Shown here one piece after another: positions 1-37,553 of a DNA stretch of 37,553 bases; positions within the stretch are counted from its first letter, which is position 1; the number at the start of each line of letters is the position of its first letter. This DNA is from Noviherbaspirillum sp. Root189 (GTDB taxonomy: Bacteria; Pseudomonadota; Gammaproteobacteria; Burkholderiales; Burkholderiaceae_D), in the NCBI RefSeq assembly GCF_001428545.1, contig NZ_LMHZ01000067.1, forward strand, positions 297,894-335,446, in the 5' to 3' direction. The notes beneath the pieces are model-generated. The model was not told where the DNA came from and did not search any database. It was given only the letters and a program-made list of their open reading frames with translations. The position numbers and the translations under genes are program-made.

Positions 1-49
1 TCCTGCCAGATGAAACGTCCTTCTGGTAGCTGACGCACCTGACGTCATG

Positions 50-111
50 CGCCTGCACTCGCAGGCGTTCCTTCCGAGTCTTAAGGATGCGACTGCTTTC
101 CGCAGTCGCAT
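50..111. other. Two tandem hairpins upstream of the livH remnant
   Basis: Two short perfect inverted repeats follow one another. The first pairs 50-56 with 61-67 (7 bp, loop ACTC). The second pairs 87-96 (ATGCGACTGC) with 102-111 (GCAGTCGCAT), a 10 bp perfect stem with a 5-base loop. Neither is followed by a T-run, so they are not clear intrinsic terminators. They could be the end of an upstream transcript or a leader structure of the former livH gene. Confidence 0.35.
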
Positions 112-121
112 TGGGGTAACC

Positions 122-193
122 ATGGAATTCTCGTTAATAACTTTACTCAATGGCCTGAGCTACGGGCTCCTGCTGTTCATGCTTTCTTCGGGT
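122..193 (+). pseudogene. livH: LivH-type branched-chain amino acid ABC permease, 5' fragment only
   Basis: The ATG at 122 opens a frame reading MEFSLITLLNGLSYGLLLF followed by MLSSG. This is the N-terminus typical of LivH-family high-affinity branched-chain amino acid transporter permeases, which are inner-membrane proteins of about 290 residues. Only 24 codons survive. After Gly-24 the sequence stops resembling LivH, where a run of small hydrophobic residues should continue, and switches to transposase-like sequence in another frame. The frame then closes at 235. The gene was evidently cut by insertion or deletion. No LivM/F/G or binding-protein partner is seen nearby. Recognition is from memory of the conserved N-terminus. 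Confidence 0.6.
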
Positions 194-309
194 TCACGCT
201 GGAACCGACATCCTGGTTCAACCATCATCGACTGATCGATGCCGTTGATCCTATCCTCCCGGCAGAAGTTGAGGCAACCTACAACGACAACTCAGCAGTC
301 AAGCCAGCT
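193..309 (+). mobile_element. IS3-family transposase (OrfB) C-terminal remnant
   Basis: In the frame starting at 193 the translation contains TSWFNHHRLIDAV followed by LPAEVEATY. This matches the C-terminal tail of IS3-family integrase-core transposases, in which a WFN-x-RL motif is followed by a P-P-A-E-x-E-x-x-Y motif. The catalytic DDE core upstream is gone, so this is a scar and not a functional element. It abuts the livH fragment directly at 193, which suggests that insertion followed by deletion produced the junction. No terminal inverted repeats or target-site duplication could be paired in the window. Confidence 0.55.
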
Positions 310-790
310 TGCACTGACTCACAGCAATCAGCCCCTTCAACATCCAGGGCGGTTCATCTCTTTGCACGTGTGTACCTATTTGATATAGCACCTTGTATGG
401 TCAACATTTCATGCTGAAATGTCCTCTAACCACTCGGAGATGTCCTGTAGCCACCTTTTTTTGGCGTGCCCGCATATTTATGATTACAGACAGGATGACT
501 GGCGAATTGCGATCTTCGCCTTCATCTTCACGCCGGCCGCGGTTAAGAATGCGTGTTCGGCACAAGTAGTTTGGCTTCTTATGTAAGCGACGCTGGTACG
601 TCCCGAGCTTAAGGTCGATATAGGCAGTGAAACAACCTTCCTCGATCAAATGGGACTGAAAAACAAGGAGACGCTAATAGAAATCCAATCCATGTAACGT
701 CTATTGCGGCTAGTACGCACGTCCACTCTCACGCAAAGAGGCACCTCCCATAGCCGTTATTTTCAATTCAAAAAAATCCAGGAGCGAGAC
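310..790. other. Non-coding or decayed stretch between IS3 scar and esterase gene
   Basis: No convincing gene is seen here. An 82-codon frame on the minus strand (649-401) has low-complexity basic composition and resembles no family I know. The only structure noted is the pair of repeats at 419-454. The stretch may be residue of further insertion sequences. Confidence 0.4.
419..454. repeat. Tandem 15-bp repeats, possible IS21-family end
   Basis: ATGTCCTCTAACCAC (419-433) is repeated as ATGTCCTGTAGCCAC (440-454), with 13 of 15 bases identical and a 21 bp offset. Multiple roughly 20-bp repeats near the termini are a hallmark of IS21-family elements, and this sits next to another IS remnant. 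No istA/istB coding sequence is visible, so the family assignment is inference. Confidence 0.3.
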
Positions 791-2487
791 TTGAACATTA
801 TACGAATCCAAGCATCTACCATGTCGATTATTGCCGCTGCGATTGCCGGGATAGGAATGGCCGCATGTGGCGGCGGTGACAGCGCCCCACAAACATTCAC
901 GCAGGCTCCAGTGGCCTGTGCAGAACTTACTGGCATGACGATCCCGGCTGCATCCATCGGGCTACCTACTACCGGTGCAGTGGTGACGAACGCTCAGGTC
1001 GTTCCTCCTTCAGGAACCGGGGCGGTAACAGTTGGAGAGTATTGCAAGGTAGAGGGGGAAATTAATCCAGTCGATCAGGCCGCGCCGAAAATCAAATTCC
1101 AAGTGGGTTTGCCAGCCAACTGGAACAAAAAAGCACTTATGTACGGCGGCGGTGGGAATAATGGCACGATTCCTAATATAGCAGGAAGCTACGCGACAAA
1201 TATCTCCACTCAGCCTGTTCCGCTCGGCCGAGGGTATGCTGTTTTTGGCAGTGACTCTGGCCATCAAGGCAAGAACGACGGTACCATTGACCCGGTACGT
1301 GATGCGTCGTTCGCGGTCAACGACGAAGCATTGAGGAATTTTACCGGTGAAGCACTTAAGAAGACCCGTGATGTAGCCGGTGCAATCATTAAAGCACGTT
1401 ATGCCACGACGCCAGAGAAGGTGTATTTCGTCGGTGGTTCCACCGGCGGGCGTGAAGCACTGCTATCCATTAGCAACTGGCCTCAAGACTTCGAGGGAGC
1501 GATCGCAGTATATCCCGCATGGGATTCGGTGGCCCTCAATCTTGCCGTAGGACGATTGGGGCAAGAATTCGCAAAGCCCGGCGCATATGTGAGTGAGCAG
1601 AAACGTGACGCTCTTTATAAAGCAGCCATCAACGCCTGTGACGGGCTCGACGGTATAGCTGACGGTGTGATTAGTAATAATGCCGCATGTAATGCGACTT
1701 TCGACCCCGTAACTGCCACGATTGACGGTACTACCCCGCTCCGATGCGCAGGCGGCGCAGACACGGGAGATAACTGCTTGTCTGATGTCCAGATTAGCGC
1801 GAGACTGGTTACCCGGGATGGAATGTTTGGGGCGGGGACTATGGCACTTCGAGCGCTCCTGCTGCCCTTAAACCAACATTGCAGCTGGTGGGCCTTGGAA
1901 ACGTGGCTCCTGGGTATCCTCTGCCTCCAGTAACGGCGACTTCTTCACCGCCATCCGGCGCGACGTTCTTCGACCAGTGGGTTAGGAACGCCGTTACAAG
2001 GGATCAAAACTTTAATTGGCTGACGCTGAATCCAGTTAGCCCTGGCGTTTGGCAGTCGCGCATCGTAGCTCTGTCGGGCCTTCAGGAAGCCACTAAGACG
2101 GATCTCTCGGCGTTCCAGGCGAAGGGAGGAAAACTTCTGATTATCCACGGCACACATGACGTACTCGTGAGCGCCCGATCGACACAACAATATATGAAAC
2201 GTCTGCGCGCAGCCATGGGTCTCGAAAAGGTCAGTAGTTTTGCACGATACTATGAAGTCCCAGGGTTCAACCATGTTGTCGGTAGGGCATTCCATCCAGC
2301 CTGGAATTCACTAAGTGCGTTGGAGGATTGGGTGGAAAAGGGTGCAGCGCCAAGTAATCCGGTTGCGACCGACACAATTGGAGTGCCCGGTCGTACGCGA
2401 CCCCTCTGTGAGTTTCCGGCGTGGCCAAAATACAAAGGCAGCGGCGATGTTAACTCTGCAGCGAGCTTTACCTGCGCGACGGAATAG
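791..2487 (+). pseudogene. Tannase/feruloyl esterase-like lipoprotein, disrupted by a frameshift near 1800
   Basis: This would be an exported alpha/beta-hydrolase of the tannase/feruloyl esterase family, which cleaves aromatic acid esters. A TTG at 791 after GGAGCGAG is the best start. It gives a lipoprotein signal with lipobox MAAC at residues 23-26 followed by glycines. The nucleophile motif VGGSTGG is in the first frame. The Asp (HGTHDVLV) and His (PGFNHVVG) are in the second frame. The first frame drifts into nonsense after about 1799 and stops at 1933. Reading from GAG at 1801 in the other frame gives ETGYPGWNVWGGDYGTSS and runs in family-like sequence to the stop at 2487. A one-base insertion or two-base deletion at about 1798-1802 therefore splits the gene. 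The Cys residues usually beside the catalytic Ser and His in this family are Gly and Val here. A sequencing error is the main alternative to a true pseudogene. Confidence 0.75.
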
Positions 2488-2524
2488 AGGCAGTTTTTCT
2501 TTTAGGTAGCGTCTAAATTTTCAC

Positions 2525-2561
2525 AGCAAACTGCCTACCATCTGGTGGGCAGTTTGCTTTT
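2525..2561 (+). terminator. Strong intrinsic terminator after the esterase gene
   Basis: AGCAAACTGCC (2525-2535) pairs perfectly with GGCAGTTTGCT (2548-2558). The stem extends inward through a G-T pair and ACC/GGT to leave a small ATCT loop. The 3' side runs into TTTT. It lies 38 bases beyond the esterase stop and could also serve the minus-strand TAXI remnant, because the hairpin is nearly symmetrical. Confidence 0.8.
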
Positions 2562-2666
2562 GCACGGGCAAAAAGCGGATCGCCCACCGGTGATCACAAC
2601 AGGACAGTTGACCCGAAGGCGCCAACCGTGCGGTGAATGCGATAGAACTCCGCCGCGCGGGTCGCT

Positions 2667-2893
2667 TTATTTTTGACCGATCTCTCTCATATATTTCAAC
2701 GTACCGGGATGCAAGCGCCATTCCGGTGCCGTCTTTGCTACCGTGCGAACGACCGCATCACCGTAGACGGGAAAGCCACCGCCAGGCGAGGCGGTTCCCA
2801 TCACGATCCGGACAGAGGTCCGGCCGCGTCGGCGGACGATGAACCGCTCACCACGGCGGTGATGACGAGGAAAAATCGAAGGTATGCGAGCAT
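2667..2893 (-). pseudogene. TAXI-type TRAP transporter substrate-binding protein, internally deleted remnant
   Basis: Reading the minus strand from an ATG at 2893, preceded by AAGGA, gives a secretory signal (MLAYLRFFLVITAVVSG then SSSADAAG). After a one-base shift the reading continues as TSVRIVMGTASPGGGFPVYG, the N-terminal substrate-binding stretch of TAXI solute-binding proteins, which usually read RIATGSPGGxYYPVG. About 17 residues later the frame jumps to LHPGTLKYMREIGQK and a stop. That resembles the family C-terminus (HPGA-x-x-Y-x-R-E). About 250 middle residues are missing. The remnant therefore has both ends joined by a deletion plus a frameshift, and cannot encode a working protein. 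Recognition of both ends is from family knowledge and was not tested by search. Confidence 0.6.
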
Positions 2894-3059
2894 TGTCGTT
2901 CCTTAAGCACCATTTCCAAGTTTGCGTTATCTGCGATGCCGTCGTTTGGACCGCGTCGAGCAAGATCAAAAAAGAAGCCGTAATATAGTGCCGTTGCCGC
3001 CTTACTTGCATCTGTCCTACCCTTTGACACCGCCCCATTATTTAACATGGAGTTGAGCT

Positions 3060-3563
3060 ATGGCAAAACTAAGCGTGAATGGTACGTTGCGTGAATTTGA
3101 GGCGGAAGACGATACGCCGCTTCTATGGGTGCTACGCGAGCAGTTGGGGCTGACAGGTACCAAGTATGGTTGCGGCATTGCACAATGCGGCGCATGTACC
3201 GTTCATATTGATGGGGAACCGACGCGTAGCTGTGTACGCCCGCTCTCCAGCGTCAATGAAAACCAGAAGATCGTCACGATCGAAGGTTTGTCGAAGGACG
3301 GCTCTCATCCGGTGCAGAAAGCCTGGGCAGCGCTCGATGTGCCGCAATGCGGATTTTGCCAGAGCGGAATGATTATGGCAGCCGCTGCCCTCCTGAAGGA
3401 GAAGCCCAATCCCAGCGATGCCGATATCAACCAGTCGATCACCAATATCTGCCGCTGTGGCACGTACAACCGTGTGCGCGCCGCAATTAAGGTAGTCGCA
3501 AAGGGCGGTGATACACGTAGTAGCGGCCTGTTGATCAAGCACATTGACGGGAGCACGACATGA
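3060..3563 (+). CDS. (2Fe-2S)-binding subunit of a molybdenum hydroxylase, isoquinoline 1-oxidoreductase alpha-like
   Basis: This 167-residue small subunit of a xanthine-dehydrogenase-family enzyme carries electrons from the molybdenum site through two 2Fe-2S clusters. The plant-type cluster ligands are C38, C43, C46 and C58. The second, all-helical domain has C97-x2-C100 and C131-x-C133, completing the eight-cysteine pattern. Length matches IorA-like subunits (about 150-165), with a short Ser/Thr-rich tail. GGAG lies seven bases before the ATG. The gene overlaps the large subunit by an ATGA junction, so the two are translationally coupled. As in IorAB-type enzymes there is no separate FAD subunit nearby, so a cytochrome is a likely electron acceptor; c-type cytochromes are encoded just downstream. 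The substrate is unknown and may be an aldehyde or N-heterocycle. Confidence 0.88.
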
Positions 3564-5758
3564 GCGAAGCATCTGTAGACCCCTCAATGTTCAAGATGTC
3601 GCGCCGGCGTTTTCTCGGTACTTCGGCGGCGGCCTTTGGCGGACTAATGGTCGGTTTTCATATTCCGTTTGCCGGCACCGCTCCCGCACAGGGTAGCTCC
3701 GTGCAGGAAATCAATGCGTGGGTTGTCGTCAAGCCGGACGACACCGTCGTGATACGGATTGCCCGTTCCGAGATGGGGCAGGGATCGCTGACAGGCTTGG
3801 CGCAACTGGTCGCCGAAGAACTGGATTGTCACTGGGCCAAGGTGACGACCGAATATCCGACTCCGGGGCAAAACCTAGCACGTAACCGTGCCTGGGGCAA
3901 TTTTTCCACTGGCGGCAGTCGCGGTATCCGTGAATCGCATGATTACGTACGCAAAGGGGGCGCCGCCGCGCGCATGATGCTGGTGCAAGCGGCGGCAGAC
4001 CAATGGCAGGTCCCTATCGCCGAGTGCCGTGCTGCTGACAGCGTCATCACTCACCTGCCGACGAACCGCACTACAACCTACGGCAAAGTGGCGACGGCCG
4101 CCGCCGCTCTGACGCCGCCCAAGGATGTTGTGCTCAAAGACCCAAAGGAATGGAAGATCGCAGGTAAGCGGTTGGCACGCCTGGATACTGTGGATAAAAC
4201 CACGGGTGCGCAAGTTTACGGCATGGACCTCAGGTTGCCCGGCATGCTCAATGCGGCAATCAAGGACTGTCCTGTTTTCGGCGGCAAGGTAAAAAGTTTC
4301 AATGCGGCCGAAGTTCAAGGCCGGCCAGGCGTTAAAAAGGTGGTGCAGGTAGGTGACAGTGCAGTTGCCGTGATAGCCGATACCTGGTGGCATGCAAAGA
4401 CCGCATTAGATGCGCTCGCGATTGAGTGGGATACCGGGCCAAACGTCAAGGTGTCGAGCGCAAGCATTGCCGATATGCTCAAGGCCGGCCTGGACGCCAA
4501 CGATGCGGTTGTCGGTAATCAGAACGGAGATGCCCGCCAGGCGCTGGGTTCGGCCACGAGAAAACTGGAAGCGGTGTATTCCTATCCTTACCAGAACCAC
4601 GCAACCATGGAGACCATGAATGCGACGGCAAAATGGACTTCGGAGCGTTGTGAAGTATGGACCCCTACCCAAAACGGAGAGGCGGCACTTGCGGCGGCAG
4701 CCGAAGCCGCCGAACTCCCGCCATCCAAATGCGAGGTTTATAAATTGCACCTTGGCGGTGGTTTTGGACGGCGTGGTGCGGTGCACGACTGGGTAAGGCA
4801 GACAGTAGCAATCGCGAAGGAGATCCCGGGCACGCCCGTCAAGCTGATCTGGTCGCGCGAAGAAGACATGTTGCATGGCCGGTATCATCCGATCACTCAA
4901 TGCAAGCTCACTGCTGGCCTCGACCGTGAAGGAAATGTCACCGCGCTCCATATGCGCATTTCGGGACAGTCCATCATGGCGGGGGTCTTTCCGCAAAACA
5001 TTAAGGATGGTAAGGATCCGGTGGTGTTCCAAGGACTAAACCCGCCAGGACCGGAAGCATCGATAGGCTATAGCTTCCCCAATCTCCTGATCGACCACGC
5101 GATGCGCAATCCGCCCGTACCACCTGGCTTTTGGCGCGGCGTCAACCTAAACCAAAATACGATTTATCTTGAATGCTTCATCGACGAGATCGCGCATGCC
5201 ACCAAGCAGGATCCGCTCGCCCTGCGCCGCAAACTGATGGCAAGTAGCCCCAAGCACCTGGCGGTGTTGAACGCTGCTGCCGAGCGTGCAGGATGGGACA
5301 AACCGCTTCCCAAAGGCGTGTATCGCGGTCTGGCTCAAACCATGGGATTCGGCAGCTATGTGGCGGCAGTCGCGGAAGTGTCGGTTAATGATGAAGGCAC
5401 CCTGAAAATCCATCGCATCGTCGCGGCCACGGATCCTGGCCATGCACTTAATCCCCAGCAGATCGAAGCACAAGTTGAAGGTTCTTTTGTGTATGGTCTT
5501 TCTGCGGCGCTTTACGGGGAGTGCACAGTAAAGGATGGGCGAATGGAACAGGAAAACTTTAATACTTACCAGGTACTGAAAATGGATGAAATGCCGCCAG
5601 TGGAAACGGTGATTGTGCCGTCCGGCGGCTTTTGGGGCGGAGTGGGCGAGCCGACCATCGCTGTTGCCGCGCCAGCGGTACTCAACGCAATATTTGCGGC
5701 GACCGGGAAACGCATACGTGACTTGCCACTGAAAAACCATAGTCTCAAGCGGGCTTAA
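3560..5758 (+). CDS. Molybdopterin-binding subunit of a molybdenum hydroxylase, isoquinoline 1-oxidoreductase beta-like, Tat-exported
   Basis: This is a 732-residue catalytic subunit. A twin-arginine signal ([15 protein letters not shown], from about residue 14) predicts folded export to the periplasm, as known for the IorB/membrane aldehyde-dehydrogenase branch of the xanthine dehydrogenase family. Molybdopterin-contact motifs are visible: GGGFGRR around residue 400, and near the C-terminus [13 protein letters not shown], whose Glu (about residue 697) is the expected catalytic base. The family usually has 700-750 residues. It starts inside the stop of the 2Fe-2S gene. The Sox-type cytochrome gene follows after 50 bases, suggesting one transcription unit in which electrons leave through periplasmic cytochromes. 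The substrate cannot be assigned: isoquinoline, nicotinate-type rings and aldehydes are all possible in this family. Confidence 0.88.
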
Positions 5759-5769
5759 CACTGGCAGCC

Positions 5770-5793
5770 TGACGCAGCCTCCGGTCTGCGTCA
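5770..5793 (+). other. Intercistronic hairpin between the hydroxylase and sox genes
   Basis: TGACGCAG (5770-5777) pairs perfectly with CTGCGTCA (5786-5793) across an 8-base loop. It is followed by AAACATAGG and not by a T-run, so transcript processing or partial attenuation is more likely than full termination. Confidence 0.4.
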
Positions 5794-5808
5794 AACATAG
5801 GTTTAATC

Positions 5809-6273
5809 ATGTGGAAGGTCGTCTATACATTGCTGGCCACATTAAACGCTTCCGTGGCGGTGGCTGGCGATGCCGCGTTTGACTATCGAGTGGTTGGTGA
5901 CGCTATTCCACTGCCTTTAAACGGCAAGAAGGGCGATGCGGCCCGCGGCCGCGCCATCGTGACAAACCGACAGGTGGGGCTGTGCCTGTTGTGTCACACC
6001 GGGCCGCTACCTGAAGAGCGATTTCAGGGCAATCTTGCCCCTGATTTGGCAGGAGCCGGCAGCCGATGGAGTGAAGGGCAATTGCGCTTACGCATCGTGG
6101 ACCCTAGCCGCCTGAATCCGGCAACGCTCATGCCCGCGTATTACCGTACCGAAGGACTGGTTCAAGTCAACACGGGTATGAGAGGAAAGCCGATACTGGA
6201 TGCACAGCAAATTGAGGATGTGGTCGCATTCCTGCGCACGCTGAGCGTCCCGCAAAACGAGAAAGCTGAATGA
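5809..6273 (+). CDS. soxX: SoxX-like monoheme c-type cytochrome
   Basis: This 154-residue periplasmic cytochrome would form the SoxAX complex, which oxidatively couples a sulfur substrate to the carrier SoxYZ. A signal peptide occupies about residues 1-20. One heme site, CLLCH, is at residues 59-63. The distal ligand is probably M108 in the TLMPAYY motif, which with the preceding PDLAGAG-x-RWSEGQLRLRIVDP stretch is typical of SoxX. Its stop overlaps the soxY start (ATGATGG), and the order X-Y-Z-A is a common one. The ribosome-binding site is weak (TAGG), so translation may depend on the upstream gene. Family length and motif agreement are good. The chief alternative is a generic cytochrome serving the molybdenum hydroxylase just upstream. 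Confidence 0.85.
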   Translation: MWKVVYTLLATLNASVAVAGDAAFDYRVVGDAIPLPLNGKKGDAARGRAIVTNRQVGLCLLCHTGPLPEERFQGNLAPDLAGAGSRWSEGQLRLRIVDPSRLNPATLMPAYYRTEGLVQVNTGMRGKPILDAQQIEDVVAFLRTLSVPQNEKAE

Positions 6274-6764
6274 TGGCTAAGCCTAATGACATGTTTTGTG
6301 ACCCAGTCACACCGCATAAAATCCGTCGCAGGCTGCTTGCAGTCGGTGGCGCTCTTGGCATGCTGATTGTCGTCCGACCTGTGTTTGCGACGCCGGAAGA
6401 ACGTGACTCGGCCATTAAGTCATTTACTGGCGGTGCCCTCGTGAAAGTTGGCAAGGTTACACTCGATGTCCCAATGCTGGTCGACAATGGCAATGCGGTT
6501 CCGGTGACCGTGACAGTAGACAGCCCAATGAACGCTTCTGAACACGTGACGGCCATCGCTATCTTCAACGAACGCAATCCTCAGCCTGAAGTCGCTCGTT
6601 TCAGTTTGGGACCTCGTGCCGGCAAGGCGAGCGTATCAACCCGGATGCGTCTTGCAACCTCACAGAAGCTTATTGCAGTCGCGAAACTCAACGACGGCAC
6701 TTTCTGGTCGCACAGCGTGGAAGTGGTGGTCACGCTTGCCGCTTGTATAGAAGGCGAAAGCTGA
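6270..6764 (+). CDS. soxY: SoxY-like sulfur carrier subunit with atypical C-terminus
   Basis: SoxY is the periplasmic protein that carries sulfur intermediates on a C-terminal cysteine, in complex with SoxZ. This 164-residue protein has an arginine-rich N-terminus and signal (KIRRRLLAVGGALGML), then the SoxY immunoglobulin-like fold sequence including PVTVTVDSPM and HVTAIAIFNERNPQPEVARF. The usual end is GGCGG with the carrier Cys two residues from the terminus. Here the end reads TLAACIEGES, so a cysteine is present but it is flanked by Ala-Ala and followed by five residues. The Arg pair may act as a Tat signal. The gene overlaps soxX and sits 4 bases before soxZ. The variant swinging arm could mean a different partner or chemistry. 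Confidence 0.85.
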   Translation: MMAKPNDMFCDPVTPHKIRRRLLAVGGALGMLIVVRPVFATPEERDSAIKSFTGGALVKVGKVTLDVPMLVDNGNAVPVTVTVDSPMNASEHVTAIAIFNERNPQPEVARFSLGPRAGKASVSTRMRLATSQKLIAVAKLNDGTFWSHSVEVVVTLAACIEGES

Positions 6765-6768
6765 CATC

Positions 6769-7092
6769 ATGGCGCGTACGTTGATTAAAATGCCGAGCAC
6801 CGCCAAGCGGGGCGAGCTGATCGAAATTCGCACCCTGATAAGCCACCCTATGGAAACCGGATACCGGCCTGGTGCAGACGGAAAGGTGCTGCCCCGTAAC
6901 ATTATCCGACGCTTTACGTGCGGTTATAACGGCGAAACAGTATTCAGCGCCGACCTGTTTCCTGCCGTCGCCGCTAACCCAAACCTCATTTTTTATACCG
7001 TTGCGACCGAAAGCGGCACCCTGACATTTACTTGGGAGGGTGACGGTGGTTTTAAGCAAACGGAGTCGGTAACACTTACGGTCACGGGATAG
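6769..7092 (+). CDS. soxZ: SoxZ-like sulfur carrier partner
   Basis: This small 107-residue beta-sandwich protein lacks a signal peptide, as usual for SoxZ, which is co-exported with SoxY. Family landmarks are the opening ARTLIKMPSTAKRGELIEIRTLISHPMETG and the internal RRFTCGYNGE. The C-terminal half has the expected GTLTFTWEGDGG stretch. It follows soxY by four bases and precedes soxA by six, so co-translation and a 1:1 SoxYZ complex are expected. Length matches the family (about 100-110). Confidence 0.92.
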   Translation: MARTLIKMPSTAKRGELIEIRTLISHPMETGYRPGADGKVLPRNIIRRFTCGYNGETVFSADLFPAVAANPNLIFYTVATESGTLTFTWEGDGGFKQTESVTLTVTG

Positions 7093-7098
7093 TAGCCA

Positions 7099-7857
7099 AT
7101 GCGCATCTTTGGTAGCGTGCTGTTTCTGGTTGCCCTTGGCTTAGACGCCAGCGCAGAGCAGCGCTTACCCGGATCGGCCTTTATGGGCCGTTCAAGCCAG
7201 GAAATGCAACGTGACGATAGCCTGAATCCAGGCATGTTATGGGTGAAGGAAGGTGAAGTGCTTTGGAGCCGGAAGGCTGGAACAAGCGCTCGCTCCTGCG
7301 CAAGCTGCCATGGCGATGCGCAGAGCAGTATGCGTGGTGTAGCCGCACGATATCCAGTCCGCAGCGCAGCACATGGGACACTCATCAATCTTAGTCAGCG
7401 CATTAACTTATGCCGGCAAGAGCGACAAGGAACAACGCCCTTTGCTCTCGAAAGCGAAGAACTGCTAGGCTTGGAAAGTTATATCGCATTGCAATCACGT
7501 GGCATGTCAGTTGCGCCATTAGAAGATCCCAATCTGCAACCATTTCAGGAACGTGGACGCCAGCGATGGTATCAACGTATCGGACAACTTAACCTATCCT
7601 GTGCTCAATGCCACGATGATAACTGGGGCAGGCGACTAGGTAGTAGTGTCATCCCACAAGCCCACGTCGGTGGGTATCCGGCGTACCGACTTGAATGGCA
7701 AGGCATGGGTTCATTGCACAGGCGCTTGCGTAATTGCATGACCGGTGTTCGGGCAACGCCTTTTTCTCTAGGATCCCAAGAGTTGACCGAACTTGAGCTG
7801 TATCTGACTTTGCGTTCTAAAGGGATGCCGATGGAGGCGCCGGGCGTCAGGCCATAG
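7099..7857 (+). CDS. soxA: SoxA-like diheme c-type cytochrome
   Basis: SoxA, with SoxX, attaches sulfur substrate to the SoxY cysteine. This 252-residue protein has a signal peptide at about residues 1-19. It has two heme sites, C67-x2-C70-H71 and C168-x2-C171-H172, so it is the diheme type; many SoxA proteins keep only one heme. C213, within RRLRNCMTGVRATPF, is in the place of the cysteine that is persulfidated and ligates the active-site heme. C105 (INLCRQER) is the likely distal ligand region of the first heme. These residues are inferred from family pattern. It ends the X-Y-Z-A run. The next gene starts 45 bases on, after its own GAGGGAG site. Confidence 0.88.
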   Translation: MRIFGSVLFLVALGLDASAEQRLPGSAFMGRSSQEMQRDDSLNPGMLWVKEGEVLWSRKAGTSARSCASCHGDAQSSMRGVAARYPVRSAAHGTLINLSQRINLCRQERQGTTPFALESEELLGLESYIALQSRGMSVAPLEDPNLQPFQERGRQRWYQRIGQLNLSCAQCHDDNWGRRLGSSVIPQAHVGGYPAYRLEWQGMGSLHRRLRNCMTGVRATPFSLGSQELTELELYLTLRSKGMPMEAPGVRP

Positions 7858-7902
7858 CTACATGTTTGAATCACAGTTGTGGTAACGAGGGAGAATAATC
7901 TT

Positions 7903-8229
7903 ATGCCGTTGAAACGGGTTATGTTTGCATCGATGCTTCTCCTGCTGTTTGGCCCGCCACTAGCCAACGCAGCCGAACAAATTGACCATGGGCGCAGGCT
8001 CTATGCCACTTGCGCGGCCTGTCATGGTACCGATGGACGCTCTCAGGGTGCCGGCGGGCTGCGGCAGCTCGTGGGTCAGTCCAGGGATGCGTTAGTCGCT
8101 AGCATGAAGGCATTCAGGTCAGGTCAACGTGAGGCAACCATCATGCATCAGATTGCACGTGGTTACAGTGACGAGCAGATCGACCTGATCGCAGGCTTCC
8201 TGGCAGCACAAAAAAGGGAGGCGCGATGA
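7903..8229 (+). CDS. Monoheme cytochrome c, probable cytochrome subunit of flavocytochrome c sulfide dehydrogenase
   Basis: This 108-residue exported class I cytochrome has a signal peptide ending near NAAEQ (residues about 1-23). One heme motif, CAACHGTDG, is followed by the c-type helix sequence ending IAGFLAAQ. It is encoded directly before, and overlapping by ATGA with, a flavocytochrome c sulfide dehydrogenase flavoprotein. It is therefore most likely the electron-accepting heme subunit (FccA/SoxE-like). The start at 7903 is chosen because AGGGAGA lies eight bases upstream; an in-frame GTG at 7879 has no site. The probable distal methionine is the one in ATIMHQIARGY. Confidence 0.82.
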   Translation: MPLKRVMFASMLLLLFGPPLANAAEQIDHGRRLYATCAACHGTDGRSQGAGGLRQLVGQSRDALVASMKAFRSGQREATIMHQIARGYSDEQIDLIAGFLAAQKREAR

Positions 8230-9497
8230 AAAGACGGCATTTTATACAAGCGGTGAGTACAGCTGCATTTGCTTCTATGATGAGCAGCGTGGTGGCCGCA
8301 CCGAAGGCTCGACCGAAGGTTGTTGTAATTGGCGCGGGCTATGGCGGAGCTACGGCGGCTCGGTACCTGCGTATGTGGAGCGAAGGCGCAATCGACGTCA
8401 CGTTGGTGGAACCAAACCCGGCCTTCGTTTCCTGCCCCTTATCCAACCTCGTACTGGGCGGTTCACGTCAATTATCCGACATCACCATTGGCTATGGCCC
8501 GCTTACGCAACGGCATGGTATTCAGCTGATACGCGATCGTGCTGAGTCGATTGAGCCGGAAAAGCGCCTGGTCAGGCTTGCTGGTGGCCAGACCTTAGGC
8601 TACGATCGCCTGATCATGTCGCCGGGTGTTGATTTTGTATGGACGGCCTTGCCAGGCATGATGCGTGCCGACGCGCGCGAAACGATTCTGCACGCATGGA
8701 AGGCCGGCGAACAGACGGTCGCGCTGCGGCGGCAGCTTGAGGCTATGTCCAACGGCGATAACTTTGTCATGTCGATCCCGCCGCAGCCTTACCGATGCCC
8801 GCCGGGACCTTACGAGCGAGCGTGTCAAGTCGCATACTATTTCAGTCAGGAAAAACCGAAATGCCGCGTGATCCTTTTGGATGCGAATGAGGACGTCGTT
8901 TCCAAGGGGGCGCTCTTCAAGAAGGTATGGGCAGAGCGTTACGGGGATCTTATTGAATACCGTGCGAGTTTCAGGACCGCTGACGTAGATGCAAAGACGG
9001 GCACTGTCATATCGGAGCTAGGCGAGGAGGTTGAGGGCAAGGTATTGAACGTTATTCCTCCGCAGCAGGCGGCGAGGATTGCGGTTCAGACCGGATTGGC
9101 AAACGCAAATCGACGCTGGTGCGAAGTTGACTTCCTCACATTCGAATCGACCGGAGCACCTCACATTCATGTACTAGGTGATGCAATTCAAGTCGCACCG
9201 CTGATGCCAAAATCGGCGCATATGGCGAATCAGCACGCCAAGATATGCGCGGCTGCCATCATCGATCTATTTAGCGACCGGACGCCCGAACCAAAGCCGA
9301 TGCTAACGAATACTTGTTACAGCTATGTATCGAACAAGGAGGTCATTCACGTGACATCAGTGCATGCTTATGATGCACAGAAAAAGACCTTGCTTAGCGT
9401 CCCCGGTGCGGGCGGGGTGTCAACTGCGCCGAGCGAACTCGAAGGACGATACGCGGCGGAGTGGGCGCTAAACATCTGGGCCGATACCTTAGCGTAA
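8226..9497 (+). CDS. Flavocytochrome c sulfide dehydrogenase, flavoprotein subunit
   Basis: This 423-residue exported FAD protein (SoxF/FccB type) oxidises sulfide to sulfur and passes electrons to the cytochrome subunit. The N-terminus MKRRHFIQAVSTAAFAS is Tat-like. The FAD-binding GAGYGG motif starts near residue 36. The family motif PYRCPPGPYERAC places a redox cysteine at C191. Its likely partner is C364 in NTCYSYV, by analogy with the disulfide beside FAD in FCSD. The GDAIQVAPLMPKSAHMANQHAK stretch is the second FAD contact. Length is typical (about 420-430). It overlaps the cytochrome gene by ATGA and closes the sulfur block. A weak 6 bp hairpin at 9541-9558 follows, with no clear terminator. 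Confidence 0.9.
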   Translation: MKRRHFIQAVSTAAFASMMSSVVAAPKARPKVVVIGAGYGGATAARYLRMWSEGAIDVTLVEPNPAFVSCPLSNLVLGGSRQLSDITIGYGPLTQRHGIQLIRDRAESIEPEKRLVRLAGGQTLGYDRLIMSPGVDFVWTALPGMMRADARETILHAWKAGEQTVALRRQLEAMSNGDNFVMSIPPQPYRCPPGPYERACQVAYYFSQEKPKCRVILLDANEDVVSKGALFKKVWAERYGDLIEYRASFRTADVDAKTGTVISELGEEVEGKVLNVIPPQQAARIAVQTGLANANRRWCEVDFLTFESTGAPHIHVLGDAIQVAPLMPKSAHMANQHAKICAAAIIDLFSDRTPEPKPMLTNTCYSYVSNKEVIHVTSVHAYDAQKKTLLSVPGAGGVSTAPSELEGRYAAEWALNIWADTLA

Positions 9498-9556
9498 CAC
9501 CACCGTAGCGTGTCAGGGTCATGCGCTGGGGACAGCGATAATGGGGCGAGATCCCC

Positions 9557-9652
9557 ATGAGCATCCCATTTGACGGCTACACGGCATCACACCGGGCAGT
9601 GCGAGAACTAGCGACCGAAGACAGCGACTGGGATCGCCAGCATCAAGTTTAA
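9557..9652 (+). CDS. Possible 31-residue ORF between fccB and the LysR gene
   Basis: An ATG at 9557 opens a short frame (MSIPFDGYTASHRAVREL then ATEDSDWDRQHQV) ending at TAA 9652, just before the convergent lysR-type gene. There is no ribosome-binding site, because the upstream GGGGCGAG is part of a hairpin. Nothing is recognised. It may be chance coding or a remnant. Confidence 0.15.
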   Translation: MSIPFDGYTASHRAVRELATEDSDWDRQHQV

Positions 9653-9661
9653 AAATGAAGC

Positions 9662-10561
9662 CTAAATCGGTATCGGAAACTCGCGGCAGGCAAGGGTACG
9701 GAAGCGCCGTGCAGCAGCGCTTTCACGCTGTGGCAAGTAAATCAAGGCGAGGCCGATCTCCGCTGCGGCCGGAGAATCCGTCAGCGCCCGGTAGACGATT
9801 TTGTCGTTGACAAACCGTTGCATGACCGAAGGCACAAGCGCGACACCCAGTCCGCTTTCCACAAGGGCGAGCACGGTCTGCACCTGCACCGCTTCCTGTG
9901 TAATACGTGGCAGAAAACCGACCTGCTGGCATGCAAGCATTGCCGCACTATGCAAACCTGCCGCTTCGGTGCGCGCATACATGATGAAGGATTCGTCGGC
10001 CAGATCCTTCAGCGAAAGTAATCCTTTCGTCACAAGGCGGTTCCCGCGGGGCAGGGCCACAATAAACTGGTCACGTTCGAGCGGAACCAGTGCTGCGCTT
10101 GAACCGCGTAGCAACGGCGTGCGTACTAGCCCCACGTCCAGCGAATCTTCCTCGACCATCTGCATGATCCGTGCTGACGTTGCTTCCCGAAGGATTAATT
10201 CCACACCGGGATATTCGGCACGGAACAACGGAACAAGCTTTTGCAGCATACCGAACGTCGTCGAGCCAACAAAACCTACCTGTAGCGTGCCACCTGTCCC
10301 ATCGGAGGCGCTTTGGGCAATCTGGGCGAATTGACTACCATGAAACAACAGGCGCCTCGCCTCCGTCAATGCAGCTTCGCCGCTTGGAGTGAGGCTGACG
10401 CCGTTAGGGGAACGGATAAACAGTTTGGTGCCAAGTTCGGCTTCAAGCTTCTGGATCGAAACCGATAGCGGCGGTTGCGCCATATGCAGCCGTTCCGCCG
10501 CCCGGCGGAAGTTCAGCGTCTCGGCCAGGACGACAAAGTGACGGATTCGGCGCAGGTCCAT
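9662..10561 (-). CDS. LysR-family transcriptional regulator
   Basis: This 299-residue regulator starts MDLRRIRHFVVLAETLNFRR with the N-terminal winged helix (RRAAERLHMAQPPLSVSIQKLE), then LFIRSPNGVSLTPSGE. The C-terminal effector-binding domain begins near LQVGFVGSTTFG. This resembles the BenM/CatM/CbnR group that senses aromatic or carboxylate inducers. The start is placed by homology, although the bases upstream (CACCCCCC) are a poor ribosome site; an in-frame ATG at 10624 is the alternative. It lies 73 bases downstream of the enoyl-CoA hydratase on the same strand and faces the catabolic run. It probably acts at the ATAC-N7-GTAT box at 11599-11613 and controls both divergent units. Confidence 0.9.
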   Translation of the reverse strand: MDLRRIRHFVVLAETLNFRRAAERLHMAQPPLSVSIQKLEAELGTKLFIRSPNGVSLTPSGEAALTEARRLLFHGSQFAQIAQSASDGTGGTLQVGFVGSTTFGMLQKLVPLFRAEYPGVELILREATSARIMQMVEEDSLDVGLVRTPLLRGSSAALVPLERDQFIVALPRGNRLVTKGLLSLKDLADESFIMYARTEAAGLHSAAMLACQQVGFLPRITQEAVQVQTVLALVESGLGVALVPSVMQRFVNDKIVYRALTDSPAAAEIGLALIYLPQRESAAARRFRTLACREFPIPI

Positions 10562-10634
10562 GGGGGGTGCATTCTCGTAGGCCCATAGTATACCTGCATT
10601 GCCCCGCGCCGCATTCTCAAGCATCGTTTCGCCG

Positions 10635-11429
10635 TCAACCCTTGAATACCGGATCGCGCTTTTCAAGGAAGGCAGCGACAGCTTCGCTATGGTCCGGTGT
10701 CTGATGCGAAAGGACTTGATATGCCGCTGAGATCTCCAACAAGGTATCAAGGCGTGTATGCATGCCTTCACGCAGAAGGCGTTTGGTCATGCGTACCGCA
10801 TGAGGAGGATTGGCTGCAATCTGCTCGGCCAATGCGCGCGCGGTAGGAAGCAGGTCCTCAGGTGCAACCACGCGCGACACAAGGTTCCACGCGAGGGCCT
10901 GTTCGGCATCGATTATCTGGCCCGTAAAGGACATTTCCGCTGCGCGCGACAGGCCGATGACGCGAGGTAGCAACCAGGCGCCACCGTCTCCAGGAACAAT
11001 CCCCAGCTTCACAAAGCTTTCGGCGAACTTGGCATGACGTGAAGCAATACGTATATCGCACATGCAGGTAAGGTCCAATCCGGCGCCGATGGCTGCCCCA
11101 TTGACCGCCGCGATGATCGGCACCTCCAGATTAAACAACGCCAGGGGCAGTTTCTGGATACCTTGACGGTAATCCTGCCGAATCTGCATGCCGGTTACTT
11201 CGCCGGAGGCCTGCCGCTCCATATCCTTGATATTGCCGCCCGAAGAGAATGCGTTGCCGGCACCCGTGAGAATGACAGCGCGCACGCTACGATCGTTTTC
11301 GATTCGCTGGATTGCTGCAATGAATTCCGGCACCGCGCTGTTTCCCGTCAGGGGATTGCGGCGTTCCGGTTCATTCATGGTCAATGTGACGATATGCCCT
11401 TCTTGCTCGTAAAGTAAAAAGTCCGCCAT
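10635..11429 (-). CDS. Enoyl-CoA hydratase/isomerase family protein
   Basis: This 264-residue crotonase-fold enzyme would hydrate or isomerise an unsaturated acyl-CoA made by the acyl-CoA dehydrogenases encoded on the other strand. Oxyanion-hole motifs are visible: AFSSGGNIKDM for the first glycine stretch and AAIGAGLDLTCMCDIRIAS for the second. The segment FVKLGIVPGDGGAWLLPR covers the region of the second catalytic acid, where the usual Glu is not obvious. The second of two in-frame ATGs (11429) is preferred because AGGAG lies six bases before it; the first ATG directly abuts the AGGAG. It is the first gene of the minus-strand unit, followed by lysR. The substrate is not known. Confidence 0.88.
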   Translation of the reverse strand: MADFLLYEQEGHIVTLTMNEPERRNPLTGNSAVPEFIAAIQRIENDRSVRAVILTGAGNAFSSGGNIKDMERQASGEVTGMQIRQDYRQGIQKLPLALFNLEVPIIAAVNGAAIGAGLDLTCMCDIRIASRHAKFAESFVKLGIVPGDGGAWLLPRVIGLSRAAEMSFTGQIIDAEQALAWNLVSRVVAPEDLLPTARALAEQIAANPPHAVRMTKRLLREGMHTRLDTLLEISAAYQVLSHQTPDHSEAVAAFLEKRDPVFKG

Positions 11430-11568
11430 GTGCATCTCCTGTTGGTATTGGTTAAGAATAAATATCCAACAAGCCTATTCATTCTTTCGCTGTCTGTCCA
11501 ATATCAAAAAAGAACTTCGTGATACGTAAATGAGATAGGCGCATTTGTTAAGAGGATTGTAAAACCAC

Positions 11569-11585
11569 ATATTGCAGTGCAATAT
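11569..11585. promoter_or_regulatory. Perfect 8-bp palindrome, candidate operator
   Basis: ATATTGCA-G-TGCAATAT is a perfect inverted repeat around a single central base. It lies in the divergent intergenic region, 13 bases from the LysR-type box. It may be a second operator or the activation site used by the same regulator. Confidence 0.45.
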
Positions 11586-11598
11586 TGCCGGGAACGCG

Positions 11599-11613
11599 AT
11601 ACCACTTAAGTAT
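11599..11613. promoter_or_regulatory. LysR-type box ATAC-N7-GTAT
   Basis: The sequence ATACCACTTAAGTAT is an exact ATAC-N7-GTAT element containing T-N11-A. This is the recognition pattern known for BenM/CatM/CbnR-type LysR regulators. Its centre is about 65 bases before the start predicted from the promoter at 11634-11664, the classical position for LysR activators. The flanking bases extend the dyad to GATAC/GTATC (11598-11614). Confidence 0.6.
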
Positions 11614-11633
11614 CAGGGAAGCAGAAATTAATA

Positions 11634-11664
11634 TTGGACTGTCGGCGCACGCCCGCACTATGCT
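11634..11664 (+). promoter_or_regulatory. Candidate sigma-70 promoter of the catabolic operon
   Basis: TTGGAC (11634-11639) and TATGCT (11659-11664) are separated by 19 bases, a suboptimal spacing common for activator-dependent promoters. The predicted start is near 11671, about 44 bases before the first CaiB gene. Confidence 0.35.
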
Positions 11665-11714
11665 CTGTCTCATGCCGAAACGGCAAGTCGTACTGCAACT
11701 ACACGGGAAGATGA

Positions 11715-12938
11715 ATGAAAACGGCTTTAGGACACCTGAAAGTACTTGATCTGACACGCGTACTCGCCGGTCCATGGGCAACACAGAACCTTGCTGATAT
11801 GGGTGCCGAGGTAATCAAGGTGGAACGGCCAAGTGCTGGCGATGACACCCGGGGTTGGGGCCCACCGTTCATGAAAGATGCAGAAGGCCGCGACACTGCC
11901 AACGCGGCATACTACTTGAGCACAAACCGCGGGAAGAAGTCGATCACCGTCGATCTGGCCTCTGAAGAAGGCCAGCAGATCATTCGTGAGCTGGTTCGCG
12001 ACGCCGATGTTGTCGTCGAAAATTATAAGGTTGGAACACTCGCACGTTATGGTCTCGCTTATGAAGATCTCCGTCCGCTGAACCCGCGCCTGGTTTACTG
12101 CTCGATCACCGGCTTCGGGCAGGATGGCCCTTATGCATCGCTGCCTGGGTATGACTTTGTATTCCAGGGGATGGGTGGCCTGATGAGCATTACCGGGCAT
12201 GCCGATGGCGAACCGGGCGGTGGCCCGATCAAGAGCGGTGTCGCCATCTCGGACCTGTTGACAGGCATGTATGCAACGACGGCCATACTTGCCGCGCTTG
12301 AGCATCGCCATGTGAGCGGCGAAGGGCAATACATCGACATGGCTCTGCTCGACTGCATCGTAGCGATCAACGGATATCAGGCGATGAACTACTTCATGTC
12401 GGGCAAGATTCCGCAACGGATGGGGAATACGCATCCGAACATGGTGCCGTACCAGGTGTTTCGCTGCAAAGAAGGCGAGGTCATTGTCGCTGTAGGCAAT
12501 GATTCGCAATATGCCGCATTTTGCGAAGTCATCGGGCGCAGTGATCTGGCTGTCGACCCGCGCTTTGTCACGGTAGGACTGCGCAACATCAACCGTGATG
12601 CCCTGATTCCGCAGCTCGCCGAGACGATGCTGACTCGCACCATGACGGAGTGGGTCAGGGAAATGGAAGCGGCCAATGTTCCGTGCGGACCGATCAACAA
12701 CATGCAGCAGGTGTTTGAAGACCCGCAGGTGCAGCACCGTCAAATGAAGTTGTCGTTGCCCCATTCCGTTGGTGGAGAGATTCCGAGCCTGGCCAATCCG
12801 ATCCGTTTTTCGGCTACGCCGATTCGCTATAAGCATGCTGCCCCCACCTTGGGAGAACACACTAATGAGGTGTTGGGCGCGCGTCTCGGCATGTCAGAAG
12901 ACCGTATCGCAGCACTGAAAGCCCGAGGCATCGTCTGA
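11715..12938 (+). CDS. CaiB/BaiF (class III) CoA-transferase
   Basis: This 407-residue cytoplasmic family III CoA-transferase moves CoA between carboxylic acids and would activate an imported acid. Family landmarks are LKVLDLTRVLAGPWATQNLADMGAEVIKVERP at the N-terminus, the STNRGKKSITVDL segment, and the nucleophilic Asp expected in LPGYDFVFQG (about residue 150). The C-terminal lid ends in GEHTNEVLGARLGMS. Length is typical (about 400). It is the first plus-strand gene under the LysR-box promoter. Start 11715 follows GGGAAG by four bases; an overlapping ATG at 11711 is out of frame. A second, different CaiB protein is encoded at 17254, suggesting two CoA transfers or one transfer and one racemase-like reaction in the pathway. 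Confidence 0.9.
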   Translation: MKTALGHLKVLDLTRVLAGPWATQNLADMGAEVIKVERPSAGDDTRGWGPPFMKDAEGRDTANAAYYLSTNRGKKSITVDLASEEGQQIIRELVRDADVVVENYKVGTLARYGLAYEDLRPLNPRLVYCSITGFGQDGPYASLPGYDFVFQGMGGLMSITGHADGEPGGGPIKSGVAISDLLTGMYATTAILAALEHRHVSGEGQYIDMALLDCIVAINGYQAMNYFMSGKIPQRMGNTHPNMVPYQVFRCKEGEVIVAVGNDSQYAAFCEVIGRSDLAVDPRFVTVGLRNINRDALIPQLAETMLTRTMTEWVREMEAANVPCGPINNMQQVFEDPQVQHRQMKLSLPHSVGGEIPSLANPIRFSATPIRYKHAAPTLGEHTNEVLGARLGMSEDRIAALKARGIV

Positions 12939-12964
12939 GGCGCTGTCGCGAACAAGGAGACCCC

Positions 12965-13000
12965 ATGCAATTTACTGCTCAATACAAGGAAGTGACGTAA
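12965..13000 (+). CDS. 11-codon minicistron with stop overlapping the next start
   Basis: AAGGAG (12954-12959) precedes ATG 12965, which opens MQFTAQYKEVT and ends at TAA 12998-13000. That stop overlaps the acyl-CoA dehydrogenase start in a TAATG junction. It may be a coupling leader or simply a decayed start region. The dehydrogenase also has its own AAGGAAG inside this frame. Confidence 0.3.
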   Translation: MQFTAQYKEVT

Positions 13001-14157
13001 TGACTGCGCTGCTCAACCATTTCCGTCTTGCCTCTCTTCCCGCCGAGGCGGAAGCCTTTCGGGCCGAAGTTAAGGAATTCCTTCGGGTACGGATGCCAGC
13101 TACACCGCCGGATGTCCGGGCGCGCTCCTGGATGGGCTTTTCCGCCGAGTTCAGCCGCGACATGGCCAAGCGCGGCTGGGTTGGTATGACATTACCGCGA
13201 GAATACGGCGGCGCCAGTCTGGACGCATTTTCGCGCTTTGTGCTGGTCGAAGAACTGTTGATAGCCGGTGCGCCGGTGTCTGCACACTGGATTGCCGATC
13301 GCCAGAGCGGGCCGCTGATCCTGAAATACGGCACTGAAGCGCAACGCCGCTTTTACCTGCCGAAGATCTGTGCCGCGGAGGCTTTCTTTTGCATCGGCAT
13401 GAGCGAACCGAATTCCGGTTCAGACCTTGCCAGCGTCGGCACCCGGGCGACCCGTACAGACAAAGGCTGGCGTCTCAGCGGACGCAAGATCTGGACAACC
13501 AATGCGCCACGATGCCAGTACATGATTGCGCTGGTGAGGACATCCGGTAGTGCAGAAGATCGGCAACGCGGCTTGTCGCAATTCATCGTTGACCTTTCAC
13601 TGCCAGGCGTCACCGTGCGCCCGATCCAGGATCTGGCCGGCGACGCCCATTTTTCGGAAGTGTTTTTCGATGATGTCGAGCTGGCGAACGATGCACTGAT
13701 CGGCGAGGAAGGCGGGGGCTGGGAACAAGTCACCGCAGAACTGGCGTTCGAGCGAAGCGGTCCGGAAAGGCTGTACTCAAGCATCGTGTTGCTTGATTAC
13801 TGGATCGATGACCTGAGGCGAAGCGGTAATGTGGAAGCACATGTTGCCACCATTGGCCGGTTTGCGGCGCATCTTGCGACGCTGCGCAACATGTCCGTCA
13901 CAGTCACCAGCCAGCTGGTAAAGGGCGCGAGTCCCGTCGTCGAAGCCGCGCTGGTGAAAGATATCGGCACAGAATTCGAACAAACCATTCCGGCTGTCAT
14001 AGAAGCGGCAATTGCGGCGGACCCGCATGACATCGTGGACGCGGATTTATACCGCACGGTTGCTTATGTTAATCAGGTTGCGCCGACTTACTCCCTGCGA
14101 GGCGGTACACGTGAAATCCTGCGCGGCATGATCGCCCGCGGGCTCGGCTTGCGTTAA
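13000..14157 (+). CDS. Acyl-CoA dehydrogenase, probable catalytic subunit of a heteromeric pair
   Basis: This 385-residue FAD enzyme would introduce a C=C bond into an acyl-CoA. The N-terminal helical domain runs to about residue 115. The FAD loop FFCIGMSEPNSGSDLASVGTRA and the IWTTNAP strand follow. The usual C-terminal base position (YEGT in medium-chain enzymes) reads LRGGT here. A Glu in LAFERSGPERLY sits where isovaleryl/long-chain types keep the base. AAGGAAG lies upstream of the ATG. It is followed after 11 bases by a second, shorter acyl-CoA dehydrogenase. This tandem resembles the large/small pairs known for dicarboxylate (PimC/PimD) and steroid side-chain degradation, where the two chains form an alpha2-beta2 enzyme. 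Substrate unknown. Confidence 0.88.
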   Translation: MTALLNHFRLASLPAEAEAFRAEVKEFLRVRMPATPPDVRARSWMGFSAEFSRDMAKRGWVGMTLPREYGGASLDAFSRFVLVEELLIAGAPVSAHWIADRQSGPLILKYGTEAQRRFYLPKICAAEAFFCIGMSEPNSGSDLASVGTRATRTDKGWRLSGRKIWTTNAPRCQYMIALVRTSGSAEDRQRGLSQFIVDLSLPGVTVRPIQDLAGDAHFSEVFFDDVELANDALIGEEGGGWEQVTAELAFERSGPERLYSSIVLLDYWIDDLRRSGNVEAHVATIGRFAAHLATLRNMSVTVTSQLVKGASPVVEAALVKDIGTEFEQTIPAVIEAAIAADPHDIVDADLYRTVAYVNQVAPTYSLRGGTREILRGMIARGLGLR

Positions 14158-14168
14158 AGGAACCAGCA

Positions 14169-15161
14169 ATGTTTGTAGAAGCCATTGAAGATATTCTGAA
14201 GGACCAGTGTACGCCGGCAGCCGTGCGTGCGATTGAGGCCGGCGGCTCCCCTGACGCATTGTGGAATGCTGTAACAGAAGCGGGCTTTCTTGAATTGCTT
14301 GCCTCCGAAGAACACGGCGGCGCCGGCTTAGCCCTGGCGGAGCTGTTTCCAATTTTGACCACATTAGGTGCTTATGCGATGCCCGTGCCTCTGGCGCAAA
14401 GCATTGCCGCGCGTGCCGTGCTGGCGGCACGAACGGAAATCCCATCCGGCATGTTGACGTTCGCGCCGGCATTGCGCCGCATGGAGAACGGACGCCTGAT
14501 CTGCCCGCTTGTGCCTTATGGCGCGATCGCTAACCATGTCATCGCCCAGGATGGCGAACGTGTGCTTGTCCTACCGGGCGCAAGCGCAGTACGGACCTCG
14601 ACCGGCGTGCATGGCAGTCTGGTCGCGAGCATGAGTTGGGAAGCCGATGTCGATGCAGGGCTTGCGCAAACCACCTTGGCTGCTGGCGGCCTGGCTGAGT
14701 TCGGCGCAGCGTTGCATGCCGCTTTACTGGCCGGAGCCATGCGCCGTGCCTTCGATATGACGCTGCAGTACGCCAATGACCGGTCCCAGTTCGGCAAGTC
14801 GATCGGCAAGTTTCAGGCAATACAGCATCAGATCAGCGTGATGGCTGAGCATGTCGCTGCCTCGTTGATTGCGGCTGAAGCAGCGTTCCATGGCGATGCA
14901 CGCACGCCGGCGCCGCTTGCCAGCGCCATTGCAAAATCACGTACCAGCGAGGCTGCCGTACTGGTCGCATCGATTGCTCACGCGGTACATGGTGCCATCG
15001 GCGTGACCGAAGAATATGACCTTCAGTTACTGACCCGTCGGCTGCATGAATGGCGAATCGCACATGGTTCCGAAGCACATTGGAATCGCATTGTAGGGCA
15101 GAGAGTATTGCAGTCAGGTGAGGATCGGATCGTCGATTTCATACGTTCAGCCAGAACGTGA
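14169..15161 (+). CDS. Acyl-CoA dehydrogenase, probable non-catalytic partner subunit
   Basis: This 330-residue acyl-CoA dehydrogenase-fold protein is shorter than the usual 380. It keeps the FAD-binding helix YANDRSQFGKSIGKFQAIQHQ and the C-terminal RRLHEWRIAHGSEAHW segment. I see no Glu at either known base position: the helix reads ALLAGAMRRAFDM and there is no YEGT-like motif. The N-terminal third, including the flavin loop with its usual GS-x-S/D motif, is eroded. This fits the small subunit of a heterotetrameric enzyme formed with the preceding gene. AAAGGA before ATG 14169 gives a clear start. Low independent activity is inference from missing residues. Confidence 0.82.
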   Translation: MFVEAIEDILKDQCTPAAVRAIEAGGSPDALWNAVTEAGFLELLASEEHGGAGLALAELFPILTTLGAYAMPVPLAQSIAARAVLAARTEIPSGMLTFAPALRRMENGRLICPLVPYGAIANHVIAQDGERVLVLPGASAVRTSTGVHGSLVASMSWEADVDAGLAQTTLAAGGLAEFGAALHAALLAGAMRRAFDMTLQYANDRSQFGKSIGKFQAIQHQISVMAEHVAASLIAAEAAFHGDARTPAPLASAIAKSRTSEAAVLVASIAHAVHGAIGVTEEYDLQLLTRRLHEWRIAHGSEAHWNRIVGQRVLQSGEDRIVDFIRSART

Positions 15162-15208
15162 ATGTCGTTAATGAATTACAGGGCGAGAATGCCCGGAGGA
15201 GACTTGAA

Positions 15209-16192
15209 ATGTTAAAGAAATCTTATCGCAGCGTCATGATGTCGGCCGCAGTTGGATGTGCAGCAATGCTGGTGCCGGCACTACAGGCAATTGCGCAGGA
15301 CTTCCCGTCCCGCGTAATCAAGTTCGTTGTCCCTTTCCCTCCCGGGAGCGGAACCGATACGTCGGCACGCTACTTCGGCAAGAAGTTGTCCGAACTTACG
15401 GGCCAGCCAGTCATTGTCGAAAACCGCCCCGGCGGGAATGGATTTATCGGCGTCCAGAACGTGTTATCGGCACCGGCTGACGGCTATACGGTTTTCGTCG
15501 GCAGCAACTCCACACTAGCCGTTAATGTTGCCCTGTTCAAGAAATTGCCGTACAACCCGCAGACCGATTTTGCGCCGCTGTCGATGATGATGCGCGCGCC
15601 GGCGGTTCTCGCGGTGCCACCGAATTCGCCGTACAAAACCGTGTCAGACCTTATCAAGGTTGCCAAGGCGCAGCCAGGCAAACTGAACTACGCATCCGGC
15701 TCCGCCGGCTATCAGCTGATGGCTGAACTGTTCAATGACGTGGCGGGTGTCAGTACTGTGCACGTGCCATATAAGGGCGCTTCGGACGCTCTTGCCGGCG
15801 TTGCCTCCGGGACGGTTGACCTGACCTTCTCGGACATTACGGCCACACAAGGCCTGGTCAAGGGCGGCAAGGTACGCGCGCTTGCCGTGGCATCCGAACG
15901 ACGCGCACCGGCCTTGCCGGATGTTCCGACCGCTGCGGAAAGCGGCTTGCCGGGATACCAGGCTTATGTCTGGGTAGGCGCCATGGTATCGGCCAAGACG
16001 CCGAAAGCGGAAACCGAGAAGCTATCTTCGCTCCTGACACAGATTGCCCGCATGCCGGAAACACGCGAGTTCTACGAACGCCAGGGCGCGGAAGTCATGA
16101 GTGGCGGCGCGGAGGAAATGCGCAGTTTCCAGGCTGCCGAGATCGAGCTCTGGAAGAAGATCGTTGTCAAAGCCAAGGTAGAGCAGCAATAG
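15209..16192 (+). CDS. Bug/TctC-family periplasmic solute-binding protein
   Basis: This 327-residue exported protein belongs to the tripartite tricarboxylate transporter receptor family, which binds carboxylates. The signal peptide runs to about residue 30 (ALQAIAQDFPSR). Family motifs are IKFVVPFPPGSGTDTSARYF, ENRPGGNGFIG, the YASGSAGYQL loop and HVPYKGASDALAGV. The start is ATG 15209, because GGAGGAG lies seven bases before it; earlier in-frame starts lack such a site. No TctA/TctB membrane genes occur in the window, which is common for Bug proteins in Burkholderiales. Within this operon it probably captures the pathway's substrate acid. Confidence 0.92.
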   Translation: MLKKSYRSVMMSAAVGCAAMLVPALQAIAQDFPSRVIKFVVPFPPGSGTDTSARYFGKKLSELTGQPVIVENRPGGNGFIGVQNVLSAPADGYTVFVGSNSTLAVNVALFKKLPYNPQTDFAPLSMMMRAPAVLAVPPNSPYKTVSDLIKVAKAQPGKLNYASGSAGYQLMAELFNDVAGVSTVHVPYKGASDALAGVASGTVDLTFSDITATQGLVKGGKVRALAVASERRAPALPDVPTAAESGLPGYQAYVWVGAMVSAKTPKAETEKLSSLLTQIARMPETREFYERQGAEVMSGGAEEMRSFQAAEIELWKKIVVKAKVEQQ

Positions 16193-16199
16193 GGCGCAT

Positions 16200-17213
16200 A
16201 TGAAGGCAATCGGAATCCCCGCTGAAACTTCCGACCGCGACATCGAGTCGCTGGTCGACCTCGATATTCCCTTTCCAGTAGCCGAGGGACGGGATCTCCT
16301 GGTCAGAGTCGAGGCAGTGTCGGTCAATCCGGTTGATATAAAAATGCGCAGTGCACGGCCGCATGGCGACGGACGACCACGCATTCTCGGCTGGGATGCT
16401 GCCGGCACGGTGGTGGATGTTGGCTCGCAAGTGACACTGTTTGTACCGGGAGACCGTGTCTTCTATGCGGGCAGCCTCTTGCGTCCCGGCTGCAACGCGG
16501 AACTGCACCTGGTTGACGAACGCCTGGCGGGGGCGATGCCGGCGTCGCTTGGTTTCGCAGAGGCCGCTGCGCTGCCCGTCGCGTCGCTGGCTGGATGGGA
16601 AGCGTTATTCGAGCGCATGCGTATTTCGACGAATGGCGATGATGCTGGAAAAACCGTGCTCGTCATCGGTGGCGCCGGTGGGGTAGGGTCAATGGCAATC
16701 CAGCTGGCGAAAGCCGTCGGGAAACTTCATGTGATTGCGACTGCATCACGGGCAGAATCGCAGGCATGGTGCAGCCATCTCGGCGCCGACATTGTCGTTG
16801 ACCATCGTGAGGATCTTTCGGCACAACTTGCCGCGCACAACATACGAACGGTTGATTTTATTCTCTGTTTGGCCGATACGGACCGGTATTTTTCAACCAT
16901 GGCAAAGCTTATCAAACCCCACGGGCATATTTGCTCGCTGGTAGAAAGCGAATCCCCGTTGCCCATGAATGAATTGCGCGGAAAGAGTGCTTCGTTCAGC
17001 TGGGAAGGCATGTTTACCCGCTCACTGCACGCGACACCCGACATGATAGAGCAGCACCGCATACTAAATCGCATTGCCAGCCTGATTGATGCCGGGAAAT
17101 TGCGCAGTACCGCGAAAAATCACTTTAAAGGCCTGAACGCGAATAACCTTCGGCAGGCGCATGCGCTGCTGGAAGCCGGGAACATGATTGGCAAACTCGT
17201 ACTGGCAGCATAG
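16200..17213 (+). CDS. Zinc-independent MDR-family oxidoreductase, quinone-reductase-like
   Basis: This 337-residue medium-chain dehydrogenase/reductase belongs to the zinc-binding-alcohol-dehydrogenase-like (ZADH/quinone reductase) branch. The N-terminal GroES-like domain contains VEAVSVNPVDIKMR and ILGWDAAGTVVDVG. The Rossmann domain has the nucleotide loop GGAGGVGSMAIQLAKAVG (from about residue 157). The cysteine cluster of structural zinc and the catalytic Cys/His set of true alcohol dehydrogenases are absent. This points to an NADPH-dependent reduction of a double bond or quinone. It is 7 bases after the Bug gene, with a weak GGGCG site. In the pathway it might reduce an enoyl or keto intermediate. 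That role is inferred from context only. Confidence 0.85.
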   Translation: MKAIGIPAETSDRDIESLVDLDIPFPVAEGRDLLVRVEAVSVNPVDIKMRSARPHGDGRPRILGWDAAGTVVDVGSQVTLFVPGDRVFYAGSLLRPGCNAELHLVDERLAGAMPASLGFAEAAALPVASLAGWEALFERMRISTNGDDAGKTVLVIGGAGGVGSMAIQLAKAVGKLHVIATASRAESQAWCSHLGADIVVDHREDLSAQLAAHNIRTVDFILCLADTDRYFSTMAKLIKPHGHICSLVESESPLPMNELRGKSASFSWEGMFTRSLHATPDMIEQHRILNRIASLIDAGKLRSTAKNHFKGLNANNLRQAHALLEAGNMIGKLVLAA

Positions 17214-17253
17214 ATACTTTTTTTCACAATATCAGGCTCACCAAGGAGAACTG

Positions 17254-18414
17254 ATGCTTCCTTTAAACGGCATTCGCGTACTGGACCTGAGCACGGTTGT
17301 ATTCGGCCCTTACGCCAGCCAGATCCTTGCCGACTACGGCGCAGACGTCATTAAGATTGAAACCCCGGAAGGAGATTCGACCCGAAAGACAGGACCGACG
17401 ACCGAGCCCGGCATGAGTGCAATTTTCCTGGGTGTTAACCGTGGCAAGCGCAGCGTCGTGCTGGACTTGAAGACTCCCGCAGCCCGGGAAGCGCTGCTCA
17501 AGCTTGTCGACACCGCTGATGTGTTAATGCACAGTATCCGCCCACAAAAGTTAGCTGCCATCGGGCTGGACCCGGATACACTGCGCAAACGCAATCCGCG
17601 CCTCGTGTATGTCGGCCTGCTCGGATTTTCGGAGGACGGACCCTACGGAGGGATGCCTGCATACGATGACATCATTCAGGGACTGTCCGGTAGCGCCGCA
17701 CTGATGGAAAAACAGACCGGGACGCCACAGTATTTCCCTACCATCGCAGGTGACAAAACCTGTGCGCTGGTTGCCGCGCACGCGATCCTCGCGGCACTGT
17801 TCAAGCGCGAACGTACAGGCACGGGCTCGTATGTCGAAGTGCCAATGCTGGAATCCATGGTGGCGTTCAATCTTGTTGAACATTTTTACGGCCAGCATTT
17901 CGATCCGCCACTTGCCGCTGCCGGCTACCCCCGCGTATTGAATCAGTGGCGGCGCCCTTACCGCACGACCGATGGATACGTCTGTGCGATGCCCTATACC
18001 GATGTACATTGGCAGCGCTTTTTCATTGAGTCTGGCAGACCGGCCCTTGCCAGCGACGAACGCTTTATAAACATTGCTGCTCGTACGACTCATATTGCAC
18101 AGTTATATGAGATAGCCGCGGAGGTGATTGCGGGCCGAAGCACCGATGCGTGGCTGAAAACCTTCAGCCGGCTAGAGATACCCGCATCGCCGATGCTCCG
18201 GCTCGAAGAACTGCAGCAGGACGAACATCTGCGACAGACAGGCTTCTTTGAAACGCTGACTGATCCCCACATGGGGCAGCTCGCTTTTCCTGGTGTTCCC
18301 GTGAAATTTGACCATGAGCGCCCCCCTGTGCGCATGGCGCCACGGCTGGGGGAGCATACCGAGGAAGTCATGGCCGAACTTGGTATTGCGAAGCCCCACA
18401 ATTCTGACGACTGA
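17254..18414 (+). CDS. CaiB/BaiF (class III) CoA-transferase, second copy
   Basis: This 386-residue family III CoA-transferase differs clearly from the protein at 11715. It opens LPLNGIRVLDLSTVVFGPYASQILADYGADVIKIE, keeps NRGKRSVVLDLK, and has the expected nucleophilic Asp in MPAYDDIIQGLSG (two adjacent Asp residues). It ends GEHTEEVMAELG. AAGGAGA seven bases before ATG 17254 fixes the start; an in-frame extension upstream overlaps the preceding gene in another frame. It sits directly before the MaoC-like gene with a 9-base gap. It could act later in the pathway, for example recycling CoA from the product to fresh substrate. Confidence 0.9.
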   Translation: MLPLNGIRVLDLSTVVFGPYASQILADYGADVIKIETPEGDSTRKTGPTTEPGMSAIFLGVNRGKRSVVLDLKTPAAREALLKLVDTADVLMHSIRPQKLAAIGLDPDTLRKRNPRLVYVGLLGFSEDGPYGGMPAYDDIIQGLSGSAALMEKQTGTPQYFPTIAGDKTCALVAAHAILAALFKRERTGTGSYVEVPMLESMVAFNLVEHFYGQHFDPPLAAAGYPRVLNQWRRPYRTTDGYVCAMPYTDVHWQRFFIESGRPALASDERFINIAARTTHIAQLYEIAAEVIAGRSTDAWLKTFSRLEIPASPMLRLEELQQDEHLRQTGFFETLTDPHMGQLAFPGVPVKFDHERPPVRMAPRLGEHTEEVMAELGIAKPHNSDD

Positions 18415-18423
18415 AAGGACAAC

Positions 18424-18900
18424 ATGAGCGACACAAAACCGGTGCAGCAACTTGGTCAGGGATTTTATTGGCAGGACCTGGAGCCAGGTCAACGCCTCAA
18501 GACTTTTCGTCGTACCGTGACCGAAGCCGACCTCGTCGGATTTATTGGCGTCACCGGCATGCTGGAAGTCATGTTCATCGATAGTGAGCCGCTTGAAGGT
18601 GGCATTGCAGGCAGACCGGTGCCTGCTGCGCTCACCTATACCTTGATCGAAGGTTTGCTATTGCAAACCATGATCCAGGGAACTGGTCTTGCAATGCTGG
18701 AACTGACACAGAAAATCCATGCTCCCGTTTTGGTCAACGACCGCATTTATGCCATTGTCGAAGTCGACAATATACGTCCTACCTCGAAAGGTGGCAGGGC
18801 GATCGTCGACTCCACTATCAAAGTCTATAACCAGCGCGATGAACTGGTAATGACTTACACCGCTCGGCGGATGCTGGCGGGACGTAACCATGCGACATAA
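18424..18900 (+). CDS. MaoC-like hot-dog protein without the usual hydratase dyad
   Basis: This 158-residue single hot-dog protein shows the MaoC signature shape: TVTEADLVGFIGVTG, then GRPVPAALTYTLIEGLL, KIHAPVLVNDRIYAIVEV and a GGRAIVDSTIKVYNQ strand. In active (R)-hydratases the segment after the Gly reads D-x4-H (as in SGDFNPLH). Here it is TGMLEVMF, so both catalytic Asp and His appear replaced by Met and Phe. It may therefore bind an acyl-CoA without hydrating it, act as a partner subunit, or have shifted chemistry. AAAGGA precedes the ATG. It closes the first part of the operon; a 145-base gap follows. Confidence 0.8.
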   Translation: MSDTKPVQQLGQGFYWQDLEPGQRLKTFRRTVTEADLVGFIGVTGMLEVMFIDSEPLEGGIAGRPVPAALTYTLIEGLLLQTMIQGTGLAMLELTQKIHAPVLVNDRIYAIVEVDNIRPTSKGGRAIVDSTIKVYNQRDELVMTYTARRMLAGRNHAT

Positions 18901-19045
18901 GGACATTCCGGCGTGAGTGGCATGCCAGTGAAATTTGCAGTGCAGACAGATACGAACGTAGGTAAGCGCGGAATAAGCGTCTCGTTCGGTACATCAATGT
19001 AGCAATCGCCATATCCGGCAACACACCAATTTAAGGAGAGACAAA

Positions 19046-20059
19046 ATGAAATCATTTAGCTTACGCCAGCTTCGATCGGGCTTCACGCAAGCTGGGGTCG
19101 CGATGGCCGTCGGCGTTGCCGCCCTTGTTACCTTTGCCGCACCGGTAGCACAGGCTCAGTCAGCCTACCCGAGCAAGCCCATCACACTAATAGTGCCATT
19201 TCCTCCAGGCGGACCTACCGACCTTGTTGCGCGCGTCCTGGCCCAGAAGATGGGAGAGCAGATGGGGCAGCAGATCATCGTCGACAACCGGGGCGGCGCG
19301 AACGGCAATATTGGTTCAGGGCTGGTCGCAAAGGCGCCAGCTGATGGTTATACGGTGTTGTACAACACCTCGTCCATCGTTCTCAGCCCCGCGCTGTATA
19401 AGAGCCTTTCCTATGATGTGCAGCGGGATCTGATGCCAGTGGCCCTGACGGCAACCGTACCGCTCGCGTTAGTGGTGAATCCATCACTGCCGGTCAACAA
19501 CGTGAAGGAGTTTATTGACTATGCCAAGGCAAATCCCGGCAAGCTTTCCTATGGTTCCGCCGGCAGCGGCAATATCACCCATCTGGGCGCGTTCCAATTC
19601 TTGCAAGCCAATGGCATTGATGCGGTACACGTTCCCTATAAGGGCAGTGCGCCCGCCGACGCTGATCTCGTCGGTGGTCAGATCCAATTCATGACGGACA
19701 CGATCAATTCGGTTGCAAGCTTTGTGCGCGACAAGCGGATGCGCTTGCTCGCCGTCACGACGCCAAAGCGTATTCCCATATTCCCCGATACGCCAACGGT
19801 AGCAGAATCAGGCCTGCCCGGCTTTGAGGTGAGCGCCTGGCAAGGACTGATGGTTCCGGCCAAGACGCCAGAACCCATCATCAAGCGGATCAACAGCGAG
19901 CTGATGAAAGCACTGCAGAGCCCCGATGTTCAAAAGAAGCTGGCTGCCCAAGGCGCTATTCCTCTAGGCTCAACACCGGAAGAATACGGCGCCTACATGA
20001 AATCAGAACTGGCACGCTGGTCGAAAATCGTCAAGCAAACCGGCGTGTCGCTCGACTAA
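19046..20059 (+). CDS. Bug/TctC-family periplasmic solute-binding protein, second copy
   Basis: This 337-residue exported receptor has a signal peptide ending near AQAQSAYPSK (about residue 40). Family motifs are ITLIVPFPPGGPTDLVARVLAQ, IVDNRGGANGNIGS, LSYGSAGSGNITHLG and HVPYKGSAPADADLVGG. AAGGAGAG eight bases before the ATG is a strong site. It is well diverged from the Bug protein at 15209, so the locus supplies two receptors, perhaps for related acids or stereoisomers. The 145-base gap before it, containing no gene, may hold its own promoter. The hairpin at 20072-20119 may end the transcript. Confidence 0.92.
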   Translation: MKSFSLRQLRSGFTQAGVAMAVGVAALVTFAAPVAQAQSAYPSKPITLIVPFPPGGPTDLVARVLAQKMGEQMGQQIIVDNRGGANGNIGSGLVAKAPADGYTVLYNTSSIVLSPALYKSLSYDVQRDLMPVALTATVPLALVVNPSLPVNNVKEFIDYAKANPGKLSYGSAGSGNITHLGAFQFLQANGIDAVHVPYKGSAPADADLVGGQIQFMTDTINSVASFVRDKRMRLLAVTTPKRIPIFPDTPTVAESGLPGFEVSAWQGLMVPAKTPEPIIKRINSELMKALQSPDVQKKLAAQGAIPLGSTPEEYGAYMKSELARWSKIVKQTGVSLD

Positions 20060-20071
20060 GTGTCATATAGA

Positions 20072-20119
20072 GTGTGGATTACTAAGGATATAGCTTTCAT
20101 CGCGCTGAGTAGTCCACAC
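20072..20119 (+). terminator. Long hairpin just after the catabolic operon
   Basis: GTGTGGATTACT (20072-20083) pairs with AGTAGTCCACAC (20108-20119), 11 of 12 bases Watson-Crick plus one U-G pair, across a 24-base loop. No T-run follows, so it may be an atypical terminator or the scar of a mobile element. Confidence 0.4.
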
Positions 20120-20856
20120 GAGAACATTGATGTATGACCGACCGTGATCATGCCGCACATCGCCAGAATGAACCGATTGGAGTAGTAGGGGCGGTGTCAT
20201 TCGGTCCCCGCGCGTAGCAAGGTATACCCGATGGCCCCTGAACAGCCGGCGATAGCCGACTAGAGCCGCCGCTGATGCTGCGGCATAGACGCCATTGGCT
20301 AACTCATAGTCGAAGAAGGGTGGCAGCTCGCGGCCCCGTACCTGCGGGTTTCATTTGCCCTTCTTGAGTTCCCATGCGTACACATCGCCTCGCATCGAGA
20401 ATCGCATGTTGATGCACTCGTGTTCGGTCAGGATGTGTCCAATAACTTCGAAGACAATCTGATTCACGACTTCCAGATCTGCCTAGGTGGCACGTCCCGG
20501 GTTGACATGGCTTCTTCCACGGCCTGAACAACGACAGGTAACGGCCTTTCGTCGAGCAGTGTAGCGACTGGCAACTGACGGAAACACTTGACCATACATT
20601 CGGCAGTGTGTTGTGCCTGCTTTCCATCTTCGAGAAATGTTGTCACACCCTAGCGAGATGCCGTTAATCTCATTCCAGTCCCGGTACGCTTCTTTGTACC
20701 ATGAGAAATACCTTGGCGTGCCATGGCAATGACATTATCGATTGATTTGTTCCATTTTAGGTTAAATGTCGTGCAACTTACGATGGATCAGTGGATGCTA
20801 GCGTTAGTGCATTTTCATAGCGACCTAAAACACTTCATTCCTATTGAAATTACAGT
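20120..20856. other. Spacer between the catabolic and NRPS regions with no clear gene
   Basis: About 740 bases separate the hairpin from the sigma-54 regulator. Frames here are short and interrupted. The only coherent signal is the minus-strand fragment at 20351-20646. Its reading frame, apart from one TGA at 20351-20353, continues open to about 20063 (including ELPPFFDYELANGVYAAA). The part from 20650 to 20856 is AT-richer, and I see nothing in it. Confidence 0.4.
20351..20646 (-). pseudogene. Possible decayed ORF, unrecognised
   Basis: A GTG-started frame from 20646 reads MTTFLEDGKQAQHTAECMVK, then VVVQAVEEAMSTRDVPP, and stops at 20464. An overlapping frame reads ADLEVVNQIVFEVIGHILTE and continues to WELKKGK with a stop at 20351. 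The compositions look protein-like and could be one gene split by a frameshift. No family is recognised and there is no ribosome site. Chance coding is quite possible. Confidence 0.25.
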
Positions 20857-22224
20857 CTATTCCTTAATCGGAATTCCTAGACGCTTTATTTTATCGTAGA
20901 GCGTTTTCTTCGAGATGCGAAGCAAATCTGCGGCCTCAGTCACGCTGGCCTTGCTTCTGGTAAGTGCCTCCGAAATGACAATTTTTTCATAGGCGCCCAC
21001 CTGCTCGCGTAAGGAGCAATCAACGAGAAGACTTTCGGATCTAGGCAGGCCGTTGTTCGAGAGCACGGAGTGTTTTGGACCGACATAGTCAGGCTGCTGT
21101 GCCATGCCAAGCACGAGGCGGTCAGCGAAATTGCGCAATTCCCTGACGTTGCCTGGCCATTCATGTCGCATCCAATCACTCATATCCTGTTCGCTCCAAA
21201 AAGGCATAGGGCGTCCAAACCGGCACGAGGCCTCTGCCACGAAATGGGACAGCAGGAGCGGGATGTCTTCACGGCGATGTGCAAGACGAGGTAAATCGAT
21301 TGTAACTACGCCAATTCGATAGAAAAGATCTGTACGGAACTCGCCCTTCTCGCTTAACTTGATCAAGTCGGTTTTCGTGGCGGCGATGACGCGGCAGTCA
21401 ATCGGAATCAACTGGTTTCCGCCGATGCGCTCGACGCGCCGCTCCTGTAGTACTCTGAGCAGTTTGACTTGTAGCGAAAGTGGCATGCTTTCGATCTCGT
21501 CAAGAAATATCGTTCCTCCACTTGCGTATTCGAATTTACCAATACGGCGCTTTTGCGCCCCGGTGTACGCTCCGGCTTCATGGCCGAACATCTCGCTTTC
21601 AAAGATGGACTCAGGTAAAGCCCCGCAATTGATTGCTACAAATGGCCCTGTGCGTTCACTCATCACGTGAAGCTGTCTTGCAATCACTTCTTTTCCTGTC
21701 CCGGTCTCGCCATTGATCAGAATATCGACGGCCGTTGGCCCAAGACTGGCGACCTGAGCGCGCACTCGGTTAAGTGCCTCGGATTCACCAATCATGAGCG
21801 GTGCAGGAAGACGACTGCGCGAGGTTCTTCGCAGCAGCCGGTCTTCCATAATGAGGGAACGCTTCTCCGATGCGCGTTTGACCGCTCCCAGGAGGCATTC
21901 AGAGGCGAAAGGCTTGGTGACGAAATCATAGGCCCCTGCTCGCATCGCATCGACGGCCATATTGATATCGCCGTGAGCTGTGACAAGAATCACCGGGATG
22001 TCGGGGTCAACCGTGGATACCTCGCGCAGAAGATCCATGCCCGAGCGGCCCGGCAGTCTAACATCGGTCAGTATGACCCCTTCGAAACGCGAGTCGACCG
22101 CCCGGCCTGCGTCCTCCGCCTTGCCAAACTGAAGGACCTCGAATCCACCAAGTTCCAGGGTTTGAGACGTCGCGATACGTAGCGCTGTGTCGTCTTCGAC
22201 AAGAATCACTTTAGAGTTTGGCAC
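20857..22224 (-). CDS. Sigma-54-dependent response regulator, NtrC/DctD family
   Basis: This 455-residue two-component activator opens sigma-54 promoters by ATP hydrolysis. The receiver domain spans about residues 4-115, with the acidic pocket E10-D11-D12, phosphoacceptor D54 (ILTDVRLPG) and signalling Lys in FVTKPF. The AAA+ domain has Walker A GETGTGKE, the sigma-54 loop as GAYTGA (a Tyr variant of GAFTGA), and Walker B GGTIFLDEI. A Fis-type helix-turn-helix ends the protein (SVTEAADLLRISKKTLYDKIKRLG). GTG 22224 is preferred: AAAGGAAA lies just upstream and the residue order then matches the family; longer in-frame starts lack homology. No histidine kinase gene is in the window. The 198 bases up to the dioxygenase gene hold no gene I can recognise. 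It lies beside, and probably controls, the -24/-12 promoter at 23246. Confidence 0.93.
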   Translation of the reverse strand: MPNSKVILVEDDTALRIATSQTLELGGFEVLQFGKAEDAGRAVDSRFEGVILTDVRLPGRSGMDLLREVSTVDPDIPVILVTAHGDINMAVDAMRAGAYDFVTKPFASECLLGAVKRASEKRSLIMEDRLLRRTSRSRLPAPLMIGESEALNRVRAQVASLGPTAVDILINGETGTGKEVIARQLHVMSERTGPFVAINCGALPESIFESEMFGHEAGAYTGAQKRRIGKFEYASGGTIFLDEIESMPLSLQVKLLRVLQERRVERIGGNQLIPIDCRVIAATKTDLIKLSEKGEFRTDLFYRIGVVTIDLPRLAHRREDIPLLLSHFVAEASCRFGRPMPFWSEQDMSDWMRHEWPGNVRELRNFADRLVLGMAQQPDYVGPKHSVLSNNGLPRSESLLVDCSLREQVGAYEKIVISEALTRSKASVTEAADLLRISKKTLYDKIKRLGIPIKE

Positions 22225-22422
22225 TTGGTTTCCTTTCGACTTCCAGGCCGCGATGCCCTTTGACGATCCACATGATCCGTTCCTTGATGCGAAAGCCTGC
22301 CAGCCCATCGCGCGCAATCGTCTTGCACACGATTTTTCGGGGGGCGCCTCCGATCGTCAGACGCATCAAGCACGGAAATCTCGCGGCGAGACGTGTGGGT
22401 CGGCCATGCTCACGGATGACCG

Positions 22423-22947
22423 TTAATAGGATGTCACAGCTTCCGGGAACGATATTTCACTTTGGACGTCACGTTTGAAATCAAGCAGCAGCACGACGCG
22501 GGTTGTGTCGCTCTTGTTCCAAGCTTCGTGAAGATATGTATCGTCGAACACGAAGCAGGATCCGGGGCGCCAGGTTCGCGTCTCGCCGGCGACCTTGATG
22601 CCGCAATCAGCTGGTGTGATGAGTCCGAGATGGCATCTCAGAACTTTATTGGTATAGCCGACATGCGGGGCTATATGTGTGCCGGATGCAAGCGAAGAGA
22701 AGCCAGCAGTGACGAGTCCCGGAATTGTTTCAACCAGTTCGGTCGTCCTCGGACAAAGAGCGCAGTGTTCGTCGACGCGCTTTCCAAATTTGTAGAGCCC
22801 AAAGACCGTCCACTTGCCGCTGTAGATATCGCGCTCCGGCCAATCGATGAAGTAGGTGTTGCTCAAGTTATGCAACTCGTCCAGCACCTTTTGCCACTCG
22901 TTTTGCAGCCGAACGAGCGACGGGAAATCGGTTGTGTCCAAAAACAT
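22423..22947 (-). CDS. Aspartyl/asparaginyl beta-hydroxylase-type Fe(II)/2-oxoglutarate dioxygenase
   Basis: This 174-residue single-domain dioxygenase is of the AspH type. The metal site in this family uses two His without the carboxylate: here H95 in HIAPHVGYTNK and H140 in FDDTYLHEAWN. R150 in TTRVVLLLD is the expected 2-oxoglutarate anchor. The strand LRCHLGLITPADCGIKV matches the family closely. AAGGAG nine bases before the ATG supports the start. It is divergent from the NRPS genes and upstream of the sigma-54 regulator, so it likely hydroxylates an amino acid, free or carrier-bound, for the peptide. Related enzymes hydroxylate Asp or Lys in siderophore and lipopeptide pathways. None of the A domains fully readable here carries an Asp or Lys code, so the target may lie in modules beyond the right edge. 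Confidence 0.9.
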   Translation of the reverse strand: MFLDTTDFPSLVRLQNEWQKVLDELHNLSNTYFIDWPERDIYSGKWTVFGLYKFGKRVDEHCALCPRTTELVETIPGLVTAGFSSLASGTHIAPHVGYTNKVLRCHLGLITPADCGIKVAGETRTWRPGSCFVFDDTYLHEAWNKSDTTRVVLLLDFKRDVQSEISFPEAVTSY

Positions 22948-23047
22948 GGGGCGTGTCTCCTTTTTAGGAAGTCCTGATTTTTTCTTGCCAGCATCAAGGT
23001 TCTGTTGAAACCCGTGCAGTCGCCTTTTTGTGGTGAGAGCGTAACAG

Positions 23048-23086
23048 AATTCGACACAAACCGGGACCGCCGTTACATGTCGAATT
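23048..23086. promoter_or_regulatory. Inverted repeat, candidate enhancer for the sigma-54 activator
   Basis: AATTCGACA (23048-23056) and TGTCGAATT (23078-23086) are perfect 9-bp inverted copies whose centres are 30 bases apart. They lie about 160-200 bases before the -24/-12 promoter, the distance at which NtrC-type activators bind. No other element was found in the 22948-23245 intergenic stretch. Confidence 0.4.
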
Positions 23087-23245
23087 AACCCATCTCAATC
23101 GCCTCGCCTGATCCGGCTCGTGCGCACGTTACCTTTTTCGGAACCGAATCAGGGCGCGTCTGGAATTCCATCCGCAAAGATCGACCCTCGGTTTTCTTGT
23201 GAACTAATCCGTAATGATTTCAACTACTTAGGTTTTTGATCAGAG

Positions 23246-23261
23246 TGGCACGGAACCTGCA
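23246..23261 (+). promoter_or_regulatory. Sigma-54 (-24/-12) promoter of the NRPS operon
   Basis: TGGCACGGAACCTGCA matches the consensus TGGCAC-G-N4-TTGCW with one mismatch (C for the first T of the -12 element). The invariant GG (23247-23248) and GC (23259-23260) are 12 bases apart as required. The predicted start is near 23272, leaving a leader of about 240 bases before the first NRPS codon. A sigma-54 activator gene lies close by, which strengthens the call. Confidence 0.75.
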
Positions 23262-23373
23262 CTTATGGTACCTCGGCAATAAGACTTCACGATGACATCC
23301 TACTTTGCTGCGACGCCGCATTCTGCGCCGCCTGCGAGTCGCGGGGATGGAATCCGAGCCGGAGGAGTACGAC

Positions 23374-23520
23374 GTGAATATAACTCTATTTGATTTGCAC
23401 GAGAGCGTGGACGGGTTCGCCTTCACGCTTTGCCGGTGTCGGGCGGTCGCGACAAAGACCGGTCGGGCACTCACGTGTTCCGGGCTGACAGACTGTGGTG
23501 AAGGAGGTATTCGTGATTGA
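23374..23520 (+). CDS. Small 48-residue cysteine-containing ORF in the NRPS leader
   Basis: A GTG at 23374 lies six bases after GGAGGAG (23361-23367), a strong ribosome site. It opens a frame (MNITLFDLHESVDGFAF then TLCRCRAVATKTGRAL) that runs to TGA 23518-23520. The frame overlaps the NRPS start by eight bases (GTGATTGA), so the two would be translationally coupled. It contains four cysteines (two as CRC) and is not MbtH-like: the MbtH tryptophans and overall pattern are absent. It may be a leader peptide, a small accessory protein, or coincidental coding with the ribosome site used otherwise. The family is not recognised. Confidence 0.4.
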   Translation: MNITLFDLHESVDGFAFTLCRCRAVATKTGRALTCSGLTDCGEGGIRD

Positions 23521-26500
23521 AGACTCGATCCCCGCTGCCCTTGACGCGCGCGAGGAGCGCTTTCCGCTGACCTCCGCCCAGCGCGAGGTGTGGTTCGATC
23601 AGGTCATGCACGCCGACGTTCCCTTATACAACATCGGCGGCTACATGCGTATCGAAGGCGAACTCGACCGCGGCCGTTTCACGCAGGCGTTCAACCTTCT
23701 TCTTCAGAAGCACGACGCTCTGCGCCTCGTTCTCGTCCGCCCCGATGATACGAACGGCGAGCCGCAGCAGACATTCCCAAGAGGCTTGCGATTCGAAGTG
23801 CCGCTGCACGATTTTTCAAAGCTGCCGGATGCGCACGCTGCCGCCGAGCGCTGGGTGCAAGAAAGCTTGGACCAGCCATTCCAACTGTATGGCCAGCGTC
23901 TTTTCCGCTGCGATCTCATCAAGATATCGGATGCCTTGTGTTACTGGTCCATGCATTTTCATCACCTGGTCACGGATGGATGGGGCATCGCCTTGCTGGG
24001 CCACTCGATGGCCGCAATCTACGGCGCGTTGGAAGCCGGGCAGGAGCCGGACCTTTCCGTGCCGCAGTACACAGGCTACGTTTCGAGCGATCGGGAGTAT
24101 TTGCGCAGCGACGCCTATCATCGGCAACGCACGTACTGGCTGTCGAAATACGAGGACGTTCCGGAAGCCTTGTTTACACCGCGGCGTCGCATGGGTGAAG
24201 CCGTGCGAGGGCGAGCGAGCGACTGCATGACCTTCACACTTCCGCGCGCGCTCTATGACCGCATCGGAGATTATGCGGAGAGCAGGGGGGCGACGACGTT
24301 TCAGGTCATCCTTGCCCTGTTGTACGTATATGCCGCGCGCACCACCCAGCGTGAAGATGTCACGATCGGCATTCCGGTGCTGAACCGCTCGAATGCCGCG
24401 TTCAAGAATACTTTCGGCCAGTTTGCCGGCATCAGCCCGGTACGCATGAACTTGTCGATGGAACTCGGCTTCGATCATGCGCTGCGTGAACTGGGCGGCG
24501 TACTGAAGAGGGATTACAGAAACCAGCGTTTTCCGATCAGCGAACTCAATCGCGTACTTGGACTGCGCCAGGCCGAACGGTCTCAGATGTTCGACATCTG
24601 CTTATCCTACGAGCGCCATGATCATGACGTGGTGATGGGTACGGCGCGCGGCGTTTCGGTCGCCATGCTCAACGGATATCAGCAGACGCCGCTGACCCTG
24701 TTCGTCCGGGAATTTAATCGCAGCGACGATATCCGGCTCGATTTCGTGTTCAACACGCGCTACTTCGATGCGGCCGCGATCGTCTCCGTGCATCAACGCC
24801 TGCGCCTGCTGATCGACGCGATCCTTGATGAAAGCGACACGCCGTTGTGCCGTCTGCCGCTACTTGGGCAGGATGAACTGGCACAACTCGCGGCCTGGAA
24901 CGACACCGGCGCGTCTTACAATGTGCCGGAGCGGGTGCATCAGATGTTCGAGGCACAGGCTGTCGACCATGGCAAGGCCATTGCCGTGATCAGCGATGAG
25001 CGCTGCCTCAGTTATCGCGAACTGAACGAAGAAGCCAATCGCCTGGCCCGTCATCTGGTGGCGTCAGGCGTCCGGCCGAACGATCCGGTCGCCGTCTGCA
25101 TGCCTCGCTGCCCGCAATTGCCGATCGCAATCCTGGCCATACTTAAGGCGGGTGGAAGCTATGTGCCGCTCGATCCGGCATATCCGACGGAGCGGCTCAA
25201 GCATCTGCTGGACGACAGCGCACCGGCTGCGGTTCTGGTCCGGTCAGGAATTCCGGACGCCGCACGTGCCGCGATTCAGGAATCGCTGGCCCCGGACGCG
25301 TCTCCTGCCAGGCTGGTCGACATGGATCAGGACGCGCCCGCATGGCAGCTTCAGCCGGCCTCGAACCTGGTGCCGGCGGATCTGCCCGCGCCGGATGAAA
25401 GCATCGCCTACATTATCTACACCTCTGGCTCGACCGGCAGTCCGAAGGGCGTGGCCAACACGGTCGCGGGCCTGCGCAACCGGCTTGCGTGGTTTCATCA
25501 GGCTGTTGCGGAAATGCCGCTGGTCACGGCTTTCAAGACCAGCATCGGCTTCGTCGATTCCGTCACTGAAATCCTGGAAACCCTGACGTGCGGCGGCAGT
25601 CTCGTTGTGTTCGAACCGGACAGTACGCGCGATCCGCTCGCTTTTGCGCAACGAGTCAGCCAGTGCGGCGTCACCAATCTGGTGCTCGTGCCCTCCTTGC
25701 TGAAGCACTTCGTGACGCTTGACGGCGCGGCATTCGCCTCCGTGCGCACCATCATGTGCAGTGGGGAACGCCTTGCACCTGATCTGGTGCGCGCATTCAG
25801 CGATCGGCATCGCGGAATCCGTCTGTTCAATTTTTACGGCTCCTCCGAAGCGAATGGCGATTCGACCGCCTATGAATACACTGCGCCGGCGATGACGACG
25901 CTCGACGACGGCTCGATCATTGGTCGTCCGATCGCTAATACACACATCTACATCCTCGACAAGTGGGGGCAACAAGTTCCGCCCGGAGTATCTGGCGAGC
26001 TCTACGTTTCCGGAGTTGGTGTGGCCCGCGCCTACTTGAATCAACCGGAGCGGACAACCGAGCGTTTTACCGCGGACCCGTTTTCCTCAAAGCCAGATAT
26101 GCGGATGTATCGTACGGGCGACCTCGCGCGTTTTCGCCCAGATGGAAATATCGAGTATCTGGGTCGTAACGATTTTCAGTTAAAGATTCGCGGGTTCCGC
26201 ATTGAGCCGAGCGAGGTGGAACAGGCGCTGGCGAGCCATCCCTGCGTCAAAGAATGCGTGGTGGTGGCCGATGCCGGGAGCGAGGACGGATACCGGCTTG
26301 CAGCGTATGTGGTGCCGCAGGCGACGCAAGATTCCAGCGCGCACGATGATGACTTCCAGGGTTTCAGCTTGTTCTACTTTGGCGCCGAGACCTACGATCC
26401 GACCGATAAATATCGGCTATACATCGAATCCGCCCGCTACGCAGATAAAAACGGCTTTCACGCGGTATGGACGCCCGAGCGCCATTTCCATGAAGTCGGG

Positions 26501-27871
26501 GGCCTGTATCCGAACCCAGCGACCTTGAGCGCCGCACTCGCGACAATCACGCACCGCGTACATTTGCGCTCCGGCAGTGTGGTCCTGCCGCTGCAGAACC
26601 CGGTGCGTGTTGCCGAAGAATGGTCAGTGGTTGACAATCTTTCCGGCGGGCGCGTCGGCGTATCTGTAGCGTCCGGGTGGGTGCCGCGCGACTTCGTACT
26701 GGCGCCCGACAACTACCCGTGCCGCAAGGAAGTGATGGCGGCCGGGATCGACGCGCTCAAGGCGCTTTGGCGCGGAGAGCAGCTTGCGTTGCCTGACGGC
26801 GCCGGGAAATCATCCTCGGTACGAATTTACCCGAAGCCTATACAGCCCGAGCTGCCACTCTGGGTGACCTCATCCGGAAATCCCGCTACTTTCGCGCAGA
26901 CCGGTGCGCTCGGCGCCAACCTGTTGACCCATCTTCTCGGCCAGACTATCGATGAGGTGGCGACAAATATCGGGGTCTACCGGCAGGCGTTGGCCGAGCA
27001 TGGCCACGATCCGAAACGCGGTCGCGTCACACTGATGGTGCATACGTTTCTCGGACCGGATTTTGAACAGACCCTGGATAGGGCGAAAGCGCCGTTTACG
27101 CGCTACATGCGTTCGCATCTCGGGCTGCTGGAAGCCTTCGCGAAGGGTATGGATATTCCGACCAGCAGCCTTGACGAGAAGAACATCGACACCATCGTGA
27201 ACTATGCTTTCGAACGCTATTCCAGAACCGCGTCGCTGATTGGTACGCCACAGACCTGTGTCGACGTGGTCTCGCAGTTGAGGGACATCGGTGTCAACGA
27301 GATCGCCTGTCTCATCGACTGGATGGATACCGAAGCGGCCTTGCAGGCCTTACCGTATCTGAACGAACTGCGGCAACTTTCGCAAAAGGCACCGCCAAGT
27401 GCCAACGTCATGCGCAAACACTTGAAACGCTCGTTGCCCCACTACATGATTCCGTCCAGCCTGACCTACCTGAATCAACTGCCGCTGACCGCCAGCGGAA
27501 AACTCGATCGCAAGGCTTTACCCAAGCCGGGCAGGGTGGCGGTGAACCGCCGCTATGTCGCCCCACGTACGCCGAGCGAAACGACGTTGGCGCAGATCTA
27601 TGCGCAAGTCCTGAACTTGCAGGCGGTCGGAACACAGGATCGTTTCTTCGAAATCGGCGGTGACTCATTGCTTGCGGTGAAGCTGAACAATGCCATCGGC
27701 GAGGCCTTCAATCTTACGCTCCCGATCCGAGATCTTTTCGAGCATGCAAAGCTCGAAGAACTCGCGGAGCACCTGGATGTGTTGAAGGCGGCGAAAGCGT
27801 CGACCCTGAACAGGATCCTGCCTCTATTGGACCAATCCCGGGCGACGGAAGCGGTGGTTGTGCGAGTATGA
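23513..27871 (+). CDS. NRPS module C-A-T with an FMN luciferase-like monooxygenase embedded in the A domain
   Basis: This 1452-residue single-module synthetase starts at GTG 23513, five bases after AAGGAGG. The condensation domain (about 15-450) has an intact HHLVTDG near residue 150. As the first domain of the line it may be a starter C domain that attaches an acyl group. The A domain (about 465-1340) has A3 YTSGSTGSPKG, A5 NFYGSSEA, A7 YRTGDLAR and A8 QLKIRGFRIEP. Between A8 and A10 (TASGKLDRKAL, about 1328) lies a roughly 340-residue domain (about 945-1285). It opens FSLFYFGAETYDPTDKYRLY and includes WTPERHFHEVGGLYPNP and LSGGRVGVSVASGW. This is the MupA/Atu3671-type FMN-dependent monooxygenase. 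A carrier domain (GGDSLLAVK, about 1381) ends the protein. The hand-read pocket code is V-D-T-V-M-S-F-G-D, lacking Asp at the usual first position. It ends in an ATGA overlap with the next gene. Confidence 0.93.
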   Translation: MIEDSIPAALDAREERFPLTSAQREVWFDQVMHADVPLYNIGGYMRIEGELDRGRFTQAFNLLLQKHDALRLVLVRPDDTNGEPQQTFPRGLRFEVPLHDFSKLPDAHAAAERWVQESLDQPFQLYGQRLFRCDLIKISDALCYWSMHFHHLVTDGWGIALLGHSMAAIYGALEAGQEPDLSVPQYTGYVSSDREYLRSDAYHRQRTYWLSKYEDVPEALFTPRRRMGEAVRGRASDCMTFTLPRALYDRIGDYAESRGATTFQVILALLYVYAARTTQREDVTIGIPVLNRSNAAFKNTFGQFAGISPVRMNLSMELGFDHALRELGGVLKRDYRNQRFPISELNRVLGLRQAERSQMFDICLSYERHDHDVVMGTARGVSVAMLNGYQQTPLTLFVREFNRSDDIRLDFVFNTRYFDAAAIVSVHQRLRLLIDAILDESDTPLCRLPLLGQDELAQLAAWNDTGASYNVPERVHQMFEAQAVDHGKAIAVISDERCLSYRELNEEANRLARHLVASGVRPNDPVAVCMPRCPQLPIAILAILKAGGSYVPLDPAYPTERLKHLLDDSAPAAVLVRSGIPDAARAAIQESLAPDASPARLVDMDQDAPAWQLQPASNLVPADLPAPDESIAYIIYTSGSTGSPKGVANTVAGLRNRLAWFHQAVAEMPLVTAFKTSIGFVDSVTEILETLTCGGSLVVFEPDSTRDPLAFAQRVSQCGVTNLVLVPSLLKHFVTLDGAAFASVRTIMCSGERLAPDLVRAFSDRHRGIRLFNFYGSSEANGDSTAYEYTAPAMTTLDDGSIIGRPIANTHIYILDKWGQQVPPGVSGELYVSGVGVARAYLNQPERTTERFTADPFSSKPDMRMYRTGDLARFRPDGNIEYLGRNDFQLKIRGFRIEPSEVEQALASHPCVKECVVVADAGSEDGYRLAAYVVPQATQDSSAHDDDFQGFSLFYFGAETYDPTDKYRLYIESARYADKNGFHAVWTPERHFHEVGGLYPNPATLSAALATITHRVHLRSGSVVLPLQNPVRVAEEWSVVDNLSGGRVGVSVASGWVPRDFVLAPDNYPCRKEVMAAGIDALKALWRGEQLALPDGAGKSSSVRIYPKPIQPELPLWVTSSGNPATFAQTGALGANLLTHLLGQTIDEVATNIGVYRQALAEHGHDPKRGRVTLMVHTFLGPDFEQTLDRAKAPFTRYMRSHLGLLEAFAKGMDIPTSSLDEKNIDTIVNYAFERYSRTASLIGTPQTCVDVVSQLRDIGVNEIACLIDWMDTEAALQALPYLNELRQLSQKAPPSANVMRKHLKRSLPHYMIPSSLTYLNQLPLTASGKLDRKALPKPGRVAVNRRYVAPRTPSETTLAQIYAQVLNLQAVGTQDRFFEIGGDSLLAVKLNNAIGEAFNLTLPIRDLFEHAKLEELAEHLDVLKAAKASTLNRILPLLDQSRATEAVVVRV

Positions 27872-30800
27872 GCTTAACCCACTTGCTCGAAACACTTGCC
27901 GACGCTTCAGTCCAACTCAAGCGGGACGGCGACGAACTGGTCGTTACATTCAGTCGTGGCGCGCCAGACGATACCATGATCACTGCCCTGCGCATCCACA
28001 AGGCGGCGCTCCTGCAATTCCTGGATGAGCGCGGCGGAAGCTGGACACCCGAGCAGAAAGCGCTATCTGCGCCGGCAGGTACGCCGCTGTCGTTCGGCCA
28101 GCAGCGTCTGTGGTTTCTGAATCAGCTGCAGCCTGCGAGCGCCGCATACAACGAGGAATTCTGCGTGCGCATGCAAGGGGAGATCAATCTCCCGACACTG
28201 GAGGATGCGCTGAACACGATCATGCAACGTCATGACATCCTGCGCACACGCTTTTGTAACGAGGATGGGCGACCTGCCATCAACGTAACAGGGGAACTTG
28301 CAATTCGCCTGTATCTCCATGACTTGAGCCACATGGAATCGTCTGAGCGCATGCGTACGGCGCTCGAATTGGCCGGTGCACTCGTCTTGCAACCGTTCGA
28401 CCTGGCTGTCGGCCCGCTGCTGCGCGCGAACCTGACCAGGCTCGATGCGCAGGATCATCTTCTGCAGGTCTGCATGCACCATATGGTTTCGGATGGATGG
28501 TCAATGCGCGTGCTGGCCGGCGAGCTCGTTGCAATCTACCGGGCCTTGTCCGAGGGCCGGAAACACACCCTGCCTAGGCCGGAAATCCAGTACGTCGACT
28601 ATGCGGTCTGGCAGCGGGCCAATCTCGAACAGGGAGCGCTGCACGCACAGACTGACTTCTGGCGAAAACAGTTACAGGGTGCTCCCGCAGTGTCGACGTT
28701 GCCGGCCGACCGTGCCCGGCCGTCGGTCCAGGATTACAGCGGCGCCTCCGTAAACGTCGAGATCGATGCGGAGCTGACCGCGCGACTCAGGCAGTTCAGC
28801 ACGCGCCATCAGGCGACCTTATTCATGACGGTCCTGGCCGGCTGGTCAGCAGTGCTGTCGCGCCTGTCAGGCCAGAATGATCTGGTTGTGGGATCGCCGG
28901 TTGCTGGGCGCGGGCGTGCGGAGCTTGAAACGCTGATCGGTTTCTTTGCCAATACGTTACCCCTGCGGATCAATTTGGACGGGGCGCCGAACGCAGTCGA
29001 ACTCGTGCGGCGCACAAAGGAGACCGTCATCGCCGCGCATGACCATCAAGACTTGCCGTTCGAGTACATGGTGGACGCACTCAAGCCTGCGCGCAGCACG
29101 TCTCATAGCCCGCTGTTCCAGGTCATGCTGAATTGGCAGACTGCGGTTACCGACGACATCGATTTTCCCGGCCTAAAGCTTAGTGCGGTCTACACACCCT
29201 ACGACATCGCCAAGTTCGACTTGACGTTGCGCATTGTGGAGGAAAAACACAGACTGCTGGCTCGCTTCGAGTATGCGACCGCATTGTTCGATCGGCTCAC
29301 TATCGAACGACACGCACGCTACCTAATTCGAATATTGCTGCAAATGACCGACAACGAACTGGTTCCGATGAGCGCGCACCAGTTGATTGACGGCGACGAG
29401 CGACGGCAGCAAGTGTTTGAGTGGAACGACACGCAGGCAGCGTTCGAGGACGACGCATGCATCCATCAACTTTTCGAGATGCAGGCGCGCAGTCATCCGG
29501 AAAAGATCGCGCTGGTGCATAGCGGCACCTCTCTGAGCTACCGCGAACTCAATGCGCGGGCGAACCGTCTGGCGCGGCATCTCCGGCAGCGCGGCGTCGG
29601 TGCTGACACGCCGGTCGCGATATGCATGGAACGCGGATGCGACATGATCATTGGCCTGCTCGCGGTGCTCAAGGCGGGCGGTGCCTACGTCCCGCTCGAC
29701 CCGGCTCATCCGGTTGAGCGGCTTGCGCACGCAGTGCACGACAGCGAAGCTGTGCTTGTACTGCTTGATTCGCGTCTTGACCCGGGCTTGCGTGCAATGT
29801 TTGGCGCTGCCTGCACCTCGGTGCTGTTGCTAGATGAACAGGCGGGCGACTGGATCGATGAACTGGAGTCGGACCTGGATGCGGCTGCGATGGGTCTGTC
29901 GGCGTCGAACCTCGCCTACGTGATCTATACCTCGGGCTCGACGGGAAAGCCCAAGGGAGTTATGGTCGAGCATCGGGGCGTAGTTAACCTGCTACAGTCG
30001 ATCGGTCATACCGTTGGTATGCATGCGGACGAACGCGTGCTGGCGCTGACCACAATCGCTTTTGACATTGCCGCGCTCGAACTCTACCTGCCGCTGATCC
30101 ATGGCGCATGTATCGTGCTGTGCGGACGTTCGGACAACGCGGATCCGGTTGCCCTAAGCGTGTTGCTGGACCAGAATGAAATCAGTTTGATGCAGGCCAC
30201 ACCGGCCACATGGCGCATGTTGCTGTCCGGCGGATGGGCGGGCGCCACCCGTCTGAAGGCGCTATGCGGCGGCGAGGGGCTTTCGCGCGCACTCGCACGC
30301 GAGCTGGCGTCGAAGGTCGGCCGGCTATGGAACGTGTACGGGCCGACAGAGACGACGATCTGGTCGACCTGCGCAGCGCTCGGTACGAATGAGGCCCGCG
30401 GGACCGCCGCGTATGCACCGATCGGCAGGCCGCTCGCAAACACGCGCCTATACCTGCTCGATGCCGAGCAGCAGGTTGTTCCGCTTGGAGCCGTGGGTGA
30501 GTTGTATATCGGCGGTGCTGGCGTGGCGCGCGGTTATCTCAAGCGGCCTGAACTCGATGCCGAACGCTTTGTTGTCGACTGCTTTGCCGGCGACGGAACA
30601 CGCATGTACCGGACCGGCGATCTTGCACGCTACCTTCCTGACGGAAATCTCGAGTTCCTGGGACGCTCGGATTTCCAGGTCAAGTTGCGTGGCTTCCGCG
30701 TGGAGCTCGGCGAAATCGAGGCTTGCATGGTGCGTCATCCGGACGTGCGCGAGGCCGCCGTTCTCCTGCAGGGAAGTGACGACGACGACAAGCGGCTCGT

Positions 30801-33800
30801 CGGATATTTCACTGCTGCTGCCGATGCACGCGTGGACATCGCCACCCTGCGCGCCTACCTTGCCACCTTTCTTCCCGATTACATGGTGCCGGCTGCCGTT
30901 GTCGCGCTTGCAGAAATGCCGCTTACACCAAACGGCAAGCTTGACCGCAAGGCGCTTCCGGCGGCTTTGCCCGATGAATTTGCCCACAGCGCATATGTGG
31001 CGCCGGCGGACGACATCGAAATCGCGCTGGCGCGGATCTGGAGTGCGCTGCTCGGGATTGAACGGATCAGCCGCCTCGAGCATTTCTTTGAGGCCGGCGG
31101 TCAGTCCTTGTTGGCGGTACGCCTGATTTCCCGGATCCGGTCTGAACTCGGGGTAGAGCTGAACGTCACGCAGGTGTTTGCGTATCCGGTGCTGGGCGAC
31201 ATGGCAGTGATGGTCAGGACCGCCGCACGCAGCGAATTGCCGCCGGTGACGCCGGTGTTGCGGGCAGAACCCTTGCCGCTGTCGTTTGCCCAGCAGCGGC
31301 TATGGTTCCTTTCGCAGCTGGAGCATGTCAGCCGTGCCTACAACATGGGTTTCGCGCTCAGGCTGGCGGGCGAACTGGATCGCGCCGTCCTGCAGCGTGC
31401 TCTGGATCGACTGGTCGAACGCCACGAAGCTTTGCGCACAGTCTTCCTGCTTGCCGACGGGCAGCCTCGTCAGCGCATCCTTTCTCCCGCGCGTGGCTTC
31501 CCGCTCGAGTACGTCGACCTGGAAAGAGATGCCGACGCGACCAAACGCTTGCAAGCCCTGATGCACGACGAAGTCGCGGCGCCATTCGACCTCCAGCGCG
31601 GCCCGCTCGCGCGCGGCCGCCTGATCCGGTCCGCGGAAAGCGAACACGTTCTGTTGTGCACGATGCATCACATCGTGTCGGATGGCTGGTCCGTCGGCGT
31701 CTTGACGCGCGAGCTAAGCGCGCTGTATCGCGCATTCAGCAGCGGGGAGCCGGATCCCTTGCCGCCACCAGCGTTTCAATATGCCGATTACGCGCTATGG
31801 CAGCGCCGCTGGAGCACCACAGAGACGCTGGAGGGACACGCAAAATACTGGACAACGTTGCTTGCCGATGCCCCCAAACGACTGGAGCTGCCCGTAAACC
31901 GGCCCCGTCCCGCAGAGCAGGATTATTCGGGCGCATTCCTAGAAACACGCCTCGACGAGCAACTAGCGCACGACCTTCGCGCGCTGAGTCAGCGCCACGG
32001 TACGACCCTGTTCATGACTTTGCTGGCCGGATGGGCGGTGCTGCTGGCGCGTCTGGCCGGCACCGATGACCTGGTCATCGGAACGCCGGTAGCAAATCGT
32101 ACCCGGGTGGAGGCCGAACCCCTGGTCGGCTTCTTCGTCAATGCACTGGCGCTGCGCCTGGACCTTTCCGGCGACCCGGACGTGGCGGAAATTTTGGCAC
32201 GCGTCAAGCGCCGCACGCTGGAGGCCCAAGAGCACCAGGCACTGCCGTTCGAACACCTGGTCGAGAGCCTCAGCCCGACTCGAACGCTGGATCACCATCC
32301 GGTTTTCCAGGTCAGCTTCACCTGGCAGAACAACGACGAAGGAGCAGTCAGCTTCCCGGGCATGCAGGTGGAAGTGCTGCAGCCGCCGCGTCTGACCACG
32401 AAGTTCGATCTGTCACTGTACCTGGCCGAGGATGAAGGCGGAATCACTGGCGGGATCGAGTATGCGACCGCGCTGTTCGACTCTTCAACGATCGCGCGTT
32501 ACCTCGGGTATTTTCACAACACCCTGCGGGCCATGGCGGCGGATGAGGGCGCGACTGTCAGCCGCATCCCGCTCATGAACGGAGCCGAAACGCGCAGTGT
32601 GTTGGGCCTGGATGCGGTCGAAGCCGCACCGGTCGATGTAGTGTGTGTACATGAATCCTTTGAGGAGCATGCGCACCGGCATCCCGAGGCAGTGGCCCTG
32701 ATGCACGGTCCGGTATCGGTGAGCTACGGCGAGCTTAACAGCAGGGCGAACCGACTGGCACACTACCTGCGACGCAAGGGCGTTGCTCCGGATACATACG
32801 TCGCGCTTTGCCTCGATCGCGGCGTTGATCTCATTGTTGCTATTCTAGCCGTGCACAAGGCGGGCGGCGCCTATGTGCCGCTGGACCCGACGTATCCCGC
32901 GGACCGGCTGGACTACATGCTCGCCGACAGCAAGCCGGTAGTCGTCCTTACGCACGCAGGCGTGAAGCAGGCGTCACGCACTGTGCTCGAACGCGCGTCA
33001 GTGCCGGTCATCGATCTGCAGGAGCAGGAGAGCGCGTGGCGGCAGGAGCCGGCATCGAACCCCGATAAAGCGAACGGCGCCGGCCCCGAGGATCTTGCCT
33101 ATGTCATCTATACATCCGGATCCACCGGTCGACCCAAGGGTGTGCTGGTCGAACACCGTAACGTCGCACGCCTGTTCACCACGATCCGCGACCGGTTCAA
33201 CTATTCCGCATCGGATGTCTGGACCTTGTTTCATTCCTGCGCATTCGATTTTTCGGTATGGGAGATCTGGGGCGCGTTGGCGCATGGCGGACGCCTGGTT
33301 GTCGTTTCACACGACACGTCACGTTCCCCGGCACAGTTCTATCAGCTTCTCTGCGACGAGGGAGTGACCATCCTTAACCAGACGCCGAGCGCCTTCCGCC
33401 AGCTCGTGGAAGCGCAGCGCCAGAGTGATCTGACGCACCGCCTGCGCGCAGTGATCTTCGGCGGCGAGGCGCTGGAGCCAGCCATGCTGAAACCCTGGCA
33501 TGAACAGGCGCGCAACCGGAACACTCAACTCGTCAACATGTACGGCATCACGGAAACGACGGTCCATGTCACATACCGTGCCCTGGCACCAACCGATACG
33601 AACCGTGCTGGCGTCAGCCCCATCGGCCATCCGATTCCGGATCTGTCCGTCTATATCCTCGACCGGCATGGCGCCCCGGTTCCCCCCGGCGTTGCTGGAG
33701 AAATGTATGTCGCGGGCGCCGGCGTCGCGCGCGGTTACCTGAATCGTCCCGAACTGACAGCGGAACGCTTCCTGACCGATCCCTTTTCTGGACGGCCGAT

Positions 33801-35754
33801 GGCGCGCATGTACAAGACCGGCGACCTGGCGCGGCGCCTGCCGGATGGCGAGATCGAGTATCTGGGGCGTAACGACATGCAGGTCAAGCTGCGTGGCTTC
33901 CGTATCGAGCTGGGCGAGATCGAAGCCCGCCTGGCCGAACACTCGGCCGTGCGTGAGGCCGCCGTGGTCGCCCGGGACAACGGGCCGGACGACAAGCGCC
34001 TGATCGCCTACCTGACCGCACGCACCGATTTCACGCAGGAGGAAGCCCTGCAACTCGCGCATGAGCACATCGCGGAGTGGTCGCGCCTCTACGACCAGAC
34101 CTATGATGACAAGTCGTTCGAGCAGGCGAAACCGGGCTTCAATTTTGTAGGCTGGCGCAGCAGCTACACGCACCAACCGATTCCGGATGTCGAAATGCAC
34201 GAGTGGCTGGACGGTACCTTGCGCCGCGTGCGCGGGCTCAATCCGCGCCGCGTGCTCGAAATCGGATGCGGAACCGGCATGATTCTCCTCAACGTTGCGC
34301 CCGCATGCGAACGCTATGTGGGTACCGATCTTTCTCGCAAGACGGTCGAACAGCTTTCTCGCCACATTCGTTCGGACCCGGAGCTGAACGCGCGCATCGT
34401 GCTCGTGCACGGGAATGCGGCGGATTTGTCCGGCGTGCCGCAGGAACGCTATGACACGGTCATCCTCAATTCGGTTGTCCAGTATTTTCCGAACAGTGAG
34501 TACCTGTTCGAAGTGCTGGCAGGAGCGGCTGGCAAAGTCGCGGCTGGTGGCAGGATCTTCATCGGTGACGTGCGCCACCACGGCCTGCTCGAAGCATTCC
34601 ACCTGTCGGTGCAGCTCGCGCAACCCACTCCCGGCCTGAGCACCGCGCAACTGAGGACGCGGATCCGGCAGAAGGCTCGACTGGACCCCGAGCTATTGCT
34701 CGATCCGGAGTGGTTCATGTCGCTGAGCGAAAAGATACCGAGCATCTCCGCCGTCCAGATCCTCCCCAAGGAAAGCGCGCATCTGAACGAGATGTCGGCC
34801 TACCGCTATGACGTCGTGCTGACCATCGCGGCGCCGTCGGATGTCGCGCAGGTGCCGCACTGGATTGACTGCGATACCGCCGGCTGGGGCGCCGCCGAGA
34901 TCGGCCGCGCCATCATTGACTCGCCGCATGCGCTGATCGGCCTCAGGTCGGTGTTCAATCCGCGTGTCGGGCCGGTCGCCCGGATGCTCGATCAAATGCA
35001 GGAAGGGCAGTCGAGCACCGACACATTCGATGCGGGACGTGACAGCGCTGCCGAAGCCGGCATGACCTGCGCGGATCTGGCCGAATTCTGCCGGCAGCGA
35101 GGTTACCTGCTCAAGTTGAGCTGGTACCCGGCCGACAAATCCGGTGCCTATCATGCCGTGGTGTCTAAGAGCGACACATTGCCTGACGTCGACTGGCAAC
35201 GCCAAGGACACGCATCGTTGGCCGGCAATCGCTTGTCACATGCAAACGATCCCTTGCAGGCCAAGCGGCTGGCAACGCTTCCGGATGAATTGCGCGCGCA
35301 CCTCGCGTTGAAGCTACCGGAGTACATGGTGCCGGCGGCGTTCCACACGCTTGATGCCCTACCTTTGACAATGAACGGCAAGCTGGACCGTAACCGCCTG
35401 CTTGAAGAAGACGCACCGGTCCACGCGGCGCACCGGTATGAAGCGCCGGTAGGAGAGATCGAAACGGAACTGGCCGTCATCTGGGCCGAACTCCTTAAGG
35501 TTCCGCACGTCGGCCGGAACGACGATTTCTTTGCGCTCGGCGGCCACTCGCTACTTGGCACCAAGCTGATCGCCCGGGTCGCCCACGACATGGGCGCCGA
35601 AGTGTCAATCCAGGACCTGTTTTCCAGGCCGACGCTCGCCACGCTTTCCGAAAGGATCGTGAACCTGTTGCTGGCCGACCTGACGCCGGGCGAACTCGAC
35701 GGCGAACAAGCCGGTTCCGGCGCTGAACCCTCCACGCTATCGACGCTGACATGA
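27868..35754 (+). CDS. NRPS, docking-C-A-T-C-A-NMT-T, predicted to add glycine and N-methyl-threonine
   Basis: This 2628-residue bimodular synthetase begins with a TubC-type docking domain (about residues 1-55), which receives the upstream NRPS. Module 1: C (HHMVSDG near 203), A (A3 YTSGSTGKPKG near 685) and T (GGQSLLAVR near 1076). Its hand-read code D-I-L-Q-C-G-V-I-W is close to the glycine code DILQLGLIW. Module 2: C (HHIVSDG near 1268), A (A3 near 1746) and T (GGHSLLGTK near 2558). Its code D-F-W-N-I-G-M-V-H is identical to the classical threonine code. Between A8 and A10 a methyltransferase domain (about 2050-2340) has SAM motif VLEIGCGTGM, then VGTDLS and ILNSVVQYFPN, so the Thr nitrogen is likely methylated. 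There are no epimerase or thioesterase domains. It overlaps the third NRPS gene by ATGA. Confidence 0.95.
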   Translation: MSLTHLLETLADASVQLKRDGDELVVTFSRGAPDDTMITALRIHKAALLQFLDERGGSWTPEQKALSAPAGTPLSFGQQRLWFLNQLQPASAAYNEEFCVRMQGEINLPTLEDALNTIMQRHDILRTRFCNEDGRPAINVTGELAIRLYLHDLSHMESSERMRTALELAGALVLQPFDLAVGPLLRANLTRLDAQDHLLQVCMHHMVSDGWSMRVLAGELVAIYRALSEGRKHTLPRPEIQYVDYAVWQRANLEQGALHAQTDFWRKQLQGAPAVSTLPADRARPSVQDYSGASVNVEIDAELTARLRQFSTRHQATLFMTVLAGWSAVLSRLSGQNDLVVGSPVAGRGRAELETLIGFFANTLPLRINLDGAPNAVELVRRTKETVIAAHDHQDLPFEYMVDALKPARSTSHSPLFQVMLNWQTAVTDDIDFPGLKLSAVYTPYDIAKFDLTLRIVEEKHRLLARFEYATALFDRLTIERHARYLIRILLQMTDNELVPMSAHQLIDGDERRQQVFEWNDTQAAFEDDACIHQLFEMQARSHPEKIALVHSGTSLSYRELNARANRLARHLRQRGVGADTPVAICMERGCDMIIGLLAVLKAGGAYVPLDPAHPVERLAHAVHDSEAVLVLLDSRLDPGLRAMFGAACTSVLLLDEQAGDWIDELESDLDAAAMGLSASNLAYVIYTSGSTGKPKGVMVEHRGVVNLLQSIGHTVGMHADERVLALTTIAFDIAALELYLPLIHGACIVLCGRSDNADPVALSVLLDQNEISLMQATPATWRMLLSGGWAGATRLKALCGGEGLSRALARELASKVGRLWNVYGPTETTIWSTCAALGTNEARGTAAYAPIGRPLANTRLYLLDAEQQVVPLGAVGELYIGGAGVARGYLKRPELDAERFVVDCFAGDGTRMYRTGDLARYLPDGNLEFLGRSDFQVKLRGFRVELGEIEACMVRHPDVREAAVLLQGSDDDDKRLVGYFTAAADARVDIATLRAYLATFLPDYMVPAAVVALAEMPLTPNGKLDRKALPAALPDEFAHSAYVAPADDIEIALARIWSALLGIERISRLEHFFEAGGQSLLAVRLISRIRSELGVELNVTQVFAYPVLGDMAVMVRTAARSELPPVTPVLRAEPLPLSFAQQRLWFLSQLEHVSRAYNMGFALRLAGELDRAVLQRALDRLVERHEALRTVFLLADGQPRQRILSPARGFPLEYVDLERDADATKRLQALMHDEVAAPFDLQRGPLARGRLIRSAESEHVLLCTMHHIVSDGWSVGVLTRELSALYRAFSSGEPDPLPPPAFQYADYALWQRRWSTTETLEGHAKYWTTLLADAPKRLELPVNRPRPAEQDYSGAFLETRLDEQLAHDLRALSQRHGTTLFMTLLAGWAVLLARLAGTDDLVIGTPVANRTRVEAEPLVGFFVNALALRLDLSGDPDVAEILARVKRRTLEAQEHQALPFEHLVESLSPTRTLDHHPVFQVSFTWQNNDEGAVSFPGMQVEVLQPPRLTTKFDLSLYLAEDEGGITGGIEYATALFDSSTIARYLGYFHNTLRAMAADEGATVSRIPLMNGAETRSVLGLDAVEAAPVDVVCVHESFEEHAHRHPEAVALMHGPVSVSYGELNSRANRLAHYLRRKGVAPDTYVALCLDRGVDLIVAILAVHKAGGAYVPLDPTYPADRLDYMLADSKPVVVLTHAGVKQASRTVLERASVPVIDLQEQESAWRQEPASNPDKANGAGPEDLAYVIYTSGSTGRPKGVLVEHRNVARLFTTIRDRFNYSASDVWTLFHSCAFDFSVWEIWGALAHGGRLVVVSHDTSRSPAQFYQLLCDEGVTILNQTPSAFRQLVEAQRQSDLTHRLRAVIFGGEALEPAMLKPWHEQARNRNTQLVNMYGITETTVHVTYRALAPTDTNRAGVSPIGHPIPDLSVYILDRHGAPVPPGVAGEMYVAGAGVARGYLNRPELTAERFLTDPFSGRPMARMYKTGDLARRLPDGEIEYLGRNDMQVKLRGFRIELGEIEARLAEHSAVREAAVVARDNGPDDKRLIAYLTARTDFTQEEALQLAHEHIAEWSRLYDQTYDDKSFEQAKPGFNFVGWRSSYTHQPIPDVEMHEWLDGTLRRVRGLNPRRVLEIGCGTGMILLNVAPACERYVGTDLSRKTVEQLSRHIRSDPELNARIVLVHGNAADLSGVPQERYDTVILNSVVQYFPNSEYLFEVLAGAAGKVAAGGRIFIGDVRHHGLLEAFHLSVQLAQPTPGLSTAQLRTRIRQKARLDPELLLDPEWFMSLSEKIPSISAVQILPKESAHLNEMSAYRYDVVLTIAAPSDVAQVPHWIDCDTAGWGAAEIGRAIIDSPHALIGLRSVFNPRVGPVARMLDQMQEGQSSTDTFDAGRDSAAEAGMTCADLAEFCRQRGYLLKLSWYPADKSGAYHAVVSKSDTLPDVDWQRQGHASLAGNRLSHANDPLQAKRLATLPDELRAHLALKLPEYMVPAAFHTLDALPLTMNGKLDRNRLLEEDAPVHAAHRYEAPVGEIETELAVIWAELLKVPHVGRNDDFFALGGHSLLGTKLIARVAHDMGAEVSIQDLFSRPTLATLSERIVNLLLADLTPGELDGEQAGSGAEPSTLSTLT

Positions 35755-37553
35755 ACGTTCCCCCATTAGACGACTTGCCGCAGGACGACCGCGACCGCCT
35801 GGTGCGCCTGGCGCGTGCTGCCAAGCTCAAACGCCAGGCAGCGATACCGACGCTTCAGCGTGGCAAGCCGTTCCCGCTGTCATTTGCCCAGCGGCGACTG
35901 TGGTTCGTTTCACGCATGCAGGTGGAAAGCGCGCCGTACCACATTTCGATCGGCCTGCGGATCGAGGGAAGGCTGAATCGGTCCGCCTTGCAACATGCTT
36001 TCTCCACACTCGTCGCGCGACATGAAGCATTGCGAACGACCTTCGCGCTGGTTGACGACGAGCCCGTGCAGATCATTGCTTCGGGCAGCACGGACATTGC
36101 CTTGCACGAAGAGGATCTGGCAGCCTGCGCTACGCGCGATGTGCTTGACGCAGCGGTGCACGAGGCAATGGCGGCGGAAGCGCGCATGGCGTTCGACCTG
36201 GAGAAGGGGCCGCTGGTGCGCGGCCGCTTGCTCAAGCTGGGTGAGGATGAACATGTGCTGCTGATCGCGATGCATCACATCGTGTCGGACGGCTGGTCAC
36301 TAGGCGTCGCGACCGATGAGCTTACTGCGCTTTACAGGGCCCACCTGGACAGTAGTGCGGAAGCCCTGCCCGCCTTGGCGGTACAGTACGCGGACTATGC
36401 GGTCTGGCAGCGGGGGCGCCTGCAGGAAGCTGGTTGGCAGGCTCAGATGAAGTATTGGCAGCGGACCTTGGCCGGCGCACCGGCAGTCCTCGATCTGCCG
36501 TTCGACTCGCCGCGCCCGGTGCAACAGGATTTTGCAGGAGGCTATGTCGAGCTGGTTCTCGACCCTGCACTGACAAGCAAGTTAAAGGCGCTGGCACAAC
36601 GTCGTGGCATCACGCTGTTCATGACTGTGCTGACAGGTTGGGCGGTCCTATTGTCGCGCTTGTCAGGTCAAGAAGACCTGGTTGTCGGAACGCCGACCGC
36701 TAATCGCAGGCGCAAGGAACTGGCGGGAATGATCGGCTTCTTCGTCAACGTGCTGGCGCTACGCATCGATCTGTCAGGCAATCCAGATGTGGCCGAATTG
36801 TTAGCACGGGTCAAGGCGCAGGCGCTTGTGGCGCACGAACATCAGGAACTGCCATTCGAGCAGGTGGTCGAGATCGTTAACCCGCCGCGCAGCACCGCGC
36901 ACAGTCCGCTGTTCCAGGTTTCGCTCACCTGGCAGAACAATGACGAAGGTAATTTGCATGTGCCCGGCCTGAAGTTTTCCCGGCTCGAAGGACATTCGGG
37001 TACCGCAAAGCATGACTTGTCGCTGTATCTGGGTGAGGTGGGCAACAGAATCTCGGGTGGTCTCGAATACGCGACGGTCTTGTTCGAACGCAGCACGATA
37101 GAACGGTACTGCGGCTACCTGCGGCAGGTACTGCAGGCGATGGTGGAAGACGACAGCCGAAGCATCGCCACGCTGCCGCTGCTGGACGCCAGCGAGCGGC
37201 AGCGTCTGCTGGTCGAATGGAACGCGACCCAAGCTGCGTATCCGGAGGGTTCCTGTATCCATGAACTGATCGAGGCGCGGGCAGTCGCGTCGCCGCAGGC
37301 AGTGGCGCTTTCGCATGAAGGCGCCGAAGTCAGTTATGCCGAACTCAATGCCCGGGCCAACCGGCTGGCGCGCCAGTTGCGCAGGCAGGGCGTGGTGCCC
37401 GATGCGCGGGTGGCAATCTGCATGACGCGCGGCATCGACATGGTGGTTAGCCTGCTGGCGGTGTGGAAGGCCGGTGGTGCCTACGTGCCGCTGGATCCGG
37501 CCTATCCGCCCGGGCGGCTGGAGTTCATGCTGGAAGACAGCGCCCCGGTGGCG
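35751..37553 (+). CDS. NRPS, C-A start of a third synthetase, cut by the window edge
   Basis: ATG 35751 overlaps the stop of the previous gene (ATGA) and the frame stays open to the last base (601 codons). The N-terminus is a short charged helix (MNVPPLDDLPQDDRDRLVRL), not a TubC domain. A condensation domain follows (from about residue 45, PLSFAQRRLWFVSRM), with intact HHIVSDGWS near residue 175. From about 505 an adenylation domain begins (VSYAELNARANRLARQL, then LAVWKAGGAYVPLDPAYP). The binding pocket and everything later lie beyond the edge, so specificity and the release domain are unknown. Sequence is strongly similar to the preceding modules, suggesting module duplication. Confidence 0.93.
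   Translation, partial: MNVPPLDDLPQDDRDRLVRLARAAKLKRQAAIPTLQRGKPFPLSFAQRRLWFVSRMQVESAPYHISIGLRIEGRLNRSALQHAFSTLVARHEALRTTFALVDDEPVQIIASGSTDIALHEEDLAACATRDVLDAAVHEAMAAEARMAFDLEKGPLVRGRLLKLGEDEHVLLIAMHHIVSDGWSLGVATDELTALYRAHLDSSAEALPALAVQYADYAVWQRGRLQEAGWQAQMKYWQRTLAGAPAVLDLPFDSPRPVQQDFAGGYVELVLDPALTSKLKALAQRRGITLFMTVLTGWAVLLSRLSGQEDLVVGTPTANRRRKELAGMIGFFVNVLALRIDLSGNPDVAELLARVKAQALVAHEHQELPFEQVVEIVNPPRSTAHSPLFQVSLTWQNNDEGNLHVPGLKFSRLEGHSGTAKHDLSLYLGEVGNRISGGLEYATVLFERSTIERYCGYLRQVLQAMVEDDSRSIATLPLLDASERQRLLVEWNATQAAYPEGSCIHELIEARAVASPQAVALSHEGAEVSYAELNARANRLARQLRRQGVVPDARVAICMTRGIDMVVSLLAVWKAGGAYVPLDPAYPPGRLEFMLEDSAPVA

What the first reader, a model, noticed from the sequence alone, without database searches (positions are those of the whole stretch)
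26349..27365. In-line luciferase-like monooxygenase inside an NRPS adenylation domain
Seen: between A8 and A10 of NRPS1 sits a roughly 340-residue domain with the MupA/Atu3671 hallmarks (WTPERHFH-x3-GGLYPNP, SGGRVGVSVASGW). Known: MtaG/MelG of myxothiazol and melithiazol carry a monooxygenase in the A domain of a glycine-loading terminal module that forms amides. Inference: here the module comes first, so oxidation (alpha-hydroxylation, N-hydroxylation or other) would happen on the starting residue, a different arrangement.
Basis: partly seen in the sequence, partly recalled or inferred. Interest (0 to 1): 0.82.

Follow-up and report, generated by a model that had tools for sequence, protein, structure and literature searches.

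The report
Oxygenase built into beta-alanine peptide module
A peptide-making enzyme module that appears to load beta-alanine carries a flavin oxygenase built into its amino-acid-activating domain, so it probably adds an oxygen to the first residue of an unknown bacterial peptide; the built-in oxygenase is known, but the published cases found all sit in glycine modules.

Summary
NRPS1 is C-A(LLM)-PCP. The insert is a full, undecayed TIGR04020 flavin monooxygenase (469 bits) at 26363-27373, between motifs A8 and A9. Embedded LLMs as such are known. The quoted analogue (MtaG/MelG) is inserted at A4/A5; SolF of solanimycin, inserted at A8/A9, is the nearer precedent. Oxidising a first (glycine) residue is also known (necroxime).

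Its A domain reads VDTVMSFGD, a beta-alanine-type code, not glycine. All 61 A4/A5 hosts with a complete code are glycine-coded. Of 12 A8/A10 hosts, 7 are glycine-coded and 5 beta-type. The beta-type A cores fall in one clade with an uninterrupted Mycetohabitans homologue, which in two of four strains has an aspartate decarboxylase gene (panP) beside it. The window's LLM is sister to the LLM of a glycine module in the same genome, so inserts and A cores were recombined repeatedly.

Most likely the LLM alpha-hydroxylates PCP-bound (acyl-)beta-alanine to isoserine. This is inferred, not shown. Verdict: a new variant of a known kind.

The parts
23513..27871 (+). NRPS1, C-A(LLM)-PCP; likely start is the GTG at 23513 behind AAGGAGG at 23501-23507 (open frame begins 23495)
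23555..24889 (+). Condensation domain C1, starter-like
   Evidence: PF00668 residues 21-465; best PDB hit 7c1k, 132.9 bits; groups 97/99 with first-module C domains of G206, Variovorax EL159 and Mycetohabitans
24947..26329 (+). Adenylation core, A1 to A8
   Evidence: PF00501 residues 485-848 and first half of PF13193 907-944
25553..25861 (+). Substrate pocket stretch; code residues V687 D688 T691 V730 M754 S756 F780 G788 D789 (VDTVMSFGD)
26363..27373 (+). Embedded TIGR04020 luciferase-like FMN monooxygenase (residues 957-1293)
   Evidence: 469 bits; PF00296; (model matches 6ket, TMt 0.91)
27374..27529 (+). Rest of the A subdomain with A9 (LPHYMIP, from 27434) and A10 (GKLDRKALP, 27497-27523)
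27584..27775 (+). Peptidyl carrier protein
   Evidence: PF00550 residues 1364-1427
27868..35754 (+). NRPS2: TubC-type docking, C-A(Gly code DILQLGVIW)-PCP-C-A(Thr code DFWNIGMVH, interrupted by a methyltransferase)-PCP
35751..37553 (+). NRPS3: C-A, cut by the end of the contig
22423..22947 (-). Aspartyl/asparaginyl beta-hydroxylase family protein, divergent from NRPS1; possible tailoring enzyme
   Evidence: PF05118, 168 bits

Best explanation
NRPS1 is a starter module. C1 joins an acyl group to the residue that the A domain loads. The pocket code and the clade of the A core point to beta-alanine. The LLM inserted between A8 and A9 uses FMNH2 and O2 to hydroxylate the carbon alpha to the carrier-protein thioester, so that beta-alanine (free or already acylated) becomes isoserine (2-hydroxy-3-aminopropionate) before it passes to the glycine and N-methyl-threonine modules of NRPS2. 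Shown here: the domain, its place, its intact conserved columns, the beta-type code and the relatives. Inferred: beta-alanine itself, alpha-hydroxylation, and timing.
For: Domain complete and undecayed. Code VDTVMSFGD differs at one place from VDTVISFGD, the code of uninterrupted A domains at all four Mycetohabitans loci looked at. panP (aspartate 1-decarboxylase, which makes beta-alanine) is the next annotated gene upstream of that NRPS in M. endofungorum B60, and the next gene downstream of the two NRPS genes in M. rhizoxinica B49, whose first NRPS gene holds two beta-type A domains, VDTVVSFGD and VDTVISFGD. Five of 12 A8/A10-type LLM modules have beta-type hosts against 0 of 58 A4/A5-type (Fisher p 6.5e-5; three more A4/A5 hosts coded later are also glycine); the beta-type A cores fall in one clade, 100/98. 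LLMs of this family acting on carrier-bound chains are reported or proposed as alpha-hydroxylases: SolF glycine in solanimycin B, myxothiazol/melithiazol glycine, palmerolide module 9. In a non-terminal module the residue must be kept; alpha-hydroxylation of beta-alanine keeps it.
Against: No product is known and the cluster is cut by the contig end. The sister LLM in the same genome sits in a glycine module, so the catalytic domain may be tuned to glycine; only one alignment column separated the three beta hosts from the six glycine hosts compared. panP was not in the flanks shown for two of the four Mycetohabitans loci. The beta-alanine reference code is recalled, not retrieved (searches found no paper printing it). 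Activity of the LLM was not tested.
Confidence: 0.55

Rival explanations
1. The LLM oxidises the amine: N-hydroxy-beta-alanine, which after acylation by C1 would be a hydroxamate, or further to an oxime.
For: Oxygenase domains in the first modules of necroxime are proposed to help turn a glycine primer into an oxime. C1 is starter-like, so an N-hydroxy residue could become an acyl hydroxamate.
Against: The A8/A9-type relative SolF is reported to alpha-hydroxylate carbon. No oxime-forming LLM sequence could be placed in the tree. NRPS1 is followed by a canonical Gly module, not by a PKS with oxime-forming domains.
Confidence: 0.17
2. The LLM hydroxylates the carbon next to nitrogen (C3 of beta-alanine). 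The hemiaminal then breaks and releases an amide, as proposed for MtaG/MelG at glycine.
For: Same family and same logic in the published release mechanism. One beta-type relative (G1054) is in a terminal module with two thioesterase-like stretches.
Against: In the window the module is first and non-terminal, so cleavage would abort the chain. C3 is not activated by the thioester.
Confidence: 0.1
3. The insert is idle here: it came with an exchanged A subdomain from the glycine module and the product holds plain beta-alanine (or oxidation is partial, as in solanimycin A/B).
For: Against the C51 glycine module the LLM is 73% identical and the A subdomain around it 55-62%, while the A core is 32-36%; the LLM tree pairs them 97/98.
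Against: 75 of 76 conserved columns kept; the pairing of beta-type A and LLM is found in four further genomes, with at least 4 label changes on the tree, which is hard to explain if it has no function.
Confidence: 0.1
4. The A domain loads another small beta-amino acid (for example 3-aminobutyrate or 2,3-diaminopropionate through its beta-amine) that the LLM alpha-hydroxylates.
For: The beta clade contains divergent codes (FDTTISFGD, IDWVSGL).
Against: Nearest code is one residue from the Mycetohabitans domains, which have panP beside them in two of four strains.
Confidence: 0.08

Closest known systems
SolF module 4 of solanimycin (Dickeya solani)
   Same: FMO/LLM domain inserted between A8 and A9 of an A domain; carbon alpha to the thioester hydroxylated; residue kept in the chain (PMC10204066, passages)
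   Different: Host A domain takes glycine; module is internal to a PKS/NRPS hybrid. SolF sequence itself was not held here, so its placement in the tree was not tested
MtaG / MelG of myxothiazol and melithiazol; MOx of corallorazine-type clusters
   Same: Monooxygenase domain inside an A domain
   Different: MtaG/MelG: glycine hosts, insertion between A4 and A5, amide release before a terminating TE. Corallorazine-type: inside the glycine-recruiting A2 of 38 pathways; insertion motif not stated in the passages read
First modules of necroxime (oxime also in lobatamide, recalled)
   Same: Oxidation of the first residue of an assembly line (glycine primer)
   Different: Oxime formation proposed, in a PKS/NRPS hybrid (PMC7318616, passages); not beta-alanine
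PuwE of puwainaphycin (PDB 6ket)
   Same: Closest solved LLM; 47% identity to the window LLM and TMt 0.91 with the model
   Different: PDB title calls it the OX domain of a hybrid PKS/NRPS; the solved chain holds no A domain
Beta-alanine-type module of Mycetohabitans NRPS
   Same: Starter-like C and A core 56-61% identical in B60, code one residue off
   Different: No LLM; uninterrupted A domain

Membership tests
TIGR04020 MupA/Atu3671 LLM | Score over curated cut-off over the full model | tested here: met
   469.2 bits vs 244.45, model 1-341
TIGR04020 MupA/Atu3671 LLM | Conserved columns kept | tested here: met
   75 of 76 columns at 90% or more in 89 relatives
TIGR04020 MupA/Atu3671 LLM | FMNH2-dependent oxygenation | not testable with these tools
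   needs enzyme
MtaG/MelG-type MOx module | Insertion between A4 and A5 | tested here: not met
   A3 lies 350 residues, A8 95 residues before the WTPERHF motif
MtaG/MelG-type MOx module | Glycine code | tested here: not met
   VDTVMSFGD
MtaG/MelG-type MOx module | Terminal module followed by TE | tested here: not met
   NRPS1 ends after PCP; NRPS2 overlaps it
SolF-type A8/A9-interrupted module | Insertion between A8 and A9 | tested here: met
SolF-type A8/A9-interrupted module | Glycine host | tested here: not met
SolF-type A8/A9-interrupted module | LLM groups with other A8/A10-inserted LLMs | tested here: met
   11-row branch, 93/91, holding all 9 A8/A10 rows then known and two non-embedded rows; SolF itself not included
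Beta-alanine A domain | Pocket code VDxV(I/M)SxxDK (reference recalled) | tested here: met
   VDTVMSFGDK
Beta-alanine A domain | Beta-alanine activation | not testable with these tools
   exchange assay needed
Starter C domain | Groups with first-position C domains | tested here: met
   97/99 with three first-gene C domains, on long branches and with an unsettled bootstrap

The most novel reading that the evidence does not exclude
There is a recurrent, repeatedly assembled class of NRPS module in which a beta-alanine-selecting A core carries an A8/A9-embedded flavin monooxygenase and makes isoserine on the assembly line. Members seen here lie in the window's own (unnamed) family, in Variovorax and in a Chloroflexi bin. 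The window is one example, in which a glycine-trained LLM was joined to a beta-alanine A core.
Probability: 0.5. Interest if true: 0.6.

Novelty: new variant of a known kind. Interest (0 to 1): 0.5.

Why it matters
If true, it gives a one-protein, on-line route to isoserine and a new pairing of A specificity with an embedded oxygenase. It also offers natural comparison pairs: an uninterrupted Mycetohabitans beta-alanine-type domain, and a glycine module with a sister LLM in the same genome. These would allow a direct test of what sets the site of oxidation in TIGR04020 domains. Glycine cannot tell 'alpha to the thioester' from 'next to nitrogen', because its one carbon is both; beta-alanine can. 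It would also add isoserine to what genome-mining rules can predict from sequence.

Tried and rejected
Those 80 are the most similar to a query made of A8/A10-type cores, so they are not a random sample of the family. Class-wide (4 of 369 genomes), order-wide (3 of 399) and family-wide (14 of 392) searches, each counting the window's own genome, showed TIGR04020 to be uncommon here. No close orthologue of NRPS1 turned up in 294 family genomes; the best matches that reach into the LLM are 40-42% identical (G212, G177, G219).

Considered and rejected: chance motif match (469 bits over the whole model); pseudogene insert (conserved columns kept); simple glycine module (code); membership of the MtaG/MelG type (insertion place, code and position all fail). 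G206, same genus, has a related first C domain but its A domain reads DGTLIAEVW, so it is not an LLM-free beta-alanine twin.

L104's last pocket residues changed with the alignment (IDWVSGLGW, IDWVSGLDA, IDWVSGLFW), so its code is only 'beta-type by clade'; without it Fisher p is 3.8e-4. G1103's code has a gap at one place. L165 read incompletely and as glycine (DILQMGMIW); the latter is counted.

Rows dropped or missed: three A4/A5 rows with incomplete codes (L083, L087, L111; glycine as far as read) are outside the 58 and 61. One LLM row under 320 residues (L111) was left out of the 90-row tree, in which the 90th row is PuwE. The motif sorting is imperfect: a profile check of the 24 frames not classed as A8/A10 or A4/A5, and of 11 frames found later, showed that L142 and three plasmid loci (L190, L191, L193) are A4/A5 as well and L182 (G1103) A8/A10; the three plasmid loci are glycine, L142 was not coded and is labelled 'alone' in the tree. 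L134 and L179 have low-scoring A-domain pieces before the LLM and were not classed. The C-domain tree contains two chance motif matches (L153_+4743, L158_+9824) and two doubled rows. The Fisher table used 59 A4/A5 rows; the corrected 58 is.

Paper searches (10 of 10) listed no paper that I could see describing a beta-alanine module with an embedded LLM; I saw listings and, for the papers opened, passages only. Subscription journals are mostly not held, so absence there is weak.
Full report
WHAT IS THERE. NRPS1 (open frame 23495-27871) reads C-A-PCP, with a full TIGR04020 luciferase-like monooxygenase inside the A domain. The Pfam A-subdomain model stops at position 38 of 76 just before the insert. 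Motif A8 starts at residue 897, the LLM covers 957-1293, A9 (LPHYMIP) starts at 1314 and A10 at 1335. The likely start is GTG 23513, behind AAGGAGG, so nothing precedes C1. NRPS1 and NRPS2 overlap by ATGA, NRPS2 opens with a TubC-type docking domain (26.2 bits, cut-off 26), and NRPS2 and NRPS3 overlap as well. So the LLM module is first of those seen. The contig ends inside NRPS3.

IT IS NOT DECAYED. Against 89 relatives, 76 columns are conserved in at least 90% of rows; the window keeps 75, the exception being T1136 where the others have Ala. An AlphaFold model of A plus LLM (866 residues, mean pLDDT 81.5, pTM 0.57; the alignment is shallow for the A part) matches A domains and, for the insert, 6ket (PuwE; TMt 0.91, 47% identity). 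Sequence search of solved structures also ranks 6ket first by far (366.5 bits; next 85.1).

THE HOST A DOMAIN IS NOT A GLYCINE DOMAIN. Reading the nine core pocket positions by alignment to a recalled GrsA fragment gives VDTVMSFGD (residues V687, D688, T691, V730, M754, S756, F780, G788, D789). The known beta-alanine code (VDWVISLADK, recalled; two searches for a paper printing it failed) has the same shift of Asp from position 235 to 236. A plasmid search found Mycetohabitans A domains about 53% identical. At all four loci looked at the code is VDTVISFGD with no insert. In M. endofungorum B60 panP, aspartate 1-decarboxylase, is the next annotated gene upstream of the NRPS gene, 1.1 kb away. 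In M. rhizoxinica B49 panP is the next gene downstream of the pair of NRPS genes, and the first of the two genes holds two beta-type A domains, VDTVVSFGD and VDTVISFGD. In B47 and B12 panP was not in the flanks shown. So panP is adjacent at 2 of 4 loci. An open-access paper reports beta-alanine A domains and starter C domains in Pseudomonas syringae with close relatives in Burkholderia and Xenorhabdus (PMC12171316, passages).

HOW UNUSUAL IS THE PAIR. Motif-based sorting of 90 LLM frames from the own genome, relatives and 80 genome-contig loci separated A8/A10 inserts, A4/A5 inserts and others. Adding the genomes and the contexts, there are 12 distinct A8/A10 modules: seven glycine-coded (C51 of the own genome, G212, G177, G219, L074, L095, G1059) and five beta-type (window; L089 Chloroflexi bin VDWVISLGD; L104 Variovorax sp. 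EL159; G1054 VDTMISTGD; G1103 IDWVVSI-D). Fisher's exact p is 6.5e-5 for 5 of 12 against 0 of 58, or 3.8e-4 without L104, whose code is not settled. Sequences are related and the sample was chosen by similarity, so the p-value is only a guide. A profile check of frames first left unclassed added L142 (not coded) and the three plasmid loci to A4/A5 and left two (L134, L179) unclassed. Within 392 genomes of the family, 14, the own one included, have a TIGR04020 match at 1e-60.

HISTORY. In the LLM tree all nine A8/A10 rows then known fall on one branch together with two non-embedded rows (93/91). In a smaller tree of 20 rows with all 12 A8/A10 modules, the window LLM is sister to the LLM of the glycine module on contig C51 of the same genome (97/98; 74% identity), and the beta-type label needs at least four changes on well-supported branches. 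In that smaller tree the A8/A10 rows do not form one group: L104, G1103 and G219 stand apart from the rest. The A-core tree disagrees with the LLM tree: the six beta-type cores, including the insert-free Mycetohabitans one, lie in one clade (100/98) with one further beta-like core, L104's second module, apart from the glycine cores. Along the protein, identity to the C51 module is 25% in C, 32-36% in the A core, 55% before the insert, 73% in the LLM, 62% after it and 35% in the PCP. The simplest reading is exchange of A cores or of the LLM-bearing subdomain between modules, more than once. Changes may be gains or losses.

FIRST RESIDUE AND C1. C1's best solved relative is 7c1k (132.9 bits; next distinct molecule 6n8e, 124.4). 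The PDB label is only 'Non-ribosomal peptide synthetase modules'; that this is the rhizomide starter C domain is recalled. In a tree of 37 C-domain stretches (two of them chance matches), C1 groups with the first C domains of G206, L104 and Mycetohabitans (97/99), on long branches and with an unsettled bootstrap. So C1 probably acylates the residue. The acyl source is unknown: Pfam scans of 20 upstream ORFs found metabolic, sulfur-oxidation and regulatory genes and no acyl-AMP ligase.

MECHANISM. [quoted passage not shown] Glycine cannot tell 'alpha to the thioester' from 'next to nitrogen'; beta-alanine can. In a first, non-terminal module, cleavage next to nitrogen would waste the chain, so alpha-hydroxylation to isoserine is the best bet. 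N-oxidation, as proposed for necroxime's glycine primer, stays open. The G1054 relative has the beta-type LLM module at the end of its line with two thioesterase-like stretches, so the class is not limited to first modules and cleavage is not excluded there.

NOVELTY. Embedded LLMs are known at A4/A5 and A8/A9, and MOx domains are reported inside glycine A domains of 38 corallorazine-type pathways. What I did not find in ten paper searches is a beta-alanine-type host. The held library lacks most subscription papers, so this is a statement about those searches only. I file the module as a new variant of the SolF-like A8/A9-interrupted type; it fails the MtaG/MelG tests on place, code and position.

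Noticed in passing
L006 (contig C51 of the own genome), 2356-3729, - strand: A second embedded LLM in the same genome, in a glycine-coded module (DILQLGMIW), 69% identical over A8-A10; C51 could belong to the same assembly line, which was not shown.
   Followed up: partly
window 22423-22947 (-): Aspartyl/asparaginyl beta-hydroxylase family gene divergent from NRPS1; possible tailoring enzyme of the cluster.
   Followed up: partly
window 704-2487: Tannase/feruloyl esterase (PF07519) split over two overlapping frames, 704-1933 and 1879-2487; a frameshift in gene or assembly.
   Followed up: no
G1054:C1 (L184, L185): A cluster with a beta-type LLM module at its end, followed by two thioesterase-like stretches.
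   Followed up: partly
L162, L168 (Mycetohabitans megaplasmids): panP (aspartate 1-decarboxylase) lies next to NRPS genes with beta-type A domains; a useful neighbourhood sign for beta-alanine incorporation.
   Followed up: partly
window 5809-9497: Cytochrome c, SoxY, a SoxA/TsdA-type cytochrome c and a flavocytochrome c sulfide dehydrogenase: a sulfur-oxidation gene group.
   Followed up: no
L104, second NRPS gene, A3 motif at 12410: A second module code FDTTISFGD, insert-free, inside the beta-type A clade: the Variovorax line may take two beta-amino acids.
   Followed up: no
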